Assembly (NCBI GenBank): GCA_016928835.1
Contig: JAFGJW010000001.1
Coordinates: 1-64,000 of the forward strand
Reading direction: 5' to 3'
Length of the DNA: 64,000 nucleotides
Source of the DNA: Candidatus Woesearchaeota archaeon
GTDB taxonomy: Archaea > Nanobdellota > Nanobdellia > Woesearchaeales > GW2011-AR15
The number at the start of each line of letters is the position of its first letter. Position 1 is the stretch's first letter. The notes under the pieces are model-generated. The model was not told where the DNA came from and ran no database searches. It worked only from the letters and a program-made list of their open reading frames with translations. The translations under genes were made by a program, and so were the position numbers. Below, piece by piece: positions 1 through 64,000 of this stretch.

Positions 1-1
1 A

Positions 2-934
2 TTTACAGAGACGCAAGAAGGAATTCTAAGTTGTGTTAATTATCAAATCACGGATGTATATGAATCTCTTGGATATAACGATGCTGTTACATGTTGCAAC
101 GACGATCCCTGTGGATTAGGTTGTTCTGTTAATCAAGGTCACTGCAGACCAGCACAGGAAAGATGTAATGGATTTTTAGGAGAGGAACTTTATAATGAAC
201 CTTCACAAGGTTTCATTGTGCCTTATGAAGGTACTGAAAGAAGTGCTTTCTTTTTTGTCCCTTCAAATAGGTGTCTAATATGTAAAAAAAATGCATATGA
301 TGTTTTAACTTGGCAATGGGCAGACTCTGAGTGGGGTGAAACGTGTGAGTGTACAGTATCCTTGCCTGGAGGGTCTATTCCAATCGGATTTGATGATTAT
401 ACTTGGACTAATGGTGGTGGTGGTAATGAATTTTATTGTGTTACGTGTGGTATTCATAAAAATATAATTTATGTTGAGACTCCTAATGCAAGATGTGGAT
501 GTCACCCAAGTGAAGCGGCAGAACAGTTGAATATTGATCCGGAAATCGTGGCGACTTTTTTTCCAGATCCTAGTTATTCTGATGCAAGATTATCTGACAC
601 AAGTCCTGGCATTTGGGTTGATCAAGATCAGAAATGTTATTATTGTTCACAACAGGGTACATGGATAGAGGATCCTACTTATACAAAGTGTCCAGACGCA
701 ACTTGTTATCTTGATAGCATACCATTGTATCATAATCAATGGATATGCAAAGATGCCTCACAATTCCCTCCAGGTATACCTGATACGATATATCATTGTA
801 TTAATGGCGACTTAATTGAGGATGCAGTGTGTCACTGTCAGTGTCCAAGTGATAGTTACAATATTGTTGACACCAATATTCCATGTTTAAGTGGTCAAGA
901 ATGTGCTCAATGGGAAGGGCACATAATATCTTAA
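2..934 (+). CDS. Cysteine-rich secreted or surface protein, 5' end outside window
   Basis: The frame is open from base 2 to the TAA at 932-934, so the gene enters from the left and the GTG at 218 is internal. The visible ~310 residues hold about 26 cysteines, many as CxC or CxxC pairs (RCLIC, TCEC, YCVTC, RCGC, KCYYC, CHCQC), with many Tyr, Trp, Asp and Gly and few charged helices. This is typical of disulfide-rich extracellular domains; no family is recognised. The last ~50 residues have a diverged second copy at 1219-1377. Function unknown. Confidence 0.75.
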   Translation, partial: FTETQEGILSCVNYQITDVYESLGYNDAVTCCNDDPCGLGCSVNQGHCRPAQERCNGFLGEELYNEPSQGFIVPYEGTERSAFFFVPSNRCLICKKNAYDVLTWQWADSEWGETCECTVSLPGGSIPIGFDDYTWTNGGGGNEFYCVTCGIHKNIIYVETPNARCGCHPSEAAEQLNIDPEIVATFFPDPSYSDARLSDTSPGIWVDQDQKCYYCSQQGTWIEDPTYTKCPDATCYLDSIPLYHNQWICKDASQFPPGIPDTIYHCINGDLIEDAVCHCQCPSDSYNIVDTNIPCLSGQECAQWEGHIIS

Positions 935-1031
935 TAAACTATAAAATTTTCTAAGATTTGATGCAGTTAAGTGAGATAAAATTTTTCTAATAGTCTTTCT
1001 TAAGGAATATCGAACGGTAGCTAACATATTA

Positions 1032-1047
1032 GTAGCTAATGCTACTG
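1032..1047. repeat. Short hairpin upstream of the transposase remnant
   Basis: AGTAGC-TAAT-GCTACT forms a perfect 6-bp stem around a 4-base loop just before the transposase remnant. It could be a relic of an element end; nothing else supports a role. Confidence 0.3.
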
Positions 1048-1049
1048 TT

Positions 1050-1217
1050 ATGAGGAGAAAAATATTTAAAATAGATTTATATAGATTTAGCTATAAAAAG
1101 GGTTCGCTTGTTCCTTAGTGCAAAAGATGCGACAAGAGGAATTTTTTCAGAGACGGAAAAAATTCTCAAGGGAAACAGCTTTACAAATGTAAAATCTGTG
1201 GATTGAGATTTGTATAG
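1050..1217 (+). pseudogene. Remnant of a transposase N-terminal zinc ribbon
   Basis: From ATG 1050 the frame runs 22 codons to a TAG at 1116-1118, then continues in the same frame with two CxxC pairs (CKRCDK and CKICGL) separated by a GKxxxGKQLYKC stretch, stopping at 1215-1217. The order CxxC, NGKxxxGKQ-like segment, YKCxxCG, F is the usual N-terminal zinc ribbon of several archaeal insertion-sequence transposases. The catalytic part is absent. I read it as an eroded insertion-sequence fragment; the in-frame stop supports decay. Confidence 0.5.
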
Positions 1218-1218
1218 T

Positions 1219-1377
1219 GACGTGATTTACCAATGTGTATCAGATGGCACAAGCGCACGCGCAAATGAGCTTTCTTGTAACTGCGGATGTCCTGCTGGTG
1301 TAACTGCTGTAAGAAGTAACACACGTTGCACTGAATGTGGAGATTGGACTGATGATATTATTATTCGACACTATTAA
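1219..1377 (+). pseudogene. C-terminal fragment of a paralogue of the first cysteine-rich gene
   Basis: This frame starts without a start codon two bases after the transposase remnant's stop and ends at TAA 1375-1377. It reads DVIYQC, then CNCGCP, then RCTECGDW. The same order is found at the end of the gene at 2-934 (DTIYHC, CHCQCP, CLSGQECAQW), with matching cysteine spacing. It is therefore the tail of a duplicated gene whose front is gone, apparently lost at the insertion-sequence remnant directly before it. 1378-1433 and 1468-1654 hold no further gene. Confidence 0.6.
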
Positions 1378-1433
1378 ACATAAACAATTCTTTTTCTCGC
1401 TCTGATAACAGTTGTTTCTTTTTTAAAATATTG

Positions 1434-1467
1434 AACCCCTCGCTTTAACATTTCTCAACATTCTAGT
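1434..1467. repeat. Left copy of a 34-bp direct repeat flanking abiE
   Basis: This 34-bp stretch, beginning AACCCCTCGCTTTAAC, matches 3087-3120 with two differences. The two copies bracket the abiEi-abiEii pair, about 1.65 kb apart, in the same orientation. They may mark the edges of a mobile or recombined cassette, or be repeated terminators. Confidence 0.75.
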
Positions 1468-1654
1468 GAAAAATAACTGATAATTTTCATGTTTCTGGAT
1501 AGGCTCTTATAAAATGCCTTTAACCCAATAAAGTCTTGATTTTTTAGATAATTCTTGCCTCTTAATTGTTTTATTATCTGGATAATATCATTATTGATAT
1601 GTTTTGTATATTAAAATAATAAGATTTAAAAACCTTGGGATATTCTGTCTTATT

Positions 1655-2335
1655 ATGAATATTGAGTTAATTGAAAAATTAAAAGGATACCCTGTTGTGG
1701 ATAGAAACACGGTTATGAAACTATTAAATTGTAAGAGAGATTATGCATATCTTATTCTGCAAAGGCTTGAGAAAAGAGGAATATTAAAAAAGATTATCAA
1801 ATCAAAATACACAGCAATTGGCGATATCTATAAAATTGCTGCTAATCTATATTATCCAAGCTACATCAGTTTCTTGACTGCATCAATGCTTAAAAAAGCA
1901 ACTGAGCAAATATTTCATACAGTGCAAGTGGCATCTAATTATAATAAGAAGATAGATTTTCAGGATTACACTATTGAGCTCATTAAAATAGATAAAGACT
2001 TTATCTTTGGGTATGAGAACCAAGACGGTGTTTTTATTGCAGGCAATGAGAAATTGTTGATAGACATGCTAAATTACAGAAATTACTCAGGAAATTTTAG
2101 TGAAATCATAAAAGTAGTTGAAAATCTGGAGTTCAGTAAAGAAAAAATATTGAATTATCTTAAAAAAATTTCAAAACAATCTCTTATAAAAAGAGTCGGT
2201 TTTTTGCTTGAAAAGCACAAAAAGGTTGATTTGTCCAATGATTTTGAATTAGATAATAATTATGTGTTTTTAGACGTTCTCACAAGAAAACAAAATAAGG
2301 CAAACACAAAGTGGAGGGTCAAGCATGATAACTAA
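1655..2335 (+). CDS. abiEi: AbiEi-type antitoxin, winged-helix regulator
   Basis: Antitoxin of a type IV (AbiE) toxin-antitoxin pair; family members repress their own operon and block the partner nucleotidyltransferase. An N-terminal winged helix is visible (residues ~10-55: DRNTVMKLL, then YAYLILQRLEKRGILKKI), followed by the YYPSYISFLTA segment usual in AbiEi-like proteins. Start: an upstream TTG would add 17 residues, but an ATTTAAAAA box about 28 bases before ATG 1655 fits a leaderless start there. It overlaps the toxin gene by 11 bases, which fits translational coupling. Confidence 0.8.
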   Translation: MNIELIEKLKGYPVVDRNTVMKLLNCKRDYAYLILQRLEKRGILKKIIKSKYTAIGDIYKIAANLYYPSYISFLTASMLKKATEQIFHTVQVASNYNKKIDFQDYTIELIKIDKDFIFGYENQDGVFIAGNEKLLIDMLNYRNYSGNFSEIIKVVENLEFSKEKILNYLKKISKQSLIKRVGFLLEKHKKVDLSNDFELDNNYVFLDVLTRKQNKANTKWRVKHDN

Positions 2336-3068
2336 TCAAGATTTAAAACAAATTGCAGATTTTCATAGTCTAAATCTAGGACAAGCAGAAAAGTATTTTT
2401 TTCAGGATTTAGTTTTATTTATATTGTACAAAAAATACTCAAAAGACCTTGTTTTTAAAGGCGGAACTGCATTATCAAAATGCTATGGTTTTGACCGCTT
2501 TTCAGAAGACCTGGATTTTACGCAAACAAATAAATTAGAATTCTTTGCCAGAGATCTTTCCGCAGGGTTAAAGAATTTCAATATTACTTTTGATTTAAAT
2601 TCTAAACAAACATATGATTCAATTAATTTCAGATTATTGGTTCAGGGGCCGCTTTATGTTCAAAATAACAAAAGAACATTTTGTTCTTTAAAACTGGATT
2701 TGAGTTTAAGAGAAGAGGTTTTATTAGATACTGCTCTTGTAAAAATACGGCCTTGTCTGAACATAATACCTTTTTTTGATGTTGCAGTAATGAGTAAAAA
2801 GGAGATATTTGCAGAAAAAATAAGGACTGTCTTCACAAGAAACCAGGCAAGAGATTTGTATGACCTTTACTATCTAGACGACAGTGTTGCAGAAGTTGAG
2901 CTGATTAATAAGAAGCTTAAGTATTATAAGTTGAAATTCAGTTTAAATAAATTAAGGAAAGCTGTTACTGAAAAGAAACCAGTCTGGGACAAAGAATTGA
3001 GGCATTTAGTCAAGAATTATCCTAGTTTTGAAAAAGTAAAGAATAAGATAATTGGATATTTCTCTTAG
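2325..3068 (+). CDS. abiEii: AbiEii-type nucleotidyltransferase toxin
   Basis: Toxin of the AbiE pair, 247 residues. The nucleotidyltransferase signature is intact: KGGTAL at ~45-50 followed by RFSEDLDF at ~58-65, giving the GG loop and the metal-binding D-x-D. A later ARDLYDLYYL segment matches the conserved C-terminal motif of the AbiEii/AbiGii family. Characterised members modify RNA or tRNA with nucleotides and cause dormancy or phage abortive infection; the substrate here is unknown. The pair sits between 34-bp direct repeats, suggesting acquisition as a cassette. Confidence 0.85.
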   Translation: MITNQDLKQIADFHSLNLGQAEKYFFQDLVLFILYKKYSKDLVFKGGTALSKCYGFDRFSEDLDFTQTNKLEFFARDLSAGLKNFNITFDLNSKQTYDSINFRLLVQGPLYVQNNKRTFCSLKLDLSLREEVLLDTALVKIRPCLNIIPFFDVAVMSKKEIFAEKIRTVFTRNQARDLYDLYYLDDSVAEVELINKKLKYYKLKFSLNKLRKAVTEKKPVWDKELRHLVKNYPSFEKVKNKIIGYFS

Positions 3069-3086
3069 CAATGATTTAGGATTTTA

Positions 3087-3120
3087 AACCACTCGCTTTA
3101 ACATTTCTCAACATTCCAGT
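3087..3120. repeat. Right copy of the 34-bp direct repeat flanking abiE
   Basis: Same orientation and near-identical to 1434-1467. It begins 18 bases after the toxin stop codon and is followed by sequence unrelated to that after the left copy. Confidence 0.75.
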
Positions 3121-3196
3121 TAAAGACCACCGCCCAGTAACGAAAAATTTATATATTTAGAAATATAATGGTATTGTAGAGGTATGGATTAATAAA

Positions 3197-3916
3197 ATGG
3201 ATGATTACGACCCAAGTCGGAGACGTTTTGTAGTAGGTTTAGGGGCAGCAATTGCTGCACTTCTATTTGGAGGATGTACACGTAGAAGAACTAGCCCTAC
3301 ACCAACCCCTGAAAGAGTTCCTGCAGCAACAGTTAGGGCCGGACCAACCGCAACAACCAGACCAGAACCTACACAAGTTCCTCCGACACCCGCACCTTCT
3401 CCTACTACTATCCCTAGAGGTTATAGATGTGCGTATGACGGATTGGTTGGAGTAGCAGTATATATTGGAAATCAAAGTTTATATGATTTTTATTCAGGAA
3501 ATAACACAGATGATTTAGTAAGAAGAATTGCTGACAGTCTTGGCTTGTCAAGAAATGAATATCTTGGTATGTTAGTTGCAGCAGAAAATTATTTTGCAGG
3601 TCCTTTTAGAGAACATATTCAAGCAACAGGACAATCTATCCAGGACACTCTGTCACTTGAAGGACAACTTGCTGTGGGAGCAGGGAATGATTTTTGTACA
3701 TATACTTTAGATAACAATATTCGCAGTTGCTATGCATTTATAATAGTGCCAAATATTGGTGGGGAAGCAGCGGAAAGGCTAAAAGGCACATATGACCAAT
3801 TTTTTTCAATAATGGTCTATGGAGAGCATCACTTACCACAGTTTTTGGAGTTCGCAAATCAAGAAGAAAATATTGGACAGAGAGTAACACGAAGAGAGCT
3901 TTTTGCTAATTTATGA
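3197..3916 (+). CDS. Putative Tat-exported lipoprotein
   Basis: 239 residues. The N-terminus has a twin-arginine motif (SRRRF, residues 7-11), a hydrophobic stretch (12-24) and a lipobox ending LFGGC with Cys27, so export by Tat and lipid anchoring on the outer face are likely. Residues ~31-73 are a Pro/Thr-rich linker. The folded part (~76-239) has four cysteines and ends in a charged helical segment; no family recognised. Tat export implies folding or cofactor binding before export. A TATA-like AATTTATATATTT lies about 50 bases upstream. Confidence 0.75.
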   Translation: MDDYDPSRRRFVVGLGAAIAALLFGGCTRRRTSPTPTPERVPAATVRAGPTATTRPEPTQVPPTPAPSPTTIPRGYRCAYDGLVGVAVYIGNQSLYDFYSGNNTDDLVRRIADSLGLSRNEYLGMLVAAENYFAGPFREHIQATGQSIQDTLSLEGQLAVGAGNDFCTYTLDNNIRSCYAFIIVPNIGGEAAERLKGTYDQFFSIMVYGEHHLPQFLEFANQEENIGQRVTRRELFANL

Positions 3917-4000
3917 CCACTGCTGAAGCAGTATCTCTAAACTTAGTCTTTGTTTGTTGAGAATATGGAATTCTAAAAATGACTTTATTCGGATTTAGAC

Positions 4001-6508
4001 CTATCCACCTGTGGTACATTCATTGCTCCACTCGCCCCATAGACATCCTTCTATCGCAGTACACGAAATTTCAATAAAACAACTATCACAATTATCACCA
4101 GGGCAATATTTACATTGATTTTCATCCTCTGAATCTCTGTAACATCCCCAAGTATATGGACAATAGTCCTTGTTATTCTGAGAATCAATTGTGGTACAAC
4201 AACTATTTTTGCTGGGGGAAGCAGCATCCAGCATACAAGGTGGTTCTTGGGTTATGTCATAACAGGCTCCACCATTTTCCTCTTCTTGATAATAATAATA
4301 ACAATTAATGTTCTCTATACATCCTTCTCTTGATAGGGAGTTACAGTCTTGTTCAACACAAGCGCCATTATTACAGCCACCAGGACAATCAATACTCTCT
4401 GTTTGAGTGCAACTGTCTTGTCTGCATTCAAAAATTTTTACTTTATTTGCAGTATTGATACATTCACTCGGTTTGTGTTGAGATCTATCATAACATTCTG
4501 TTCTTTCACTACCGTCTGTCAGCCCGTATGTTCGACAGGAGCCATATCCACAACCATAGCTGGCAGGAACACAAGAGCCGCCCCAATAATCAAAGCACCA
4601 TTGACATGTTTGATCATTCTCGCATTGTTGAATTTTATAGGTATATGGATCTACTTCTGCGGTTATTGATTGTGCTGGAATATTATGCTGGCTGCAGGTT
4701 ATTAATTCAGTGGGATCACCTTCTCCCAACTCCCGAATTATTCCTCTCGGAGCGCATATAGCTTCATCAACCCTGAACTGTCTGAATAATTGAGAACTAG
4801 TTGGAGTTATTGAATGTCTTTCACATCCTTCAGGACAATTCCCTGGATCACATCCAATGCACGTATATTGATTGCATGTTGGCTCAAGATCGTCTTCATC
4901 TGGTATTCCATCGTTGTCATCATCTGGGTCAATATTATTGCCTGCACCATCGTTATCTGTGTCTTCTTGTTCATTCTCGTTCAATGGGAAGGCATCTAAT
5001 CCATCAATTACTGTGTCTCCATCACTGTCTGGCTCAACAGGACTCAGGCCTAGCACAACTTCAATGCCATCCAATAAATAATCATCATCACTATCTTCAT
5101 CTGTCGGGTCGGTGCCATAGCCATATTCATCGATATTGCTAAGATAGTCATTATCACCATCCTGTGCTGAATCATCATTTAAAGGATCTAGGCCAAATAA
5201 TATCTCCCAGCCGTCAGGCATTCCATCGCCATCTGTGTCTGGATTCAGTGCATTGGTGTACCACTGCACCTCAACATAATCAGAAGCGCCGTCATCATCA
5301 CTGTCCTCATCTTTTGGATCTGTGCCAAAATCATACTCTCTATTATTTGGCAAACCATCCCCATCATTATCTTGATTTGCACCAGGTGAATCAGCATCTT
5401 CTAAATCGAAATTATGCTCTCTTTCCCATGAATCTGGAAAACTATCATCATCCCTGTCATCCGGGTATTCATCCAAAGCATTTATCCTGCCGTCTTTATC
5501 ATAATCAACGTACGGAGAAATCTCTCCGCCCTCAAGGCCGGTTGAAATCAGGAAAGGTATGCCAGTAACATGCCCCAAAGGTGTAAAAACTTCTCCTCTT
5601 CCTATGCCGAAACTAGACGTCATTTTCTGGCATATCTCGCTCAACTTTCTCTCATTGCTGTAATTAGTGCTTATCTCGTCACCTGCATTAAGGTGACTGA
5701 AATGCCACATGATTATCGGGTCAACTTTTACCCTCCTCTCATTCCCATGAGGCTCTTGCCTAAAACTTGAAAACTCCAGACTTAGGCACTTGGGGATATA
5801 TTCAAAATAGCGGAAGCTGTTCAGGCTGGCTTCTGTCCTGAACCTAAGCTTTATTGTTGTCTTATCCTCATAGGGGTTATAAGAAAATTCCCTTTCAATC
5901 TCTGTTGGTGCTATCTTGCGCAGAGCTTCGCTATACTCTCGCAGCTCTTCATCAAATTTATCTTGATCTAGGCTGCCGTTCAGCTCTGTCACTATCTCTC
6001 TTACAAAAGCAGGCACTGTGCAATCCATATCCAGCTCTTTGACATTTATATCTGCACCATTGTCTGTCCCAATAAACCTGAGCTCAGCTTTATTGTTCAT
6101 GTTCTTTACACAAACATAATGCGGGGAATTTATGTCAAGTTCATTTAATTTAAAGCTATGGATTATCTCAATGCCCTTCATTAAAAATACATTCTCTTTT
6201 ACATCACGAAACTCATCATTAAGAAAAGGTGATTCCTGGAAAGATAATGCCTCATAACTCTTGCTTTGGTCAAAGATATAGAGCGCAGTAATGTCTGGTG
6301 GGAAAAAAGCGCTTATGTCAGTTGTCTTCTCCCTGCTGTTTTTGACATTGTTGACTGCGTTCCTAAGTTCTATCTCAAAATCAAAGAAAGAGGAATCTAT
6401 ATTCTCCTTATTCAGCATTGTAATAGCCTTAATGATCACTGTTAAAGTAATTACTATCACAATGGCAATCATTATAGGGATAAGAATATTTGTCTGCCCC
6501 TTTTTCAT
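4001..6508 (-). CDS. Membrane-anchored protein with thrombospondin type 3-like calcium repeats and Cys-rich tail
   Basis: 835 residues. An N-terminal MKKGQTN plus a long hydrophobic segment (~8-32) looks like a class III (pilin-type) signal or anchor. Residues ~45-325 are a mixed domain without a recognised family. Residues ~334-541 hold a run of DxDxDGxxD motifs (YDKDGRIN, NDGDGLPN, TDGDGMPDGW, SDGDTVIDG, DDDNDGIPDEDD), the calcium-binding pattern of thrombospondin type 3 repeats. Residues ~544-835 are rich in paired cysteines. An outward-facing calcium-stabilised stalk with a disulfide-rich end is likely. It is transcribed against its neighbours. Confidence 0.8.
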   Translation of the reverse strand: MKKGQTNILIPIMIAIVIVITLTVIIKAITMLNKENIDSSFFDFEIELRNAVNNVKNSREKTTDISAFFPPDITALYIFDQSKSYEALSFQESPFLNDEFRDVKENVFLMKGIEIIHSFKLNELDINSPHYVCVKNMNNKAELRFIGTDNGADINVKELDMDCTVPAFVREIVTELNGSLDQDKFDEELREYSEALRKIAPTEIEREFSYNPYEDKTTIKLRFRTEASLNSFRYFEYIPKCLSLEFSSFRQEPHGNERRVKVDPIIMWHFSHLNAGDEISTNYSNERKLSEICQKMTSSFGIGRGEVFTPLGHVTGIPFLISTGLEGGEISPYVDYDKDGRINALDEYPDDRDDDSFPDSWEREHNFDLEDADSPGANQDNDGDGLPNNREYDFGTDPKDEDSDDDGASDYVEVQWYTNALNPDTDGDGMPDGWEILFGLDPLNDDSAQDGDNDYLSNIDEYGYGTDPTDEDSDDDYLLDGIEVVLGLSPVEPDSDGDTVIDGLDAFPLNENEQEDTDNDGAGNNIDPDDDNDGIPDEDDLEPTCNQYTCIGCDPGNCPEGCERHSITPTSSQLFRQFRVDEAICAPRGIIRELGEGDPTELITCSQHNIPAQSITAEVDPYTYKIQQCENDQTCQWCFDYWGGSCVPASYGCGYGSCRTYGLTDGSERTECYDRSQHKPSECINTANKVKIFECRQDSCTQTESIDCPGGCNNGACVEQDCNSLSREGCIENINCYYYYQEEENGGACYDITQEPPCMLDAASPSKNSCCTTIDSQNNKDYCPYTWGCYRDSEDENQCKYCPGDNCDSCFIEISCTAIEGCLWGEWSNECTTGG

Positions 6509-6590
6509 TAGTATATCTTCAACAATTTAGATTTATAATTGTTTTTATTTTTAAGAAGCGGGCTTTAACAGCCTTGATCCTTATTTAGAA

Positions 6591-6911
6591 TTAGAGTTTC
6601 ATCTCCTTTGACAGCATCTTCTCTGTTTCCAGCTTTGTAATAACCTTATCCATCTTTATCAATTCTTTGACCCAGGGATTTTTAATGTTTAATTTATACA
6701 ATTTGGCGTTCCCTATCTTCCTGGTAAATGCCACGATTCTCTTATTCACCAATCTCGGCCATATCTCAGAAAAAGCTGTCCAGCCAACGCATGAATTTTT
6801 AGCTATTTCTGTCATGCTGTAGTCTATATCTCTCCCTAAAATTAGAAAGTCCAGCACCCTGATGAGGGGGTAATCCCCAAAGTACTCCACAAAAACACTT
6901 TTTTCTTCCAT
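6591..6911 (-). CDS. Winged-helix transcriptional regulator
   Basis: 106 residues from ATG 6911; nine further residues are possible from ATG 6938, but that codon sits inside the TATA-like AAATATTTAAATATG, so the inner start is preferred. The sequence DYPLIRVLDFLI...YSMTEIAKNS..GWTAFSEIWPRLVNKRIVAFTRKIGNAKLYKLN has the helix-turn-helix plus wing pattern of small archaeal regulators. It is divergent from the gene at 7018 and shares its promoter region. The regulated genes are unknown; the adjacent pilin-like run is a candidate. Confidence 0.65.
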   Translation of the reverse strand: MEEKSVFVEYFGDYPLIRVLDFLILGRDIDYSMTEIAKNSCVGWTAFSEIWPRLVNKRIVAFTRKIGNAKLYKLNIKNPWVKELIKMDKVITKLETEKMLSKEMKL

Positions 6912-7017
6912 TACACCAGCTAAAGAAATTTTATGCATATTTAAATATTTCCATAATAAAAAGGATAGTTCACAAAACGAAAGTTATAAATATGAGTGCT
7001 CCCTTTTGGAGATTAGT

Positions 7018-7272
7018 ATGAATGAAAAACTGATTATTAAAAGATTTATTATTAGGAAATTATACAGACAGAAAATGTGGTTGCATAAACATACAAACAT
7101 ACATAATCTTCGTAAGGGGCTATCAAATAAACTAAGGGTTTCGAAACAGGTTAACCAAGCTATAGAAGAGCTTCTCGAAGAGAATCTCCTTCTGTCAAAA
7201 CCGACCCATTACGGGTTAGAAGTCAGTTTAAATCCAAAGAAAATAAGAGAAATAGAAGAATTAGTTGAGTAA
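7018..7272 (+). CDS. Small basic protein with predicted winged-helix fold
   Basis: 84 residues, rich in Lys, Arg and Leu. RKGLSNKLRVSKQVNQAIEELLEENLLLSKPTHYGLEVSLN reads as helix, recognition helix and a short wing, followed by an acidic tail. It is preceded by AAGTTATAAATATGAG, a good TATA box about 25-30 bases before ATG 7018. Divergent from the regulator at 6911 and located just before the pilin-like run; a regulatory role is inferred. Confidence 0.55.
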   Translation: MNEKLIIKRFIIRKLYRQKMWLHKHTNIHNLRKGLSNKLRVSKQVNQAIEELLEENLLLSKPTHYGLEVSLNPKKIREIEELVE

Positions 7273-7364
7273 TGGTTATCAATAGGGTCCTGGTTATTTA
7301 AAAAAATCCAATTCGAAAATTTTATAAACCTAATTTATTCTTGTACAATAATGAGGTGTTCATT

Positions 7365-7628
7365 ATGAAGAAGGCTCAAGGTATCTCAATTAATGTAATA
7401 ATTGTAGCTGCGATTGCTCTTGTTGTAATGATAATATTGGTGTTAATTTTTACTACTAACATCAGGAACTGGAGGGAGTCATCACAGGCATGTGCCAGTC
7501 TGGGCGGTGTCTGTGTAGAGAGAGCAACAGACTGCACCGGAGAATATGCTAAGATAATTGAGGGTTCATGTCCTGGAGAAGACAAGGAAGATCCTAGAGA
7601 TGACGGGTATTGCTGTTATAGAACATGA
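7365..7628 (+). CDS. Pilin-like protein, class III signal
   Basis: 87 residues. MKKAQGISINVIIVAAIALVV is a typical archaeal prepilin N-terminus: two lysines, a Gly cleavage position, then a hydrophobic helix (~10-29). The mature part is short, with four cysteines. A start eight codons upstream is rejected because the MKKAQG signal is conserved among neighbours. TATA-like TTTTATAAACC lies about 45 bases upstream. First gene of a run to 18447; its stop overlaps the next start (ATGA). Confidence 0.7.
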   Translation: MKKAQGISINVIIVAAIALVVMIILVLIFTTNIRNWRESSQACASLGGVCVERATDCTGEYAKIIEGSCPGEDKEDPRDDGYCCYRT

Positions 7629-7894
7629 AAAAAAAAGGCGTCTCGCTGTCACTTAATGCGATTGTAATAGCGGCAATTGCATTAATCGTTCTAGTGGTTC
7701 TTGTATATATATTTACTACCAGAAGCAGGGATTTTGTTTGGGGGACAAGAAATTGCATAGGCCAAGGCGGAGAATGTAAGAATGGATGCGACAGCAGCTA
7801 TGAAGTTGAGTACTCTGGCACCAACTGCGCAGATTTAAATCCAGATGAGCCAAATTGTTGCGTGCCTATGCTTGAAGGTCCGCAGGCCACATAA
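7625..7894 (+). CDS. Pilin-like protein, class III signal
   Basis: 89 residues, overlapping the previous gene by four bases. MKKKGVSLSLNAIVIAAIALIV is a second prepilin-type N-terminus, clearly related to the gene before it (same IxxNxIxxAAIALxV helix), followed by a soluble part with five cysteines (NCIGQGGECKNGC, NCCVPM). A tandem pair of small pilins or minor pilins is likely. Confidence 0.7.
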   Translation: MKKKGVSLSLNAIVIAAIALIVLVVLVYIFTTRSRDFVWGTRNCIGQGGECKNGCDSSYEVEYSGTNCADLNPDEPNCCVPMLEGPQAT

Positions 7895-7942
7895 ACTTAT
7901 TCTCCGAAAAATATATATACTCTTATACAGATAGGGTAACTT

Positions 7943-8074
7943 ATGAAAAAAAGGGGTTTTGCTTTTACAGTAAATCATATGGCGACATTACTCATCGTGG
8001 GATTTTTACTTGCATTTCTCATCTATTTTGTTGTTCAAACCGCCTATCATTCAAGAGCAATGACTCTCGGCTGA
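7943..8074 (+). CDS. Very small single-span membrane protein
   Basis: 43 residues. MKKRGFAFTVNHMATLLIVGFLLAFLIYFVV gives a basic start and one membrane helix, with 12 residues after it. The N-terminal KKRGF and the position between pilin-like genes suggest a minor pilin-like or assembly peptide. A TATA-like AAAATATATATACTC lies about 35 bases upstream, so the gene may also start its own transcript. Confidence 0.6.
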   Translation: MKKRGFAFTVNHMATLLIVGFLLAFLIYFVVQTAYHSRAMTLG

Positions 8075-8075
8075 A

Positions 8076-8948
8076 ATGAAATTGATAACCTCAAAAAAAG
8101 GGATGGAGTTCACAACATTTCATCTTGGAACATTGATTATGGTAATCATTGGGATAATTATAGTAATATTCCTGATATGGAAATGGAATTTGAGCCAGGG
8201 CAAGTGTATGGCAGCAAGCAAAGAACTGTGCATGGCGAGTGTTCTGGCAAATTCAAAAGCAAGGGTTCCTGTTGTTAATGATGAGATCTATGCTGTGAAC
8301 TGCCCTACCAAATATCTTACAATCGGACTGGAGGGATATGAAGAGGAGACAACAGAATGTAAAGGAGGAGATGACAAATATTTCAAAGAATGCGGCAAAC
8401 CAAACCAGGCAGGAACATCACAGTTCAATAAATGCTTTTTCAACAAGACAAATGAGTTAATTGCCAGCAGGATATTTAATTGCTGGGAGCAGTTTGGGGC
8501 AGGAAATCTGAAGGTATTCAGCGAATATGAGGTTGATAGGCAATGCATTGTTTGCGAGATAATTGAATTTTCAGAAGAGGCAAGAGCAGCATACGGTGGA
8601 GAGTATATTGGTGCGAGATATCCTCAATATAGCCTTGACGAGTATATGAGAACTACTAAACCATCAGCAGCTTATACCGCCAGCTATTATGAATTAACAG
8701 TAGACGCATTGGACGTGTTCCAGCCACAGATTTATGACTATGATATGCAAGGCAGTTATGCGGTCTTATTTGTTGCTGTCAACCAGGCCCATGTTCAAGA
8801 TATGCTGGGAGATGCGTGGAGCTGGTTCCAAGACAAGGTTCCGTGGCTTCTAGGCAGATCAAGCGACGAACCAGAAATATTGTTTGTGAATGCCCTGCAT
8901 TTTGTTCCCCAGGAAGATGTCCAGAATATGTGTGACAAGTTAATATGA
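8076..8948 (+). CDS. Pilin-like membrane-anchored protein with soluble domain
   Basis: 290 residues. SKKGMEF followed by a hydrophobic helix (~16-36) is the same N-terminal design as the smaller neighbours, here with a ~250-residue outer domain containing nine or more cysteines (KLCMAS-like start, CEIIEF, NMCDKL end). No family recognised. Begins two bases after the previous stop and overlaps the next gene by four bases, so it is translated as part of an operon. Confidence 0.7.
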   Translation: MKLITSKKGMEFTTFHLGTLIMVIIGIIIVIFLIWKWNLSQGKCMAASKELCMASVLANSKARVPVVNDEIYAVNCPTKYLTIGLEGYEEETTECKGGDDKYFKECGKPNQAGTSQFNKCFFNKTNELIASRIFNCWEQFGAGNLKVFSEYEVDRQCIVCEIIEFSEEARAAYGGEYIGARYPQYSLDEYMRTTKPSAAYTASYYELTVDALDVFQPQIYDYDMQGSYAVLFVAVNQAHVQDMLGDAWSWFQDKVPWLLGRSSDEPEILFVNALHFVPQEDVQNMCDKLI

Positions 8949-9079
8949 AAAATATAAAAGCACAGGTATCTAAATCAATTGTGACAATAGTAGTTTTCCT
9001 TATCGGACTGCTTGTGGTCATAGTAATCGCAGCTTTGGCAGCACAGAGAATATTTTCACTATCTGGTAAGGTATTTTAA
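8945..9079 (+). CDS. Very small single-span membrane protein
   Basis: 44 residues, ATGA overlap with the previous gene. MKNIKAQVSKSIVTIVVFLIGLLVVIVIAALAAQRIF is basic then one long hydrophobic helix, with only about 10 residues after it. One base separates its stop from the following 1016-residue gene. Likely a structural or assembly peptide of the same complex. Confidence 0.6.
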   Translation: MKNIKAQVSKSIVTIVVFLIGLLVVIVIAALAAQRIFSLSGKVF

Positions 9080-9080
9080 A

Positions 9081-12000
9081 ATGAATAAAAAATTAAAACA
9101 GGGAATATTGGTCACTACAAAGCTAGTTAATCTAATTTTGGCAATCGCAGTAATATTTGGTTCAGTATATTTTATGGGACAGACCCTCTGGCCCTCATTT
9201 AAGGCTTTTATGGGTGTTTCAGACCCAAGTGTTTTTGATTCGTCTATTGAGCGTTATTCAGAGATGGGTGCTGAGCATGCAGAGGCAATGGATTCTATTA
9301 ATGCTTTGCTTTATGCGATAAATGTATTGGCTTGGGCTGATGAATCTGGATACTCAGAAACTGTGCCTGGAACAACTGACGAAAGAGAGTATATTGGGCA
9401 GTATAGTGAGTTAGAGAGAACTTTTGGGGATAAGATTGTTAAGGCGACAGCAATAGATAGTGAGACAGTAGGTTTAAGAGGCTCCACTACCCAGGTTGCC
9501 TACGAACTTGCAAAATTAATTGTTGAATGCCGCTATATATATGAAGATCTCGGTTATTCTAATACTAGATGTTTCACAGTTGACACAAACGGATTGCAAG
9601 GGCATATTACCGAGACAGAGTTAATAGACGGCATACATGCGTATAAAGACAGCGCAGAGTGCGAGGGGAATTGTGAATGGACCTGCGATGAATTGACTGG
9701 AGAAGGTTGGTTTTTGTGGAACATATTCAACGCAAAGAATCTCAGGATTGAGATAAATGGCGGCGATTATAGGGACACTGTCTCTTCTGAAGTGACTCCT
9801 TTGAGGTTGTGCGCCGATACCCATGGTTTGGATGAGATTATGATAACAGACAACTCCCAATTATGCCACACGCCCTATGAGCAGCTTGTGCTTGGATTTA
9901 AAATAGAGAATTTCAATCTTCCACAAGAAGTAATTTATGAGGGGGGGCATTTGCCAGTTGTTTCCCAAATTGCATACACTATTGATTCATGGCTGCGGGG
10001 ATTTGGTGACCCAAAATATGTTATTTACTACGGTGTCTTTCCAGAAGGGGAAGAAGAATACTGGGGATTGGCCGGATACCAAATTGCCTGGGCATCTATT
10101 TTGATTGGAGAAGGCATTGGCCTTGGAATTGATCTGCTGACTTTTGGTTTTGGTAGGTTTTTTAGCAGAGGGGCGGGAAGAGCGGCAACAGCAGTGGCGC
10201 AACAGGCAGTGGAAGAAACTGGACAGAGAGTGATTACTGAAACTGTGCAGGAAGGAACAGAGCAAGTGATCAAACAAAGTTTTAAGGAAACCATAGGCGA
10301 ATTCTTTGAAAGGATATGGTCCAGAACAGGCAGGAGGCTGTTTACGAAAAGCGTAACTAGAGCAGGGCTCCATGATGCTGCAGGCGAGGCAGCTGAAGAA
10401 GGAGTTCAAAGAATAGTGAGAAGAGCCTGTGTGGAGACAGGTGTTGAAAATGTGGATGAGGTTGTTGATGCTGCTAGAGGGCTGTATAGGGATGCAGCAC
10501 ATGCTTCACTTGATTTTCTAGATGAAGTAGAAGACCCGATTCGGGAAGGCTTTGTGGATGCCTCTGGGCGCTTGACAAGAGAAGGAAGAGAGCGGGCATT
10601 GACACGTATGACAGATTATTTTGATGATGCACTTGTACATGATCCAGTTCTTCGTGGAACACTTCAAGACGCACTTGGCCAGAATTTTGACAGAGTTATT
10701 GTAAATCTGCAGAGGGAAATCACAGACGGCTTCCTAAGCAGAATCGGCAGACTCTCCAGGATTCAGATGTTCTTTAGGAGAGCTAGAAGAGGCATGCTTA
10801 CTTTAGCACAGGTATTTGATCCTGAACTGCCACAAGACCAGCTGGAGAGGGCAGTCAGGGGATTCATGGATGATGGGTTGGATCATCTGAGATATATGCA
10901 TGACCAGGACCTAATTAGGTTTATGGCCAACCAGCAGCCGGCGATAGACTTATTTATGGATCGAGGTTCTGGAGAATTTATCAGAGATGCTACAGAAGGG
11001 ATATTAATTGATAATGTTGATGACTTCTCAAGAGCATTTGACGACGGTATCCGCAATGCATTGAGAGAGCAGTCTGTGGATACCTTTATTGACTTACCAG
11101 CCAGATACACAAGAGTGATTACGGGGGAGAGGATGTTGAGAATATCAAAAGGCATATATGGTTTTGCAACTCCAAGAATCCTTCCTACGAATCCTAGGGC
11201 TGTCAGAAGACTTGCACTATGGACTACGGCATATTATCTTGTGTCAAGAGTCGAGAGCATGCATGCCAAGTTCGTGCCAGTAGGACCGAATGCAATAGGG
11301 TTTAGGACACCTTATGACGCTACAGTTATCTATGATGATACTTATACAAGAGAATTAGACTTGGAGACACAAGAGGACTATCTGAATTTCTTCAGGCACT
11401 ATGCAGATTATTATTACTGGGAAAGAGCAAGGGCTGAAGAAGGCCTAACTGAAGAAGAGGAAGAAGGCGGGGAAGAATCCCAGGAAGTAAGTGCTCCCCC
11501 AAGAGAATACCAATATTATTACGGGCTTCTGCCGCTCGTAGATAAATATTATATTGCTCTGATAAAGGATATGCATGACGACATACTTGGCACTGGCTGG
11601 AGGCCATTTGACCAGCTCCCGCAGAGATTTCATTTAGTCAGTCCATGCAAGGCAGATATTTTAATGAAGGTTTCGAGATGCGAATGTGTTCAGAGAGACG
11701 AACCGCAAAATAACATATACCTTACAGGAAAACACTATGTTTTGAATGATGGCACAGAGATATTCTATGATCCGAATCCAGACCCAAATGAACCCCCGTT
11801 TACATATAGATTGGATGAAGAGAATCAGCCTTACAAAGAGTGTTTCCACCCGGATTGGTTCCCTCTGGATGATTACAAGGTGAATGTGAAATGCATTCAA
11901 ATAAATCCTGTTATGGATCAGACGCTTGACCCAAATTATTGTTATCATGGAAGCAACCCAGGCCATGAAACCATGAAATTTTTAACAACTGTTGTTGAAT

Positions 12001-12131
12001 TCGCAGTTCCTGTTGTAGTAGGCATATTCTGCCAGCCGTGTGCCATTCCAATTGGTTTTGCAGTCGGACTGGCAGGGGAATCTCTAAAAGCTTATGTAGA
12101 CACACAACACAGGTGGCCGCACCATAGCTAG
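9081..12131 (+). CDS. Large membrane-anchored protein of the pilin-like operon, unknown family
   Basis: 1016 residues. N-terminal membrane helix (~12-34), a possible amphipathic or membrane segment at ~335-362 (IAWASILIGEGIGLGIDLL), a long Arg/Glu-rich helical region (~370-700), a Glu-rich loop near 795-810, and a C-terminal hydrophobic segment (~975-1000, VVEFAVPVVVGIFC). Cysteines cluster near 190-205 and 860-990. I recognise no family. Its size and central place among small pilin-like proteins suggest a scaffold or adhesin of the surface structure. Confidence 0.75.
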   Translation: MNKKLKQGILVTTKLVNLILAIAVIFGSVYFMGQTLWPSFKAFMGVSDPSVFDSSIERYSEMGAEHAEAMDSINALLYAINVLAWADESGYSETVPGTTDEREYIGQYSELERTFGDKIVKATAIDSETVGLRGSTTQVAYELAKLIVECRYIYEDLGYSNTRCFTVDTNGLQGHITETELIDGIHAYKDSAECEGNCEWTCDELTGEGWFLWNIFNAKNLRIEINGGDYRDTVSSEVTPLRLCADTHGLDEIMITDNSQLCHTPYEQLVLGFKIENFNLPQEVIYEGGHLPVVSQIAYTIDSWLRGFGDPKYVIYYGVFPEGEEEYWGLAGYQIAWASILIGEGIGLGIDLLTFGFGRFFSRGAGRAATAVAQQAVEETGQRVITETVQEGTEQVIKQSFKETIGEFFERIWSRTGRRLFTKSVTRAGLHDAAGEAAEEGVQRIVRRACVETGVENVDEVVDAARGLYRDAAHASLDFLDEVEDPIREGFVDASGRLTREGRERALTRMTDYFDDALVHDPVLRGTLQDALGQNFDRVIVNLQREITDGFLSRIGRLSRIQMFFRRARRGMLTLAQVFDPELPQDQLERAVRGFMDDGLDHLRYMHDQDLIRFMANQQPAIDLFMDRGSGEFIRDATEGILIDNVDDFSRAFDDGIRNALREQSVDTFIDLPARYTRVITGERMLRISKGIYGFATPRILPTNPRAVRRLALWTTAYYLVSRVESMHAKFVPVGPNAIGFRTPYDATVIYDDTYTRELDLETQEDYLNFFRHYADYYYWERARAEEGLTEEEEEGGEESQEVSAPPREYQYYYGLLPLVDKYYIALIKDMHDDILGTGWRPFDQLPQRFHLVSPCKADILMKVSRCECVQRDEPQNNIYLTGKHYVLNDGTEIFYDPNPDPNEPPFTYRLDEENQPYKECFHPDWFPLDDYKVNVKCIQINPVMDQTLDPNYCYHGSNPGHETMKFLTTVVEFAVPVVVGIFCQPCAIPIGFAVGLAGESLKAYVDTQHRWPHHS

Positions 12132-12140
12132 GTGATTATA

Positions 12141-12893
12141 ATGTCAAAAAAAATTCCTAAGAACATAATATACATCGGAACAGGCGCACTTATATTAATA
12201 ATCTTCATCGTACTATTGATATCTCTGCCTAGGAAAAAGGTCGAGGGCCACAAATATTTTACAACCGAGCCAGCAACTTGGATAGAAAGCGATCCAGTGA
12301 CAGAAGAGGATGATGTAAAAATTGATGTAATGAAAGCGACAAGAGCAAAGGGCACAGTGGAGGTAACTCAGCATAATTATATTTATGATAATAAACTAGT
12401 CTCTTTTTTTTATCATGGTTATTACCAGGGTAAGCGATTTGATGTTAGCTATGTAGATCCAGCATATGACAATGCCTCTATAAATCTTAGCATCGAGCAG
12501 AAAAGGCTCTTACTTAAAAATTACACCAAGATACAGATAAGTAAAAGGCTTAACCCTAGTGATGGGATAATTGATGCGCTGATATTGGGAAAAGAAGAGA
12601 ACGATACCTTTGTATTTTATATCTTTGTTGATGAAGATTGGAAACAGCAGCTAGGATATACAAACATAATGTGGGGAGATGATTTTAAAGACAGAGAATC
12701 GTTGCATACCAGGCAATTTGACTTCTCACAGCAAAGCAGTGGAATCTACATAGATAAAGTTGATTATGATACAGATTGGTTCTTATCAGATATTATTAAG
12801 GGCGGGCTGATGGTTGGAGAGATTGGTACAAATATACTTGAACAGTTGTCAACTGGTTATTGGATGAATGTTACTTTTGTCTATATAAGGTGA
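12141..12893 (+). CDS. Membrane-anchored protein, unknown family
   Basis: 250 residues from ATG 12141 (GTG 12132 would add three). MSKKIPKNIIYIGTGALILIIFIVLLIS gives an N-terminal anchor; the rest is a soluble domain rich in Asp, Tyr and Lys without cysteine clusters. Follows the large gene after nine bases. No family recognised; presumed component of the same surface assembly. Confidence 0.65.
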   Translation: MSKKIPKNIIYIGTGALILIIFIVLLISLPRKKVEGHKYFTTEPATWIESDPVTEEDDVKIDVMKATRAKGTVEVTQHNYIYDNKLVSFFYHGYYQGKRFDVSYVDPAYDNASINLSIEQKRLLLKNYTKIQISKRLNPSDGIIDALILGKEENDTFVFYIFVDEDWKQQLGYTNIMWGDDFKDRESLHTRQFDFSQQSSGIYIDKVDYDTDWFLSDIIKGGLMVGEIGTNILEQLSTGYWMNVTFVYIR

Positions 12894-12900
12894 GCAAATC

Positions 12901-13251
12901 ATGGCTATTAAAAAAAAGGGTATAATGGTTCCTAGTTACTTAGTCTGGTTTATAATAGCACTAATTGTCTTAGTATGTATGGTCTGGATTTGGGTTAGAT
13001 TCTTTAGTGGAGGAACAAGGACTATAGATGGCATTCAGCAACAAACAGAGCATGATGCTGAAGAATCCACTGGTTTTTTAGATGACCTATTTGGTGGATG
13101 TGAGGAAGGAGAAACTAAGTGTAATTTCCAGAGAACCCGTGTTTTGAGATGCGATTCAGAAGGAGATTGGATACCTCAACCGCCATGCGACAGAGAGACC
13201 GAGATGTGCATGGACGGCACGTGTGTTCCAAGGGGAGAGTATGAGGAATAA
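12901..13251 (+). CDS. Small membrane protein with Cys-rich outer domain
   Basis: 116 residues. MAIKKKGIMVPSYLVWFIIALIVL is a basic start plus membrane helix (~11-33); residues ~60-110 contain paired cysteines (CEEGETKC, RCDSEG, PPCDRETEMCMDGTC), a disulfide-knot pattern. Overlaps the start of the next gene by 11 bases. Confidence 0.65.
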   Translation: MAIKKKGIMVPSYLVWFIIALIVLVCMVWIWVRFFSGGTRTIDGIQQQTEHDAEESTGFLDDLFGGCEEGETKCNFQRTRVLRCDSEGDWIPQPPCDRETEMCMDGTCVPRGEYEE

Positions 13252-13762
13252 AAAGGCAGACTTGAGCTACAAAACCTTGGCAGAAGTACTTCTGTTTGTA
13301 GTTTTTTTTTTGGTCATAATCGCTCCCGCATGCACCAAAATCATTAACTTTTTTACTGGTAAACCAGAATCAGGCACAACAAGAGCTTTTCAAAACATCC
13401 TTCTGTCAGTAAATCATCTCTCTCTGGGCGAGAAAGTAATTCCTGTGTATATTGATGAAAGGCATGCTATTTTCGGCTTTAACAAAGCTGACACAAAGCC
13501 GCAAGCCTGCTTGCAGCAGGGAAATGATCCTGAAAAGAGCTGTATTTGCCTATGCTGGCATGATACGCCTTGTGAGCAGAAAACTTTCGATTGCAAATCC
13601 TTGGACAAAGACTATTTTATAAGCCCTGGTTTCACTATACCGCCCACAGGCGAGATTCAGAGTTACGTGCTAACTCTTGTTAGAGAAGATCCTCCGGCGG
13701 GCCAGACAAAACCCAGGTATACAGTTTCTATTCACAGATATTCCCCAATTGAATCTGGATAA
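13241..13762 (+). CDS. Membrane-anchored protein, unknown family
   Basis: 173 residues from ATG 13241. MRNKKADLSYKTLAEVLLFVVFFLVIIAPAC is a basic start and a membrane helix; a cluster KSCICLCWHDTPCEQKTFDC sits near residues 105-125. A longer version starting at 13223 is unlikely because it would extend back into the preceding gene. Part of the pilin-like operon. Confidence 0.65.
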   Translation: MRNKKADLSYKTLAEVLLFVVFFLVIIAPACTKIINFFTGKPESGTTRAFQNILLSVNHLSLGEKVIPVYIDERHAIFGFNKADTKPQACLQQGNDPEKSCICLCWHDTPCEQKTFDCKSLDKDYFISPGFTIPPTGEIQSYVLTLVREDPPAGQTKPRYTVSIHRYSPIESG

Positions 13763-13766
13763 AAAG

Positions 13767-14258
13767 ATGAGAGCATCTAAAAGAGGTAGCATGACATTAT
13801 GGACCTTGGTAGACTTGTTTATGTTGGCTGTTATCGTTTTAGCATTTTTATTTCAAATATGGTTAATCTCACAAAGCACCTTATTTGAGAGAAGATTTCT
13901 AGCCAGAGATATGGCCCTTTTAATTGATACAGTTTATGCCTCACCTAATAATCTTGATATCAGATACCCGCAGAACACGCTTTGGTTCTCTCTTTTATTT
14001 GAGAATAGCAAAGTTAGTGTAACAGATAAAAGGAAAGAAGATTTGCCGTTGAGTGCATCATACTATTTCACCGAAGACACAAGTATTAATTTTGTATATA
14101 AGCAATTGGACCCAATTGCTATGGTGCAAGATGAGTTTCCCAGCGTTATTATTCAGGGTGGCGAGGGACAAATCCAAGACTTGTTTGTTCCGCTTGTAAT
14201 AAGCAGGCGCAACAGCTATATTGAACCGCAAATAAAGATTGCTGTCGAGGCTACCTAA
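13767..14258 (+). CDS. Membrane-anchored protein, unknown family
   Basis: 163 residues. ATG 13767 follows the preceding stop by four bases; an upstream start at 13677 would lie wholly inside the previous gene and is rejected. SKRGSMTLWTLVDLFMLAVIVLAFLFQIWL provides the N-terminal anchor, then a mixed soluble domain (FLARDMALLIDTVYASP). The RDMALLIDT segment is reminiscent of small type II/IV pilus accessory proteins, but no assignment is safe. Confidence 0.6.
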   Translation: MRASKRGSMTLWTLVDLFMLAVIVLAFLFQIWLISQSTLFERRFLARDMALLIDTVYASPNNLDIRYPQNTLWFSLLFENSKVSVTDKRKEDLPLSASYYFTEDTSINFVYKQLDPIAMVQDEFPSVIIQGGEGQIQDLFVPLVISRRNSYIEPQIKIAVEAT

Positions 14259-14259
14259 T

Positions 14260-14784
14260 ATGCAAAAAAAAGCCCAGGCATTTCATATATTGGAGTGGAT
14301 AATTTCCAGAGTGCCATTTATTCTTGTGCTGTTTGTAACATTCTACATCTTTTTTTCCTCTCAGTTCAGTATGGGCCTTGAATCGCATGAGGTTGGCAAT
14401 CTTGTCTTTACAAAGCGTTTTCTCTATTCAGGCAATGCATTGGCCTATAGAGATCCAGAAACTGCAAGGGTATATCCTGGGATAATTGACTTTGAAAAAT
14501 TTAATAATGAGACAATGGAAGAGGCATTTTCATATGAAAAAAACTATATTGCAGCAAAATTCGAACTGGAAAACCTTGATACTGATGAGATAATTGGGAT
14601 TTATGTTAATGGAAGATGGTATAATCGATGGAGACACTATACGCAATTTGAGCAGTACGAGGGCATGGAGCTCAGGAGGTTTGTATTAATAAAAGACGGG
14701 GATAACTTGTACAAAGGCGCTCTGAAAATGGACGTTGTTGTTTCAAATATACCCAGTTATGTTAGCGAGATGGAGGAAGCATGA
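14260..14784 (+). CDS. Membrane-anchored protein, unknown family
   Basis: 174 residues from ATG 14260, one base after the previous stop. N-terminal MQKKAQAFHILEWII and hydrophobic helix (~17-36), then a soluble domain with GNLVFTKRFLYSGNALAYRD. Similar layout to its neighbours at 13767 and 14781; ATGA overlap with the next gene. Confidence 0.6.
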   Translation: MQKKAQAFHILEWIISRVPFILVLFVTFYIFFSSQFSMGLESHEVGNLVFTKRFLYSGNALAYRDPETARVYPGIIDFEKFNNETMEEAFSYEKNYIAAKFELENLDTDEIIGIYVNGRWYNRWRHYTQFEQYEGMELRRFVLIKDGDNLYKGALKMDVVVSNIPSYVSEMEEA

Positions 14785-15248
14785 AGAAAGGGTTGATATT
14801 TGCAGCATTTACAGATCTTATGGGGTGGTTGCTGCTACTCTTAGGAATATTCATCTGGATGATTATCCTTGTGTTTAACAATGAAAGAACAGAATACAGG
14901 GTCACAGAAAGAATAGATTACCTGAGTAATAAAGAAATTTTGATAAATATCCTAAGGACACCAGTAAGACAAGACATAACCTATAGTGATATATTATCAG
15001 AAGCATATCTTACAGGAGAAACAGATGCAGTTAGAGCTTATACCCAGTATCTTTTAGATGAATCTTTTTTTGGAAGCATGAGGTCTGTGTGTTGGAATAT
15101 CTACATTGATGACAGGAGATTTATTAATGAAAACTGCGGAGAGACTGTTGAAAGGGCATTTTTTGATGCTGAAACATATCTTCCTCTGCCAAACAGACAA
15201 GTTGTTAAGGTTAGGCTGGAGGTGCCAGGTTTTATTGAGCGGCTATAA
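14781..15248 (+). CDS. Membrane-anchored protein, unknown family
   Basis: 155 residues. MKKGLIFAAFTDLMGWLLLLLGIFIWMIILVF is a basic start and a membrane helix, followed by a soluble part with SNKEILINILRTPV and the pair CWNIYIDDRRFINENC. Overlaps its upstream neighbour by four bases. The ILRTPV segment also occurs in type IV pilus accessory proteins, but this is not a firm assignment. Confidence 0.6.
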   Translation: MKKGLIFAAFTDLMGWLLLLLGIFIWMIILVFNNERTEYRVTERIDYLSNKEILINILRTPVRQDITYSDILSEAYLTGETDAVRAYTQYLLDESFFGSMRSVCWNIYIDDRRFINENCGETVERAFFDAETYLPLPNRQVVKVRLEVPGFIERL

Positions 15249-15249
15249 A

Positions 15250-16332
15250 ATGGTATTTATCAAGCAGAAAAAAGCGAAAATGTTCCTGGTTATTGTACTT
15301 GCATTCATCTTTGTCTTTCCAGTACTTTTTATCTTGAACTTTGCATTAAGTACAAAGAAGAACAATTTTGAGAAGGAGATTGGAGAAACACAACTCATAT
15401 TGCTTAGAACATACGAAAAAGGTGAGAGCCCTTTGTTTTATATTGACGAGGCAGCTAGACAAATATTAAACCAACGGATTACTATGTTGCTGGATAATGG
15501 GTGGGGCGCTGGCTCTTCGTGCGGCTCTGTTCTGGGTTACAGAATATGGCATTCAAGCACTAGTGATTGTTATCCATCTCAAAGTAGTGCGGAAAATGCA
15601 ATTGCAGCTAATTTTCAAAGAGAACTTTATAACTATTTTGATACTTATCCGGAGCCTTTACCTCATATCCAGTATGATCTCTCCTTGGAAACAGAAAACC
15701 GGCTTGAGCTAATCGGAAGAGCGCAGGAAGAGCTGAGGATAGATGTTAGTGATGACTTTGTCTTTGATTTTGAACCAAGCGAAGCAGGGGAAGTGCAACC
15801 CTCACCTACGCCAGGAGATTGTCAGCATATAGCTGAATTTGCCAAAAGGTATGCTGGTTGTCGATACTCAGAGACACCATACATTGTGGATCCAGAAAAT
15901 TGTCCAAGTTACGGGCTAACTTGTGCTATGCTTGTACATAATTCAATGTATTTTACAACAACTCAAAGGACCTGGGGCGATGGCAAATTTATATGCAATG
16001 ATGATTCATTTGTTTATAGATTTAGCACATTATCTGAACTGCAACCAGGTGATGCGGCTGCTGCAATATCTCGTCATCCTTTAGGTCATGCTCTTTTATA
16101 TGTGGGCAGAGGGTATGTAACACCTGATACTTTAGTTTATTGGGTATGCCATAGTTCATATAATCCTGCACCAGATGATTCTAATGCGGATTACATCTTC
16201 ATTCATTCAACAGGAACTGCAGGTGTTGCTTATAGCTCTCATACAGAACTATTTAGGGAATTTAACCCGAGTGCTTCCTTAAGTCTTGTAAGCTTTTGTA
16301 GACACAGGGACTGTGTTCCTGCGGAGGGTTAA
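15250..16332 (+). CDS. Membrane-anchored protein with NlpC/P60-like C-terminal domain
   Basis: 360 residues from ATG 15250 (the first 48 residues of the longest frame overlap the previous gene and are rejected). N-terminal helix at ~10-33. Residues ~190-350 carry features of the NlpC/P60-CHAP papain-like fold: YGLTCAMLV with Cys225 at the nucleophile position, ELQPGD, and GHALLYVG with His280. Family members cleave peptidoglycan peptides or act on other amide bonds; in an archaeon a role in pilus maturation or action on neighbouring bacterial walls is inferred. Fold assignment is from motif pattern only. Confidence 0.55.
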   Translation: MVFIKQKKAKMFLVIVLAFIFVFPVLFILNFALSTKKNNFEKEIGETQLILLRTYEKGESPLFYIDEAARQILNQRITMLLDNGWGAGSSCGSVLGYRIWHSSTSDCYPSQSSAENAIAANFQRELYNYFDTYPEPLPHIQYDLSLETENRLELIGRAQEELRIDVSDDFVFDFEPSEAGEVQPSPTPGDCQHIAEFAKRYAGCRYSETPYIVDPENCPSYGLTCAMLVHNSMYFTTTQRTWGDGKFICNDDSFVYRFSTLSELQPGDAAAAISRHPLGHALLYVGRGYVTPDTLVYWVCHSSYNPAPDDSNADYIFIHSTGTAGVAYSSHTELFREFNPSASLSLVSFCRHRDCVPAEG

Positions 16333-16335
16333 CCA

Positions 16336-18447
16336 ATGAAATATAAAATATGTCTCCTATTTTTCCTTTATATGGTAGCAATTGTCTCTGCTGAAGAATC
16401 TATCTTAATATCGACATATTATAATAATAACACCTTTGAAATAACCTCTCTTCAAATAATAACAAAGAATGCCTATTACAACTCCTTCTATGCTGAAAAT
16501 CTGATAAAAGATAAACTCGAGTACAAATTTTATTTTTATGACGGGGGGGGAAATGCCTTGCTAACAAAAAATCCAGATTTTTCATTTAATACTATAATTA
16601 GATACGATCAAAACATTGCACAAATGGCTATTGCAGAAGATAACCAAATAATCCACCTGAGGAATCTTTCCTTCTGTAATTATAATAACATTTGCGAGTA
16701 TTGTGACTCAACCAATTGTACAAGTATTGAAAATGCTCTCATTTGCACTGATTGTGCTGTTAGTGGTAAGGACAATTTTTGTAATGTTGTTGATGATGGT
16801 ATATGTGACCCAGATTGTATTAGCCAATATGAGTGTGGCCCAGATTGTGGAAATGATTGTATTGAAAGTCAATTTTTCTTAACTAATTGTGATGACTATA
16901 ATGGCACAATATGCACTTCACAACAAAAATGTACTGGAGGCGTCATATATATATCCAACTCCAAAGAAATGTGTTGCGTAAATGGAGTTTGTGAGAACAC
17001 CCAAAAAATAGCAGCAAAAGAGGATAATACTCTGTTACAAGAAGAGAAAAAAAGTTACACTTGGATTTTTGTTGTTCTTGCGTCAATAATTGTTCTAACT
17101 GTATCGATATATTTCATTAAAAAGAAAAACTTAATTGTGGTTTCTTTGTTTGCAGTTGTTGTTTTATCCTCAGGCTTGGTTTTAATTTTCTCCCAAACTA
17201 ATCAAAGTAAGATTACGGGATACGTTCCAGCAGGGAATCCAGTTGGAAACATGCTTTCACGTACAACACCTTATTATACACCTATAGATACCGACTGGCC
17301 AAATTGGTATGCAGGAGAGAGCATAGATCTTCCATCAATAGAATATTGTAGGATTTACAGAGATCTCGGAAGCTTTTATGCAAATGTCAGATGCCAGGGA
17401 AGTGGTGTTGCTGATTTCAATGGTGTTTTAAAAGTCTGCAGATATTATTCCATTAAAACTTCAAAAGAAGCAAGTGAAGCTGATTGTTATCATGACCCTG
17501 AATTTAATAGGGGTAGGACAGCCAGCGGCACTAATCCGACACCAAGAATAACCGTAGCTTGTCCTCCAGAGTTAGATTTTGGAACTGAAATTTATATTGA
17601 TTTTGGTGAGCATGACTGGACTGGATGTTTTATATGTGAAGATAGGGGCGGAGCAATAAAAATATCCGATGGTTCAGATGGGTTAATTCCAGGGCAATAT
17701 CACTTTGATGTATATGTTGGTGTGGGTGAACAAGCCCTTCAAAGGCATCCTCTTCCAGATTATGCAAATGTCTACCTTGGATGTGGCGGAGTAGAGCCAA
17801 GACCTATCGATGATGCTGGCGACGATTCACCTACACCATCATTGCCTGACACTTCTCCTCCAGATGCAGCACCTCCTGAAATGACTGTGCCAGATGAAAT
17901 TGTAAGGGGAGAACAGCTCGGCTATTATTATCTTAATCCGTCATTCAGAGTTGGGTTGGATATTGATATCAATAAAATAGATGAAGTAACCGCAGAGGCA
18001 AGGCAATTAGTTGAATGGGCAGAGTCTCAATTAAGCTTGACTGAAGAAGATATCCAGGATTATCTCGATTCAAATAATTATGATGATTGGGCTATTGGAT
18101 ACTGTGATGTGTTTTCAGAAAATGATGAGCAATGTTTTGATGAGGGAAAAATAGGTTTTCTTGAGTCTGGCTTTTTTGCCATGAATTGTCGCCCTTGCCC
18201 TACTACCTGTGCTGAATATAGAAAAGAAGATTTGTGCAATCGTGATCCATGTAATTTGGATTGTGTATGGAATACTCAGCAATGTGTTTCGAAATCCTCA
18301 GTCGCTCTCGACTCTTACACAGTAAGATTCTGCGTTAATCTGGGCTCAACTATTTATGCTTATGAGCAGGCAACAAACCAATATACAGAAAAACCAGTGA
18401 CTCTGAAATTTGCCATATATTTCCCTAATCTTGCCCAGACCTATTGA
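16336..18447 (+). CDS. Cys-rich secreted protein with central membrane hairpin
   Basis: 703 residues. A Sec-type signal peptide (~1-18, cleavage near VSA), a first outer domain, a cysteine-dense stretch (~108-225: CNYNNICEYC, CNVVDDGICDPDC, CGPDCGNDC), two membrane helices (~240-262 and ~266-286), then a second domain with a Pro-rich linker near 495-525 and a cysteine-rich end (CRPCPTTC, CNRDPCNLDC). The DGICDPDC pattern recalls Notch/LNR-like calcium-binding disulfide modules. Last gene of the pilin-like run. Confidence 0.7.
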   Translation: MKYKICLLFFLYMVAIVSAEESILISTYYNNNTFEITSLQIITKNAYYNSFYAENLIKDKLEYKFYFYDGGGNALLTKNPDFSFNTIIRYDQNIAQMAIAEDNQIIHLRNLSFCNYNNICEYCDSTNCTSIENALICTDCAVSGKDNFCNVVDDGICDPDCISQYECGPDCGNDCIESQFFLTNCDDYNGTICTSQQKCTGGVIYISNSKEMCCVNGVCENTQKIAAKEDNTLLQEEKKSYTWIFVVLASIIVLTVSIYFIKKKNLIVVSLFAVVVLSSGLVLIFSQTNQSKITGYVPAGNPVGNMLSRTTPYYTPIDTDWPNWYAGESIDLPSIEYCRIYRDLGSFYANVRCQGSGVADFNGVLKVCRYYSIKTSKEASEADCYHDPEFNRGRTASGTNPTPRITVACPPELDFGTEIYIDFGEHDWTGCFICEDRGGAIKISDGSDGLIPGQYHFDVYVGVGEQALQRHPLPDYANVYLGCGGVEPRPIDDAGDDSPTPSLPDTSPPDAAPPEMTVPDEIVRGEQLGYYYLNPSFRVGLDIDINKIDEVTAEARQLVEWAESQLSLTEEDIQDYLDSNNYDDWAIGYCDVFSENDEQCFDEGKIGFLESGFFAMNCRPCPTTCAEYRKEDLCNRDPCNLDCVWNTQQCVSKSSVALDSYTVRFCVNLGSTIYAYEQATNQYTEKPVTLKFAIYFPNLAQTY

Positions 18448-18532
18448 TCATTTTACCAATATATATTGCGTTTTCAAATAAAAGAAAAACTTTAATATAA
18501 GAAAACTTTCTTGAACCAATAGGGGGTGTTTT

Positions 18533-19774
18533 ATGATTAAGGTACCAGTTGAAATAATCTTCGATAAAATTAAGCAGAAGACTAATCTGTCTGATGCTGA
18601 TATTAAGGTTAAAATCAAGAAAAAACTTGACCAGCTTTCAGGTTTAATTAGCGAGGAAGGTGCTGCACATATTGTTGCCAATGAACTCGGAGTGAAATTG
18701 TTTGAGGACATTGGACAACTTCAAATTAAAAATATTCTGCCAGGCATGAGAAATGTAGAGGTTCTTGGCAAAGTCCTTCGCATATATGATATAAGAGAGT
18801 TTGAGACAGAGAATAGAAAAGGCAAGCTCGGATCTTTTGTTATTGGTGATGAAACTGGAGTTATTAGGATTTTGGCATGGAATGACAAATCCCAGATACT
18901 TGAAAAACTTAAACCAGAACAGATTGTTAAAATTGAGAATGGTTATGCCAGAGAAAACAACCGGGGGAAGACCGAGGTACATCTTGGAGACAGAAGCAAG
19001 GTGTTGGTTAATCCTGCTGGAGCTAAAGATATACAAACAGGAGGAAGAAGAAAAAATATTTCTGGGTTGCAGGAAAATGAGGATAATGTTGAGTTGCTGG
19101 GAACAATAGTCCAGGTTTTTGATCCCAGGTATTTTGAGATATGTCCAGAATGCGGAAAAAGAGTTCGAGAAAAAGAAGGGAAATGGGTTTGTGACACACA
19201 CAAAGAGATAGTGCCAAGTTATGCTTATGTACTGAATTTATTTCTTGATGATGGCACAGATAACATCCGAGTTGTTTTGTGGCGAAATCAAGCCCAAAGA
19301 CTTTTACAAAAAACAGATGAAGAAATTGTTGATTATAAAGACAAGTCTTTTGAAGAGATTAAGAATGAACTTCTTGGGAAGATTGTTAAGTTTGTCGGCA
19401 GGACTTCTAAAAATGAGATGTTTGGAAGAATAGAGTTTATTCCACAAATAGTTATTGTGAACCCAGACCCAGAAGAAGAAATAAGACGGTTAGATGAGGA
19501 AGTGAAAAAAGTGATTCAGGAGAAGCCAATGGAAGGATCTGTTGAAGAAGAAAAAGAAGATTATAGAGAGGAAGTTGATGAAGAGCAAGTAGTATCATCA
19601 ACAGAGGAGAATAATGTTCCTAGAGCAGAGAAAACAGATAAGATTGAGCCACAGCAGGCCAGCGATGATGAAGAAGAGAGTTCTACTAATACCGATGAGG
19701 ATGAAGCAGAGGAGGCACAGGACAATCTAGATGAAGAAATCCTCTCCCTTGAAGATTTGGAATCATTAGAGTGA
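18533..19774 (+). CDS. rpa: RPA-like single-stranded DNA-binding protein
   Basis: Archaeal replication protein A, binding single-stranded DNA in replication and repair. 413 residues: a helical N-terminal part (~1-62), a first OB fold (~70-160, VEVLGKVLRIYDIREF...GSFVIGDETG..RILAWN), a second OB fold (~183-300) carrying a zinc site (Cys204, Cys207, Cys220, His223), and an acidic tail (~325-413) likely to bind partner proteins. GGGGGTG upstream serves as ribosome-binding site. It is followed by a small conserved gene and radA, a recombination-replication group. Confidence 0.9.
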   Translation: MIKVPVEIIFDKIKQKTNLSDADIKVKIKKKLDQLSGLISEEGAAHIVANELGVKLFEDIGQLQIKNILPGMRNVEVLGKVLRIYDIREFETENRKGKLGSFVIGDETGVIRILAWNDKSQILEKLKPEQIVKIENGYARENNRGKTEVHLGDRSKVLVNPAGAKDIQTGGRRKNISGLQENEDNVELLGTIVQVFDPRYFEICPECGKRVREKEGKWVCDTHKEIVPSYAYVLNLFLDDGTDNIRVVLWRNQAQRLLQKTDEEIVDYKDKSFEEIKNELLGKIVKFVGRTSKNEMFGRIEFIPQIVIVNPDPEEEIRRLDEEVKKVIQEKPMEGSVEEEKEDYREEVDEEQVVSSTEENNVPRAEKTDKIEPQQASDDEEESSTNTDEDEAEEAQDNLDEEILSLEDLESLE

Positions 19775-19856
19775 AGAGATAGCACTGGACACACTGGACA
19801 TTCTCGCGTAGGATTAATAAATGAGTTACAATATCTATGGTACTAGCTGAATTAAA

Positions 19857-19891
19857 GTTCAGCCAACTCCCACCACCAATGTGGTGCTGAA
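19857..19891 (+). promoter_or_regulatory. Hairpin in the leader of the gene at 19925
   Basis: CACCAC (19871-19876), loop CAAT and GTGGTG (19881-19886) form a perfect 6-bp stem; TTCAG before and CTGAA after can extend it past an internal bulge. It lies between the rpa stop and the strong ribosome-binding site of the next gene, so it could be a terminator for rpa or a leader element. Confidence 0.45.
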
Positions 19892-19924
19892 ATAAAAACC
19901 GAACAGGAATGGAGGTGAATCGGA

Positions 19925-20203
19925 ATGAAGAACGGAGTTCAGGACGGTAGAAATCTACCTGAAAAAAAATTTAGAGCTGGAGCTGTTACAGCTACAGTCT
20001 GGAAAAATACAAAAGAAAAGAGCGGTTCAATATACGAGTTTAGGACCGTTAGTTTTGAAAGGAGATATAGAGACAACAAAGGCGAGTGGCAGAGCACTAA
20101 TTCTTTGAGATCAAATGATCTGCCTAAAGCAGTACTCGTATTAAATAAAGCTTATGAGTATCTGGCCTTAACTGAGCAAGAGAATGCGTTAGAGGATATC
20201 TGA
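19925..20203 (+). CDS. Small conserved protein between rpa and radA
   Basis: 92 residues, with a strong GGAGGTG ribosome-binding site nine bases before ATG 19925. The core ([55 protein letters not shown]) is beta-rich then a helix, like small DNA-binding or PC4-like folds. Hypothetical proteins of this type recur in DPANN and phages to my knowledge, without firm function. Its position argues for a role with single-stranded DNA. Confidence 0.7.
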
Positions 20204-20219
20204 CTTTTTGGTGGTTATT

Positions 20220-21188
20220 ATGACAAGGACAAATGAGAATTCAGCTGATGAAAAAAAGGAATTTGCAATCATGGATTTGCCAGGAGTTGGAGCTGCGACT
20301 GCAGAGAAGCTAGAATTGGCAGGATATAATGATCTTATGTCAATCGCGGTAGCTTCACCAGGAGAATTAGTAGAGACAACTGGTGTTGGAGAGAGCATTG
20401 CTAAGAGGATAATCCAAGCTGCAAGAGCTTCATTAGAGATGGGTTTTGAATCAGGTGATGAGATTTTAAAGAGAAGAGAAAATATCTTGAAGATTAAAAC
20501 GGGTTCAAATAATCTGGATGAATTGCTTGGCGGCGGAATTGAGACAAGTGCAATTACTGAGTGTTTTGGTGAATTTGGTTCTGGCAAGACCCAGATAGCT
20601 TTTGCTCTGGCTGTCATGTCACAGAAGCACGACCCAAGCTCAGTGGTTGTTTTCATTGACACTGAAAATACTTTTAGACCAGAAAGAATTGCGCAATTAG
20701 CAAAGGCTAAAGGACTTAATCCTGATAAGGTCTTGAAAAATGTTAGGGTTGCAAGAGCATACAACAGTGATCACCAGATGTTGCTGGTGGAGAAAATATC
20801 TGACTTAATAAACAAGCAAAAGCTTAATGTAAAGGTTGTGATTGTTGACTCACTTACCTCTCATTTTAGGGCTGAGTTTGTTGGTAGAGGTACGCTTGCT
20901 GAGCGGCAGCAAAAATTGAATAGACATATGCACGACCTCTTAAAACTGGCAGACAGTTATAATACTTGTGTGTATGTGACAAACCAGGTAATGTCTAGGC
21001 CCGATGTCTTCTTTGGCGATCCAACTGTAGCAATTGGTGGCCATATTGTGGCACATAACTCTACATACAGAGTTTACCTTAGAAAAGGTAAGAAAGGTAG
21101 CAGAGTTGCTAAACTTGTTGATAGTCCTTCTCTGCCTGAAAAAGAAGCTGCCTTTTTTGTGGATGCAAACGGGCTAAGAGACATATAA
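20220..21188 (+). CDS. radA: RadA recombinase
   Basis: Archaeal RecA/Rad51 homologue that forms filaments on single-stranded DNA and drives strand exchange. 322 residues from ATG 20220 (a TTG 12 bases upstream is not needed). Order: helix-hairpin-helix DNA-binding domain (~10-70, [12 protein letters not shown] and [12 protein letters not shown]), linker, ATPase core with Walker [10 protein letters not shown] and Walker [30 protein letters not shown], and TNQV loop. Length and motifs are complete; no intein, although radA often has one in archaea. Confidence 0.95.
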
Positions 21189-21283
21189 TCTCTTTTTATT
21201 TTTTTTAAATTAACACACACGCTTTCTTTATACCTATTTCTTTCGATAATTTTATAAAGATTTGTCCTTTAAAAAATGTCAGT

Positions 21284-21844
21284 ATGATTGAACTGACAAT
21301 TATTGGCAGAGGAGGACAAGGAGCTAAAACTGCTGCCCAGCTACTAGCAGAAGCTGCAATGGAGACAGGTAAATATGTACAATCTTTTCCAGAGTACGGG
21401 CCTGAGAGAGCGGGGGCACCTGTCAAGGCTTTTACAAGGATTGATGATTCGCTTGTTAGGGTTCACTGTGCTGTTAATAACCCGGATATTGTTGGTGTAA
21501 CAGACCCAACATTATTAAAAGCAGTTAATGTAACAGAAGGTCTTAAACAGAGCGGCATACTTGTAGTTAATACTGAGGATTCTCCGGAGGCTATTAAAAA
21601 AAAACTTAATTTTAATGGTAAAGTATTTACGCTAGATGCAACCAGGATATCTATTGATACAGTTGGAAAAAATTTACCAAACATGCCTATCCTAGGTGCT
21701 ATATTAAAAGCAACTGACATTGTGCCTCTAGATATACTCCGCGAAATGGTCCGTCATAAATTTGAAAAAAAGATTGGTAAGGATTTGACAGATAAAAATA
21801 TACTAGCTATAGAAGAAGGACACAAAGAGGTAAAAAATGCCTGA
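21284..21844 (+). CDS. porC: 2-oxoacid:ferredoxin oxidoreductase gamma subunit
   Basis: Gamma subunit of the pyruvate or related 2-oxoacid:ferredoxin oxidoreductase, which converts the acid, CoA and ferredoxin to acyl-CoA and reduced ferredoxin. GRGGQGAKTAAQLLAEAA and FPEYGPERAGAPVKAF are the diagnostic segments. 186 residues, full length. First of four genes in the order gamma, delta, alpha, beta; it overlaps the delta gene by eight bases. Confidence 0.9.
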   Translation: MIELTIIGRGGQGAKTAAQLLAEAAMETGKYVQSFPEYGPERAGAPVKAFTRIDDSLVRVHCAVNNPDIVGVTDPTLLKAVNVTEGLKQSGILVVNTEDSPEAIKKKLNFNGKVFTLDATRISIDTVGKNLPNMPILGAILKATDIVPLDILREMVRHKFEKKIGKDLTDKNILAIEEGHKEVKNA

Positions 21845-22127
21845 GCCAAGCTGGAAAGAAATACCAACAGGAGGCCTTATAGTGAAGCCTGGCAATGCAG
21901 ATAACTATAAGACTGGGGGGTGGAGAACATACAGGCCAATTAGAGATCCAAATAAGTGCACAAACTGTCTCCTCTGTTTTATATACTGCCCAGATTCTGC
22001 AATAAAAGTGAAAGATGGAAAGATTAGTCATATTGACTATGATCATTGCAAGGGTTGCTTAATATGTGAAAAAGAGTGTCCTGTAAAAGCTATATCTCAT
22101 AAATCAGAAACAGAAATAAAAGAATAA
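21837..22127 (+). CDS. porD: 2-oxoacid:ferredoxin oxidoreductase delta subunit
   Basis: Small ferredoxin-like subunit, 96 residues, with two 4Fe-4S motifs: CTNCLLCFIYCP and CKGCLICEKECP. It passes electrons from the TPP site to external ferredoxin. The N-terminal WKEIPTGG and GGWRTYRP segments are typical of PorD. Overlaps the gamma gene. Confidence 0.92.
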   Translation: MPEPSWKEIPTGGLIVKPGNADNYKTGGWRTYRPIRDPNKCTNCLLCFIYCPDSAIKVKDGKISHIDYDHCKGCLICEKECPVKAISHKSETEIKE

Positions 22128-22129
22128 AA

Positions 22130-23287
22130 ATGAAACTGGCATTATCAGGTAACGAAGCTGCTGCTTATGCGATGAAACATATTAATCCAGATGTTGTTCC
22201 GGCTTTTCCAATAACTCCGCAAACAGAGATTATGCATAACTTTGCCGGATTTGTTGCAGATGGGGAGGTAGATACAGAAATGATTCTTGTAGAATCCGAG
22301 CATAGTGCAATGTCTGCAGCTGTTGGTGCTGCATCTGCAGGTGCAAGAGTAATGACTGCCACCTCTGCAAATGGACTTGCATTAATGTTTGAGATAGTAT
22401 ATATCGCAGCATCAACAAGGTTGCCAATTGTTATGACAGTTGTTAACAGGGCATTATCTGGTCCTATCAACATCCATTGTGACCATTCTGACTCTATGGG
22501 CTGTCGTGACTCAGGCTGGATACAAATATATTCTGAAAATGCACAAGAAGTATATGATAATATCATTATTGGAATGAAATTAGCAGAGGATATGAAGATA
22601 AGGCTTCCGGTAATGGTCTGTCAAGACGGATTTATTACAAGCCATTCAATTGATGTTGTTGAGCCTCTTGAACCTGAGACTGTAAAGAACTTTATTGGAG
22701 AGCACAAAGCCATTTATCCCTTACTTGATGTGGAAAATCCTGTTACATATGGTCCACTTGATCTTTATGATTATTACTTTGAACATAAAAGACAGCAGGT
22801 TGATGCTATGTGGTATGTTAAACCAACACTTAGACAAATATTTGCAGATTTCTCGAAGATTTCTGGCAGGGCTTATGATATTATTGAAAAGTATTTTGTA
22901 GATGATGCTGATCAGGTTATAGTTACTATGAGCAGCACTGCTGGAACCGCAAAGGCGGAAGTAGATGAATTAAGGAAAAAAGGCCAGAAAGCAGGTCTAC
23001 TTAAAATAAAATTGTTTAGGCCCTTCCCTTATGAAGAAGTCAGCGAAGCACTTAAGAACGCTAAGCATATCGCAGTACTTGACAGATCACTTTCATTTGG
23101 AGCAGATGCGCCGCTTTATTCTGAGATCAAGTCTGCTCTTTACAATCAAAATAAAAAAATATGTAGTTATGTTTTTGGCTTAGGGGGGAGAGACATAAAC
23201 TTAGAAGATATTAAAAAAGTATTTAGTGAAATACAGAAACTCGATAATACCTGTCATGATATTAGGTTTATTGGGTTAAGAGATTAA
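22130..23287 (+). CDS. porA: 2-oxoacid:ferredoxin oxidoreductase alpha subunit
   Basis: 385 residues. GNEAAAYAMKHINPDVVPAFPITPQTEI and VESEHSAMSAAVGAASAGARVMTATSANGLALM are characteristic of the alpha chain; it shares the substrate pocket with the beta chain. Two bases after porD. The ITPQT segment agrees with pyruvate-type enzymes, but substrate choice cannot be fixed from sequence alone. Confidence 0.92.
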   Translation: MKLALSGNEAAAYAMKHINPDVVPAFPITPQTEIMHNFAGFVADGEVDTEMILVESEHSAMSAAVGAASAGARVMTATSANGLALMFEIVYIAASTRLPIVMTVVNRALSGPINIHCDHSDSMGCRDSGWIQIYSENAQEVYDNIIIGMKLAEDMKIRLPVMVCQDGFITSHSIDVVEPLEPETVKNFIGEHKAIYPLLDVENPVTYGPLDLYDYYFEHKRQQVDAMWYVKPTLRQIFADFSKISGRAYDIIEKYFVDDADQVIVTMSSTAGTAKAEVDELRKKGQKAGLLKIKLFRPFPYEEVSEALKNAKHIAVLDRSLSFGADAPLYSEIKSALYNQNKKICSYVFGLGGRDINLEDIKKVFSEIQKLDNTCHDIRFIGLRD

Positions 23288-23288
23288 A

Positions 23289-24206
23289 ATGGTAAATATT
23301 AAGGAATTTTCCAGCAGGGAAGAAAGATTGAGCAGCGGACACAGGCTCTGCGGAGGGTGTGGAGCACCGATTATTGCTAGGATGGTCACTAAAGCAACCA
23401 AGGACCCTGTGGTTATTGTGAATGCAACTGGATGCTTAGAGGTTGCCACAACCATCTACCCTTATACTGCATGGAAAGTTCCCTGGATGCACAATGCCTT
23501 TGAGAACGCTGCAGCGACTATTTCAGGTATTGAGACAGCCTTTAGAGCCCTTAAGAAGAAAGGGAAAATAAAAAAAGAAATAAAGTTCATTGCATTCGGT
23601 GGAGATGGTGGCACATATGATATTGGTTTGCAGAGCATGTCAGGTGCTTTTGAGAGGGGGCATAAATTTGTCTATGTCTGTTATGATAACGAAGCCTATA
23701 TGAATACTGGCATTCAGAGAAGCGGTGCTACCCCTTATGGTGCGAGCACTACAACAGCTCCTGCAGGCAAAGTTAAGCAAGGCAAGGAGCAGTTCAGGAA
23801 AGATTTGACAAGCATTGCTGCGGCCCACCATGTGCCTTATGTTGCTCAAGCAGCGCCGTCGGAATGGAATGATTTAATTACTAAAGCAGAAAAAGCTCTA
23901 AATGCAGATGGTCCTGCTTTTCTAAATGTGTTGTCACCATGCCCTAGAGGATGGAGATTCCCAGAAAACTTAACTATTGAGATATCCAAATTAGCCATAA
24001 AAACGAGATTCTGGCCGCTTATTGAAATTGAAAACGGTAAATGGACTTTGAACAAGGATATTACAAAACCACTGCCAATTAAAGAGTGGATCAAGTCCCA
24101 GGGCAGATATAGCCATCTTTTAAAACCAGGTAATGAAGCAATTATAGAAAAAATCCAGGAAAGAGTTAATAAGGATTGGGAAAAAATAAAAAAATTATGT
24201 TCTTAA
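23289..24206 (+). CDS. porB: 2-oxoacid:ferredoxin oxidoreductase beta subunit
   Basis: 305 residues; thiamine pyrophosphate and one 4Fe-4S cluster. RLCGGCGAP holds two cluster cysteines, VNATGCLEVATTIYP a third; the TPP motif is GDGGTYDIG...YDNEAYMNTG. ATPYGASTTTAPAG is typical of PorB. Completes the complex and, with radA just upstream, marks anabolic or fermentative acetyl-CoA metabolism in an otherwise small genome. Confidence 0.92.
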   Translation: MVNIKEFSSREERLSSGHRLCGGCGAPIIARMVTKATKDPVVIVNATGCLEVATTIYPYTAWKVPWMHNAFENAAATISGIETAFRALKKKGKIKKEIKFIAFGGDGGTYDIGLQSMSGAFERGHKFVYVCYDNEAYMNTGIQRSGATPYGASTTTAPAGKVKQGKEQFRKDLTSIAAAHHVPYVAQAAPSEWNDLITKAEKALNADGPAFLNVLSPCPRGWRFPENLTIEISKLAIKTRFWPLIEIENGKWTLNKDITKPLPIKEWIKSQGRYSHLLKPGNEAIIEKIQERVNKDWEKIKKLCS

Positions 24207-24214
24207 TTAGAGCA

Positions 24215-24550
24215 CTACTTTTTGAGCGGCTTTTTGCCTATCTTTGATCTTTTCTTTTTTGGCTGAGTTTTTTTAGCACTGGTCTTCTTGACAGCTGATT
24301 TTGCCTTCCTCACTGTTTTTTTAAAACCTTTCCTGGCTTTACCAGCCAATCTATGTTCCCATTTTTTCAGCTCTTCCAACAGTTCATTAAACAATTCTTT
24401 TCCTTCGTGTGATTTTAGTTTTCCCTTTTTTACAAGGTCTGCCACAGCTTTCTTAATTTTTCCTTTGTGCTTATATGCGGCAACACCAGCAGCAGAACCT
24501 GCTGCAGCAGCAAGACCCAAGAGAAAAAACTTTTTTGCTCCTTTTTTCAT
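24215..24550 (-). CDS. Lysine-rich protein with one N-terminal hydrophobic segment
   Basis: 111 residues from ATG 24550, which lies eight bases from a GAGGTG site; ATG 24556 would be too close. A hydrophobic stretch rich in Ala and Gly (~9-24) is followed by a strongly basic helical region and a Lys/Ser/Pro tail resembling histone H1-like tails. Possibly membrane-attached and binding nucleic acid or acidic polymers; function unknown. Confidence 0.6.
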   Translation of the reverse strand: MKKGAKKFFLLGLAAAAGSAAGVAAYKHKGKIKKAVADLVKKGKLKSHEGKELFNELLEELKKWEHRLAGKARKGFKKTVRKAKSAVKKTSAKKTQPKKKRSKIGKKPLKK

Positions 24551-24675
24551 AATCATTCACCTCTCTCTTTTCTTGATAATTTATTCTATTTAAATCTTTT
24601 TATTGGGTGCTAATATTCTTCATGTGGCTTTCCACTATCAATAAGAAAAGAAACTTTTTAATACTACTTTAGATA

Positions 24676-25143
24676 ATGTTTAGTGTAGCGAGGCTGATTC
24701 AAATCAATATGATTAGTCATCTTTTAATGATTTTTATGTTAGTTATCATATCTTCAAACTTTTTCAATCCAACTAACTTTGATTTTTTCCTTTTGTTCCT
24801 AGGCGGATGGCTGATTGATATTGATCATGTTTTGTATCATCTCATTACTGAAAAAAATCTATCCAAAAAAGAATTTAGAAAGATCCATACTTACCTGCAT
24901 AAATTTAATATCCCAAGATTTTACTTATTTCACACTATTGAATTCCTTTTATTATTGTTATTTATTAATAGGTATTATCTGAACATATCATACTTTATAG
25001 TGGGCTATGTTAGTCACCTTGTGCTTGACTCCATAGGATATATAATGTATTATAAGAATCTAAAGTGGATCAGACACTGGACTATCTTCTATTACTTGGC
25101 TGGAATTAAAAATAAATATACTAAGGAGAAAACCGTTCTTTGA
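24676..25143 (+). CDS. Multi-span membrane protein with conserved D-x-D-H and His residues
   Basis: 155 residues, about four membrane helices. GGWLIDIDHVLYH, HTYLHKFN, FHTIEF and SHLVLDSI place acidic and histidine residues at helix ends as in the YdjM/DUF457 group annotated as membrane-bound metal-dependent hydrolases. Metal binding is inferred from this pattern. Convergent with deoxyhypusine synthase, overlapping it by 23 bases. Confidence 0.6.
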   Translation: MFSVARLIQINMISHLLMIFMLVIISSNFFNPTNFDFFLLFLGGWLIDIDHVLYHLITEKNLSKKEFRKIHTYLHKFNIPRFYLFHTIEFLLLLLFINRYYLNISYFIVGYVSHLVLDSIGYIMYYKNLKWIRHWTIFYYLAGIKNKYTKEKTVL

Positions 25144-26056
25144 CAGAAGCGTAGATCATAGGCAAAGCAATAGTTGCATCACAAACAACATCAACAAAAT
25201 CTGCGTCTGCACTCATTTTGCCCCATGAGATTCCCTCCCTTAGAACTGCTCCGCTGCTGCCTCCAGGCTCAGGTCTGTCCATTGTGATTTGTATGCCATA
25301 TCTAGCAGAGCTAGGTGAGAACTGCATTGCCTGCTGAACATAATTTTTTGGAACGCCTCCGCCAATATAAAAAACACCGGGGTTCTTGCAGCCCCACGCA
25401 ATATTAATAATCTCTTTTAAATCTTCAAATGCATTAACTTGAATCTTTTTTCCTTTTGCCAGGTTTCCCCAAATCATCAATCCAATGCCAGAATCAGCAA
25501 TTGCAGGACAAAATATTGGGATTTTATTCTTATAGCATATATTCAGGATTGAATCTTCTTGTTCTATTAATGAACCGATTTTGTGGAGGAGCTGAGTTAT
25601 ATTCATAGGCTCTGATGATAATGCATTAAAATTCTTTGAAAAAAATTCTTCCATCTTCTCATAAACTTGGTTAGGCATAAAAGCATCATATATCCTGTCA
25701 ATACCTTTTGCATGGAGTTCAGCATCGCTTGCATATGGATTGCCCTGATAATGGCTGAATCCCAGGCTTTCCACAAGATCATGTGTAAGATTAGCGCCAG
25801 TTGTAACTAATACATGAATATAGCCTCTTTTTAACATGTCAATGATAATATTTTTCATCCCTCCCGGCACCATTGCCCCAGCAAGGCCTAGAAAGATTTT
25901 GCAGTCTTTATCCTTAATCATCTTCTCATATATATCAACTGCTTTTGCTATTCTCCCCCCACCCATCACTCCGCTTTGTTTCATCTGATTGACTAGTTCA
26001 TTTACAGTAATCTTATCTCTAATGTCAATCTGTTTGACTTTCTTTAATCTCTTCAT
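25121..26056 (-). CDS. dys: Deoxyhypusine synthase
   Basis: Transfers the aminobutyl group of spermidine to a lysine of aIF5A. 311 residues, close to family length. Seen: GLAGAMVPGGMKNII, TTGANLTHDLVE, YIGGGVPKN, RPEPGGSSGA and the active-site segment ISWGKM with the lysine that carries the intermediate. It overlaps speD by four bases, linking spermidine supply to its main use. aIF5A itself is not in the window. Confidence 0.93.
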   Translation of the reverse strand: MKRLKKVKQIDIRDKITVNELVNQMKQSGVMGGGRIAKAVDIYEKMIKDKDCKIFLGLAGAMVPGGMKNIIIDMLKRGYIHVLVTTGANLTHDLVESLGFSHYQGNPYASDAELHAKGIDRIYDAFMPNQVYEKMEEFFSKNFNALSSEPMNITQLLHKIGSLIEQEDSILNICYKNKIPIFCPAIADSGIGLMIWGNLAKGKKIQVNAFEDLKEIINIAWGCKNPGVFYIGGGVPKNYVQQAMQFSPSSARYGIQITMDRPEPGGSSGAVLREGISWGKMSADADFVDVVCDATIALPMIYASVKERFSP

Positions 26057-26427
26057 CTTATATTTAGGCCTCTACTCAGGACATTCCATTCAATCTCTTG
26101 GATTTGGAACAGGGCTTTGAAATATTTAATGGCTTTAAGCACATCAAAATTTGTGCATGAGAACACATCAATTGCTACATATCCTCTTTTCGGGAAAGTA
26201 TGTATACTAACATGGCTTGTGTAAATTAGGATAAAACCAGAGATACCCGAATTAAATTCATCTTCGTTAATCGATTTTATTAATGGGTCTGACAGTCTTT
26301 TCATACCTATATCTATAGGAAATTGTATAAGGGCTTCTTTGATAATAGCTTCATCACTTAACCTGTCTCTGTCACAGTTTTGCCCATCAATAGTAAGATG
26401 CGTTCCTTTAGATGTGTTAATTTTCAT
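26053..26427 (-). CDS. speD: S-adenosylmethionine decarboxylase proenzyme
   Basis: Makes decarboxylated AdoMet, the aminopropyl donor for spermidine. 124 residues, the compact prokaryotic type. TSHVSIHTFPKRGYVAIDVFSC contains the serine that becomes the pyruvoyl group after self-cleavage, the His and the conserved Cys. It overlaps both neighbours (4 and 11 bases), so KH protein, SpeD and deoxyhypusine synthase form one operon. Confidence 0.9.
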   Translation of the reverse strand: MKINTSKGTHLTIDGQNCDRDRLSDEAIIKEALIQFPIDIGMKRLSDPLIKSINEDEFNSGISGFILIYTSHVSIHTFPKRGYVAIDVFSCTNFDVLKAIKYFKALFQIQEIEWNVLSRGLNIR

Positions 26428-26992
26428 GGTTTTCCCTTCTGTATTCAGATATGTCCCTTTCTTCTAATTCCTTGATTTTTTGTTCACTCCTCATCTTCTC
26501 AAGCCACTTATATACATTAGCATGCCGGCTTCCCTTTATCAATTGTTCAAGAGCTCTTTTTGCTGTAAGGACTGCTTCTGTTCTGCCTATAATGCATACT
26601 GTTTTTCCAAAAACAGATATAAATGTCTCTGTGTGCCTCTCAATCTGGGTTCTTGCTTTGCCTTCTCTCCCAATTATCCTTCCTTTTATTCGTTTTATTT
26701 GATTGTCCTTTACATAATCAATAAGATTAAGAACTTCAAAGGTATAGTCCTGTTTTAGAAGCAGCTGTGCTATCTCTGGGTTAAAGCCCCGGCCAATTGC
26801 CCTTATAATGTCTCTTGTGCAATATAAAGCTATAGCATCTTCTCCCTTGACTGAGATATCGCCTTCTTTTGAATCAACTTTGATTGTGGTCTTAGTTTGT
26901 TCTTCTATATATTTTTTTATCTCTCCTTTTCTGCCTATTAACACGGCAATTCTTTCCTTTGGTATTTTTATCTGATAAGCGAACTCTGTCAT
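26417..26992 (-). CDS. KH-domain rRNA-processing protein, Pno1/Krr1 type
   Basis: 191 residues with two KH domains: IPKERIAVLIGRKGEIKKYIEE near 12-35 and IKRIKGRIIGREGKARTQIER near 97-117, the second followed by FGKTVCIIG. This layout is that of archaeal Dim2/Pno1-like proteins that bind the 3' end of 16S rRNA during small-subunit assembly. First gene of the speD-dys operon. Confidence 0.88.
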   Translation of the reverse strand: MTEFAYQIKIPKERIAVLIGRKGEIKKYIEEQTKTTIKVDSKEGDISVKGEDAIALYCTRDIIRAIGRGFNPEIAQLLLKQDYTFEVLNLIDYVKDNQIKRIKGRIIGREGKARTQIERHTETFISVFGKTVCIIGRTEAVLTAKRALEQLIKGSRHANVYKWLEKMRSEQKIKELEERDISEYRRENHEN

Positions 26993-27084
26993 ACTTTTGT
27001 GGAATCTTCAATTACTTTTAAAGTTTATTAATGATCTTCAAAACCCAAACCTTTTAATAAATGGACTTCTTTTTTTGATTAAAA

Positions 27085-29766
27085 ATGAGATCAGTATCTA
27101 TTATTGGTCTTGGCTATGTTGGATTACCATTAGCAATAATCTGCTCCAAGAAAGGGTATAAGGTTTATGGGATTGATGTTAATGAAAAGATAGTGGGAAA
27201 AACCAATAAAAATATTTCACATATTGATGACCCATATCTTAAAGAGAATATTAAAGATGTGAGGATAGATGCTACAACCAGTTTTGAACCGGTGTCAGAA
27301 AGTGACGTAATATTGATATGTGTTCCTACTCCTGTAAATAAGAAACATGTCCCTGATTTGTCTTATGTGGAGTCAGCCACTAAAAGTATCTCGCAGTACT
27401 TGAAGAGAGGACAGATTATTATTCTTGAGAGTACAGTTTCCCCCGGCACAGTTGATGGAGTTATGATGTCAATCCTCAATAACGGCCTTGATGCTATGAA
27501 GAATGATTATTACCTTGCTCATTGCCCAGAGAGAATTGATCCAGGCAATAAAAAATGGACTATTGACAAGATTCCAAGGGTTGTTGGTGGCGTTACTGAA
27601 GAGGCAACACTGAAAGCAAAAGAATTTTATGAGACAATAATTGAGGCCAAGATTACTCCATTGAAATCGGCCAAAGAGGCTGAGGCTGCAAAGATTATGG
27701 AGAATACGTTCAGGGATGTTAACATTGCTTTCGTAAATGAGATGGCAAAGAGCTTTGACAAGGCAGGTATAGATGTGATGGAGGTTATCAAAGGTGCTTC
27801 TACAAAACCTTTTGCCTTTATGCCTCACTATCCAGGTGTTGGTGTTGGTGGACATTGTTTTGACAAAGCTACTTTTGTTTTCTTAAAAAATAGTGGACAT
27901 CAGAAAGTGAAACAAATAGGCCAATATATTAATTCTCTTGATTGCAACAGGCAACAGGTAAATGATGTTGAGATTTTTTCCCCAGAAGATGTCAAAATAT
28001 TAAGTTATGATATGATAAAAAAATCAACCTCCTTCAAACCTGTAAAGATTGCATCCAAAAGAAAAACTGACCAAATCTTGTGTATTAACTGCGCGTATAA
28101 CTATAAACTTGAAGTTACTGACTTGCATCCTGTAATTTGCTATGATAATGGTTTAAAAGTGAAATTTGCAAAAGATATCAAGAGAGGAGACAGGCTTGTT
28201 CTGAATAAACTATTGCCTTCTGATAAATCTATGCTCAAGATTGACTTGATTAATCATTTAAATAACGATTTAATCAAAAAAATTCGGGTTAAACCAAAAA
28301 ATGGTGCTTTTATTAATTATAAAAAGGGAATAGATAAAAACCTGAAGGGGAATAAGAGAGATTATTATAAAAATAATTCCCTCCCCTTGAAAAAATATTT
28401 AGCATTAGAAAATCTGCTTGGAATAGATAGACAAGAGATTTACCTTTGCACAGGCGGCGGTCCAAGTTTCAAAAAAATTCCCGCAGTACTTGCTCTTGAT
28501 AAGGATTTCTTAAGATTAATCGGTTATTATTTAAGTGAGGGTTGTTTAACAACGGAGAAAAAGACATTAAGAACTCGCTTTACGTTCAATAAAAATGAAA
28601 CAGAGTACATAAATGACTTGAAGAGTCTACTGAGAAAATATGAATTAGATTATTCTGTATATCTATCAACAAGGTTTGAATCTTATCATATAAAAGTCTC
28701 TTCCGCAATATTTGGATTTTTATTAAGAGACATCTTAAAATGTGGCGTAAATTGTTATAACATGGAGATTCCCGAGCAATTCTTTGATTTGGCTAAAGAG
28801 TATAAAGAAGAATTGTTAAAGGGTTTATTTAGGGGGGATGGCGGAGTATCTGGCTTTTCCAAAAAAAGAAGGTATATTAAAAACGGAAAATCTTACGAAC
28901 ATTATTGCAACAGCATTACAGTTAGTTATTTTACTTCAAGCCCTGTTCTTTTTCAACAGATCTGTTTGTTATTATTGAATTTTGATATTGTTCCGAAATT
29001 ATCAAAAAGAATAGGATACATGACACTAACTGGATATAAGAATGTTTCTAAAGTAAAAAATTGGTTCTTGGGAGAAAAAGAAGAAAAAATCAACACCTAT
29101 TTAAAAAACCTAAGAAAAGTAATTAATTATAAAAAGACAAAAATCTTCAGAGAATTTATTACAATTAGCGTTGAAAATATCAAAAAAATTGAAACTGATT
29201 ATGTGTATTCTTTTGAGGTTGCTGATACAAATACCTTGATTACTTCGTGTGGGATTATAGCTCATAACTGTATCGCAATTGATCCCTATTATCTAATAGA
29301 CGGAGCGAAAACATATGGCTTTGACCACCAATTCTTGAGTTTGGCGAGAAAGATAAATAGTTCCATGCCCCAGTATACTGTTGATTTATTCAGGGAGGAA
29401 CTTAACAAGCTTGGTAGGCCAGTTAGGGGCGCTAAAGTAGGTATTCTTGGTCTCGCCTACAAAGGGAATGTCGATGATACAAGAGAAAGCCCGGCATTTG
29501 AGGTAATTGACCTACTGAAAAAACAAGGGGCAGAATTATTTGTTTATGAACCATATCTTCCGGACAAATCAGATGTAAAAGTCCTAACCGAATTATTTGA
29601 AAAGGTCGATTATATATTATTGATTACAAACCACAACGAATTCAAAAATATGGATTATCAGCTATTGAAACAAAATAATATAAAATTGGTTCTTGATGGT
29701 AGGAATTGCCTTGATAAAGAGTCGATCGAAAAATTAGGCATCTTATACAAGGGTATTGGAAGGTAA
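27085..29766 (+). CDS. Nucleotide-sugar dehydrogenase (UDP-ManNAc dehydrogenase type) containing an intein
   Basis: Oxidises the C6 of a UDP-sugar to the uronate with two NAD. 893 residues precursor, 422 after splicing, normal for the family. N-part: Rossmann IGLGYVGLPLA, TVSPGTVDG, HCPERIDPGN, ENTFRDVNIAFVNE, and GVGVGGH ending at the catalytic-cysteine position; after the intein CIAIDPYYLI, then GLAYKGNVDDTRESP. The WecC/WbpA subgroup is favoured by HCPERIDPG and TFRDVNIA. It probably supplies an acidic sugar for surface glycans. Confidence 0.9.
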   Translation: MRSVSIIGLGYVGLPLAIICSKKGYKVYGIDVNEKIVGKTNKNISHIDDPYLKENIKDVRIDATTSFEPVSESDVILICVPTPVNKKHVPDLSYVESATKSISQYLKRGQIIILESTVSPGTVDGVMMSILNNGLDAMKNDYYLAHCPERIDPGNKKWTIDKIPRVVGGVTEEATLKAKEFYETIIEAKITPLKSAKEAEAAKIMENTFRDVNIAFVNEMAKSFDKAGIDVMEVIKGASTKPFAFMPHYPGVGVGGHCFDKATFVFLKNSGHQKVKQIGQYINSLDCNRQQVNDVEIFSPEDVKILSYDMIKKSTSFKPVKIASKRKTDQILCINCAYNYKLEVTDLHPVICYDNGLKVKFAKDIKRGDRLVLNKLLPSDKSMLKIDLINHLNNDLIKKIRVKPKNGAFINYKKGIDKNLKGNKRDYYKNNSLPLKKYLALENLLGIDRQEIYLCTGGGPSFKKIPAVLALDKDFLRLIGYYLSEGCLTTEKKTLRTRFTFNKNETEYINDLKSLLRKYELDYSVYLSTRFESYHIKVSSAIFGFLLRDILKCGVNCYNMEIPEQFFDLAKEYKEELLKGLFRGDGGVSGFSKKRRYIKNGKSYEHYCNSITVSYFTSSPVLFQQICLLLLNFDIVPKLSKRIGYMTLTGYKNVSKVKNWFLGEKEEKINTYLKNLRKVINYKKTKIFREFITISVENIKKIETDYVYSFEVADTNTLITSCGIIAHNCIAIDPYYLIDGAKTYGFDHQFLSLARKINSSMPQYTVDLFREELNKLGRPVRGAKVGILGLAYKGNVDDTRESPAFEVIDLLKKQGAELFVYEPYLPDKSDVKVLTELFEKVDYILLITNHNEFKNMDYQLLKQNNIKLVLDGRNCLDKESIEKLGILYKGIGR
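27856..29268 (+). mobile_element. LAGLIDADG intein at the active-site cysteine of the dehydrogenase
   Basis: 471 residues (258-728 of the precursor). It starts with Cys258 directly after GGH, has a splicing block with VTDLHP, two LAGLIDADG-type motifs (LIGYYLSEG and LLKGLFRGDGG) and ends in the SCGIIAHN block, with Cys729 as the +1 residue. Splicing restores GVGVGGHC-IAIDPYY, so the +1 cysteine is the enzyme's own catalytic cysteine and the enzyme should be inactive until splicing. The homing endonuclease appears complete. Confidence 0.92.
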
Positions 29767-29845
29767 AATTTATTTTATTAGATTGACTATAACAAAGGGA
29801 GTTCTATAGTTAAATTTATATACCCTCTATGACTAGTAAAAATCT

Positions 29846-31993
29846 ATGAGGGAGTACAAAGAGGTGCTGGGTAGATTAAGGAAGGATATTGAACATAAAT
29901 TCTCCCAAGCCGAGATTCCCCCAAATCAGGACACCACTTCTCTTTCATTTAGAACGTTTAAACAAGAACAGAAAGAAGAGTTTTCATTGAACACCACCTA
30001 CGAAAAGTACTGTGCATTCTCTGCAAAATTCCTCGGGTTTATTAGCTTTGGAAAAAAAACAGAGGAATCTTTGCATGATGAGATTGAAATTGCTGGAATA
30101 AATGTGACACCGCGCGGGGTGATTGCCTCAGCTTTTATGACTCAGCTGATTTCTCTACTTATAGGATTCCCTTTTTTATTTTTAGGGTTCTTGAATTTTG
30201 CTTTTTTCATTGTATGCACAGGCGCCTTTCTCGGTGCAGTTTCCTATACATATCCTGGATTTAGGTCTGAATTGACAAAGATAAATGCACAACAGGAGTC
30301 TTTGCTTGCCATATTATACATGACAATATATATGCGTGTTAATCCGATTCTAGAAAATGCTATGTACTTTGCTTCACAGCATCTAAAAGGTCCAATTGGA
30401 AAAGATCTCAAACAGTGTTTGTGGCTTGTTGATAATGAGAAGGTAGGGTCGCTTGAAGAAGCAATTCAATATTTTATCCCCTTATGGGTTAAAAGAAATG
30501 TAGATTTTGTCAAGTCATTGCTTATCCTTTACAGTGTCCTGGAACAGACCAGTAAGGAAAACCAAATAAAAATTTTAGACAAAGCCCTTGATACTATATT
30601 GCAGTCAACATATGAAAGAATGAAACACTATTCTCATGACCTGCAGATACCTGTAACAGTACTCCACACTTTTGGCCTGATGCTCCCTCTTGTTGGATTG
30701 ATTGCTTTTCCGATGCTTAGCATATTTATGGCAGACAGCATAAGAATATCATACCTCTTTTTTGGTTATATAATTGTATTGCCAATGTTGTTATTTTTCT
30801 TTATTAGAAGAGTAATTTCAAAAAGACCGGGTGCGTTTTCGTATCCAGATATCTCAAATAATCCATATGTTCCTCCACAAGGGATGTACAAATTAAAGCT
30901 AAGAGATAAAACCTATCTTGTGCCTGTATTAAGTGTGGCGCTGGCAATCGCCCTGCTGATTGTGTTGCCTGGAGTTAATCATATCTTTTTCTCGACCTTG
31001 CCCACATATTTAAAAATGAGAGAAAAGGATTTTCCCGAAGAGGTTATTATACCAGAAGGCATGGAGAATGAATTAACAATTCAAAGTATTTTGCTTACTT
31101 TAACTATCCCCTTGGGTCTTGCGGTTGGTGTTGCACTTTTTTTCTACGGAAGAAGTGTTCAGAGGATGAAAGTAAGAGAAGATGTGGTGGAGATTGAAGA
31201 AGATTTGCCAGGAGCGCTGTTCCAATTCTCAAACCAATTCACAGAAAAGATACCCATTGAGCAGGCAGTTGAGAATTTTGTCAATGAATATGTGCTTTTA
31301 AATCTTAAAAAGAGAAGTATCTTCTTGTTCTTCTCGGCTATCCTTGATAGAATACAGGATGAAGGGGTAACATTTGCTCAGGCAATTTTTGATAAGAAGG
31401 GCGTTATTATTAGATACCCTTCTGTATTACTTCGAGAAATCGCCTGGATTATCTCTGAGGGAGAGAGAAAAGGAGCTCAAATTGTTTTTAATATTGTGAA
31501 CAAAATCTCGATTTATTTAGATAATCTAAAGAAAATTAAAGAGTTAATCTATGACTTACTAGCAGAGGTTGTAAGCTCAATTAATATGCAGGCAAGATTC
31601 CTGGCACCGTTTATTGCTGGTATTGTGGGCTCACTAACCACAGTTATTATCCGGGCCCTTGTTGAAATGGCAAAGAAATTAAGCTCAATAATGGGGCTCC
31701 TGCGGATTGGAACAAGTGGTGTGAGAGATTCCAACTTTTTTTCAGGATTTATAGAATTTTCACAGATTATCCCCCCAACCATGTTCCAGGTATTGGTTGG
31801 TATATATATGGTCGAAACAGTCTTTTTGTTGTCATTTTTAGCAAATGGTGTTGAAAACGGCTTTGATGCTGTATCCAGGGATATGACTATAGCGAGAAAT
31901 ATGACAATGGCAATCATTGTTTATGTCCTTATATCTGTTGTATCAACATTAGCCCTCACCTCTTTGGTTGGAAGAGGAACCGCTATGACTTAA
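29846..31993 (+). CDS. Pilus assembly membrane platform protein, TadC/FlaJ type
   Basis: 715 residues, a double version of the type II secretion F domain: two halves, each with membrane helices (~100-150, 270-325, 355-385, 420-440 and 590-700). The AILYMTIYMRVNPILENAM and ALFQFSNQF...IPIEQAVENF segments are the usual F-domain amphipathic regions. It is the inner-membrane platform on which the ATPase at 32875 would act. Begins an operon with two pilin-like genes. Confidence 0.85.
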   Translation: MREYKEVLGRLRKDIEHKFSQAEIPPNQDTTSLSFRTFKQEQKEEFSLNTTYEKYCAFSAKFLGFISFGKKTEESLHDEIEIAGINVTPRGVIASAFMTQLISLLIGFPFLFLGFLNFAFFIVCTGAFLGAVSYTYPGFRSELTKINAQQESLLAILYMTIYMRVNPILENAMYFASQHLKGPIGKDLKQCLWLVDNEKVGSLEEAIQYFIPLWVKRNVDFVKSLLILYSVLEQTSKENQIKILDKALDTILQSTYERMKHYSHDLQIPVTVLHTFGLMLPLVGLIAFPMLSIFMADSIRISYLFFGYIIVLPMLLFFFIRRVISKRPGAFSYPDISNNPYVPPQGMYKLKLRDKTYLVPVLSVALAIALLIVLPGVNHIFFSTLPTYLKMREKDFPEEVIIPEGMENELTIQSILLTLTIPLGLAVGVALFFYGRSVQRMKVREDVVEIEEDLPGALFQFSNQFTEKIPIEQAVENFVNEYVLLNLKKRSIFLFFSAILDRIQDEGVTFAQAIFDKKGVIIRYPSVLLREIAWIISEGERKGAQIVFNIVNKISIYLDNLKKIKELIYDLLAEVVSSINMQARFLAPFIAGIVGSLTTVIIRALVEMAKKLSSIMGLLRIGTSGVRDSNFFSGFIEFSQIIPPTMFQVLVGIYMVETVFLLSFLANGVENGFDAVSRDMTIARNMTMAIIVYVLISVVSTLALTSLVGRGTAMT

Positions 31994-31997
31994 TAAA

Positions 31998-32363
31998 ATG
32001 GAGAATATATTTTTTAAATATGGGATAATCATTGTTGGTGCAGCAGTAATAGCACTCTTAATCAGTTTTTCTTTTAATGCATTGCACGAGACAGCAGTTG
32101 GCAATCAAGAAATGCAACAGGATTTTTCCGGGAGCGCAACAGAGCTTAAACTCGCTCTTATTCGATATTGTGATTATTGTCTCAAGCCTCAAGTGAGCCA
32201 GGATTGCTTTATTATTAATGTTAATCTAATAGGAGGAGATTTAACAATCCAGGATTTTTTGGAATTTGAGAACATTGTCTTAGGGACAGATATTACTTCT
32301 GGAAAGAGTGTAGTTAAAATTAAAAACATCAATAATTTATGCATGGTAGATAAGCTGGAATGA
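31998..32363 (+). CDS. Pilin-like membrane-anchored protein
   Basis: 121 residues, five bases after the platform gene. N-terminal helix (~8-27, IIIVGAAVIALLISFSF) then a soluble part with four cysteines (YCDYCLKPQVSQDC). Lacks an obvious KKxG signal. Overlaps the next gene by four bases. Likely a minor pilin or assembly subunit. Confidence 0.65.
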   Translation: MENIFFKYGIIIVGAAVIALLISFSFNALHETAVGNQEMQQDFSGSATELKLALIRYCDYCLKPQVSQDCFIINVNLIGGDLTIQDFLEFENIVLGTDITSGKSVVKIKNINNLCMVDKLE

Positions 32364-32878
32364 AAAAAGGAGATATAAGCATTACAACAGTTTTTATTAT
32401 CTTTATTACTTTAGCCAGCATACTATTGTTATTGGGGCTCTTTTCAACTAAACTGCCAACTTTTGCCAAAGAGATGTACTGCAAAACTTTTTTCTATATC
32501 CATTCTTCTGTATTTATCCCAAAAAATTTCAGAGCTGAGCAGAGCTATTGCTTAGACACAAAATTACTCAAGCCGCCTATTACCCTTACAAATGAGACAG
32601 AACTCAATACAAGTATCTTGGCACACATGCTGGCATGTTGGGAGTACGCAGAGCGGGGAAAATATAACAAGAACCAGCTGTGCTATGAATTAGTCATCGG
32701 ACCAAGTGTTAAGACCCCTGTGTCTGTAACTGAGACCCAGATCAATGGTATTCTAGTAGAAAACGGTGTTACTAATGTCTTCTCAACAGACAATTTTGAC
32801 TGGGCTGTAGATGACGAGTTTACTGAGAACCAAAAGATACTAATAGAATATGTTAATGGAAAAATAAAAGTTACCTAG
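32360..32878 (+). CDS. Pilin-like membrane-anchored protein
   Basis: 172 residues. MKKGDISITTVFIIFITLASILLLLGLF is a class III-like start and helix, followed by a soluble part with four cysteines and two Asn-rich strands. Its last four bases overlap the end of the convergent secretion ATPase gene. Part of the platform-pilin operon. Confidence 0.68.
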   Translation: MKKGDISITTVFIIFITLASILLLLGLFSTKLPTFAKEMYCKTFFYIHSSVFIPKNFRAEQSYCLDTKLLKPPITLTNETELNTSILAHMLACWEYAERGKYNKNQLCYELVIGPSVKTPVSVTETQINGILVENGVTNVFSTDNFDWAVDDEFTENQKILIEYVNGKIKVT

Positions 32879-35172
32879 GGTTTATTATTTATCTTTCTTT
32901 TCTTAATCTCTTTTTCAAACCAATTGTTCCATTCAAACCACACAATTTCATGGTCTAAAACTCCCTTTTCCTCCTTTACTTTCTCAACAAAATTATGGAA
33001 CATATCATTACAGAGAATGACAAAACCTGCTTCAAGCATGTCATCATCCTTGAGCTCTTCTGCTTTTTGCACCAATGTTTGTCTATACTTGGCCCTCAAA
33101 AGAATATTATTCCAAACTGCATCCCAATTGCCAGCAAAATCAGGAATATTACCAGCTATTGTTTTCAAGATTTCTGACTCCCCATTAATGAGTTCATCTG
33201 TTGGTACGAGTTCATCTGTTTTTGCGTCGTATTTCATAAGATCAAGAAAAGCGCCCTCAATTAAGGGATCCTCTTCCCATGTTTTCCTTACCTCTGTTAT
33301 CTGGGTTATTCTCCTGTATCTATGCAACCCATCAGCAGATTTTATTGGGGTGGATATTATACATATATCAGTTGCCTTAAAACTTGTTTTTGGTATCCCA
33401 ATGTCATTTACAACCCTGTCATATATACCATATGGAGAATCTCCGTGGATTGTTCCTGCAACCACATTTGCAGCTGCTCCTACACGCATAGCTTCATAGA
33501 GTGCAATAGCTTCTTTGCTTCTTACCTCTCCAACTATAAGCGAGGAATCTCCTAGTCTTAGAGTTGTTCTAATTCCATCAGATGCACTAACCTCGCTTGT
33601 TCCCTGGGACAATGCTGATGCAACTTTCATTGATTGGATATTAAAACCGAGACTTCTAAGAGAGGATACAGGTAGTTCCAGTGTGTCCTCAATAGTTATC
33701 ACCCTATATCGCCTCATTATCTCAATCATCAAGGCTGAGAGAAACGATGTTTTCCCAGAGCTTCTTGTACCGCAAATTAACATTGTTCTAGTACCATCTA
33801 CAAGGAAACTTAAGAGTCCAGCTGCTAGGGGATTAATCATTTTGTATTTAATAAATAATGGAAGTGTCCATGGGTCATCTCTATGCCTTCGGAATGAGAA
33901 AGCAAGCCCAGTTGGATTCAGCGGGAGAGTAATGGCAGCAACTCTTGTCCTAGCTCCAGGGAGCTCAAGCTCAGTATCAAGCACTGGGTTGGCTTCATCA
34001 AGAGGCCTGCCAGATATCATCCTCAACTTTGAAGCCCAGGATTCTGCTTCTGTGGTTGTTGTAATAATATTTGTTTCACAATCATCATATTTGCCATGTA
34101 CAATAAATATTGGAACATGTCCCATCGGACTATTAATTGAAATATCTTGGATATTTTCATCCTGCAACAAGACTTCTATTAAACCAAACCCGACCGTGTA
34201 TCTCACAAGGATAGCAGTCAATTCGACAACATCTTTCTCTCTAAGTTTTATATTCCTGTATGATGCTAATTCTTCAATTAGATCCATGCCGACATTGAAA
34301 AAGACCTCTCTCATTCTTTTTGGATCAACAAACTCAGATTTTTTCGGCTTGTGTTCAGCCATTATCTTCCTTGCTGCGTCAAGCAACTCATATTTTTCTT
34401 CACTTAACTTGAATTCAGGAGGCAGCATATGAAATAAGAGTTTCACTGAATCTGGCAGCTTAAATATGGTGACTTCTGTGTCTTCTGCAATTGAGTAGTT
34501 GTCAATCTCAATACCCTCTTTTGGATAGGAGGCCATTAGTTTTGTATACATAAAATCTGGTTTGATAACCGGGTTGAAAATGCGCCGGTACACTGATCTG
34601 TCCCCTATCTCATAGCCAGCTAAATGTGGTTGAGCTATTACTACCAATTTTGTTCTTTCTAACAGATTCATTAGGTAATCAAGAAGGGAGATATATTTGG
34701 ACAGGCATTCGACACTCTCTCTGTCAACTGTTTTTTCCTGGATTATCTTCTCTTGTCTTCTTATTCTTCTTAACTCAACAAAGGCTCCAAGAGGATCTTT
34801 TAATAATAGATTAAATAGTATATCTTGAAGCTGATTATACCAAACATCTGTATATCTCTTGCAATTATCAAAATTCAGGGCATGATAGCTGAACATATTT
34901 TTTTCTTTTGTCAGATGGAGGTATAGTTTGGCAATTTCATTCAGTAATTGGGTCTGTTCATAGTCATATTCATATTCTCTCTTCTGGAAAAAAACTATCT
35001 TTGTGATTCCTTTTGTCTGGGCTAATTTTTCACAAGTTTTTGCCATACATAGAGCATTATCTTCTACTGATGGGATAAGTGTTGTTTTAGAAAAATCACC
35101 CCTTAACACATTATCCTCTCCTTCTCTGTCCACGCTAAAAACAGGTTCCCCAGGTGTATTTTCAAATGCCAT
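32875..35172 (-). CDS. Type II/IV secretion ATPase, TadA/FlaI type
   Basis: Hexameric ATPase driving pilus or secretion assembly. 765 residues. The C-terminal half carries Walker A CGTRSSGKTS, the Asp box ITIEDTLELP, Walker B SSLIVGEVRS and the His box AGTIHGDS. A ~250-residue N-terminal part before the conserved domain is unusually long, plus a ~130-residue tail with WEEDPLIEG and KAEELKDDD. Encoded opposite to its platform protein, their operons meeting tail to tail. Confidence 0.88.
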   Translation of the reverse strand: MAFENTPGEPVFSVDREGEDNVLRGDFSKTTLIPSVEDNALCMAKTCEKLAQTKGITKIVFFQKREYEYDYEQTQLLNEIAKLYLHLTKEKNMFSYHALNFDNCKRYTDVWYNQLQDILFNLLLKDPLGAFVELRRIRRQEKIIQEKTVDRESVECLSKYISLLDYLMNLLERTKLVVIAQPHLAGYEIGDRSVYRRIFNPVIKPDFMYTKLMASYPKEGIEIDNYSIAEDTEVTIFKLPDSVKLLFHMLPPEFKLSEEKYELLDAARKIMAEHKPKKSEFVDPKRMREVFFNVGMDLIEELASYRNIKLREKDVVELTAILVRYTVGFGLIEVLLQDENIQDISINSPMGHVPIFIVHGKYDDCETNIITTTTEAESWASKLRMISGRPLDEANPVLDTELELPGARTRVAAITLPLNPTGLAFSFRRHRDDPWTLPLFIKYKMINPLAAGLLSFLVDGTRTMLICGTRSSGKTSFLSALMIEIMRRYRVITIEDTLELPVSSLRSLGFNIQSMKVASALSQGTSEVSASDGIRTTLRLGDSSLIVGEVRSKEAIALYEAMRVGAAANVVAGTIHGDSPYGIYDRVVNDIGIPKTSFKATDICIISTPIKSADGLHRYRRITQITEVRKTWEEDPLIEGAFLDLMKYDAKTDELVPTDELINGESEILKTIAGNIPDFAGNWDAVWNNILLRAKYRQTLVQKAEELKDDDMLEAGFVILCNDMFHNFVEKVKEEKGVLDHEIVWFEWNNWFEKEIKKRKINNKP

Positions 35173-35234
35173 GTTTCAGTAACATTTATTATCCAGCTAA
35201 TATTTTAATGATGTAATCGTTTATATAATTTATT

Positions 35235-35675
35235 ATGACAGATATTATGACAGAACAAAAATCTCCTCAAAGACAGCAACCCAAGACAGCTCCAGATATT
35301 AATATTAAGCTGAGTAGAGAGATTAATGAAATAATGAGAAGACTTAGAATTCTTGAAGAGAGATACACTAACCTCAGAAAAAAAAATCAGCTCACTGATC
35401 AGAATATGTTGGACACATCTAAAAAAATTATGGAAGAGTTAAAGATATCTCAGAGTACAATAACTGAGCTAAAACGTGAACTGCAGGATATGAATTCAAA
35501 AATTACTGTGCTTGCAGAAGAGATTCAGTCATGTGTTCCAAAACGGGATTTCGATATGGTCAGCAGATATTTAGATTTCTGGGAGCCAATGAATTTTCTT
35601 AGCAGAGAAGAATCAGAAAAAATTGTACAGGAGTTTATGAGAAATACCAAAACTTATTTAAAGTCTAAAAAATAA
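35235..35675 (+). CDS. Coiled-coil protein near the pilus genes
   Basis: 146 residues, mainly one predicted coiled coil (~25-105, leucine and isoleucine at heptad spacing) followed by a short domain DMVSRYLDFWEPMNFLSREESEKIV. This coil-plus-small-domain layout is reminiscent of FlaC/D/E-type accessory proteins of archaeal pili, but the match is weak. Divergent from the ATPase. Confidence 0.6.
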   Translation: MTDIMTEQKSPQRQQPKTAPDINIKLSREINEIMRRLRILEERYTNLRKKNQLTDQNMLDTSKKIMEELKISQSTITELKRELQDMNSKITVLAEEIQSCVPKRDFDMVSRYLDFWEPMNFLSREESEKIVQEFMRNTKTYLKSKK

Positions 35676-35686
35676 TTTTTATTACT

Positions 35687-36298
35687 ATGGTACAGCCAAC
35701 TGCACAGGGTTCGCCTATTAACCTTATACTACAGATGAGACAGCAGGGTTTGTCCAATAATCAAATAATTCAAAATCTGCAAAGACAGGGTTATTCAAAC
35801 ACACAAATATTTGATGCTATGAACCAGGCAGAGGTTAAAAATGCTGTTGAAAAGGTGCCGCCCGAATTCATCTCTCAACAGCCCGAATATCCAATACCTT
35901 CTGGTCAGCCACCTATGTCACAACAAATGTCTGCTCAAACAGATGATGATTACCATCAGGAAGATACTGCAAAAACAGAGGAATTGATAGAAGCTATTAT
36001 AGATGAGAAATGGTCTGACTTGCTGAAGAACGTTAATAAGATTATTGAATGGAAAAATAGAGCTGAGTCTAGAATAGCTGCTATGGAGATGAAAGTTGAT
36101 AATCTTAAAGAAAACTTTGATCAGCTGCATAGAGCAGTATTGGGCAAAATAGGGGAATATGACAAAAATATCCTGGATGTCGGTACAGAAATTAAAGCAA
36201 TGGAAAAGGTATTTGCTAAAGTTTTGCCTGCATTCACAGAAAATGTGCATGAGCTCTCTAGAATAACAGATAGACTTAAATCAGGAGAGAGTGAATAA
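35687..36298 (+). CDS. Coiled-coil protein with N-terminal repeat-like helical motif
   Basis: 203 residues. Residues ~8-45 contain LILQMRQQGLSNNQIIQNLQRQGYSNTQIFDAM, two related helix-turn units of about 18 residues; a Pro/Gln-rich linker follows, then an acidic helical domain and a coiled coil (~100-195). Proteins with this head and coil are common beside archaeal pilus loci. Twelve bases after the previous gene, so co-expressed. Confidence 0.6.
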   Translation: MVQPTAQGSPINLILQMRQQGLSNNQIIQNLQRQGYSNTQIFDAMNQAEVKNAVEKVPPEFISQQPEYPIPSGQPPMSQQMSAQTDDDYHQEDTAKTEELIEAIIDEKWSDLLKNVNKIIEWKNRAESRIAAMEMKVDNLKENFDQLHRAVLGKIGEYDKNILDVGTEIKAMEKVFAKVLPAFTENVHELSRITDRLKSGESE

Positions 36299-36309
36299 TT
36301 CTAATACGT

Positions 36310-36876
36310 TTAAGGGCCCTTACCTATCCACAGGGCAGCGAAAAGCATTATAAATAGTATTGCCAATATCCCTAATACCTTCGGGTGAAACAAAGTTGCT
36401 CCAAGGTTTTCCTGAAAACTGCCGCTCGCGACATTTCCATCGCCTCTTGCATAGCTTGTTGCTTGGGTAAGAGAACTTGTATTTTGATCATTAAGATATG
36501 GGCCAGCCTTCTGCCCAATAACATGGGAAATTGCTAATAATGCAATGATAATGGTGAAGATTAGTGTCCATGTGCCAAATGTCTGGGGTATTGTCTCAAC
36601 CCAGACAGCGCCAAATGCTTCTTTGGCAATATTAAGAAAAACATAAATAACAACTAAGATGATGAACCAGGGAATAGCATATCTTACAATTTCTATTGCA
36701 TCGCTTGAGAAGATAAACAGAATTGCCACAACAAAAGCAAATAATGCGTCAATGCCTTTATTCCCGCCCAAAGGTTTTTTAAATTGGAGCACGGCATAGA
36801 CTGCAACAAAAATAAACAGGATAATAAATATATTAGAGAAGTGCTCCAGAAAAACAATATCGAGGAAAGTTGCCAT
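36310..36876 (-). CDS. Multi-span membrane protein, third of a paralogous set
   Basis: 188 residues with about five membrane helices. The start FLEHFSNIFIILFIFVAVYAVLQF aligns with the starts of the two upstream genes (VLESYGMLDVLLPFLLVFTITFAVLQ and FLEKIGVYEVVLPFLLIFTIIFAILE). No known family. Last gene of a three-gene operon next to the pilus cluster. Confidence 0.65.
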   Translation of the reverse strand: MATFLDIVFLEHFSNIFIILFIFVAVYAVLQFKKPLGGNKGIDALFAFVVAILFIFSSDAIEIVRYAIPWFIILVVIYVFLNIAKEAFGAVWVETIPQTFGTWTLIFTIIIALLAISHVIGQKAGPYLNDQNTSSLTQATSYARGDGNVASGSFQENLGATLFHPKVLGILAILFIMLFAALWIGKGP

Positions 36877-36879
36877 CTT

Positions 36880-37449
36880 TTATTTCATCACACCTTTAAA
36901 CCATTCATTGAAGGGCTTTCTCTTTTTCTCTTCATCTTCTTCACGTGTTATGAAAGCTACAATCAACCCGAACACCAAGAGAATAATAACAAGCGTAATG
37001 GTCTCATCATCAAAGAGCCATGCAAGCCATGAAGGCGTATTTCCTAGCCAGCCTGCTGAACCTATGAATATTAACGCAACAGCAATAACTGAAATCATAA
37101 CTACAATTCCTACCAAGCTTGAGCCGCCTATATTTACATCTTTTCCAAAAACACCAATTAACAACAAAGTCATCATAAAAACTACCATTAGCAGGGATAC
37201 ATTTGGCAGGGCTGAATTAATAATAACAACCACATCTGCTCCAGGCGGATAAGTGTTCATGACGTGCGGTATAATGACTGCCAGGCCAATTACCAGTGCT
37301 ACAACCTTGTTGAACGGCCTCTTATTGTCTCCAAGAATATTTGATTTTTGTAAGACTGCAAAAGTTATTGTAAAAACCAGGAGAAAGGGCAGCAAAACAT
37401 CTAGCATTCCATAACTCTCCAATACTTTAATTATATCAGCAAAATTCAT
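36880..37449 (-). CDS. Multi-span membrane protein, second of a paralogous set
   Basis: 189 residues, about five helices. N-terminal half closely matches the gene upstream (same VLESYG.L.VLLPFLL.FTI.FAVLQKS.ILG pattern). It overlaps that gene by four bases, and ends in a charged tail (REEDEEKKRKPF). Function unknown; co-expression with paralogues suggests a hetero-oligomer. Confidence 0.65.
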   Translation of the reverse strand: MNFADIIKVLESYGMLDVLLPFLLVFTITFAVLQKSNILGDNKRPFNKVVALVIGLAVIIPHVMNTYPPGADVVVIINSALPNVSLLMVVFMMTLLLIGVFGKDVNIGGSSLVGIVVMISVIAVALIFIGSAGWLGNTPSWLAWLFDDETITLVIILLVFGLIVAFITREEDEEKKRKPFNEWFKGVMK

Positions 37450-38051
37450 TTTTCTTCATCCTCCTTCTTACCTGTTTTAAATCCTAGAAAGCTCTTTTCT
37501 TTTGACGGTGAAGATGTTATCCAAGACATCAATCCAATCAATACAAGGGTTAAGATAAGAGCACCGAATGCAGCAGAGCTGATATTGTTGACAATATAAT
37601 CCCATACAAACGTCAGCCATGGTGTGCCATCTTCGGTTTTAATTGCGTGAAGGAAAATAAGCAAGATACTGACAAACATAATCACATAGAATATTGCTTT
37701 ATACTGGCTTAATAGGTCGAACTCTTCCTTGCCGCTGTGGAAAGTACCCACTAAAAGCAGGAAACAGACAGCCAACAGCAGGAGAATGGTTATATTGGCT
37801 GCAGCCTCGTTAATAGCAGCTACAAGTCTTGTACTGGCAACAGCTAGAAAAGCAGTAACAAATGCAAACATACTATTAAGATTCTTTTTTGTGTATTCTA
37901 TGTTGTCAATAGTCTCAGTTCCAAATATCTTTGATTTCTCCAGAATTGCAAAGATGATTGTAAATATTAATAAGAAGGGAAGCACAACTTCGTAAACGCC
38001 AATCTTCTCCAAAAACTGAATCGCTCCTCTGAATGGAGTTTCATCTGCCAT
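37446..38051 (-). CDS. Multi-span membrane protein, first of a paralogous set
   Basis: 201 residues, about five helices, with FLEKIGVYEVVLPFLLIFTIIFAILEKSKIFG at the N-terminus and a Lys/Glu-rich tail. Start of the three-gene operon. Similar proteins lie beside type IV pilus genes in several DPANN genomes as I recall; no function is established. Confidence 0.65.
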   Translation of the reverse strand: MADETPFRGAIQFLEKIGVYEVVLPFLLIFTIIFAILEKSKIFGTETIDNIEYTKKNLNSMFAFVTAFLAVASTRLVAAINEAAANITILLLLAVCFLLLVGTFHSGKEEFDLLSQYKAIFYVIMFVSILLIFLHAIKTEDGTPWLTFVWDYIVNNISSAAFGALILTLVLIGLMSWITSSPSKEKSFLGFKTGKKEDEEK

Positions 38052-38205
38052 ATTGTAGTATAAGATAGATGTTGCTATATAAATTTTTTGATTTTATTGA
38101 GAGAGGAAAAAGATGCTAGTTTTTCTAAAAATAGGTCTATTTATACTTGTGATAGTTACTGGTTTTTTGTTATTTGTGTAACACCTATGCCTGTCAAAAT
38201 GATTG

Positions 38206-38643
38206 TTATCTGGGGAGTGTGTTTTTCTCTTTTCTCTCATCCCACCACGCCGCACCTGAGTCTAAAAGATCTGGATACTCTTTTTTAGGCTTCCTCCCGC
38301 CGGATTCCTCTTTTTTTTCTTCTGATTCTGTCTTCTTTGATAAATATGTTCCAATGTACTCTTTCAATTGACCCCTTGCGTGGCAGTATACATTCCACGG
38401 AGCATCTAACATTCTTTCCATCCATCTTGGTATCTGAACACTTTGTGCCATCTCTTCAATTCTAGATGCTAATCTGTTCATCATATTCAGCATGTCGTCC
38501 AAAACTGGGATGTAATCTGGCACAGAATCCATTAGCGCCACATTTGCTTCTCCATTATTCTGGACCCCACGTCCTACTCCTTGTCTATAATCTCTTTCTT
38601 CTGCGTGATGTGTGTATTGTTTAAGACCTGTTTCTAAATTCAT
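38206..38643 (-). CDS. Hypothetical protein with amphipathic helical region
   Basis: 145 residues, soluble. Residues ~45-75 (VLDDMLNMMNRLASRIEEMAQSV) form an amphipathic helix; the C-terminal third is charged (KKTESEEKKEESGGRKPKKEYP). GGTGACAG precedes the start. No family recognised; position suggests a cytoplasmic partner of the pilus genes. Confidence 0.55.
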   Translation of the reverse strand: MNLETGLKQYTHHAEERDYRQGVGRGVQNNGEANVALMDSVPDYIPVLDDMLNMMNRLASRIEEMAQSVQIPRWMERMLDAPWNVYCHARGQLKEYIGTYLSKKTESEEKKEESGGRKPKKEYPDLLDSGAAWWDERKEKNTLPR

Positions 38644-38756
38644 TTTCTGTCACCTTTTCCTTATACTCTCCTTTCTGCCATGTTGTGGGGCTCTACATAA
38701 AATAGTTAGAGAGAGCCCAAGTTTAAATCAAAATAATAATAAGCAGAATGAGGAGC

Positions 38757-38879
38757 ATGAGTAAAGGAGAATGGCAACTTATTCTTATCTTTTCATCTTG
38801 TTTTTTTATTGCCATTTTATATTCCTGTCTAATGCATTTATATTGGGCTTTTCCAGAAAACATAGAAAAGCTTAATTAA
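38757..38879 (+). CDS. Small single-span membrane protein
   Basis: 40 residues, MSKGEWQLILIFSSCFFIAILYSCLMHLYW then a short polar end. GAGGAGC sits directly before ATG 38757; an in-frame ATG at 38748 is also possible. It lies between the last host gene and the left end of the integrated element. The rest of 38644-39019 shows nothing recognisable. Confidence 0.4.
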   Translation: MSKGEWQLILIFSSCFFIAILYSCLMHLYWAFPENIEKLN

Positions 38880-39019
38880 ATAATAAGGATAGGAGTAATA
38901 ATAGTATTATGGATACTCATAGCTGATTAATATATTAACTATTCTATATAAATCTTAGGTTTATTAATATTAAACAAAATGGTTGAATGGACTGAGTGAG
39001 GAGCTGCTAATTAAATCTA

Positions 39020-39031
39020 AGCCCCTGAAGG
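39020..39031. repeat. Left attachment site (attL), 12-bp tRNA 3'-end copy
   Basis: AGCCCCTGAAGG is identical to 49908-49919, which is the discriminator base, the 3' acceptor strand and the first bases of the T arm of tRNA-Thr read on the plus strand. Orientation is the same, as expected for site-specific integration at a tRNA 3' end. Confidence 0.75.
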
Positions 39032-39050
39032 ACTAAAGCCCTTTAGTGCA
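39032..39050. repeat. Palindrome and arm-like repeat inside the left end
   Basis: ACTAAAG-CC-CTTTAGT (39032-39047) is a perfect 7-bp inverted repeat starting directly at the attachment core; TTTAGTGCA (39042-39050) recurs at 49887-49895, 12 bases from the other core. In the excised circle these would flank the core on both sides, as recombinase-binding sites do. Confidence 0.55.
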
Positions 39051-39121
39051 AAAAGTGAGTATATAGGTTTAAGCTCGAATACCTAAATTTATTAAGAATA
39101 GTATTATCTTTAATATTAAAA

Positions 39122-39274
39122 ATGTTTGCATTGAAAAGAAAATTGGTATTGACAAAGCAAGGCAACTATATTTTGACAGTGCCAAAGCAGCTGGTACAGC
39201 TCAAAGGCTGGCAGCCTGGAGACAGCCTGACTTTCAAGGATCAGAAAGGCAGCATAGTCATTGAGAAGGATTAA
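39122..39274 (+). CDS. AbrB-like swapped-hairpin DNA-binding protein
   Basis: 50 residues. RKLVLTKQGNYILTVPKQL..LKGWQPGDSLTF and SIVIEK match the AbrB/SpoVT strand-hairpin-strand pattern (xxTxxG-xxxxxxPK, LGWxxGDxL). Such proteins act as repressors or antitoxins. TATA-like ATTTATTAAG lies upstream. It converges on the winged-helix gene, overlapping by 17 bases. First gene inside the element. Confidence 0.65.
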   Translation: MFALKRKLVLTKQGNYILTVPKQLVQLKGWQPGDSLTFKDQKGSIVIEKD

Positions 39275-39935
39275 GGCTTTTTCTTAATTTGTTTAAATCT
39301 TGATCCAGATTCCCAGTTATTTTAAAAATATATTCTCCTAGTTTTAATTCTTCTAATTTTGAAAAGTATTCTCTTAAATTAAATTCAATACCTTCCTGTC
39401 TGTTCATTCCGACCTTTTCCAATTCTTTTGGGAATAGTTTATTATATTTTTGATATTCTCTAGTTTTTAATTTGAATAAACAAAATTTTGCAAGTGTCGG
39501 AATATGTATCTCTTTCGGTTGAGTTTTGATGTATTCTTTTAATGCCTTATCAAAAAATTCGTTTGCTCTAATAACTCCTTTAATTCCTGTTTTTCCAACT
39601 GCCTTTAATTGCTGCTCTGGAATTGACTTAGAAAATTTAAGTGTTTTTTCTACAAAAGCCTCAAAAGGATCTATTGGAACTTGAAACGATTTAATATATT
39701 TAGTTTGCCCCCTTGTTTTCTTAACTTGTCTTACTGCTATTAATCCAAGTTGCTCAAGTTTTTCTATATGTCTCCAGACTCCAGCATAATTAAGATCCAG
39801 TGTTTCTGCAATCTCAGTAATACTCCTCTCTTTCTCCAAACACATATAATATATTTTTTCTCTAGTTTTACTGTTAAATGCACTAGTTACTGTGTGAAGA
39901 TCTATTTCTTTTCCCATACTTGTTTTTAATTTCAT
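39258..39935 (-). CDS. ArsR-like winged-helix regulator of the element
   Basis: 225 residues from ATG 39935 (a start at 39992 would add 19). Winged helix at the N-terminal end: SKTREKIYYMCLEKERSITEIAETLDLNYAGVWRHIEKLEQLGLI, then a basic wing RQVKKTRGQTKYI. The ~150-residue C-terminal part is helical, unknown, possibly for dimerisation or ligand binding. Transcribed away from the replication genes, as expected for an element's master regulator. Confidence 0.7.
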   Translation of the reverse strand: MKLKTSMGKEIDLHTVTSAFNSKTREKIYYMCLEKERSITEIAETLDLNYAGVWRHIEKLEQLGLIAVRQVKKTRGQTKYIKSFQVPIDPFEAFVEKTLKFSKSIPEQQLKAVGKTGIKGVIRANEFFDKALKEYIKTQPKEIHIPTLAKFCLFKLKTREYQKYNKLFPKELEKVGMNRQEGIEFNLREYFSKLEELKLGEYIFKITGNLDQDLNKLRKSLNPSQ

Positions 39936-40021
39936 TTTGGATTTATAAATTTTGGTATTTATGATTTTATGATTTAAATGTAAGGAAATCATAACATTTA
40001 TATAGTAATTATATTTATATT

Positions 40022-40120
40022 ATGAACAGAATGTCAGAACTCGAGGAGCTATTCAAAAAATATCAGGAGTGGAAGAGTCTGCGAATGACTCCCCCACAAC
40101 CAAAAAACAGCTTGGGATAA
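40022..40120 (+). CDS. Very small charged protein
   Basis: 32 residues: a short helix (SELEELFKKYQEWKSLRM) and a Pro/Gln tail. The start follows TATA-rich sequence closely (ATTTATATAG about 20 bases upstream), which fits a leaderless start. Coding status uncertain. Confidence 0.4.
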   Translation: MNRMSELEELFKKYQEWKSLRMTPPQPKNSLG

Positions 40121-40178
40121 ACCTAACCTCTATGACTGGTTTATCCTTCTCTGTTTTTATAATTATGTAAACAGAAAA

Positions 40179-40352
40179 ATGATAATCTTTTCCAATTTTA
40201 CAAAAAGCAGCAAGTTGCGGAGAGTTCCTATTTCTATACGGATTGAAAGCCTTATTATTGACAGATTAAAAGAGGAGAAAAAGGATCAGGTTTCAGATTA
40301 TTTGAGGCAGCTGATCTATGATGACTTAGAGGTCAAGTTCGAGAAAAAATGA
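40179..40352 (+). CDS. Ribbon-helix-helix regulator
   Basis: 57 residues. RRVPISIRIESLIIDRLKEEKKDQVSDYLRQLIYDDLE has the beta strand, helix, turn, helix order of CopG/ParD-type proteins. Such factors control plasmid copy number or toxin-antitoxin operons. Four-base overlap with the next gene, so first of a tightly coupled run leading to the MCM-like gene. Confidence 0.65.
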   Translation: MIIFSNFTKSSKLRRVPISIRIESLIIDRLKEEKKDQVSDYLRQLIYDDLEVKFEKK

Positions 40353-40516
40353 CACTTAGACTAAGCCCAGAGGATTTTGCATTTCTGATTTATTTAATTG
40401 GCAAAGCGCAGCATCAACTAAAAACGGAACATGAATTTAAGAGAGTCTGGCAGGCTCAGGCATTGAAACAAAAAATTAAAGGGTATATAGAGGTGAAAAA
40501 TTATGAAGACTATTGA
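40349..40516 (+). CDS. Small hypothetical protein of the element
   Basis: 55 residues, basic and helical (DFAFLIYLIGKAQHQLKTEHEFKRVWQAQALKQKIKGY). Starts by ATGA overlap with the RHH gene and its end overlaps the next start by 14 bases. Function unknown. Confidence 0.5.
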   Translation: MTLRLSPEDFAFLIYLIGKAQHQLKTEHEFKRVWQAQALKQKIKGYIEVKNYEDY

Positions 40517-40736
40517 AATAACCGACACAAATGCAGAACTTATTGACAATTTCAGACATGATAAATATTTATCAAAAGTAATAAAGGATCTAGATAAAAA
40601 ATCAGACAATGATATTATAATGATGTTGCATCTTGGGTTTAATGAAAAGGATTTCATGGAATCTTTAGGTGGGAAAGTAACTTTTGGTCCAATTTTAGTA
40701 GAGTTTGATTTAAATAAAATTGAAGGTGAAAAATGA
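40503..40736 (+). CDS. Small hypothetical protein of the element
   Basis: 77 residues, preceded by GAGGTG seven bases before ATG 40503. Mixed charge, no cysteine, with KVIKDLDKKSDNDIIMMLHLGFNEKDFM in the middle. ATGA overlap with the MCM-like gene suggests it works with it. No family recognised. Confidence 0.6.
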   Translation: MKTIEITDTNAELIDNFRHDKYLSKVIKDLDKKSDNDIIMMLHLGFNEKDFMESLGGKVTFGPILVEFDLNKIEGEK

Positions 40737-42811
40737 CTGATGACGAAGCAACAAAAAAACTGACTGAAGAAGAGGTAGCTAAACTTGAGTATGATTTTGA
40801 AAGAATAGCTATTGAAGAGTTAAGAAAAAAATCTGATCTAATCGAGTTAAATGATAAAATCATATATCTAAGATTTCCTCAGAAGATAATAATTCAAAAC
40901 CTTATATGCGAGGCCTTAGAAACTGATTATCAAAGTGGAGAGCAAAATCATAAGGGAAATTTATATAAATTTTCTTTTGGAAAAGGGCTTGATGAACTAA
41001 TACTTTTTTCTGATCATGTTTTTTCATTGGGAGAAACAAACATCTTTCTTGAGCCCATGTCTGAGGCCGAGATTATTTTTTCTAAAGTGGTGGTAAATGC
41101 TATTTATAAGCATTACAAAGGTGTTGAAACAAAGTTGCGGATCAAGAATTTTAAGTTTTTTATTGTTGATTTTTTAAAAGACCTAGAGACTAAGGAAAAT
41201 AAAAAACAAATCTCATTAAAACAAAAATTGGAGGCTATACATGAAGTCATTTATTATTTTAATGACTACTGCAAAACTAGCTCACTTGATCCCCTAACTG
41301 ATTTGAGACAGTTGCATATAATAAACCCTTTTTTATTTAAAGAGGCAAGCCCAATAATGCCCTTTTCTGAAGATGAATTTAGGGGACTCTCCAGAGAGGA
41401 GCTTATCTCAATTATTGAGCTGCATCTGACTCAAGGGTTTAGTAATGATCCAAGATTGATAGAAGATGCTAAGAGAAGTATTTTTCTGATAGACCAGCAT
41501 CAATCGGATAATTACAAATATGCAAAATACCAAGATAATAAAATCATTGTCGAGGACACAAAGACAGCAAAGACCTCCATATATAGCAATTTTTGTTTAG
41601 TGACTGAGGATTTCTCAAAAGCAGGGTTAACAGGTTACTCAACATCAGACACTACGGCGGAGGGGGTTTTAACAAATGAAAAAAGAGCCTGTTTATTTGA
41701 TGAGATGAGCGATAACAAACGCACAGAGATTTTATCAGGTGCTTTAAACTTAATGGAAAAGGGAATCGCAACAATCATAAAAGGCAAACAAAAGGTTGTT
41801 TCCAAGTATGCAAATGAATACAATTTTACCTCTAATCCAGCGCAATCGGAAGATACTGAAGCAGGAGCAATCTTCCAGTTTTCAGACTTGATTAAGACAC
41901 TTACAAATAATCCGATTGGTTTTGGCTCAAGAATTGGCACAGTAAGGTTTATGCCAGGTTATAGCAAATATTCAGGGAAGCCTATTGATTCCAGGAAATC
42001 ACAAAAGATAAGGGCACTATTTGAGCATCTAAGATCCAAACTAAGCCAGGCATTAATCAAGGCATACGAAAATACTCAAGTTTTAGATTGGTTGGAAGAG
42101 CCTTATTCAATTGAAGAGCTTAAGCAGTTTAATCTCTTAATTGATACTATTGGATACCTGCCAGTTAAAAGGTTTTTTGAGTCGTTTAGATCTAACTATG
42201 CAAGGGTTAGAGGGGGGGCATTGAAGCAGGCTTTATTATTGCAGATCGACTTAATTAATAGAGGAGAACTTGACTTTAATCTATTGCTTGAAGATGCAAA
42301 TAAATGTTATTCTGAGCTTTTCAATGAGAACTTAAAATCAATCAGAAGAGTATCAACTGCGGTTAAGGAAAAACTCACAGATGATCTGATTAAATCAACT
42401 TTGGAATTTTACTCTCCAAAATATGCCAGGACATTGATAAAAACCCTAATACTGTTTATTATTGAAAATAAGGTTGGCCTGCATAAAATAGTTTTAGAAG
42501 AGCTAAAACCTGTTTATGAAAAATATAAGGACTATCTCCCTTACAAAGAAAATAAGGATAATTATTTTTCAGACTTAATTAAAGATTTTCATAGAGCCAA
42601 TGAAAAGGGCATTAACAACAACTTGAGAGTGAGCCTTATTAATGCTTTTGGAGTTGATATTGAACAATCAGGCAGCTCAATCTTGTTTAAGATCAAGGAT
42701 ACTGAACTTTTTAATCAATACTTACAGTGGGGGCAAATCGGGTATTTCGGGTATACTTCTATTTCAGAAAATAGCGAAAAAATGGCAAAAAACACTAATA
42801 GGGGCTTATAA
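40733..42811 (+). CDS. MCM-like AAA+ replicative helicase with degenerate Walker A
   Basis: 692 residues. The ATPase core lines up with archaeal MCM: EDTKTAKT (274-281) at the P-loop, where GDPGTAKS is expected; KAGLTGYSTSD; Walker B ACLFDEM (319-325); sensor-1 FTSNP (Asn368); and GFGSR (Arg400) at the arginine-finger position. The P-loop glycines are lost but Lys280 and Thr281 remain. N- and C-terminal parts are not recognisable. It probably unwinds the element's origin; the iteron-like repeats lie at its 3' end. Family assigned from motif order only. Confidence 0.6.
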   Translation: MTDDEATKKLTEEEVAKLEYDFERIAIEELRKKSDLIELNDKIIYLRFPQKIIIQNLICEALETDYQSGEQNHKGNLYKFSFGKGLDELILFSDHVFSLGETNIFLEPMSEAEIIFSKVVVNAIYKHYKGVETKLRIKNFKFFIVDFLKDLETKENKKQISLKQKLEAIHEVIYYFNDYCKTSSLDPLTDLRQLHIINPFLFKEASPIMPFSEDEFRGLSREELISIIELHLTQGFSNDPRLIEDAKRSIFLIDQHQSDNYKYAKYQDNKIIVEDTKTAKTSIYSNFCLVTEDFSKAGLTGYSTSDTTAEGVLTNEKRACLFDEMSDNKRTEILSGALNLMEKGIATIIKGKQKVVSKYANEYNFTSNPAQSEDTEAGAIFQFSDLIKTLTNNPIGFGSRIGTVRFMPGYSKYSGKPIDSRKSQKIRALFEHLRSKLSQALIKAYENTQVLDWLEEPYSIEELKQFNLLIDTIGYLPVKRFFESFRSNYARVRGGALKQALLLQIDLINRGELDFNLLLEDANKCYSELFNENLKSIRRVSTAVKEKLTDDLIKSTLEFYSPKYARTLIKTLILFIIENKVGLHKIVLEELKPVYEKYKDYLPYKENKDNYFSDLIKDFHRANEKGINNNLRVSLINAFGVDIEQSGSSILFKIKDTELFNQYLQWGQIGYFGYTSISENSEKMAKNTNRGL

Positions 42812-42842
42812 AACAATACCCGAAATGCCCGAAATACCCGAG
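42737..42842. repeat. Iteron-like 9-bp repeats, candidate replication origin
   Basis: The unit ATACCCGAA occurs three times head to tail at 42816-42842 (ATACCCGAA, ATGCCCGAA, ATACCCGAG) and twice inverted at 42737-42754 (ATCGGGTAT, TTCGGGTAT). The two blocks form an imperfect 16-bp inverted repeat about 61 bases apart, spanning the end of the MCM-like gene and the start of the next. Grouped short repeats beside a replication gene are typical of plasmid origins. Confidence 0.55.
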
Positions 42843-43007
42843 AAAATAAACAAAATGCAAAAGAAACAACTTCCAGACAAACACTTGAGCAGGCCACTGA
42901 GCCAGGAGCAGGAAGAAGAAATAAGGCAGCTTTCAGTCCAGAAGCAGATCCCTTTCATACTGGCCAAGCATGAATACTTTGAGAACAAACTGAACAGGTG
43001 GCTATAA
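42825..43007 (+). CDS. Small basic hypothetical protein
   Basis: 60 residues from ATG 42825, which lies inside the second direct iteron; the first residues PEIPEKINK are partly dictated by the repeats. Gln/Glu-rich helix follows (SQEQEEEIRQLSVQKQIPF). TAATG overlap with the next gene. Could instead start at the Met ten codons later. Confidence 0.5.
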   Translation: MPEIPEKINKMQKKQLPDKHLSRPLSQEQEEEIRQLSVQKQIPFILAKHEYFENKLNRWL

Positions 43008-43246
43008 TGAAACCGACAACACCAATGAAGGCAATAAGATTGAAATGTGTTGATTGTTGTGCTGGGCAATCCTTAGAAATAAAAGCGTGTCCTTGTATAG
43101 ATTGTTCTTTATGGAGATATCGGCTAGGTAGGAATCCAAACTACAAAGAAAATAAAAAAAACCCATACCTAAACCCCAAAAACTTTGTAGGAAGGGAAAA
43201 TTGGGAGGCAATTAAACTTATTAAATTCATAAAAGAAAAATGCTGA
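43007..43246 (+). CDS. Small phage-type zinc-finger protein
   Basis: 79 residues. CVDCCAGQSLEIKACPCIDCSLWRYRLGRNP holds six cysteines in the pattern of a small zinc-binding protein common in bacterial phages and mobile elements (CLDCC...CP..DCPLxPYR.G). Start at ATG 43007 in a TAATG overlap. Function unknown; supports a viral or mobile origin. Confidence 0.65.
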   Translation: MKPTTPMKAIRLKCVDCCAGQSLEIKACPCIDCSLWRYRLGRNPNYKENKKNPYLNPKNFVGRENWEAIKLIKFIKEKC

Positions 43247-43419
43247 ACTTAATTTTTCAAATGATTGAACTAAGTCTCATAATTTGCTTGTTGTATTTTG
43301 TCATGCTTATTTTTCTAGTCATACTTACCCGATTTTTATCTCCACCATTAAAGGCTGGGCAGCCTCCTAAAGCCCAGCCGAGAAGAGGCAGGACAGGGAA
43401 ACTGTTTAAGAGAACTTGA
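43240..43419 (+). CDS. Small single-span membrane protein
   Basis: 59 residues. LNLIFQMIELSLIICLLYFVMLIFLVILT is hydrophobic; the rest is basic with Pro (PPLKAGQPPKAQPRRGRTGK). Overlaps the zinc-finger gene by seven bases. Confidence 0.5.
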   Translation: MLNLIFQMIELSLIICLLYFVMLIFLVILTRFLSPPLKAGQPPKAQPRRGRTGKLFKRT

Positions 43420-43450
43420 GCAGCCCGTAATAAAAGAGTAGGTGGCGTAA

Positions 43451-43729
43451 ATGAACAAAATAAACATACTGTTGTATCAATGCCAGAAAGAGGAACTAGA
43501 GCTTAGGCTTTATGATCCTGAGATTCCAGCAAGGACAAAAGCAGATATTATGAAGCTTGCACTGGAGAGCTATTTAGAATCAACAAAAGACGCTGTTTTA
43601 GATGCCAGAAGCCATGATAAGGTTAAAACACAGCTGGAAGATTCGCTAGGCAGAAATGCAACAAGAGAGGAATACATCACAGCGATACTGAAGGATCAGA
43701 AAAAAAGGTTTGGAGTTGGTGAAGAATGA
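43451..43729 (+). CDS. Hypothetical helical protein upstream of the recombinase
   Basis: 92 residues, charged and helical throughout, preceded by GGTGGCGTAA. ATGA overlap with the following tyrosine recombinase suggests an accessory or excisionase-like role, but no DNA-binding motif is visible. Confidence 0.55.
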   Translation: MNKINILLYQCQKEELELRLYDPEIPARTKADIMKLALESYLESTKDAVLDARSHDKVKTQLEDSLGRNATREEYITAILKDQKKRFGVGEE

Positions 43730-44394
43730 GGCAGGTTTTGGAAGTAAAACAAAAAAGGCATAACTTCTTTATTACAGATCAGGAAGCTGGCATAATCTGG
43801 AATGAAAGCAAATACTATGAGAAGCTGCATTTAATGATTGGTTTTGCACTGTTCAGAGGTTTGCGAATCGGAGAGATCAGGGCATTGAACATCACAGATT
43901 TTGAAGATAATTTTAACAAGGTAACAGTAATAATCCAGAAATCAAATATTAAAGATACGCTGCCCTTGATCCAAGAATTTGCAGAAGTAGTCAGGGCATT
44001 TGTCAAGAAGAATCTTCACACATTTGACAGGGGATATTTTTTCCCTCATTACAGGCAGTTTGACAGCAGCCCTTATCCATATTTAGCAAGCAACACAGTT
44101 AATATTATGTTTTACAATTTCAGAAAGCGACTGATAAAAAAATATCCTCAATTCGCTGATAAATCAGCATACGGCAACGGATATAAAAGGCATAGGTTAG
44201 GCTGGCATTCATTGAGAAGATGGTTTGAAACTAGGCTCTGGGAATCTGGCAATAATCCAGAACAGATTAGCCACATCATGCGATATCGAAGCCCAAAAGT
44301 AGTATATCAGTATCTCGATAGTTATCGAACATGGAAAACAGAAGGGGAACTCTTGAAAAATACTTTCTCAGGATTCTTGAAAGAGGTCGAGTAA
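43726..44394 (+). CDS. Tyrosine recombinase, small type
   Basis: 222 residues, mostly catalytic domain. Arg47 in FRGLRIGEI, His161-x-x-Arg164 in WHSLRRWFE, HIMRYRSP and Tyr196 in VVYQYLD give the R, HxxR, H/R and Y set. It lacks most of an N-terminal arm-binding domain, so may act in resolution of dimers or as a second integrase. It is unrelated in detail to the integrase at the tRNA end. Confidence 0.85.
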   Translation: MRQVLEVKQKRHNFFITDQEAGIIWNESKYYEKLHLMIGFALFRGLRIGEIRALNITDFEDNFNKVTVIIQKSNIKDTLPLIQEFAEVVRAFVKKNLHTFDRGYFFPHYRQFDSSPYPYLASNTVNIMFYNFRKRLIKKYPQFADKSAYGNGYKRHRLGWHSLRRWFETRLWESGNNPEQISHIMRYRSPKVVYQYLDSYRTWKTEGELLKNTFSGFLKEVE

Positions 44395-44951
44395 TGGCAT
44401 CAAGAGATCAGGTTATTCATTTATTGGAGCAGCACGATTTCCTCAGTACAAAGCAGATATACCACAGTTTAAGAGATAATTTCCCATTGAACAGGCTAGT
44501 ATATCAGGGGTTAATCTGTTGCACAAGTGACGGAAGCAAAAACCTTTATTTTTTGCCTGGCAAAATAGACAAGTTGCCAGAAGCATTAAGAAACAGAGGT
44601 CAGCAAGCAAAAGAACAGGCAATACCTCAAGAGGTTAAGCCTGAGTCATGGGATATTGATAAGCTGGAGTTAAGCCAAGAAGAGAAGGAAAAGCTGCTTA
44701 AAGCAATAAAAGGAGAGGTTACTTGCCATTACACCAAGGCAGAGCTTGAGCTCATGGAAGAGTGTAATCCAGAAGCAAGAAGGATCTATGAAAGAAATAA
44801 GTATCGTAACAATCCAGAGTTTAGGAAGGGAAGGTTGAAGTATTACAAAGGCTGGTACAGGGAGAGATACGCTCCAGCGTTGAGGGAAGCAAGAGAGCAA
44901 ACATTTAACAGCATACTTGAGAACATCTCAAGATTTTTAGAGCAGGTATAA
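44394..44951 (+). CDS. Hypothetical protein with N-terminal winged-helix-like part
   Basis: 185 residues from ATG 44394, overlapping the recombinase stop (TAATG). RDQVIHLLEQHDFLSTKQIYHSLRDNFPLNRLVYQGLI reads like a small winged helix; the C-terminal part is Lys/Arg/Tyr-rich (RNNPEFRKGRLKYYKGWYRERY), likely nucleic-acid-binding. No family recognised. Confidence 0.55.
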   Translation: MASRDQVIHLLEQHDFLSTKQIYHSLRDNFPLNRLVYQGLICCTSDGSKNLYFLPGKIDKLPEALRNRGQQAKEQAIPQEVKPESWDIDKLELSQEEKEKLLKAIKGEVTCHYTKAELELMEECNPEARRIYERNKYRNNPEFRKGRLKYYKGWYRERYAPALREAREQTFNSILENISRFLEQV

Positions 44952-44994
44952 AATGATTAAAACTTTTAATCGGGGGTTCGCTCCATATTATTAA

Positions 44995-45068
44995 TATATA
45001 TCATAGATATATAAGGAATAATGAAAAAAGAGGTCAGCTCTATACTGAAATATATACCATAGGTATAT
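44995..45068. promoter_or_regulatory. Two matched palindromes, candidate operators
   Basis: TATATATC-ATA-GATATATA (44995-45013) and ATATACC-ATA-GGTATAT (45052-45068) are perfect palindromes with the same ATA centre, about 56 bases apart, in a gene-free stretch (44952-45205). They are good candidates for binding sites of an element regulator. The rest of the stretch is AT-rich with short frames only. Confidence 0.45.
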
Positions 45069-45205
45069 TAGGAGACAATAAAATGACTTATATAATAAGC
45101 AAAGTATTCAAAAGGTTTCCGAATACACTGGTTGATTTTTGTCCGCAAGATAATTAATATTAATATTATTTATATAATATAAATATAGGGGTATAGGTTT
45201 TTAAT

Positions 45206-45526
45206 TTGGGAAAAGGGATTGAGCCATCAGAAAAAATGCCAATAGTTGCATATCCATTGTATGCTTTTGATATGGAAAAGGACTGTAGGGCTGGACTTGC
45301 ATTTCTTAAATTGTCAAAGATAAATAATTGTTCATTCATAAATATAATATTTACTCCATCGTTTAAGGATGAAGATGGTAAATATCAGAGAATGGGACAA
45401 TATAATATTCGGCTACCGATTACTATGCTTGTGCGGTTCTTGAAGATAATAAGGCTGAATTATGGTATCAATCTAAAATCACAGAACAAATGGAAGATTA
45501 AGACATTGCCAGGACTAAGGAAATGA
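45206..45526 (+). CDS. Hypothetical protein of the element
   Basis: 106 residues from TTG 45206, or 96 from ATG 45236. TTTATATAATATAAATATA lies about 30 bases upstream of the TTG. Contains NNCSFINIIFTPSFKDEDGKY and RLPITMLVRFLKIIRLNYG; beta strands followed by a helix. No family recognised. Confidence 0.5.
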   Translation: MGKGIEPSEKMPIVAYPLYAFDMEKDCRAGLAFLKLSKINNCSFINIIFTPSFKDEDGKYQRMGQYNIRLPITMLVRFLKIIRLNYGINLKSQNKWKIKTLPGLRK

Positions 45527-45640
45527 GATTATATATAAAATCAGAAAAAATGATGGCGAATATTCCAATAGGAAGAACCATGACAAATATTATAAACCGA
45601 CATCAACTATAAAGAGAAAATCTGAACAAATCAGAAATAA

Positions 45641-46138
45641 TCAATACTCATCTTCAAGTTGATCTAGGCTCTCATTTAAGAATCTTGTTATAAAATCAGC
45701 AGTCTCTTCAAGTATCTTTCTGTTTTTTACTAGAGAATTTGGAATCCTTAAAGTTAAATAACCTTTCTTAAAGGAAAAGTAAGTTCTTTTCAAATCTGAG
45801 AGGGCTTGTTTAGTATTAAAATTGTGTTGTTGACCATCTACTTCAATATTAACTTTCGATTCAGTTATGGCAATATCAATGTGTTTAAAACCATCCCATT
45901 TTTCCAATTGAACAGGAACTCCTCTTTCCATAAGTGCACTTGCTAGTTGTCTAGCTTCAGGGGTTATATTAGATTTCTTTCCATTAAAAAATACTTTTTT
46001 TTCTTTGATATCAGATTTTAGACGTTTATTATAACTCAATTGGTGAGTCCTGCATAATGGTTTATTAAATTTATCAACAGAATAGCTATAAACATTTTGA
46101 GATATTGTCTTTTTGCATACAGAACAAAAATATCTCAT
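45641..46138 (-). CDS. Putative DUF559-like endonuclease with zinc finger
   Basis: 165 residues. N-terminal CSVCKKTIS and CRTHQ give a possible zinc site. Residues ~75-150 carry a PD-(D/E)XK-like core: HIDIAITESKVNIEVDGQQHN, then DLKRTYFSFKKGYLTLRIPNSLV, the pattern of DUF559/Vsr-related nucleases (Asp, Glu-x-Asp-Gly, then Arg/Lys). Could serve the element in DNA processing or exclusion of rivals. Confidence 0.6.
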   Translation of the reverse strand: MRYFCSVCKKTISQNVYSYSVDKFNKPLCRTHQLSYNKRLKSDIKEKKVFFNGKKSNITPEARQLASALMERGVPVQLEKWDGFKHIDIAITESKVNIEVDGQQHNFNTKQALSDLKRTYFSFKKGYLTLRIPNSLVKNRKILEETADFITRFLNESLDQLEDEY

Positions 46139-46197
46139 GTAATAGTCTTTAATATCCTCAATATATAAATTTTACTTCAAGAAGGGGATAAATTATT

Positions 46198-46587
46198 TTA
46201 CTTCTTTCTTACATAATACCAGATAGCTAACCCAATTACTATAAGGTCATCAAGTGGAAATAGAGGTAGGAGATCAATGGGGGAGAGTACGTATATTGTA
46301 GCGAGGATAGCAACCCAAGGCGAACGTCCTTTGTTTAGTCTTGAGCCATCCATTTCGATTCTATGAGTATCTTCATGCTCTCTTTTTGTGACTATTCTAA
46401 GATTTGAGACATTATTATTTAATTTGTTTCCATCGATATGGTGCACTTGATACCGACTAAAACCTCCAAAGTACTTGTAACGATTAGGCTTGTAAATCCG
46501 AGAATATGCCACCCAACGGTGAACTAGCTTTTTAGAACCTGTAAACCTTAAGTAACCATTATTATCAACATAAGTTTTCTTTTTCAT
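46198..46587 (-). CDS. HNH endonuclease fused to a DUF1232-like membrane segment
   Basis: 129 residues. Residues ~12-80 are an HNH domain of the phage or homing type: HRWVAY, YQVHHIDGNKLNNNVSNLRIVTKREHEDTHR. Residues ~90-127, WVAILATIYVLSPIDLLPLFPLDDLIVIGLAIWYYV, match the SPiDLiP..DD pattern of DUF1232 (YkvA) and are hydrophobic enough to cross or line the membrane. A nuclease tethered to the membrane is unusual. Confidence 0.7.
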   Translation of the reverse strand: MKKKTYVDNNGYLRFTGSKKLVHRWVAYSRIYKPNRYKYFGGFSRYQVHHIDGNKLNNNVSNLRIVTKREHEDTHRIEMDGSRLNKGRSPWVAILATIYVLSPIDLLPLFPLDDLIVIGLAIWYYVRKK

Positions 46588-46943
46588 CTTCCTTATTCTT
46601 ATTATTTGGAAAAAATCACTATCAGTTTAGTATTCTTCATTGTGACAGTTTTTTAAGTGCTTTGTTTACCAAGTACCATTCTCGAGACACCAACTATTTT
46701 CGAGATTATTATGTATAAAAATTTTTTGCCTAAATGATACTTTTTAAAATTATTTTTTTGCAGTTCTAAGGTCAAGCAAATAAATTGATTTTATCTTGTT
46801 GTACCCCCTATTAATTATTTAATCATTTTTCCTTTTTCCACCTTTTTTTATAACTGTAACATTGGGATTTAGATGTTGCTTTGTGTATTCTTCAAAAAGT
46901 TTAAAAACTATGAATTCTCCCCATGAAACAGGGGTGATTAATT
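46588..46943. other. Gene-free AT-rich stretch
   Basis: No credible gene. A short inverted repeat TCTCGA/TCGAGA lies at 46680-46685 and 46700-46705. The end of the stretch holds GGGGTGA (46931-46937), the ribosome-binding site of the next gene. The divergent HNH and 46944 genes must both have promoters here. Confidence 0.5.
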
Positions 46944-47282
46944 TTGGGTAATATTTCACATGTTGAAGTTATGGGTAATGATTGTTTTGTAACAGTTAAA
47001 ATGCCAAAATCAGAAATGATTCAAAACCTGAAGGGTAGAATAGAAAATGTCTATATGTTTTCTGATGATAATATAAAAGTAAAGTCAAGAGTATCTAAGC
47101 GTGGAATAGAACACACTAGTGTTTATTTTCTAATCAATAAAGACTATAGAGATGGAATACAACAAGGAAGTGCTACAATGCACCGAATAAACGCTGATAA
47201 GTGTATTTATTATATCTTCAAGGTTAAGAAAGAGGAAAATAAAGAAGTAAAAAAGACAAGTTTATATAGTAAATATCCATAA
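46944..47282 (+). CDS. Hypothetical protein of the element, TTG start
   Basis: 112 residues. GGGGTGA six bases before TTG 46944 supports this start over ATG 46971. Beta-rich (HVEVMGNDCFVTVKM, NVYMFSDDNIKVKS, TSVYFLI), then a basic end. No family recognised. Followed closely by a membrane protein gene. Confidence 0.5.
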   Translation: MGNISHVEVMGNDCFVTVKMPKSEMIQNLKGRIENVYMFSDDNIKVKSRVSKRGIEHTSVYFLINKDYRDGIQQGSATMHRINADKCIYYIFKVKKEENKEVKKTSLYSKYP

Positions 47283-47300
47283 CAATTGGTGGGGGTATAT

Positions 47301-47861
47301 TTGGACAAAAAAGATTTCGCATTTTATTTCAACTTGTTTTTTATGCTGATTATGTATATAATAGTCGTAAACGTAACTTCATTAAAACGGGTTCTTTCTA
47401 TGCCTCTTAAAATAACTTTACTGAGCATATTAGTCCTTGTAATTTTTGGTTTAAAACTTGGGTACATTCAACATAATATAAAAAAACTAGGAGACTATCT
47501 GGAACAAAAGCAGCAACAAAATCAACAAAGAAAGAAGGAGAGGCTGCAACTATTAGGTACAATGAGGGAAGAAAAAAAGAAAGCTCACTTGGAACAACAA
47601 CGAGCGGATGATCATAGGAAGACAGAAAAAGGAAATCTCTATAAAATGGGTAATGCTCTCTCAGAATTACGAGAAGCAATACCTGTAATAATCGATGACC
47701 CTTATATTAGTATTAGAATGCGTGGCCCTTTTTGGGATGGTTTTATGTGGGGAATGGGATTCTTCCTCGGATCAACCATCATGTTAGTTCTTCTATATTT
47801 TTTACTATTCTCCTTGTTTGGAATTAGTATTATCGGATTGCTGACTACTGTCTTAAGTTAA
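47301..47861 (+). CDS. Membrane protein with coiled coil, TTG start
   Basis: 186 residues; GGTGGGGG just before TTG 47301 serves as ribosome-binding site. Two N-terminal membrane helices (~9-25 and ~35-52), a Gln/Lys-rich coiled coil (~55-110), then one or two further helices (~150-180). Function unknown; could act at the cell envelope. Confidence 0.55.
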   Translation: MDKKDFAFYFNLFFMLIMYIIVVNVTSLKRVLSMPLKITLLSILVLVIFGLKLGYIQHNIKKLGDYLEQKQQQNQQRKKERLQLLGTMREEKKKAHLEQQRADDHRKTEKGNLYKMGNALSELREAIPVIIDDPYISIRMRGPFWDGFMWGMGFFLGSTIMLVLLYFLLFSLFGISIIGLLTTVLS

Positions 47862-47942
47862 TACCCAATCTGTAATCAACGAATACGGATAGGTTGGTCA
47901 TATATTCATTAGATATGTTTGGTTTTTGTAATTGTAACTGCT

Positions 47943-48045
47943 TTATTTGTCCTTAAGCCTGTTAAGCATAGTCTCAATAACAGGCTTATCATATACCTTC
48001 TGAAAGATTTGACCTCTAAATGTCGTTGAAATCACAATCCTAAAT
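47943..48045 (-). pseudogene. Remnant of an integrase C-terminus
   Basis: Read on the minus strand the end is FRGQIFQKVYDKPVIETMLN followed by RLKDK and a stop, matching the last residues of the intact integrase at 48538-49836 (FRNLIFEKVFNKPVIENMLS, KLKDKQ) at most positions. Upstream it is broken by a stop and loses similarity. It is the tail of a second, related integrase gene. The rest of 47862-48094 shows nothing else. Confidence 0.7.
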
Positions 48046-48094
48046 CACATAAGAAAACAAATGTCAGACAGGTATGATTATTTAGAGAAAGCTG

Positions 48095-48457
48095 TTACTT
48101 GTTAGTTTTTTCTCTCAATTGCTTTAATTGTTCTTTTTTTATTTCATTATCTAATTTAATATTTTCAAATTCTGCTTTCACTTTGTGATACTGATAATAC
48201 TCAATCTCCTCTTTTGTATATTCTCGATTTTTCCACGCCTTAAATCTTTCAATAGGCTTTTCTAATAATTTAAGCTCAAGAATCATTAAGCCAAGAAGGA
48301 ATAATCCCTGAAAATTTTTGTCAGTTTGTTCCTCTATTATTTTAAATCCAAAATAACTTGTTGCCCCCATTAATAAGATATAAACAATTATTTCAAAGAC
48401 ATAAATGTTTTTTTCAGGAACAGGAATATTGGTCATAAAATAAAGTAATTTATTCAC
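48095..48457 (-). CDS. Small membrane protein with C-terminal coiled coil
   Basis: 120 residues. Two hydrophobic segments (~20-38 and ~50-63), then a charged helical end (EYTKEEIEYYQYHKVKAEFENIKLDNEIKKEQLKQLRE). TATA-like TTATATAAG precedes the start. Lies between the integrase and the integrase remnant. Function unknown. Confidence 0.55.
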   Translation of the reverse strand: MNKLLYFMTNIPVPEKNIYVFEIIVYILLMGATSYFGFKIIEEQTDKNFQGLFLLGLMILELKLLEKPIERFKAWKNREYTKEEIEYYQYHKVKAEFENIKLDNEIKKEQLKQLREKTNK

Positions 48458-48537
48458 TTATATAAATTTTAACAAAAAGAGACACCGTAGACTTTACAAT
48501 GTAGAACTTCCTAATCTTATTAATGGATTGTAAACAA

Positions 48538-49836
48538 TCATTGTTTATCTTTTAGCTTGCTTAACATATTTTCAATAACTGGCTTATTGAAAACCTTTTC
48601 AAATATCAGGTTTCTGAACTCTGCATCTTTCTCAATCTCTAAGTTAATCTCTTTTGCCAATACCTCAACAAACCGCTCATAAAACCGCACCTTGTCATCA
48701 ATCTCTAAGGCTGTCTTAAGATCCAGGAATGAAAAACACTTCTCGCAATACTTGGCATCAAACTTATTAAGCTCCTGGCATCTGGGGCACTTCTTAGGGC
48801 TTAACCCTTGCTTTTCAGATTCTTCCTTTTCAATAATGCCGTTAGCCTGGAGCAGTGCCTTGTTTACATCAGAGCTTATCAGATGTGAGTATGTGCTGAG
48901 CATATTTGAATCAGGACTCCAACCAAAATAAACCTTAGCTTGGGCTTCTGTTATCTTGCCTTCTTTCAGTAGGTGCGTAGGTCTGCTATGTCGAAACAGA
49001 TGGCAGTAGATCCTTTTCTTGATTCCACTCTTGCGGGCTGTTGATTTTACTATTTTCTTGAGAGCATTATAAGTCAAATGCTTGTAAACTATGATCTTCT
49101 TTCTATCTTTTTTAGGCAGTTTCTTATTTGCATTAGAATCTTCTTCATAATCCCTGTAAACCCAAAGAGGAGCTTCAGGATTATCTTTTAATGGGTGCTC
49201 ATTTAACCAGGAAGTAAGATAAGGAATGCTCATAATAAGGATGGGTGTTCTATGCCCTGTTTTTCCTTCAATATCTAAAATATAGCCATGCTTTGATTTA
49301 GTGATATCCTTAATTTTCATATTGCCTATTTCAGAAATACGGCTGCCCAATTCATAGAGCATAGAAATAAAAGCCTTGTCTCTTGGAGTATCTGCATTTT
49401 GTATTAATGCCTTGACTTCTTCCTCTGTCAATATATCTGCTGCCTTAACCTTGCTCTTCTCATTCCTTTTGACAGTTGTTTTAAGCCAGGATAGATCATA
49501 CTTAAGCCAGGTAAACAGTTTTTTTATTATGCCGCCAAACTTCTGTTTAGTCCAGCCTTTAAAATTTGAAGAGTTGTATATCTTAAATTTCAGCTCCCTT
49601 AAATCTTCCTGGCTGAGTGAGTCCAGGTCTTTATTGTCAAGATACCTTTTAACAATGGTTCGGGGCACTTGATAATACTTTAATTTAGTGGACTTAGAGG
49701 GGCTTTCTGAGATAGATACCTCCTTGACAAACTTAAGTATGATCTCTTTGTTCTTATCAGAAATACTGCTTTCCTTGAGCCTTCTAATCTCTTCCTTGAG
49801 CTGCTTGTCAAAGTTGTGTATGTCTATTTTGCCCAT
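48538..49836 (-). CDS. Tyrosine integrase adjacent to tRNA-Thr, with C-terminal zinc ribbon
   Basis: 432 residues from ATG 49836 (17 extra residues from ATG 49887 would run through repeats and are unlikely). N-terminal SAM-like core-binding domain (~15-120), catalytic domain with LYELGSRISEIGNM, HLFRHSRPTHLL, YFGWSPDSNMLSTYSHL, so R, HxxR and Tyr are present; then CPRCQELNKFDAKYCEKC, a zinc ribbon seen in archaeal integrases. Its promoter faces the tRNA end of the element, the classic place for the gene that made the insertion. Confidence 0.92.
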   Translation of the reverse strand: MGKIDIHNFDKQLKEEIRRLKESSISDKNKEIILKFVKEVSISESPSKSTKLKYYQVPRTIVKRYLDNKDLDSLSQEDLRELKFKIYNSSNFKGWTKQKFGGIIKKLFTWLKYDLSWLKTTVKRNEKSKVKAADILTEEEVKALIQNADTPRDKAFISMLYELGSRISEIGNMKIKDITKSKHGYILDIEGKTGHRTPILIMSIPYLTSWLNEHPLKDNPEAPLWVYRDYEEDSNANKKLPKKDRKKIIVYKHLTYNALKKIVKSTARKSGIKKRIYCHLFRHSRPTHLLKEGKITEAQAKVYFGWSPDSNMLSTYSHLISSDVNKALLQANGIIEKEESEKQGLSPKKCPRCQELNKFDAKYCEKCFSFLDLKTALEIDDKVRFYERFVEVLAKEINLEIEKDAEFRNLIFEKVFNKPVIENMLSKLKDKQ

Positions 49837-49837
49837 G

Positions 49838-49901
49838 AGTGCACCAATGCAAATGAACCTTTTAAATGAGTGTAAACAAGTACTCATTTAGTGCACCAAT
49901 G
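49838..49901. promoter_or_regulatory. Repeats at the integrase promoter, candidate recombinase or repressor sites
   Basis: AGTGCACCAATG occurs at 49838-49849 and 49890-49901, 52 bases apart in the same orientation. Between them AAATGAGT (49864-49871) and ACTCATTT (49882-49889) form a perfect inverted repeat. The set covers the integrase start and reaches to seven bases from the attachment core, as expected for arm-type integrase sites combined with an operator. Confidence 0.55.
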
Positions 49902-49907
49902 GATGAC

Positions 49908-49919
49908 AGCCCCTGAAGG
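49908..49919. repeat. Right attachment site (attR) within tRNA-Thr
   Basis: Same 12 bases as 39020-39031. Position within the tRNA (discriminator, 3' acceptor strand, four bases of the T arm) means the tRNA gene stays intact after integration. Confidence 0.75.
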
Positions 49920-49980
49920 GAATTGCACCCTCGACCTGTTGCTTACGAGGCAACCGCAATAGCTGCTATGCTACAGGGGC
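49908..49980 (-). tRNA. tRNA-Thr (anticodon CGT)
   Basis: 73 bases on the minus strand. Acceptor GCCCCTG/CAGGGGC with discriminator U; anticodon stem GTTGC/GCAAC around loop CTCGTAA, anticodon CGT, reading ACG; T stem GAGGG/CCCTT. CCA is not encoded. Two oddities: the D loop has AG where GG is expected, and the T loop reads TGCAATT instead of TTCxAxT, so both partners of the usual G18-Psi55 contact are changed. The 3' end is the integration site of the element. Confidence 0.88.
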
Positions 49981-50083
49981 ATACTACTTCTAATTTTTAA
50001 TATTTTAGAAGGGGGAGTCCCCTCTTGTAAATATAATCTTTAAGTATTATTAAAATAAATAGAAAAAGTCATAAAATAAAAAT

Positions 50084-51151
50084 CTATTTTTTTAACTCGA
50101 CGCTTTGTGTTGGATAAGGCAGCTCAACACCTAGGCTTTCTAATTTTTCCTTAATTGCCAAATTAATCTCATGTTTAGTAGGTAAGAACCTATCCAAATC
50201 TTTAATATAATATATAATCATGAGGTCAAGGGTATATGCTCCAAAGTCAGTGAAATATACAGTTGCTTTTCCATCTGTATATTTATTCTTATTGAGAATA
50301 TCTTCAATTGCCTTAATGGCTTTTTGCAGTTTATCATTTGGTGTATTACATGCTATGCCCAATGTGAACTTAACTCTTATTGTTTTTCTTTTTGATACAT
50401 TTTCTATCGTGCTGTCAGCTACTTTAGAATTGGGTATTGAAATTAGTGTGTCATCAAATGTTTTCATCTGCATTGTTCTTATGCCAATTTGCTCAACATA
50501 ACCTTCTGTATCACCTATCTTGATTCTCTCTCTAAGTTTAAATGGTCTATCTGTGATAAGGGCAAGACCGCCAAATAAATTTTTTAATAAGTCTTGTGCA
50601 GCCAATGCAAAAGCCAAACCGCCAAGTCCCAGCCCCGCAAGAATTGAAGTTACATTAAAGCCAAGATCACTTAATATCATTATAATTGCGATAACAATTA
50701 GACTTATTTTTGACAGTTTTCTCAGCAAAGGTATCAAATGATCATCCAGATCAGATTCTGTCTTTTTTGTTAGCGGTGTAAGGTAGTGTACAATAATAAC
50801 ATCAAGCAGGCCAATGAGTGCCCACACCAGCACGAAGATTACAGCAATCTTAACAATTGTGTGATAAGTCTTATAGAGCCACTCAGGCATTTGCAGGGAG
50901 AATGAAGCAAAATAGAATCCTGCTAATATAATTGCCACAAATGCCGGCTTATCAAGTGCACCTATTATGAGGTCATCCAGTTTCGTTTTTGTCTTTCCAA
51001 TGATCTTTTTTACAATATTTTCAGATACCCAAACAATGATTCTGCTGAGAATAATTGAAAGAATAAGGATTCCAAAAAACAATAAATAGCGGTAAGCCTC
51101 GTTTCCAAAATAAAGTGTGTTTAGGAAAATATCACTGATCATTTGCATCAA
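50084..51151 (-). CDS. mscS: Small-conductance mechanosensitive channel
   Basis: 355 residues. Four N-terminal membrane helices, the pore helix with GFNVTSILAGLGLGGLAFALAAQD, and the cytoplasmic beta domain (PFKLRERIKIGDTEGYVEQIGIRTMQM, SIPNSKVADSTIENVSKR). Opens on membrane tension during hypo-osmotic shock. Complete. First host gene right of the tRNA. Confidence 0.92.
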   Translation of the reverse strand: MMQMISDIFLNTLYFGNEAYRYLLFFGILILSIILSRIIVWVSENIVKKIIGKTKTKLDDLIIGALDKPAFVAIILAGFYFASFSLQMPEWLYKTYHTIVKIAVIFVLVWALIGLLDVIIVHYLTPLTKKTESDLDDHLIPLLRKLSKISLIVIAIIMILSDLGFNVTSILAGLGLGGLAFALAAQDLLKNLFGGLALITDRPFKLRERIKIGDTEGYVEQIGIRTMQMKTFDDTLISIPNSKVADSTIENVSKRKTIRVKFTLGIACNTPNDKLQKAIKAIEDILNKNKYTDGKATVYFTDFGAYTLDLMIIYYIKDLDRFLPTKHEINLAIKEKLESLGVELPYPTQSVELKK

Positions 51152-51230
51152 CCCAGATATAAATCAAAATTGTGAACATATTTAAATTTTTTTAAAAAAA
51201 TTTATTAAACAAGAAGTCTTCCGGTTAAAT

Positions 51231-52538
51231 ATGGAATATTCTGCAGGAGATAGGATAAGGATAACAACTGAAAAAGAAACTTTGGAAGGAACTTTAATGC
51301 CTACTCCTGAGCTTCAGGAGAAGAAGGTTGTTATAATAAAGCTTAATAATGGTTATAATATCGGTATTGCAAATAATAAGATTAAGAAGATTGAACTAAT
51401 CAAAAAATACAAAGTAAAAAAGTCTAATAAAGAGAAGGCCAGTACAAAAAAAGGTCTCCCCACCATCTCAATTCTGCATACCGGCGGAACAATTGCATCC
51501 AAGGTAGATTATCAGACGGGAGGTGTTATTGCCAGGTTCACTCCAAAGGAGATTCTTGGGCAATTTCCAGAATTGGTATCAATAGCCAATATCAAAAGCA
51601 GGTTAGTGAGGAATATGTTCTCAGAAGATATGAGATTTGCACACTACAACCTGATTGCAGAGGAGATAAAAAAAGAGATAGGGGGAGGCACAAAAGGGAT
51701 TATAATAACACATGGCACAGACACTCTTCATTATTCTTCAGCAGCACTTGCCTTTATACTAGAAGGATTGAGCATTCCTATTGTCCTTGTTGGCGCACAG
51801 AGATCTTCTGACCGGGGAAGTTCAGATGCAGGCATGAATCTAGTTTGCGCAGCAAAGTTCATTGCAAATACTGATTTTGCAGAAGTTGCGATTTGTATGC
51901 ACTCAAGTATGAGTGATGATTTTTGCTATATCTTGCCAGCAACAAAATCACGAAAATTGCATACATCTAGGAGAGATGCGTTTCAACCAATTAATGACAA
52001 ACCCTGGGCAAAGGTATATTATGATGACAGACAAATATCTTTTATTAATAATAAATATAATAAAAGAAACAGTAAAAAGCTTAAATTGAAATTGGTAAAT
52101 CCGGATTTGAAGGTGGGAATACTTAGAGCACATCCGAACATGTCTGCTGAAGAAGTTAAGTTCTATTCTGGTTTTGACGGATTGGTATTGGAGGGAACAG
52201 GTCTTGGTCAGTTTCCTGTTTCAGAGATTGATAAATATACTAAGGAACACACTGAAATACTTAGCGCCATTAAAAAACTGATAGATACAGGAACTATTGT
52301 TGTAATGGCTCCGCAGACAATCTTTGGAAGAATCCAGATGAATGTGTATGCTTCAGGCAGAGAATTGCTCAATGTTGGTGTTCTTGGTAATTATTCTGAT
52401 ATGACTACTGAAACAACCTTCATTAAACTTGCCTGGCTCTTGTCTAATTATCCGAAAGAAAAAGTGAAAATGTTGATAGGGAAAAATCTTAGAGGGGAAA
52501 TTAATAGTAGAATTGAGCCGGAAATGTTTTTGGATTAG
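51231..52538 (+). CDS. gatD: Glutamyl-tRNA(Gln) amidotransferase subunit D
   Basis: Archaeal asparaginase-like subunit that feeds ammonia to GatE for making Gln-tRNA(Gln). 435 residues: an N-terminal beta domain (~1-60, AGDRIRITTEKETLEGTLMP) that distinguishes GatD from plain L-asparaginase, then the AnsA-type domain with LHTGGTIASKVD, THGTDT and VGAQRSSDRGSSDAGMN. The partner gatE is not in the window. Confidence 0.92.
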   Translation: MEYSAGDRIRITTEKETLEGTLMPTPELQEKKVVIIKLNNGYNIGIANNKIKKIELIKKYKVKKSNKEKASTKKGLPTISILHTGGTIASKVDYQTGGVIARFTPKEILGQFPELVSIANIKSRLVRNMFSEDMRFAHYNLIAEEIKKEIGGGTKGIIITHGTDTLHYSSAALAFILEGLSIPIVLVGAQRSSDRGSSDAGMNLVCAAKFIANTDFAEVAICMHSSMSDDFCYILPATKSRKLHTSRRDAFQPINDKPWAKVYYDDRQISFINNKYNKRNSKKLKLKLVNPDLKVGILRAHPNMSAEEVKFYSGFDGLVLEGTGLGQFPVSEIDKYTKEHTEILSAIKKLIDTGTIVVMAPQTIFGRIQMNVYASGRELLNVGVLGNYSDMTTETTFIKLAWLLSNYPKEKVKMLIGKNLRGEINSRIEPEMFLD

Positions 52539-52609
52539 TTTTTCTTCTGTTCGTGTGATAAAGTAGGATGAAGGTAAGATATTTAAACCTTAAAAATATT
52601 TTAGTATCT

Positions 52610-52741
52610 ATGGAAGCAGTGATTGCTAGATATGTTGCTGTGGAAGAATGTCCGCGATGCTCAAGTAAAAATATTACTGAGGTGAATAACTTCTTTTGTT
52701 CTATGTGTGAAGAATGCGGTCTCTTTTTTAAAAGCCTCTAG
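52610..52741 (+). CDS. Small zinc-ribbon protein
   Basis: 43 residues. CPRCSSKNITEVNNFFCSMCEECG has two CxxC pairs and an extra Cys, typical of a one-ribbon protein. TATA-like ATTTAAACC lies about 28 bases before ATG 52610, so a leaderless transcript is plausible. Its stop overlaps the convergent asnS end by four bases. Confidence 0.6.
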   Translation: MEAVIARYVAVEECPRCSSKNITEVNNFFCSMCEECGLFFKSL

Positions 52742-54033
52742 GGTATCATTCTTGTCATTGTTCTGGGAAAGGCTATAGCATCTTTTATATTATCCAAACC
52801 ACATAGCCATGCAACTACTCTCTCGACACCAACACCATATCCAGAATGGGGTACTGAGCCGTATTTCCTCAATTCAAAATACCATTCATATCTCTTTGGA
52901 TCTTCCCCTTGTTCTATTAACCTTTTTGTCATATTCTCAATATCAAGGCTTCTCTCTGAGCCCCCGATAATCTCACAGTAGCCTTCTGGGGCGAGCATGT
53001 CAAAACATAGTGCCTCCTTTGGATTCTCTTTGTTTGGCGGCTTGTAGAAACCCATTATCTCTGTAGGATAGTGTGTTACAACTACCGGCACACCATAATG
53101 ATTGGCAATCTTAGTTTCCTCAATTGTCCTTAAATCTTTCGGCCATTTGATTTTCATCTTGAATTTCTTATTGAGAAGCTCTAATGCCTCAGAGTATTTA
53201 ATGGTTGGATAATCTGTTTTTGCATAGTGCTCCAGTAGCTTGATATCTCTTTTTAGTATCTTTAACTCTTCCCTGTTGCGTGCCAATACTTCCTTGATAA
53301 TGAATCTTATTTCATCTTTTGCCACTTCTGTAACTTCATCAAGCTGCATCCAGGCAGCTTCCATCTCTGCCATCCAGAATTCTGAAAGATGTCTAGATGT
53401 CTTTGATTTTTCTGCTCTAAATGTAGGGGACATGTCATATACCTTCTCAAGTGCGAATATCGCAGCTTCGGCATAGAGCTGCCAGCTTTGCGACATATAC
53501 ATCCTTTCCTTAAAATATTTGACCTCAAATAATGTAGAGCCTCCTTCGCATTGTATGGGCTGGAAGATAGGGGGATCAAACTCAAAATAGCCCCTGCTTC
53601 TGAAAAATTCATGAATCGCCCCTACGATAGTGCTCCTGATTTTCATCACAGCAGCAATCTTCCTGCTTCTCAACCAAAGATGTTTGTTGTCTGCTAGGAA
53701 TTCGGTGGAGAAATCTTTGGTAATAGGAAACGGTTCAGCCACCTGTACAATATCCAATTCTTTTACATCAATCTCGTAACCTGTCGGGGCCCTTGATTCT
53801 TTTCTTATTGTACCAGATAATCTCAAGGAACTTTCAATAGTAAGCTTATTTGCAGTTTTCCATAAGCTACTAGCTACTTTATCCTTTTCAATTATGCATT
53901 GGATTATATTTGAAGAATCTCTCAAAACAATGAATAAAAACTGGTTAGAGCTTCTTATTCTATAAACCCAGCCCCTGAGAAAAACTTGACCTTTCCCTTT
54001 GCTTATTGCTTCTTGAATAGATGTATATTTCAT
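52738..54033 (-). CDS. asnS: Asparaginyl-tRNA synthetase
   Basis: Class IIb synthetase, 431 residues. N-terminal OB anticodon-binding domain (VFLRGWVYRIRSSNQFLFIVLRD), motif 2 SPTFRAEKSKTSRHLSEFWMAEME and motif 3 GYGVGVERVVAWLCGL. FDMLAPEGYCEIIGGSER favours Asn over Asp activity. With AsnA next door and GatD nearby, this locus covers free asparagine synthesis and its direct use in translation. Confidence 0.92.
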   Translation of the reverse strand: MKYTSIQEAISKGKGQVFLRGWVYRIRSSNQFLFIVLRDSSNIIQCIIEKDKVASSLWKTANKLTIESSLRLSGTIRKESRAPTGYEIDVKELDIVQVAEPFPITKDFSTEFLADNKHLWLRSRKIAAVMKIRSTIVGAIHEFFRSRGYFEFDPPIFQPIQCEGGSTLFEVKYFKERMYMSQSWQLYAEAAIFALEKVYDMSPTFRAEKSKTSRHLSEFWMAEMEAAWMQLDEVTEVAKDEIRFIIKEVLARNREELKILKRDIKLLEHYAKTDYPTIKYSEALELLNKKFKMKIKWPKDLRTIEETKIANHYGVPVVVTHYPTEIMGFYKPPNKENPKEALCFDMLAPEGYCEIIGGSERSLDIENMTKRLIEQGEDPKRYEWYFELRKYGSVPHSGYGVGVERVVAWLCGLDNIKDAIAFPRTMTRMIP

Positions 54034-54086
54034 TGGTTACACCTTGATTTCAATAGTAAATAAGCAAAATATTAAAAACTTTTTTG

Positions 54087-55148
54087 TTATAATAGCTGAA
54101 TTCGCTTCTCTTCACATACCTTTCTCATCCAGTCAGGCCATATTCCGCAATGCACTTCTCCAATATGAGCCTTTCTTAGATAAAACATAAAATGTCTGGA
54201 TTGTCCTATGCCTCCGCCTATTGTTAGTGGAAACTCTCCTTTTAATAGTCTTTTATGCCAGAGTAAGTCTTTTTTATGCTCTGCACTGGTTATAATTAAT
54301 TGCTTTTCTAAAATGCCTTTATCTACTCTTATCCCCATTGAAGTAAGTTCAAGAGCTGTCTTCAAAATTGGATGCCAGACTAAAATATCCCCATTTAATC
54401 CTTTATAATCTCTTATAGTTGGAGTTGTCCAGTCATCATAATCCGGCGCTCTTACATCATGTGGTTTGCCATCCTTTAACTCTGCACCGATGCCAATAAT
54501 GAAAACAGCACCATATTCTCTGCACGCAGAATCCTCTCTCTGTTTCGCGCTTGTCCCTGGATATTTTTCAAGCAATTCTTCACTGTGAATAAATTTGATT
54601 TTTTCTGGTAGTATGGGAGTAATATCTCTGTAGTTCATATAAGTGTATAGTTCAGTTTTTTTAATTACTTTGTATATTCTTCTCACAATCTCTTTTAGGT
54701 ATGCAAGAGTTCTTTCCTCTCTACTTATTACTCTCTCCCAATCCCACTGGTCAACAAATATTGAATGCAAACTGGTTAATTTCTCGTGGGACCTTATTGC
54801 ATGCATATCTACAAATAACCCTTCTCCATGTTTAAATCCATAATCAGCCAAAGCCATTCTCTTCCACTTTGTCACAGCTTGCACTATCTCAATATCAGAA
54901 TTAATGTCAGGGGTGATGAAGGAGACGGGCTTTTCTGCGCCTGTTAAATCATCATTTATGCCTGTCTCTGCCGCCAAAAAAAGAGGCCCCCGTATTTTTT
55001 TCAAATTGAGCTCTCTGGCCAATTGCTTATCATAGAAATCTTTTATTTCCGTAACGGCAACCTGGGTCTCTCTTCTATCCAAAATTGGACAATAATCTTC
55101 TGGGATGATTAATCCATTATTTTTTGGTACCAGTTTTTGTTTTTCCAT
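54087..55148 (-). CDS. asnA: Aspartate-ammonia ligase
   Basis: Makes asparagine from aspartate, ammonia and ATP; class II synthetase-like fold. 353 residues with VQAVTKWKRMALADYGF, DMHAIRSHE, HSIFVDQWDWE and TIGGGIGQSRHFMFYL, all typical of AsnA. Divergent from an Lrp/AsnC regulator at 55410, the arrangement known from asnC-asnA in bacteria. Confidence 0.92.
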   Translation of the reverse strand: MEKQKLVPKNNGLIIPEDYCPILDRRETQVAVTEIKDFYDKQLARELNLKKIRGPLFLAAETGINDDLTGAEKPVSFITPDINSDIEIVQAVTKWKRMALADYGFKHGEGLFVDMHAIRSHEKLTSLHSIFVDQWDWERVISREERTLAYLKEIVRRIYKVIKKTELYTYMNYRDITPILPEKIKFIHSEELLEKYPGTSAKQREDSACREYGAVFIIGIGAELKDGKPHDVRAPDYDDWTTPTIRDYKGLNGDILVWHPILKTALELTSMGIRVDKGILEKQLIITSAEHKKDLLWHKRLLKGEFPLTIGGGIGQSRHFMFYLRKAHIGEVHCGIWPDWMRKVCEEKRIQLL

Positions 55149-55304
55149 TTTATATGCTCCTTCATTATTAAGAGTAATAAAACACTGAATAAATTAGCAA
55201 TTATTAGAGTTAGAATTAACAAAACAGAATACCAGCGTCTTATATCTTATATGATAACTCATAGGGTGAAATATGGAAAGCTAATATTTAAATTTTTTTC
55301 ATAA

Positions 55305-55332
55305 AATATTGTAGAATATGCCTACAAATATT
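55305..55332. promoter_or_regulatory. Inverted repeat between asnA and the Lrp/AsnC gene
   Basis: AATATTGTAG (55305-55314) and CTACAAATATT (55322-55332) form an inverted repeat with a one-base bulge and a 7-base centre, about midway in the 261-base divergent region (55149-55409). Lrp/AsnC proteins bind such AT-rich dyads. No other gene is seen in this region. Confidence 0.5.
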
Positions 55333-55409
55333 ATATTATAATAAAAAATGGAAAAAAATTCAATAAAAATAGAAAAATATTAAAATAAAAACTGTTTACA
55401 GATTCTAAA

Positions 55410-55856
55410 ATGAAACTCGATGCACTAGACATGCAAGTTTTAGAAATATTGGAAAAGGATTCAAAACTATCTATAAAACAAATTTCTAAAATGGTCAAAA
55501 AACCGATAACAACAATACATAATCGAATAAAAAAACTTGAGTTACAAGGAATAATTACTCAATACACAATAAAACTGAATTATGAAAAATTAGGCAGAGC
55601 CATATCAGCCTATATCTTAATCACAGTTAAATATCTGGAAGATAATAGGGTCTCACAAAGTGAAATAGGTAATAAAGTAAAAAATAGAAAAGAAGTTGAG
55701 TCAGTCAGTGTTATAACTGGAGAAAAAGACATAATAATTAAAGTAAGAGTTGCTTCTATCTCCCAGTTAAATAAACTCATTACCAATTATTTAAGAAATA
55801 TTGAAGGCATTGACAAGACAGAAACCATGATTGTATTAGAAGAGATAAAATCTTAG
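55410..55856 (+). CDS. Lrp/AsnC-family regulator
   Basis: 148 residues, standard length. N-terminal winged helix LDALDMQVLEILEKDSKLSIKQISKMVKKPITTIHNRIKKLE, C-terminal RAM ligand domain with VSVITGEKDIIIKVRV and IEGIDKTETMIVLEEI. Divergent from asnA, so a response to asparagine or aspartate is a reasonable inference. Confidence 0.9.
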   Translation: MKLDALDMQVLEILEKDSKLSIKQISKMVKKPITTIHNRIKKLELQGIITQYTIKLNYEKLGRAISAYILITVKYLEDNRVSQSEIGNKVKNRKEVESVSVITGEKDIIIKVRVASISQLNKLITNYLRNIEGIDKTETMIVLEEIKS

Positions 55857-55903
55857 CAATAGAACAATAAATTTAATAATGTGTCCTGGCTTTGCAAGAG
55901 AAT

Positions 55904-57007
55904 ATGAGACTTAGAAAGAAAAAGTTTAGACAGTATGCAATAAACCTCTCAATACTGCTATTTGTGTCATTTATTTGCTTATTGATACTGGAGATTACAA
56001 TAAGAATAATCTCTCCCACCATATTTCATCCTGATTTAATGCTTGCACCACATATTAATATGAGGATTCGGCTTAATGTTACCGGCATCTCGCCTATTGC
56101 TCATCATACAACAAACAAATGGGGATTTAGAGGGGACCCTATTCCAGATAATATTAACGATTACTATACAATCTTGACAATCGGCGGCAGTACAACACAA
56201 TGTTTTATTATTGATGACAAAAAGACTTGGTCCTATGTTTTGCAGGATAAGCTCAGGGCTAAGTATAATGATATGATTATTGTGCAGAATGCTGGTAAAG
56301 ATGGTCACACTACAAGAGCGCATCTTATTATGATGCAGCATATTGTGCCAAAAGTCCAGCCAAATATTATTATCTTCTTAGTTGGAATCAATGATCTTGG
56401 ACTTTCGCTTCAGAGCGAGCGGTACTATGAAGGGAGTCCCCGTGAAAAAAGTTCGCTTTCTTATCGCATATTCTCAAACAGTCGTCTGCTTCAAGTGCTC
56501 TGGTCTTGGGTAAAAGTTTTAAAAGGCGAAGTTACTCTCTCTCCCGAGGTTGGAGATTTAGTGTTAAAAAATCTTACAAGAGAAGAAAGCAATTTTTCTA
56601 AAAATTTCTCAAAAGATCTGATTTCTTTGCCCGAATTCAGAGAAAATCTAAAGAAGATTATTGGACTTGGCAAACAGCATAATATAAGCATGGTTTTTCT
56701 AACTCAGCCTTTGCTTTTTGATGATACGCAAGAGTGGGGGAATATAGAAGGAAGAACAGCATGGATAGTTAATGAGAAGTATTATTTATCAGGGAGAACT
56801 TATGCAAAGATGCTTAATATATACAATGACAATTTATTGGAAATTTGCCAAGAGACAAATGTAGAATGTTTTGATTTAGCAAGCAGAGTTCCTCATTCAC
56901 AAGAATATTTCATTGACCAGGTTCATTTCAATGACAAAGGGAATGAGCTTGTGGCTGAAGAGTTGTATAAATATCTTACCCTTAACAATATTATTTCACT
57001 TGACTAA
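55904..57007 (+). CDS. Membrane-anchored SGNH/GDSL hydrolase
   Basis: 367 residues from ATG 55904. N-terminal membrane helix (~16-34); SGNH blocks are visible: TIGGSTTQCF (Ser nucleophile), NAGKDGHTTRAH, FLVGINDLG (Asn) and DQVHFNDKGNELVA (Asp and His). Such enzymes remove acyl or acetyl groups from glycans or lipids; outward-facing location suggests surface-glycan editing. Substrate unknown. Confidence 0.85.
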   Translation: MRLRKKKFRQYAINLSILLFVSFICLLILEITIRIISPTIFHPDLMLAPHINMRIRLNVTGISPIAHHTTNKWGFRGDPIPDNINDYYTILTIGGSTTQCFIIDDKKTWSYVLQDKLRAKYNDMIIVQNAGKDGHTTRAHLIMMQHIVPKVQPNIIIFLVGINDLGLSLQSERYYEGSPREKSSLSYRIFSNSRLLQVLWSWVKVLKGEVTLSPEVGDLVLKNLTREESNFSKNFSKDLISLPEFRENLKKIIGLGKQHNISMVFLTQPLLFDDTQEWGNIEGRTAWIVNEKYYLSGRTYAKMLNIYNDNLLEICQETNVECFDLASRVPHSQEYFIDQVHFNDKGNELVAEELYKYLTLNNIISLD

Positions 57008-57015
57008 TGGGTAGG

Positions 57016-57660
57016 TTATTTCTTGGCTTTCTTCCAGTCTGACAAGAATCTGTCAATACCCTCGTCTGTTTTTGCATGCCTATACAATTTCTCCATAACA
57101 TTTGGAGGAATTGTTGCTATATGTGCTCCCAATAAAGCAGCGTCTGTAACATGCCTGGCATGTCTTACAGATGCGACAATCACTTCTGTCTTAAAACCAT
57201 AATTTTCAAAAATGTCAAGTATCTCAGCTACTAAGTTGATGCCTTCTTCACCCTGGTCATCCAGTCTGCCGATAAAGGGGCTGACATAAGTTGCTCCTGC
57301 TTTTGCCGCAAGCAATGCCTGGTTTGCTGAAAACACCAAAGTAACATTTGTTTTTATGCCTTTTTTTGTCAATACTCGAACTGCCTTTAATCCTTCAGCA
57401 GTCATCGGTATTTTAACAACAACATTCTTGCCCCATCCCGCAAATCTCTCAGCCTCTTTTACCATGCCCTTTGCATCTTCAGAAATTGCCTCAACGCTAA
57501 CCGGGCCCGGTACGATTTTTAGAATCTCTTTTGTTACTTCCTCAAAATTCCGACCAGATTTCATTATCAATGTTGGGTTAGTTGTTACACCATCACACAG
57601 TCCTTGTTCAACATACTTTTTTATTTCAATAATTTCAGCTGTATCTATGAAAAATTTCAT
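57016..57660 (-). CDS. Transaldolase-like protein / fructose-6-phosphate aldolase
   Basis: 214 residues, the short TalC/Fsa type. [43 protein letters not shown] (Schiff-base lysine), [19 protein letters not shown] and [11 protein letters not shown] are diagnostic. Acts in sugar-phosphate interconversion; which of transaldolase or aldolase activity dominates cannot be told here. Confidence 0.92.
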
Positions 57661-57714
57661 TTATATCCCCCCATTAAAATTTGGCAACTTATTTAAATAT
57701 AAAAATCTATTTAA

Positions 57715-59037
57715 TTAATTATTATTAAGTTCTTCTTTATATATGCTTCTTATTGGCTTCATTATCTTCCGAGGAATTGTCTCTGCATCATGAATTCTGA
57801 AGAATTTATTGCGTAATTCATCTTCTCTTTCTTTTGCTTCTTCAAGAAGCTCTTCTTTAAACTTATTAATTAAGTAACCTCTTTCTCCATTCTTATAACA
57901 GATGTACATCGCTAGCAATTCCTCATCCCTAACCTCTTTTGGTTTTTCGTAAGGTCTTCTTGGTTTGGAAAACAGAGGATATAACTTCATTGATTTTTTA
58001 CTGAACATGTCTTTTTTAAAATTAATTTCGCTAGGTTTTATACCAACTGCCTTGGAGTAAAGAAAAGCCTTTGCGCACATAGGGCATTTGTAGCACCATC
58101 TATCTTCAGAATTACCCGAGCATGACATCATGTATTTTAAAATACTTGAATATCTTTTTTTAAGTATCTTGTATTCAGCAATATTATATAAAGGCTCAAT
58201 AAAACTCATAATTGATATTCCTAAATCTTTAAATTGCTCATTCACTTTAGATATATATTCACTGCTTTGATCATAAGAGGGATATGCTTCATAGCCATCA
58301 TCATTTATATATTTGTCATTTAAATTTTGCTCGCAGCCAAAGGCTAAATATTTTGACTGATTATAATGAACTACAGGGAGCATCTCAAGTGCAAATGAAA
58401 GCATTGCGTTTGTAGTTACAAACTGACTTGTAATGTTCCCTGCTTGTGAATACATGTTGTCAATATCTTCTCTAATAATCTCAACTTCTCCATGTTCTTT
58501 GGCAAAATTGTTTAAAAGTCCCAGTTTGTATTTCTCCTCAATCATATCAGCTTCTGTTCGGGAAGCATCGTGAAAGTACACTGGATGGACTCGAAAGCCC
58601 AATTCTTTAGCAAGTTCAAAGCTAAGTAAACTGTCCTTGCCAAAACTTAGTCCTAATGAGACCCTTCTATCATCTAGTCCTTCTTTGTTTGTATTAAAGA
58701 ACTCCTTTTGCTCATTATTAAAAAATATCTCTCTGCTCCTAAAATCTTCAAGTATCCTTCCAGTTGATATATTTAATTCATCTGCAATTTTAGGTATATC
58801 CTTTTCAATACCAAGATTCACAATACCTTCAAACCAGGGTTTGGTCATATAATGGATGCTCCTTTTCTCAATTGAGTTTGCTAGTGTGTAAAGATAAAGG
58901 ATGTTTTCAGTTATTCTTTGGCAATTTGTGTGTCCGAGTTCTTCTATTGGTATATTGTAATGTACATATGAGCTTACTTGATTAAGTTTAAGTTTAATTT
59001 TGTTATTTTGAATAGAATGACTAGCTTTAAGATGCAT
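57715..59037 (-). CDS. PP-loop ATPase with QueC-like zinc site, unknown substrate
   Basis: 440 residues. LGLSFGKDSLLSFELAKELGF (near 127-147) is the PP-loop that binds ATP and activates a carbonyl as its adenylate. CSGNSEDRWCYKCPMC near 300-320 gives four cysteines spaced as in QueC-like zinc sites. N-terminal ~110 residues and the helical C-terminal ~90 are not recognised. Size and layout recall MurL, the bacterial epimerase that acts on a peptidoglycan precursor, but this is only an impression. Last of the KAM/ATP-grasp group. Confidence 0.7.
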   Translation of the reverse strand: MHLKASHSIQNNKIKLKLNQVSSYVHYNIPIEELGHTNCQRITENILYLYTLANSIEKRSIHYMTKPWFEGIVNLGIEKDIPKIADELNISTGRILEDFRSREIFFNNEQKEFFNTNKEGLDDRRVSLGLSFGKDSLLSFELAKELGFRVHPVYFHDASRTEADMIEEKYKLGLLNNFAKEHGEVEIIREDIDNMYSQAGNITSQFVTTNAMLSFALEMLPVVHYNQSKYLAFGCEQNLNDKYINDDGYEAYPSYDQSSEYISKVNEQFKDLGISIMSFIEPLYNIAEYKILKKRYSSILKYMMSCSGNSEDRWCYKCPMCAKAFLYSKAVGIKPSEINFKKDMFSKKSMKLYPLFSKPRRPYEKPKEVRDEELLAMYICYKNGERGYLINKFKEELLEEAKEREDELRNKFFRIHDAETIPRKIMKPIRSIYKEELNNN

Positions 59038-59341
59038 TAAATTTTTTTCAAATGATTTGCATATAAAAAATTTACCTTTTCTTTTAGACGGAGCAGTATA
59101 GTTTTTGAACTATGTATGCAAAAGAATTCGTCCCGCAATTGTTTTTCCCCATTTTTGTCTGGTTCATCAGGTTTGTTATGCTTACGTTTATAAATCTTTG
59201 TTTTCTTTCCTCTCTCGTATTGCAGTATTCAATCTCCAGTTCTTCAATATATACTAATACTGGATTTGGTCCGAGTTCTTCTGACAGAGTAAAGCTCAAT
59301 AGATCTGTATCACGTTTCTGCGCAAGATTTTGTTCTCCTGT
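59038..59341. other. Intergenic stretch with one doubtful minus-strand frame
   Basis: A 71-codon frame on the minus strand (59299 to 59084, TTG start, no ribosome-binding site) has protein-like composition (EELGPNPVLVYIEELEIEY) and is in phase with the end of the ATP-grasp gene, following its stop. It may be a short gene or the decayed tail of a longer ligase. Coding status is uncertain. Confidence 0.3.
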
Positions 59342-60343
59342 TTAGTATTTTTGTTTTTTGGAGCCGCCATCTAATGCTAGACTAAAAATTTTTAATATCA
59401 AATCCTCAAAAGAGTATCCAAATGCTTTTGCTGATCTAACAAACCCGCTGTCATGTGGATTAATGCCTGGGTTTGGATTTACTTCAAGGACATATGGTTC
59501 ATTATCTTTTACTCTAAAGTCAACCCTTGCGTATCCTTTGCATTTCATTATCTTAAAGCATTTAATTGCCAGTTCTTCAATCTTCTTTCTCAACTCTGAG
59601 TTAACTTCAGCAGGGCATTTTCCAGTTGACATTTTATAAAGTACAGAGCTCTCAATCCACTTTGCCTCAAACGGCAGGAATTTTGGAATGTTTTTAGGAA
59701 AATCAAATATTATTTCAGATAGAGGCAGCACAACTACATCTGAAGCTGTTCCGATCAATGCAGCATTTATTTCTCTGCCATCAATAAACTCTTCAACCAA
59801 AGCCGGCTGTTTATATAAATTCAGAACTTCCTTGACCTTTCTTTTAAGTTGTTTTGCATCAACAACATAAGAATTAAGTGTTATCCCAATGCTAGCATCC
59901 TCATTGACTGGCTTGACAATTAGCGGGTACATAAGGCCTTTTGCTTCTTGATTTTCGGACTGGAAAATCTGGAAATTTGGTGTTGTTATCTTGTTATTGA
60001 CCAGGATTTCTTTTGTTTTCTTTTTATCAAGGCACGTTGAAAGACAATTGCTATTATTTCCAGTAAAAGGAATGCATATCTTCTCAAGAAGTTCAGCAAT
60101 CTCTGCCTCTCCACTTGGCCTATCATCAATGCCCTCTGCTAAATTAAATATACAATCATACTTTCCCTTTAAAAGTTCGGATAAACAACTATCTACTCTT
60201 ACTAAGTCACAATCATGGCCCCTACTGATAAATACATGCTTTACTGCTTCAGCAGTAACCAGAATCTCATTATCAGCGATTTTTTCTTCTTCTTTCCTTG
60301 CTTTTGTGTCTTCGACTAGGTTATATATTACTGCTATTTGCAT
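59342..60343 (-). CDS. ATP-grasp ligase, D-Ala-D-Ala ligase-like
   Basis: 333 residues from ATG 60343 (MQIAVIYNLVEDTK); the longer start lies inside the upstream gene. FNLAEGIDDRPSGEAEIAELLE, IPFTGNN, LDKKKTKEIL, PLIVKPVNEDASIGI, EEFIDGREI, ARVDFRV and VLEVNPNPGINP are the ordered ATP-grasp and Ddl motifs; metal-binding acidic residues and the Asn-x-Pro-Gly end are present. Overlaps the fusion gene by 23 bases. It should join an amino acid or carboxylate to an amine; the substrate is unknown. Confidence 0.85.
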   Translation of the reverse strand: MQIAVIYNLVEDTKARKEEEKIADNEILVTAEAVKHVFISRGHDCDLVRVDSCLSELLKGKYDCIFNLAEGIDDRPSGEAEIAELLEKICIPFTGNNSNCLSTCLDKKKTKEILVNNKITTPNFQIFQSENQEAKGLMYPLIVKPVNEDASIGITLNSYVVDAKQLKRKVKEVLNLYKQPALVEEFIDGREINAALIGTASDVVVLPLSEIIFDFPKNIPKFLPFEAKWIESSVLYKMSTGKCPAEVNSELRKKIEELAIKCFKIMKCKGYARVDFRVKDNEPYVLEVNPNPGINPHDSGFVRSAKAFGYSFEDLILKIFSLALDGGSKKQKY

Positions 60344-62405
60344 TGAGTTGTACCTTTTTAACCGCTGTTGCCAAACCATTTCTTTTAACTGCTTCGTTGA
60401 ACACAGTATTTATAATTTCGTCATATGACATTCCGGCAGTAAAACATGATTTTGGAAACCTTGAGTTTTCTTTTGGATCGGGCATAAGTCCTGGAAGCGC
60501 GTTGACATCAATTACATTTGGGGTCCCCCTATTGTCAAGCCTGAGGTCCATCCTGCATAGGTCGACACAACCCAGGGCAGCATAGGCTTTTAGTGCAGTA
60601 TTTTTAATTTTTCTTTCAAGGTCTCTTGTGATTTTTGCAGGGCACACAATGGGGTCTATTGGATTATTTGGGTTGTCCCAATACCACTTTACTTCATACG
60701 AATCAAATTTTTGTATGCCTTCCGGCAGGTAGTCAAATGTAATCTCCACGATAGGAAGGACTCTTGGTGGGTTGTTGCCGATAATACCAACAGTAAACTC
60801 TCTTCCTTCCAAAAACTCTTCAGCAAGAGCAGGTTGTTTATAATCCTTAATTACAGTTCTCACTCTCTCCTTTAGTTCCTCTTCGTTAAAAACAAGAGAA
60901 TTGTTTTTTATCCCTTTTGATGACCCTTCTGCATTTGGTTTTACAATTAATGGGAAACTTAAATTGCTGTCGATCTTCTGGTTCCAATGTGCAAACAGCT
61001 GATACTTTGGTGTGGCAATTCCATGATACAACAAAATCTCCTTAGTTCTTTTCTTGTCCAATGTAACTGCCTGTGTCAAAATTCCTGAACCAGTGTACGG
61101 GATTTTTAGCATTTCAAGGATTGCAGGGATTTGGCTTTCTCTTGACTCGCCATGTAGGCCTTCTGCAATATTGAAAACAAAGTCGTAATTACCTGCTTTC
61201 ATCTTTTCATAAAAGTCTTCATCTGCCTCAACAAGTTCTGCATAGTGTCCCTGTTTTTCTAATGCTTGTTTAATTGCCTGTGGGACTGTAATTTCGTCAA
61301 ACTCAGCATAAAAATCATCAGGGATGTCTTTTTCAGGAAATTTCTTTAAATTAAACACAACAGCAATTTTCAGTGCATCTTTTTCTGTTTTTTCTGTTTT
61401 TATTCTTGGATTAGTGTATTCAATTATTTTTCCCTCAAAGTTCTTTAGGATTATTTTTTCCCTATTTTTATACTGGACATAATCTGGAAGAACTGGGATT
61501 TTTCCTCCCCCATAAGAATCGATTATGTACTGAGGGATGCAAAGCCCTGAAGTAAAACCGGTTAGGTTCTCAATAATGTCCATCCCTTCCTGGACAGATG
61601 TTCTGAAATGATCAGTTCCCTTCACCTGATCTGCTTGGTACATGTAGTATGGCTTTACCCGGATTTTCAGTAGCCTATGGAACAATTCCTTCATGACTTC
61701 TGGACTGTCATTAACCCCTTTTAAAACTATACACTGGTTTCCAAGGGGGATACCAGCTTCTGCGAGCATCTTGCATGCACGGCTGCTCTCAGGAGTTATT
61801 TCTAACGGATGCTCAAAATGTAGGTTCATATAAAGCGGATGATATCTTTTCAGAATATTGCAGAGATGCTTTGTGACTCTTGTTGGCAAGGAGCATGGCA
61901 CTCTTGTTCCAATCCTAATTATCTCAACATGTTCAATTGCCCTTAGTTTTTTAAGGATAAATTCCAACAGAGAATCTTTAAGCATTAAAGGATCTCCACC
62001 TGAAACAATAACATCTCTGATTTCTTTATGATCCTTTATATAATTCATTGCATTCAACAAGTGCTCTTTTGTTATGTCAACCTGTCTTCCGACTTTTCTT
62101 TTACGGGTGCAGAACCTGCAGTACATAGCGCACTTATTGCTAACTAAAAACAATGCCCTGTCTGGATACCTGTGAACTAGAAACGGGACAGGCGTGTGGC
62201 TCTCTTCATGCAGGGGATCTTCTTCATTGACAGTGTCATTTAGTTCCTCAATGCTAGGAATGCACTGTTTCCATATAGGATCATTCTTCTCTTTTATCAA
62301 GCTAAGATAATAGCTATTAACCTTCATTGGGTATCTTCTTTTTACCCTTTCAATATCTTTTATTTCTTTATTTGACAAATTAAATCTGCTATACAGCTGC
62401 TTCAT
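60321..62405 (-). CDS. Lysine 2,3-aminomutase fused to a D-Ala-D-Ala-type ATP-grasp ligase
   Basis: 694 residues. Residues 1-~335 are a radical-SAM aminomutase: CAMYCRFC (Cys92, 96, 99), SGGDPLML, YQADQVKG with Asp259 and IIDSYGGGKIP with Asp296 and Lys302, corresponding to the two lysine-binding aspartates and the PLP lysine of known enzymes, so L-lysine to L-beta-lysine is the likely reaction. Residues ~346-690 are a second Ddl-like ATP-grasp (FNIAEGLHGESRESQIPAILE, KPNAEGSSKGI, EEFLEGREFTVGII, RMDLRLD, DVNALPGLMPD). GGAGG lies nine bases before the ATG. Confidence 0.9.
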   Translation of the reverse strand: MKQLYSRFNLSNKEIKDIERVKRRYPMKVNSYYLSLIKEKNDPIWKQCIPSIEELNDTVNEEDPLHEESHTPVPFLVHRYPDRALFLVSNKCAMYCRFCTRKRKVGRQVDITKEHLLNAMNYIKDHKEIRDVIVSGGDPLMLKDSLLEFILKKLRAIEHVEIIRIGTRVPCSLPTRVTKHLCNILKRYHPLYMNLHFEHPLEITPESSRACKMLAEAGIPLGNQCIVLKGVNDSPEVMKELFHRLLKIRVKPYYMYQADQVKGTDHFRTSVQEGMDIIENLTGFTSGLCIPQYIIDSYGGGKIPVLPDYVQYKNREKIILKNFEGKIIEYTNPRIKTEKTEKDALKIAVVFNLKKFPEKDIPDDFYAEFDEITVPQAIKQALEKQGHYAELVEADEDFYEKMKAGNYDFVFNIAEGLHGESRESQIPAILEMLKIPYTGSGILTQAVTLDKKRTKEILLYHGIATPKYQLFAHWNQKIDSNLSFPLIVKPNAEGSSKGIKNNSLVFNEEELKERVRTVIKDYKQPALAEEFLEGREFTVGIIGNNPPRVLPIVEITFDYLPEGIQKFDSYEVKWYWDNPNNPIDPIVCPAKITRDLERKIKNTALKAYAALGCVDLCRMDLRLDNRGTPNVIDVNALPGLMPDPKENSRFPKSCFTAGMSYDEIINTVFNEAVKRNGLATAVKKVQLNANSSNI

Positions 62406-62589
62406 TGCTAAATGCCTCCTTTGTTATTATATAATTCAGGTATTGATTAGGATTAAGAAAGAATCTAACTATAACTCTTAAGTGTCCAATACAAACTAGA
62501 AATAAAAAGCCACATCCGCCCCAGAGGAACTTCCAGTAGCTTTTCGGAACGTCCAGCAGTCTTCTCTTCATCTTTCCTTTACCGGACAT
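62389..62589 (-). CDS. Doubtful small basic membrane peptide upstream of the fusion gene
   Basis: 66 codons, MSGKGKMKRRLLDVPKSYWK, then a hydrophobic stretch with WGGCGFLFLVCIG. A weak AAAGGAAAG lies before an internal Met (codon 7). It overlaps the fusion gene's start and its ribosome-binding site by 17 bases, which argues against it. Kept as low-confidence because it lies in the operon and has a coherent membrane helix. Confidence 0.25.
   Translation of the reverse strand: MSGKGKMKRRLLDVPKSYWKFLWGGCGFLFLVCIGHLRVIVRFFLNPNQYLNYIITKEAFSNEAAV
62426..62435 (-). promoter_or_regulatory. TATA box candidate for the KAM-ATP-grasp gene
   Basis: ATTATATAAT centred about 25 bases upstream of ATG 62405. 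A ribosome-binding site at 62415-62419 also exists, so the gene may be read both from its own promoter and from the peptide transcript upstream. Confidence 0.4.
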
Positions 62590-62702
62590 CCCATGGGTTA
62601 TGATGGAAATGAACCATCGCTATCAGATTTTTTATGTAAATATAAGATTATTTTTAAAAAATAAAAAAGTTTTGGTTGAGTAATTAAATATTTTTTATTG
62701 TA

Positions 62703-62786
62703 TTACCAATCGTCTTCGTCGTCATCATCGCCTGAGTCATACTCTTCTTCATCTTCATATTCTTCGTATTCTTCTTCATATGCCAT
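62703..62786 (-). CDS. 27-residue highly acidic peptide ending in Trp
   Basis: The product consists of Met-Ala, four Tyr set among Glu runs (YEEEYEEYEDEEEYD), one Ser-Gly, then DDDDEDDW and stop: 19 of 27 residues are Asp or Glu, with no basic residue. A near-perfect ribosome-binding site (GGAGGT, complement of 62795-62800) lies eight bases before ATG 62786, so it is very probably translated. It follows the zinc-ribbon peptide gene by 19 bases. The acidic C-terminus with Trp recalls the EDWGE end of LysW amino-group carriers; alternatively it is a precursor or a small binding protein. Confidence 0.7.
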   Translation of the reverse strand: MAYEEEYEEYEDEEEYDSGDDDDEDDW

Positions 62787-62794
62787 TCTATTCA

Positions 62795-62800
62795 ACCTCC
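62795..62800 (-). promoter_or_regulatory. Strong ribosome-binding site of the acidic peptide gene
   Basis: GGAGGT on the minus strand, eight bases before ATG 62786. Most genes in this window have weak or no such sites, so its strength argues for high translation of a 27-residue product. Confidence 0.75.
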
Positions 62801-62805
62801 TTGTT

Positions 62806-62943
62806 TTATAGTGGTTTACCGCAATGCGGGCATATTATTGAAAACCCCTCTATAATCGCTTTCTCTTCAATCTTTCTCCTGCAGTGTTTGCAGATAATGA
62901 TCTCCACAGCATTACTCTTTGAAACAGAGTTGCTAATGCCCAT
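62806..62943 (-). CDS. 45-residue zinc-ribbon peptide
   Basis: CKHCRRKIEEKAIIEGFSII then CPHCGKPL: two CxxC pairs 20 residues apart, a single zinc ribbon after an 18-residue polar N-terminus. TATA-rich TTTATATATATAAT centred about 25 bases upstream of ATG 62943 fits a leaderless start. The spacing of the two CxxC pairs resembles the globular part of LysW, which normally continues into an acidic tail; here the acidic part is a separate gene directly downstream. Confidence 0.7.
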   Translation of the reverse strand: MGISNSVSKSNAVEIIICKHCRRKIEEKAIIEGFSIICPHCGKPL

Positions 62944-62960
62944 TCTACAGACTTAAACTG

Positions 62961-62980
62961 ATTATATATATAAATATAAA
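62961..62980 (-). promoter_or_regulatory. TATA box of the zinc-ribbon and acidic peptide operon
   Basis: An uninterrupted A/T run (ATTATATATATAAATATAAA on the plus strand) about 18-37 bases upstream of ATG 62943, the strongest TATA-like sequence in this region. It likely starts the transcript that continues into the acidic peptide and perhaps the ligase genes. Confidence 0.5.
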
Positions 62981-63069
62981 GTAGAAAAAATCAACTGTTT
63001 TTTTCACCAGAGTTACTAAATTAAAATAATGCCGGCTTATTATAGACTAACCATTGTGTGCAAAGAGAT

Positions 63070-63633
63070 TTATTCCTTTTTCCTTTTAAGGAAAAATTCT
63101 TTCATTGGATACTCCTTTTTATCCAGTATCTCGTATAAGAGCCCGATGGGACTCTGGGTAATTACTTTATCTATAGAAAACGGATAGACTCTTTGAATCT
63201 CAATCTCTCGAGCGAATTTTGTCTGCATCCGCACAAGATACCGGTCCATTTGTTGAATGTCCCTAAATCCCATTAATAGTATATGGGACACATTTGATTG
63301 GGGAATACGATACGCATTAATAACATAAGGAATCTGCTTAATCCGCTCAGATATCTGTTCATCAGAATACTCCTCCCAAACTTCAGGTGTCAGTTTGATG
63401 ATCAACATGACCATTATGTTGATGCCTATCTTTTTCATGTCAATTATTGGGACATAGCCTTTAATGATGCCTGTTTGCTCCAGCTTGTGTCTAATTTTAA
63501 ATACGGCCTGAGGAGACAGACCCATTTTCTTCGCGATTTCTGTGTCAGGTATCTTAGCCTGTAAAATTATGTTCTTTAATACTTCTTGGTCATTCTTTGT
63601 TAACTTAGGCAACTCTCTGTCAGGGTTTTGCAT
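63070..63633 (-). CDS. Lrp/AsnC-family regulator
   Basis: 187 residues from ATG 63633, seven fewer than from ATG 63654. Winged helix KLTKNDQEVLKNIILQAKIPDTEIAKKMGLSPQAVFKIRHKLEQTGII, then a RAM-like domain (VMLIIKLTPEVWEE, NVSHILLMGFRDIQQMDRYL) and a C-terminal extension of ~35 residues with KVITQSPIGLLYEIL. Larger than standard Lrp. Located just upstream of the peptide/ligase operon on the same strand; regulation by lysine or another amino acid is inferred. Confidence 0.85.
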   Translation of the reverse strand: MQNPDRELPKLTKNDQEVLKNIILQAKIPDTEIAKKMGLSPQAVFKIRHKLEQTGIIKGYVPIIDMKKIGINIMVMLIIKLTPEVWEEYSDEQISERIKQIPYVINAYRIPQSNVSHILLMGFRDIQQMDRYLVRMQTKFAREIEIQRVYPFSIDKVITQSPIGLLYEILDKKEYPMKEFFLKRKKE

Positions 63634-63721
63634 TTTGTTTTTTAGAATAAACACAACTTATTTAAACCTTTTTATTGGAGTCTAGAGATCCATTGAACAG
63701 AATCTAGTATTTGGTACTAAT

Positions 63722-64000
63722 TCAAAACCAGCCTCTCTTTCTGAAAAAATAGAGCATGATGAGGACAAAGACAAACATAACTAGCAGCACAACCCAAAAC
63801 CCATAGTAAAATGCAGAACCAGGCAGATTCCGGAAATTCATACCATAAATGCCAGATATGACTGTCATGGGAAGCGCAATGGTTGCTATAACACTTAACA
63901 ACTTCATGACCTCGTTCATGCTATTGTTTACTGCTGACATATATGCGTCAAAAGTCTCTCCAACTGCCTCTCTATGGTTATCAAGGGAATCTGATACTCG
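63722..64000 (-). CDS. corA: CorA-type magnesium transporter, C-terminal part
   Basis: The frame is open to the window edge, so the N-terminal cytoplasmic domain lies outside. Visible are SLDNHREAVGETFDAYMSAVNNSMNEVMKLLSVI, the first helix, the signature YGMNF and a second helix ending in a basic tail (FFRKRGWF). This is the pore end of CorA. The ATG at 63940 is internal. Confidence 0.9.
   Translation of the reverse strand, partial: RVSDSLDNHREAVGETFDAYMSAVNNSMNEVMKLLSVIATIALPMTVISGIYGMNFRNLPGSAFYYGFWVVLLVMFVFVLIMLYFFRKRGWF

Follow-up and report, generated by a model that had tools for sequence, protein, structure and literature searches.

Archaeal type IV pili, as described in a 2016 survey, share with the locus reported here a class III signal (predicted here), an ATPase with a TadC protein and several minor pilins, and some of them also carry multiple conserved cysteines, as here (PMC4858521). 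The same survey reports ATPases of nanoarchaea for which no pilins could be recognised, and its text has no mention of DPANN, Woesearchaeota or NlpC. The Cluster 2 loci for DPANN type IV pili also combine a CpaF-type ATPase, TadC and coiled-coil proteins and are DPANN-wide; the filament proteins FlaF and PilA are named for locus 1 only, and the section on these loci mentions neither murein hydrolases nor the fourteen genes treated below (PMC11291902). A cone-and-tube attachment organelle has been seen in cultivated Nanobdellota (PMC11420986).

The Kil/Tad pilus of Myxococcus xanthus is an analogue by description: like the present system, it is a Tad-type filament with many minor pilins and short all-helical Flp-like pilins, and it has interchangeable tips with variable C-terminal domains and kills prey in a contact-dependent manner (PMC12075869). 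It differs in that it is bacterial and its tips need a needleless T3SS, and the words peptidoglycan and hydrolase are absent from the main text of the paper.

A survey of archaeal peptidoglycan hydrolases with bacteria-killing activity describes murein-cutting domains in murein-free archaea, prominently in Nanoarchaeota (PMC12352652). It demanded a domain that binds the wall, recovered on that basis about 5% of archaeal genomes, and mentions neither pilin nor pilus; unlike those hydrolases, the enzymes here stand on a pilin-like stem within a conserved machine. In vampiristic Woesearchaeota, lytic murein transglycosylase genes in several MAGs were read as predation on bacteria, and the paper describes no delivery machine and lacks the terms pili and type IV (PMC9723730). 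Our literature search, whose scope was the literature outside bioRxiv and most subscription journals, returned, among the papers listed, nothing joining pilins with murein hydrolases in DPANN and, for Woesearchaeota, peptidoglycan and pili jointly, nothing on the subject.

Results

Conserved cluster of pilin-like genes

We analysed a window of 64,000 nucleotides, the whole stretch of DNA under study, from an archaeon whose order we take to be Woesearchaeales. At 7365-18447 it holds 14 open reading frames on the same strand with intergenic gaps of -14 to +48 bases, and the following features belong to the cluster and its surroundings.

4001..6508, minus strand: 835 aa, prepilin-like and Cys-rich, carrying TSP3-type repeats; possibly an accessory protein
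7365..7628, plus strand: g01, 87 aa, pilin-like, MKKAQ start and TM; candidate major pilin
7625..7894, plus strand: g02, 89 aa, pilin-like, paralogue of g01; candidate major pilin
7943..8074, plus strand: g03, 43 aa helix-only pilin-like peptide; relatives have short ORFs at the equivalent place
8076..8948, plus strand: g04, 290 aa, prepilin-like start and conserved-Cys domain; detected in other orders
8945..9079, plus strand: g05, 44 aa helix-only pilin-like peptide; other orders have ORFs of 38-75 aa at the equivalent place
9081..12131, plus strand: g06, 1016 aa signature protein with basic start and TM, helical middle and Cys-rich C-terminal domain
12141..12893, plus strand: g07, 250 aa, N-terminal TM and conserved domain
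12901..13251, plus strand: g08, 116 aa, pilin-like with small Cys domain; passes the motif test and is kept in relatives
13241..13762, plus strand: g09, 174 aa, pilin-like; minor pilin candidate, also in other orders
13767..14258, plus strand: g10, 163 aa, pilin-like; minor pilin candidate, also in other orders
14260..14784, plus strand: g11, 174 aa, pilin-like; minor pilin candidate, also in other orders
14781..15248, plus strand: g12, 155 aa, pilin-like; minor pilin candidate, also in other orders
15250..16332, plus strand: g13, 360 aa, pilin-like stem and NlpC/P60-like tail (tail about 15814-16329)
16336..18447, plus strand: g14, 703 aa, secreted, ordinary signal peptide; candidate 3D domain at about residues 413-469
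18533..19774, plus strand: RPA-like OB-fold protein (Pfam), conserved downstream neighbour
20208..21188, plus strand: RadA recombinase (Pfam Rad51, 1.4e-84), conserved downstream neighbour

The original prediction, made from the sequence alone, had described fourteen genes in one direction, with peptides of 43 and 44 residues and a protein of 1016 residues, and all of these are present. It had also given nearly all genes a basic start and one membrane helix, which agrees with our crude motif test: a basic start directly followed by one hydrophobic segment was found in 13 of the 14 genes, against a background of 5 of 49 other ORFs of at least 100 aa in the window, two of the five (4001-6508 and 32360-32878) probably being parts of the same system. 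The many ATGA overlaps that it had reported shrank to four-base overlaps at only 3 of the 13 junctions. Class III signal is the term for the prepilin signal of type IV filament subunits; here the signals and their cleavage are predicted from this crude motif.

The gene order is kept in all nine family relatives, to the extent of their contigs, and in 13 more distant loci, other families included. Accordingly, the genes are not scattered in relatives, a point on which the original prediction had staked itself, and the cluster is more than a chance arrangement. The tandem paralogues g01 and g02 also have tandem counterparts in relatives, and in other families a large Cys-rich protein is found upstream of the cluster, comparable to that at 4001..6508. 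Alignments of nine sequences each showed 25 invariant columns in g04, 8 of them Cys, and 20 in g07, which is inverted in place in 6 of the more distant loci.

The signature protein g06 was found in 10/10 family genomes, and its profile matches 22 of 371 phylum genomes. A single-sequence scan of named genomes gave no matches, and an alignment-based scan led to the 13 loci. No relative of g06 was found in the PDB, where the profile search returned only helical-bundle noise; its AlphaFold model was poor (mean pLDDT 55.2), and Foldseek with this model gave no match at E <= 0.001.

Motor genes and assignment to type IV filaments

Motor genes lie at 29846-38051, 11 kb from the pilin cluster in the same window: one for a CpaF-type ATPase, one for a TadC-like protein and two for coiled-coil proteins, together with their neighbours.

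29846..31993, plus strand: TadC-like platform protein, 715 aa
31998..32363, plus strand: one-TM protein between TadC and ATPase, 121 aa; fails the prepilin test
32360..32878, plus strand: pilin-like protein, 172 aa; passes the prepilin test
32875..35172, minus strand: cognate assembly ATPase of CpaF/GspE/FlaI type, 765 aa; T2SSE 56 bits
35235..35675, plus strand: coiled-coil protein 1, 146 aa; homologues adjoin the ATPase in 5/6 other-order loci
35687..36298, plus strand: coiled-coil protein 2, 203 aa; homologues adjoin the ATPase in 5/6 other-order loci
36310-36876, 36880-37449 and 37446-38051, minus strand: three related membrane proteins; homologues near the motor in 4/6 other-order loci

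The 715 aa protein alone had no Pfam match, and its family aligned with PF00482-type TadC proteins in the N-terminal part (hhalign E 7.5e-9, probability 95.8). In the PDB, the 765 aa ATPase matched 2oap (E 1.2e-33) and CpaF (2.3e-26), and GspE, CpaF and FlaI structures were all among its matches. Nearly every genome of the phylum encodes this ATPase (141 of 147). In other orders the motor genes adjoin the same pilin genes in 6/6 loci, and the ATPases of those loci share 50-58% identity with that of the window but only 24-30% with three other ATPases of the same genome. That the window ATPase is an unrelated PilT-like protein was rejected, considering that the other-order loci show it to be the cognate motor. 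A prepilin peptidase is encoded in the same genome (G000 C8; 56 bits against a cut-off of 26.5), and in 8 of 10 family genomes.

Given the linkage of motor and pilin genes in all six other-order loci and the near-universal ATPase, cluster and motor together are, judged by their sequences, a DPANN type IV filament (archaeal pilus, Tad-like) system. The original prediction had named assignment to a known archaellum or pilus class as a finding that would count against it, and this has largely come about: with a CpaF/GspE/FlaI-type ATPase and prepilin-like starts, the genes fall in the type IV filament class. By description, the motor resembles the Cluster 2 loci (PMC11291902).

The stem of g13 and its swappable tails

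Within the order, a stem profile built without tails (A8) matched 269 of 337 genomes. From its matches we picked 60 loci by hand, about one or a few per family, often with longer frames and avoiding those cut by contig ends where noticed, and scanned 50 of them; left out were L151, L158, L166, L180, L185, L186, L191, L203, L204 and L205. A murein-cutting domain above the Pfam cut-off was found in the tails of 34 of the 50, in nine kinds that include Amidase_2/3, M74, M15/VanY, SLT, GH25 and M23. The remaining 16 showed no murein domain above the cut-off. The proteins of L158, L166, L185 and L186 measure only 196-298 aa and so are probably without enzyme, and counting them as enzyme-free gives 34/54. 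Some tails carry FnIII, C39, PGA_cap or metallophosphatase only, and family f11, near the family of the window, has FnIII-like or unassigned tails. DUF2272 is a family that we take to be NlpC-like, and L081 and the g14 of L033, lysozyme-like by eye, fell below the cut-off and were left uncounted. By a crude pattern search, both catalytic motifs were intact in 5 of 12 M23 and 6 of 11 SLT domains; as they are intact in only part, some tails may only bind. No cell-wall-binding family was among the Pfam matches of the 50 homologues, and the combination of catalytic and wall-binding domains that defines a modular weaponised peptidoglycan hydrolase in PMC12352652 was seen in none of them. The architecture, a predicted pilin-like stem with a swappable tail, is new here.

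Among the matches listed, g13 frames of at least 310 aa number 0 of 23 in other orders versus 99 of 125 in this order, where lengths run from stop to stop, the 23 come from 41 other-order genomes with a match, and some frames are cut by contig ends. The other-order proteins among these matches are, by predicted frame length, too short for a murein-cutting domain.

The original prediction had placed an NlpC/P60-like protein at the end of the cluster, but had not gone on to what it points to, namely murein-cutting tails that are exchanged across the order. An NlpC-like motif is indeed present, in the thirteenth gene (15250-16332) and not in the last, and Pfam is blind to it: g13 of the window has no Pfam match and misses the NlpC/P60 cut-off, and its tail gave a weak PDB match among antibody false hits. 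The gene that does stand last, 16336-18447, encodes a protein with an ordinary signal peptide; its 3D-domain match of 22.0 bits falls just under the cut-off of 23.8, and its profile (A12) ranked MltA first at E 0.053. In L030, the C-terminal part of g14 is fused to the g13 stem. From these profile comparisons and motifs, the putative identity of g13 and g14 of the window as murein hydrolases is a weak match. In the AlphaFold model of g13, residues 7-82 form one long helix at the N-terminus, and there is also a small alpha/beta part; the mean pLDDT of 50.5 is too low to support a pilin or enzyme fold.

Discussion

A PBP transpeptidase is absent from the genome of the window (G000) and from G001 and G008, and across the order it turned up in only 8 of 116 genomes. 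Considering this rarity, murein of the archaeon's own is unlikely, and remodelling of it by the tails was set back as an explanation. The frequent fusion of g13 to a wall-cutting enzyme in the order suggests that the machine may be used on bacteria. Our best reading of the system is a contact-dependent filament predicted to open bacterial walls, to which we give a probability of roughly 0.6. The surface machine for cell-cell contact that had been proposed for the cluster survives in this reading, and its completeness does not, since the motor genes lie apart at 29846-38051 and another contig carries a second pilin set.

In the proposed mechanism, the cluster would encode the filament and tip subunits of a Tad-like type IV filament. 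The prepilin peptidase would trim the N-termini of the subunits, ATPase and platform would push them into a filament of g01 and g02, and g03 and g05 may join this filament to a complex of g04 and g06-g12. At the contact site, g13, presumably at the tip, and g14 would display the enzyme, which would open the peptidoglycan of the bacterium met there, whether partner or prey, and so let the filament anchor, kill or feed. Changes in the target wall would be followed by exchange of the enzyme.

An adhesion pilus for archaeal hosts, with tails that bind or trim archaeal surface glycans (S-layer glycans or pseudomurein) rather than bacterial murein, is unlikely. Cultivated DPANN in published descriptions do live on archaea, and both the incomplete catalytic motifs in part of the tails and the tails with only FnIII, C39, PGA_cap or metallophosphatase would suit such a role; however, the tail domains are repeatedly of murein-specific kinds, several of them motif-intact, and long tails are missing from other orders among the matches listed. 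Still less probable is a machine that gathers or digests free peptidoglycan and the envelopes of dead bacteria for food, with no contact-dependent attack. An enzyme on a pilin stem would stay tethered to cell or filament, which would better fit a contact role, and the core machine is retained where the tail is absent, although peptidoglycan degradation has been proposed to belong to a scavenging and vampiristic metabolism of Woesearchaeota (PMC9723730).

A DNA-uptake (competence) pilus is very unlikely: type IV filaments power DNA uptake in bacteria, and RPA lies downstream of g13 in 35 of the 60 fetched loci, with RadA present at loci of other orders, but ComEC (PF03772) was found in 0 of 100 phylum genomes, against 10 of 14 control genomes, which sets this explanation back, RPA and RadA are housekeeping genes, and the murein enzymes would be unexplained unless the DNA came from lysed bacteria. 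A type IV secretion system, which would bring a VirB4-type ATPase, is a further conceivable reading of the pair of NlpC-like and lytic enzymes.

Returning to the contact-dependent filament, we tentatively consider a wider form of it, which is possible though the lesser chance: a host-contact organelle of the whole phylum with one near-universal motor, whose tip in this order would carry exchangeable murein-cutting enzymes with which these archaea attach to bacteria, breach them or eat them. The kind of wall that the partner has could then be read from the tail in the genome. The cone-and-tube attachment organelle of cultivated Nanobdellota may be built by the same core, and the gene set of pilins with the cognate ATPase, platform and coiled-coil proteins provides candidates to seek in that organelle.

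The system would offer a delivery machine for murein hydrolases that were earlier surveyed as loose genes. Since the murein-cutting end piece occurs in one order and, among the matches listed, not in the other orders of the class, the identity of the partner would be predictable from genome sequence, and the enzyme-tailed lineages are predicted to meet bacteria.

Organization and conservation of the gene cluster

The genome carrying the window is 1.53 Mb in size and 95% complete. Named records of relatives of the 1016-residue protein g06 (n=13) came from Archaeon GW2011_AR15 and from MAGs labelled Candidatus Woesearchaeota (6/13), Nanoarchaeota, Nanoarchaeia, plain 'archaeon' and, once, Aenigmatarchaeota. 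Because of these names, the source is a DPANN archaeon, probably of the order Woesearchaeales. The features concerned are as follows.

Features of the window (contig C11)
4001-6508 (-): Cys-rich, prepilin-like protein of 835 aa that bears TSP3-type repeats, adjoining the cluster on the opposite strand
7365-18447: 14 ORFs in a single direction (g01-g14)
15250-16332: g13, a pilin-like stem with a tail
16336-18447: g14, a secreted protein
27085-29766: UDP-sugar dehydrogenase interrupted by an intein that has a LAGLIDADG-like domain
29846-38051: motor genes shared with the loci of other orders (ATPase, platform, two coiled-coil proteins, and a trio of membrane proteins)

The intergenic gaps of the 14 ORFs range from -14 to +48 bases. 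The original prediction that nearly all members have a basic start and one membrane helix was borne out: 13 of the 14 begin, in the style of archaeal prepilins, with a basic stretch and one hydrophobic helix, and g14 begins with an ordinary signal peptide. No cluster member matched Pfam above cut-off.

The 1016-aa protein was present in 10/10 genomes of the family, and nine family relatives showed the same gene order up to contig ends. Its profile matched in 22/371 phylum genomes. Outside the family, 13 of the 14 distinct genomes laid out retain several of g01-g13 in order, and the remaining one (L077, Aenigmatarchaeota) showed little besides a g06-like ORF. In six extra-family loci (L081, L082, L084, L085, L086 and L089), g07 keeps its usual position but is encoded on the other strand, a recurrent inversion in place that affects this one cluster gene. 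Several other families carry an extra gene set directly upstream of g01, whose counterpart in the window's genome is located on contig C20; one of its families, A6, was found in 10/10 family genomes.

Extra gene set upstream of g01 in several other families
Large Cys-rich protein
Pilin-like protein, ~160 aa
A6 family, 340 aa
A5 family, 165 aa
Pilin-like protein, ~170 aa

On C20 (L111), this second pilin-like set comprises the A5/A6 families and a 725 aa secreted protein, and adjoins two genes that are SecD-like and SecF-like by eye.

Distribution and tails of g13

An alignment built only from the N-terminal stem of g13 (~170 residues) found the stem in 269/337 genomes of the order (149/180 among good ones) and in 190/277 good genomes of the phylum. 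When 60 loci were fetched from the order, g13 was recovered in 60/60, with RPA downstream in 35/60, many fetched stretches ending early. Of these g13s, 50 were scanned against Pfam, and 34 had a murein-cutting domain above cut-off; three further ones (L176, L188, L189) matched below it.

Tail domains above cut-off in g13s of the order
Peptidase M23
SLT lytic transglycosylase
Amidase_2 or Amidase_3
M15/VanY
M74
NlpC/P60
YkuD
3D

Among the first 15 relatives, four had M23, NlpC/P60, GH25 or SLT above cut-off, and one more had DUF2272. The secreted gene after g13, scanned in 10 loci, carried SLT, VanY, M15 or Amidase_2 in four. By a crude regex, motifs were intact in 5/12 M23 and 6/11 SLT tails; many tails therefore look functional as enzymes, and some may be inactive. 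In the order, g13 frames reach at least 310 aa in 99/125; in other orders, all 23 listed are 209-309 aa, leaving no room for an enzyme.

In the window's g13, the tail has conserved Cys and His positions in common with locus L033 and matches the profile of Pfam-confirmed NlpC tails over a short stretch. It also hit two NlpC/P60 structures (E 0.0036 and 0.12), among false hits to antibodies with similar E values. This resemblance to NlpC/P60 is suggestive, not proven. The same holds for the 3D/MltA-like part of g14: its 3D domain lies just below the Pfam cut-off and aligns with the clear 3D tail of L200, and the lytic transglycosylase MltA ranked top with an E of only 0.053.

The motor and the class of the system

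We traced g13 homologues into other orders of the class and fetched six loci there (L208-L213). In 6/6, g13 and a series of g04/g09-g12-like genes adjoin both a TadC-like protein and a 760-780 aa ATPase, which an insert interrupts in L212; in most, RPA lies on the other side. To these other-order copies, the window ATPase shows 50-58% identity, compared with 24-30% for three other type IV ATPases of its genome. It matches structures of GspE, CpaF and FlaI, and was found in 141/147 good phylum genomes (E <= 1e-100). The platform family aligned with ordinary TadC proteins in profile comparison (E 7.5e-9), and the genome encodes a prepilin peptidase. Therefore, the 14 genes supply the filament and the tip of a type IV filament system. 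The original prediction of a complete surface machine has to be revised, since the motor lies apart and the cluster is not free-standing.

In relatives (e.g. G033, G091, G129, G084, G057, G151) and L212, the near-universal motor ATPase gives a two-part match with a break near residue 495, inside frames of ~1260-1420 aa. The pattern looks like that of an intein inserted at a single conserved position in several lineages. An 818 aa RadA-like ORF (L210:15387-17840) is possibly intein-bearing.

Discussion

By analogy with type IV filaments, the prepilin peptidase would trim the subunits, the ATPase and platform would build g01/g02-like subunits into a filament, g03-g13 would form the tip complex, and g13/g14 would present the enzyme. 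In function, the nearest analogue is the Kil/Tad pilus of Myxococcus, for which the consulted part of PMC12075869 gives minor-pilin tips that are interchangeable and coupling pilins that are short and helical. A DNA-uptake system is less likely, since ComEC was found in 0/100 genomes searched.

As for the target of such a filament system, these archaea are not expected to have murein: a PBP transpeptidase occurs in 8/116 genomes of the order, and none was found in the window's genome. The bacterial wall is therefore the likely target of the enzyme tails. Genomes with a PBP transpeptidase domain, though murein is unexpected in the order, are G013, G337, G051, G142, G096, G098, G139 and G093.

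CpaF, TadC and coiled-coil loci in DPANN (PMC11291902, in part), Nanoarchaeota murein hydrolases (PMC12352652, in excerpt) and lytic transglycosylases of predatory-looking Woesearchaeota (the portion of PMC9723730 consulted) have been described. In the literature searched, no paper combined such loci with archaeal murein hydrolases or lytic transglycosylases. Within that literature, what is new is a pilin-like stem whose murein-cutting tails are swappable, encoded in a single conserved operon, maintained across the order and tail-less in the class's other orders. We infer roles in contact, killing and feeding. The type IV filament machine is a candidate for the attachment organelle of cultivated Nanobdellota (PMC11420986).

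Follow-up and report, generated by a model that had tools for sequence, protein, structure and literature searches.

The question raised by this locus is whether a lysine 2,3-aminomutase fused to an ATP-grasp ligase, a second such ligase, a PP-loop ATPase, and two mini-proteins, encoded side by side in an archaeal genome, constitute one system for building a β-lysine-containing product. The window, i.e., the whole stretch of 64,000 nucleotides analysed here, covers positions 1 to 64,000 (forward strand) of contig JAFGJW010000001.1 from Candidatus Woesearchaeota archaeon (GCA_016928835.1); statements about the whole source genome rest on genome searches. An ORF check together with Pfam and NCBIfam searches placed all five genes on the minus strand, as given in a preliminary description that had taken them as a single system. 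They belong to two unrelated modules, one of enzymes and the other of mini-proteins.

Gene layout and the aminomutase domain

The radical SAM/PLP-type KAM domain (residues 1–335; 61401–62405) and the Ddl-type ATP-grasp ligase domain DDL1 (60321–61400) are encoded in a single ORF of 694 residues (60321–62405). The second Ddl-type ATP-grasp ligase, LIG2, has its longest ORF at 59342–60379, for which the ATG at 60343 is the better start, yielding a protein of 333 residues (59342–60343) and reducing the reported overlap with the fusion gene to 23 nt. It is followed by a degraded second PP-loop (MurL-like) gene at approximately 59043–59302, previously overlooked, and by PPL (57715–59037), a MurL-like PP-loop ATPase of 440 residues with an SFGKDS motif. 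On the other side of KAM, an intergenic stretch (62406–62702) separates the enzymes from an acidic peptide of 27 residues (62703–62786; GGAGG Shine-Dalgarno sequence, C-terminal DDW), a zinc-ribbon mini-protein of 45 residues with two C-x2-C motifs (62806–62943), and an Lrp-like regulator heading the mini-protein module (63070–63654; Pfam HTH_24; LrpA, 1e-10), the meaning of which had likewise been missed. The intergenic stretch includes a T-rich end after the acidic gene, a TATA-like stretch, and a Shine-Dalgarno sequence before KAM; it holds no homologous ORF and gave no Rfam match to a known RNA, the lysine riboswitch included. A 66-residue ORF before KAM (62389–62589) was rejected as a gene, being without a homologue.

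The fusion protein matched the Pfam families Radical_SAM (1.5e-15) and LAM_C (2.8e-16), and residues 8–334 of the KAM domain matched the solved lysine 2,3-aminomutase 2A5H (8e-113). In the alignment, KAM keeps the CxxxCxxC motif, R134, D293, D330, and the PLP-binding lysine K337 (2A5H numbering). Every close KAM (at least 52% identity) spanning those positions likewise keeps the [4Fe-4S] cysteines, the PLP-binding lysine, the carboxylate arginine, and the two aspartates that hold the lysine ε-amine in 2A5H. The residue test is discriminating, since a distant relative of 438 residues (G135), used as a contrast sequence, has lost both aspartates. The cut-off of the KamA subfamily TIGR00238 was reached (306 versus 199), and that of the AblA equivalog TIGR03820 was not (456.3 versus 525.4 bits). 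This score notwithstanding, the KAM domain very probably makes β-lysine, because the lysine-specific residues are kept in the close KAMs, and its original assignment to the β-lysine type is upheld by the presence of all lysine-binding residues tested. KAM shares with AblA/KamA (2A5H) the catalytic residues for radical SAM and PLP chemistry as well as the lysine-binding aspartates, and differs in that its C-terminal LAM_C region is shortened and leads into a Ddl-type ligase domain.

A conserved cluster with two ligase lineages

Among 353 genomes of the order Woesearchaeales, the fusion query found relatives in 42 (E ≤ 1e-40), and a close KAM was present in 18. In 15 of these 18 genomes, a Ddl-type ligase is part of the KAM gene or lies no more than 10 kb from it; the remaining three KAMs are on short contigs or at contig edges, and in two of the genomes concerned (G057 and G061) the ligases and PPL are on another contig. 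The recurrent cluster consists of KAM (fused or separate), a DDL1-like ligase, a LIG2-like ligase, and PPL, which adjoins a ligase in 12 genomes and is missing from three clusters (G270, G054, and G300). The enzyme set recurs across the order and is not a chance assembly, so that the earlier grouping of the KAM–ligase fusion, the second ligase, and the PP-loop ATPase into one system holds. A counter-case is a Nanoarchaeota contig (L042) with a close KAM and no ligase nearby. Eight clusters additionally encode a PLP-dependent enzyme of the Orn/DAP/Arg-decarboxylase family, nearest to DAP, N-citrylornithine, and D-Orn/D-Lys decarboxylases, which a genome search did not find in the source genome. 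ATP-grasp_4/LAL-type ligases (six proteins in four genomes) and GNATs (clusters G054, G136, and G300) also occur. A search of the open-licence literature retrieved no description of the KAM/ligase/PPL set, in keeping with the original statement that no described system with this gene set was known; the three-enzyme β-lysine ligation core is conserved and, within the reach of these searches, undescribed. A comparable pair is PylB–PylC of pyrrolysine biosynthesis, a radical SAM lysine mutase and an ATP-grasp ligase joining the rearranged amino acid to another; the present set differs in having a KAM-family aminomutase, two Ddl-type ligases, and a MurL-like protein.

Several further loci were observed. 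In Candidatus Methanoliparum thermophilum (L041, 8806–10873), a KAM–Ddl plus Ddl set with a 57–60% identical KAM has broken reading frames, which may reflect assembly errors, or transfer between phyla followed by decay. In G008 (L045), a sister genome, the KAM–Ddl fusion is frameshifted, a 21-residue Lys/Ala-rich mini-ORF lies upstream of the cluster (770–835), and PPL is followed by a gene (4657–5805) of Peptidase_S58, a family that includes β-aminopeptidases. At six loci (L052, L053, L108, L109, L110, and L112), a LIG2-side ligase is paired, in the absence of KAM, with a protein of ~305 residues matching LPG_synthase_C (seven of eight members; 5.8e-15), and the two probably form another amide-forming pair in related archaea.

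Both ligases of the window score far over the cut-off of the Ddl superfamily domain PF07478 (122 and 117 bits versus 24; Dala_Dala_lig_C, 2.6e-35 for DDL1 and 7.6e-34 for LIG2), and the solved relatives nearest to DDL1 are D-Ala-D-Ala ligases. The ATP-grasp fold and the expected acyl-phosphate chemistry are shared with the superfamily. In contrast to D-Ala-D-Ala ligases, both missed the NCBIfam Ddl cut-offs (NF002378, 196.8 and 159 versus 243; TIGR01205, 163.7 and 145 versus 245.65) and lacked, in a pattern check, the HGxxGEDG and C-terminal PROSITE-type Ddl signatures, and no Mur pathway accompanies the two ligases. Alignments with solved Ddl enzymes showed changes in the HGxxGEDG stretch and in the loop after the conserved Asn, which contacts the second substrate. 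DDL1 and LIG2 probably join amino acids other than the D-Ala-D-Ala pair. In a maximum-likelihood tree of 43 ligases, a bipartition (98/94) separates a DDL1 side from a LIG2 side, and the KAM-fused DDL1 domains form one clade (100/100). Since 12 clusters contain one ligase from each side of this split, the tree indicates that two distinct, ancient ligase roles are maintained.

The PP-loop ATPase and the proposed pathway

PPL of the window alone gave weak matches to QueC (Pfam, 0.003) and MurL (17 bits), and 11 of 13 members of its family matched the MurL profile NF041275 (best, 3.1e-12 and 45.7 bits), none of the members tested reaching the equivalog cut-off of 700 bits. The match is collinear (profile positions 228–445 of 447 for the best-scoring member, between 99 and 361 for others), and the two proteins are similar in length (~440 residues) and alike in the PP-loop carboxylate adenylation expected of them. 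Judged by these profiles, PPL is a distant MurL homologue, differing from MurL in its remoteness, in being without Mur partners (MurD2/Mur ligase), and in its setting among Ddl-type ligases and an aminomutase. MurL depends on ATP, sets AMP free, and inverts a peptide's terminal residue, by a mechanism proposed to involve terminal adenylation (PMC5808125, PMC8788868). From this homology and this chemistry, we propose that PPL would activate and invert the carboxyl end of the ligase product.

Because the similarity to MurL is remote and the structure search gives QatC and QueC, PPL could ligate or amidate instead. Its AlphaFold2 model (pLDDT, 91.3; pTM, 0.91) had QatC as the best solved match in Foldseek, followed by QueC and Cap9, as would suit, together with the Pfam QueC match, a carboxylate activator of the QueC/QatC kind, which would install an amide or nitrile at a peptide or protein end in an otherwise identical peptide pathway. 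We consider this unlikely, as the sequence profiles favour MurL and further Qat or queuosine genes were not observed next to PPL; a defence role was rejected, PADLOC giving no match of PPL to a defence-type QatC model. PDB sequence searches with PPL produced no matches, and a search for relatives on plasmids yielded a weak Pseudonocardia match only.

Members of the PPL family unaccompanied by KAM or ligases are present in at least 15 genomes, and the PPLs of the clusters are not monophyletic but of two types, with four changes on the PPL tree; since they do not form one clade, PPL has probably been recruited or exchanged more than once. The genome G057 has both types, as two intact genes in tandem. 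In the window, the remnant between LIG2 and PPL (59043–59302) scored 37 bits in tblastn against the PPL of G024 (maximum in 60 codon shuffles, 21 bits); its frameshifted pieces match PPL residues ~141–184 and ~403–463, and several PPL homologues match collinearly. By these matches, the window holds one PPL type intact, together with a remnant that most resembles the second type. Outside the cluster, PPL relatives in G020, G250, and G267 (L147, L149, and L152) share conserved small neighbours of ~65–140 residues.

Taken as a whole, the enzymes at 57715–62405 are best read as a compact NRPS-independent pathway to a small β-lysine-containing peptide or amide, to which we assign a probability of roughly 0.55. 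In this pathway, the KAM domain would convert L-lysine into β-lysine and deliver it to DDL1 in the same protein; the two ligases, DDL1 and LIG2, would each activate one carboxylate by phosphorylation and link it as an amide, so that a di- or tripeptide results; and the MurL-like PPL would adenylate the terminal carboxylate of the peptide and then epimerise that residue. In related lineages, a GNAT, additional ATP-grasp ligases, or the DAP-decarboxylase-like PLP enzyme may process the product further. D-centres are the site of action of DAP and D-Orn/D-Lys decarboxylases, and for this reason the cluster decarboxylase would fit an upstream epimerase, though the source genome is without it. The more specific version, a DPANN-specific, NRPS-independent line in which a KAM–ligase fusion and the first MurL-type ATP-dependent epimerase outside peptidoglycan synthesis yield a β-lysine peptide with a D-configured end, decarboxylated in some lineages, is put forward tentatively.

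Two other products were weighed. AblA supplies β-lysine for osmolytes in methanogens, and with this precedent and the GNATs of three clusters, β-lysine here could be, or become, an osmolyte (N-ε-acetyl-β-lysine or an acetylated peptide solute). This appears improbable, because AblB was not found: none of 60 relatives, the source genome included, had an AblB over the cut-off, whereas a control search was positive. Moreover, the cluster GNATs do not score as AblB, and acetyl-β-lysine would not need two ligases. The osmolyte-only use named as an alternative in the preliminary description is accordingly disfavoured, as is its wall-like polymer. The Ddl-type ligases and the MurL homologue belong to families associated with walls, and LIG2 weakly matches part of Ddl_archaea, the pseudomurein ligase of archaea (62 bits versus a cut-off of 500), so that a pseudomurein- or murein-like wall precursor with β-lysine might be imagined; Mur_ligase_M proteins were absent from the source genome and from G001, G005, and G008 in searches with positive controls, which makes such a precursor quite improbable.

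The Lrp-like regulator and the mini-proteins

Apart from the window, G008, the sister genome, is the one place where a zinc ribbon and an acidic peptide recur next to KAM (53% and 68% identity), and when 867 kb of related loci are taken together with the window, a strongly acidic mini-ORF preceded by a Shine-Dalgarno sequence occurs just twice, namely in these two places; nearly all enzyme clusters are without such mini-proteins. A profile search detected zinc-ribbon homologues in many relatives, and in 10 of the 12 homologous loci inspected the zinc ribbon lies downstream of an Lrp-like regulator 44–74% identical to that at 63070–63654, at a distance of ~1 kb in L165 and less elsewhere. Nine of these 10 genomes (G003, G006, G007, G010, G013, G014, G015, G029, and G039) have no KAM–ligase cluster. 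Because the zinc ribbon follows the regulator, also in genomes devoid of the cluster, the mini-proteins are assigned by gene order to the Lrp-regulator module, their adjacency to the enzymes being a matter of local neighbourhood. Their homologues are thus consistently apart from the enzymes, the outcome that the preliminary description itself had named as refuting; it refutes the earlier inclusion of the peptides in the ligation system and disfavours a modified protein as its product.

A role of the acidic peptide or the zinc ribbon as a LysW-like or RiPP-like carrier or substrate of the ligases, suggested by their position here and in G008 and by the likeness of the C-terminal DDW to the EDWGE of LysW, is rejected on this co-occurrence pattern as very improbable, the more so as no mini-protein of the window matched the LysW Pfam family and the ligases are Ddl-type, not RimK-type. 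The resemblance to LysW/amino-group carrier systems lies in small zinc-ribbon and acidic proteins near ATP-grasp enzymes; the difference is that the mini-proteins here go with an Lrp module and are missing from most ligase clusters.

The regulator/zinc-ribbon pair (62703–63654, minus strand, in the window; L161–L163 and L165–L171) appears as a conserved operon across Woesearchaeales, to which some genomes add an acidic peptide and one more zinc ribbon: the acidic peptide follows the zinc ribbon in three of the 10 loci (G003, G006, and G007), ending in DW in the latter two, and a further small zinc ribbon is present in G003 and G007. The acidic peptide might mimic DNA or serve as a co-regulator, and it is possible that the Lrp-like regulator controls the enzymes in this family.

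The genomes of Woesearchaeota and other DPANN archaea are tiny, and few secondary metabolites are known from them. A multi-enzyme cluster that is conserved among them and commits lysine to a ligated β-lysine product would be a concrete, testable metabolite pathway in these archaea, and could bear on their interaction with hosts or neighbours. The epimerase reading, if true, would extend MurL-type ATP-driven epimerisation beyond cell-wall synthesis. With the mini-proteins set apart, another conserved oddity also comes into view: an Lrp regulator accompanied by a zinc ribbon and, in some genomes, an acidic mini-protein.

Follow-up and report, generated by a model that had tools for sequence, protein, structure and literature searches.

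A fused lysine 2,3-aminomutase and ATP-grasp ligase in a woesearchaeal archaeon points to a possible pathway for small beta-lysine peptides

The stretch of DNA analyzed here, the first 64,000 nucleotides of contig JAFGJW010000001.1 from a Candidatus Woesearchaeota archaeon (hereafter the window), contains a gene that encodes a lysine 2,3-aminomutase (KAM) and an ATP-grasp ligase of the D-alanine-D-alanine ligase (Ddl) type in a single 694-residue open reading frame (ORF) without interruption. The original prediction had given the coordinates of this gene correctly, and only its strand had to be changed, to minus (Table 1). That both enzymes lie in one chain, as had also been claimed, is borne out by a Pfam search, in which the families Radical_SAM (residues 88-236), LAM_C (278-343, covering the first 67 of 127 profile positions) and Dala_Dala_lig_C (473-668) all match the one protein. 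The nearest solved structures likewise divide it into two halves, namely the KAM 2A5H over residues 8-334 and Ddl enzymes over residues 375-672. A strong Shine-Dalgarno sequence, AAAGGAGG, is located shortly 5' of the ATG at 62405. The fusion gene is followed on the same strand by a second ligase gene, which likely starts at the ATG at 60343 and so overlaps it by 23 nt, and then by the gene for a 440-residue protein related to MurL. An AlphaFold2 (AF2) model of the whole fusion, built from a six-row alignment, reached a pLDDT of 50 and is too poor for the docking of the two domains to be judged. Direct transfer of the beta-amino acid from mutase to ligase, as originally suggested, may occur in the fusion, but many lineages have the two enzymes as separate proteins.

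Table 1. The fusion gene, its parts and the neighboring genes in the window.
Feature	Positions	Strand	Basis
Fused KAM / Ddl-type ATP-grasp ligase, 694 aa	60321..62405	-	ORF and translation, Pfam, five homologous full-length fusions
KAM half, residues 1-340 (C92, C96, C99, D259, D296, K302)	61386..62405	-	2A5H match (E 8e-113), residue mapping
ATP-grasp ligase half, DdlF type, residues 345-694	60321..61373	-	PF07478 (E 2.6e-35), catalytic residues conserved
Shine-Dalgarno AAAGGAGG, ahead of the ATG at 62405	62415..62422	-	Read from the sequence
Second Ddl-like ATP-grasp ligase, Ddl2 type	59342..60379	-	PF07478 (E 7.6e-34)
MurL-like PP-loop protein (motif SFGKDS), putative ATP-dependent peptide epimerase, 440 aa	57715..59037	-	NCBIfam MurL NF041275, AF2 model

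Two very small ORFs are situated 5' of the fusion gene on the minus strand (62703-62943), one with a zinc-ribbon look (CxxC...CxxC) and the other encoding a highly acidic peptide of about 27 residues, and a search for structured RNA 5' of the operon gave only sub-threshold snoRNA matches, which we take to be chance. Elsewhere in the window (51231-55148) there is an asparagine-related cluster that comprises an asparaginase-like ORF, recognized by eye, an asparaginyl-tRNA synthetase and the aspartate-ammonia ligase AsnA.

The aminomutase half, which is the only KAM in the window genome, was said to have kept the three cysteines of the cluster, the PLP lysine and the two aspartates that bind lysine, and mapping to 2A5H agrees. 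The cluster motif CxxxCxxC is present as C92/C96/C99, and D259, D296 and K302 align to D293, D330 and K337 of 2A5H, of which we take the two aspartates to bind the side chain of lysine and K302 to be the PLP lysine. Both aspartates are kept across the clusters described below in all but two of the KAM sequences that are long enough to read, and the kept residues favor lysine as the substrate of the mutase. These residues, together with the cysteines of the 4Fe-4S cluster, are shared with AblA (TIGR03820; 2A5H), but in contrast to AblA the window enzyme has a reduced tail, lacking the CxCxxC motif, with the ligase in its place. Moreover, its score against the AblA equivalog TIGR03820 is 456.3 bits where the cut-off is 525.4, and hence it is best described as a predicted lysine-type KAM that is not filed as AblA.

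The ligase half was predicted to retain ordered Ddl motifs, which holds for the catalytic ATP-grasp residues (K451, K489, S495, E529, E536, R618, D620 and N635, with K451, K489, E529, R618, D620 and N635 conserved across the ligase family) but not for the whole substrate site. Within the substrate triad of Ddl (E15/S150/Y216), the equivalents of the first two are kept as E368 and S495, and the position of Y216 is occupied by W574. E368 was assigned by eye, since E15 precedes the start of the Ddl sequence taken for comparison. In the second ligase, which is 36-37% identical to the fused one, the S150 position is Ala and the Y216 position is again Trp, as it is in 89 of 92 aligned rows. Since Trp replaces the active-site Tyr, the fused enzyme is probably not a D-Ala ligase despite the family and catalytic residues that it shares with Ddl, from which it differs further in scoring below the Ddl cut-offs listed in NCBIfam. 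The window genome has two strong Ddl-type ligases and no Mur ligase (PF08245, which is detected in 12 of 14 control genomes), and therefore these Ddl-like genes do not serve a normal peptidoglycan pathway. A role in peptidoglycan or pseudomurein was rejected for lack of a Mur ligase, and it is very unlikely that the pair makes D-Ala-D-Ala for a wall.

Some ATP-grasp enzymes, RimK and LysX among them, have proteins as their substrates, and the second ligase also matches the RimK profile (E 3e-10), as might be expected if the acceptor of beta-lysine were not a free amino acid but a macromolecule, either a protein or a carrier, in the way that EpmA modifies EF-P. We regard this as quite improbable, however, as both ligases are matched best by Ddl enzymes, which act on free amino acids, and no recurrent carrier protein is seen in the loci considered below. 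As both ligases lack part of the Ddl substrate site and the genome has no Mur ligase, we read the pair as candidate ligases of a small beta-lysine peptide.

The fusion recurs in about ten genomes, from Woesearchaeales-like members of the DPANN archaea, Thermoplasmatota and one Spirochaetales metagenome-assembled genome (MAG). Full-length fusions are found in G001, G045, G166, G168 and G280, genomes from the taxonomic order to which the window belongs, and the fusion is also present in MAGs from Methanomethylophilaceae (L085), Thermoplasmatota (L087) and Spirochaetales (L090). Five full-length relatives align end to end with the window protein at 62-71% identity, which rules out a missed stop or an assembly join. 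In one further locus (L037; G008:C133, 1242-3328) the gene is split into overlapping frames of 541 and 168 residues by a frameshift or an assembly error. In a quick tree the fused KAM halves form one clade (SH-aLRT 98), and in the ligase tree the fused ligase halves do so as well (99/93), with two additional rows nested among the latter, a ligase that is cut by a contig end (L089) and a stand-alone Lokiarchaeal ligase. These trees are most simply read as one origin of the fusion followed by later spread. In G280 the fusion gene and two more ligase genes are followed, on the same strand, by a gene that looks like a methyltransferase and by eye resembles EgtD (L069, 14274-15206).

The association between KAM and ligase extends well beyond the fused proteins. 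When the genome_contigs collection was scanned with an alignment of the ligase, more than 570 relatives were found, and the best 80 loci were kept, 71 of which were counted as having a clear ligase ORF and not repeating a locus already in the set. A second ligase is found within 3 kb of the first in 59 of these 71 loci and a KAM within 3 kb in 42, where a rough estimate, assuming one or a few KAM genes per genome of some megabases, is that chance would place a KAM there in about 1% of loci or fewer. The linkage is seen in Bathyarchaeota, Nezhaarchaeota, Altiarchaeales, Nitrospinae, Desulfuromonadales, Ignavibacteria, Kryptonia and DPANN, and in the Bathyarchaeota and Nezhaarchaeota the KAM gene is directly 5' of the ligase, the same order as in the fusion. 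Most of the ligase-linked KAMs form one branch (95, quick tree) apart from both the annotated AblA rows and the Lokiarchaeal KAM. Given the apparently single origin of the fusion and the adjacency of the separate genes across bacterial and archaeal phyla, a functional link between KAM and ligase is well supported by these comparisons.

A quite different view is that the two are fused for co-expression only, such that KAM serves in the breakdown or supply of lysine and the ligase joins unrelated amino acids. Some relatives do have KAM without a ligase nearby or the ligase pair without a nearby KAM, which also counts against the pathway proposed below, and the Lokiarchaeal KAM has neighbors suggestive of a lysine fermentation operon. 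Yet repeated adjacency in distant phyla and a clade of fusions that is seen in both halves would be difficult to account for unless the two enzymes shared a pathway, and we consider co-expression by itself to be unlikely. Lysine 5,6-aminomutase gave no match in the window genome and none in the control genomes either, so that lysine fermentation is still a possibility. KAM-less ligase pairs are found in many Deltaproteobacteria, next to genes that resemble pyruvoyl arginine decarboxylase, agmatinase or deoxyhypusine synthase, and these loci possibly represent a polyamine version of the pathway. A KAM is located elsewhere in 18 of 20 genomes without a nearby one, a count that for want of a control set is weak evidence of co-occurrence, and where checked the distant KAMs of the Deltaproteobacterial genomes belong to a different KAM branch. 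The ligase pair, often with a GNAT, also adjoins a methyltransferase-like gene in L107, L109, L110, L121, L124, L141 and similar Deltaproteobacterial loci. In DPANN genomes of the same class (L180-L184), solitary KAMs that belong to the ligase-linked branch have no ligase in their vicinity. In L050-L053 and L078-L080 there is a related Ddl-like gene but no KAM, and next come one or two members of a family of about 300 residues that has no Pfam match and is FemAB-like by eye.

The third gene of the window cluster encodes the MurL-like protein. MurL itself needs ATP and releases AMP as it inverts the residue at the end of a peptide precursor (PMC5808125). The NCBIfam MurL profile NF041275 is matched by 11 of 13 members of the window protein's family (best E 3e-12), albeit far below the 700-bit equivalog cut-off, and the window protein, which has no Pfam match, has an E-value of 0.0015, so its assignment taken alone is weak. 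Its AF2 model is confident (pLDDT 91) and bears a weak likeness to PP-loop enzymes, QueC and MnmA among them (Foldseek, best E 1.6e-3). Unlike MurL, the window protein occurs with KAM and ligases and without a peptidoglycan pathway. In Woesearchaeales-like genomes a MurL homologue joins the set, often together with either a decarboxylase of the LysA type or an additional ATP-grasp enzyme, and relatives that lack the fusion contain varying subsets of ligase, ligase, MurL-like protein, ATP-grasp_4 protein, LysA-type PLP decarboxylase and KAM. MurL is not a general partner, as it is found in only one of the 71 wider loci and one of eight related genomes, and is mainly a DPANN addition. Similarly, the LysA-type decarboxylase is present in several relatives and was not found in the window genome, and was rejected as an obligatory partner.

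The original prediction also held that AblB, the acetyltransferase that usually accompanies KAM in archaea, is absent, and this stands, as the sole match in the window genome reaches 22 bits, where the cut-off, passed by 3 of 14 control genomes, is 205. What has to be added is that other GNATs are found in the clusters of relatives. A GNAT of one family is located within 4 kb of the ligase in 33 of the 71 loci, in many bacterial relatives a GNAT family other than AblB has the second ligase on one side and KAM on the other, and the second ligase of Thermoplasmatota and Lokiarchaeota carries a GNAT fused to it, so that the Thermoplasmatota set consists of two proteins, KAM=ligase and ligase=GNAT. 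Because a GNAT adjoins KAM and the second ligase, or is fused, in these relatives, the pathway in its wider form may include an acetylation step, although the six GNATs of the window genome are elsewhere and none is adjacent to the fusion cluster. The AblAB system, which makes N-epsilon-acetyl-beta-lysine, also starts from KAM, but the window cluster has two peptide-type ligases and no AblB. It is possible, though in our view rather doubtful, that the cluster makes a compatible solute by a variant of the AblAB route, either N-acetylated beta-lysine or a beta-lysyl dipeptide, with the ATP-grasp ligases and a different GNAT replacing AblB. In addition to the frequency of the GNAT, such an osmolyte would fit the broad spread of the genes in environmental anaerobes, which suggests a housekeeping role, and no recurrent transporter or resistance gene is seen beside the core in the loci listed. 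Against this, the window has no adjacent GNAT, and the epimerase, decarboxylase and extra ligases of DPANN look like peptide tailoring. The osmolyte and a beta-lysine peptide would overlap in chemistry and differ in purpose.

We propose that the fusion is a bifunctional enzyme of a small peptide pathway that is independent of nonribosomal peptide synthetases (NRPS), a reading to which we assign a probability of roughly 0.55. The kept residues suggest that the N-terminal half would use SAM, a 4Fe-4S cluster and PLP to convert L-lysine to L-beta-lysine. The C-terminal half would spend ATP on turning a carboxylate into an acyl phosphate, which it would couple to an amine, and both the fusion and the gene linkage point to beta-lysine as one partner, either donor or acceptor. 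The overlapping second ligase would add another residue and, judging from its homology, the MurL-like protein would adenylate and invert the C-terminal residue of the peptide. The predicted product is a short beta-lysine-containing peptide that is probably retained inside the cell, and it may act as an osmolyte, a signal-like compound or a defensive one. What the analysis establishes is the fusion, its recurrence and the conservation of its gene neighborhood. Our confidence in the anatomy is high and that in the pathway is moderate. More tentatively, there may be a widespread and undescribed NRPS-independent pathway in archaea and bacteria that makes small beta-lysine peptides with paired Ddl-like ligases, to which the DPANN archaea would have added a MurL-type epimerase and in which one horizontally spread clade would have a single mutase-ligase enzyme that hands beta-lysine on directly.

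Each part of the cluster comes from a known family, and a search of freely accessible literature turned up no paper that pairs KAM and ATP-grasp ligases in such a role, so that on this limited evidence the combination appears to be undescribed. If the proposal is correct, beta-lysine would have a third fate beside acetylation by AblB and the modification of EF-P, and a large family now labeled 'D-Ala-D-Ala ligase' would gain a likely substrate. DPANN archaea, whose biosynthetic capacity is generally regarded as very limited, would then possess a dedicated peptide pathway. The fusion is a single protein on which the whole idea can be tested. KAM-like genes also adjoin ATP-grasp genes on plasmids of Mesorhizobium sp. 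AR10 (L084) and Rhizobium sp. NLR16a (L175), and since both lysine-binding aspartates are replaced in the enzyme from L084 (by R and I), its substrate is probably not lysine.
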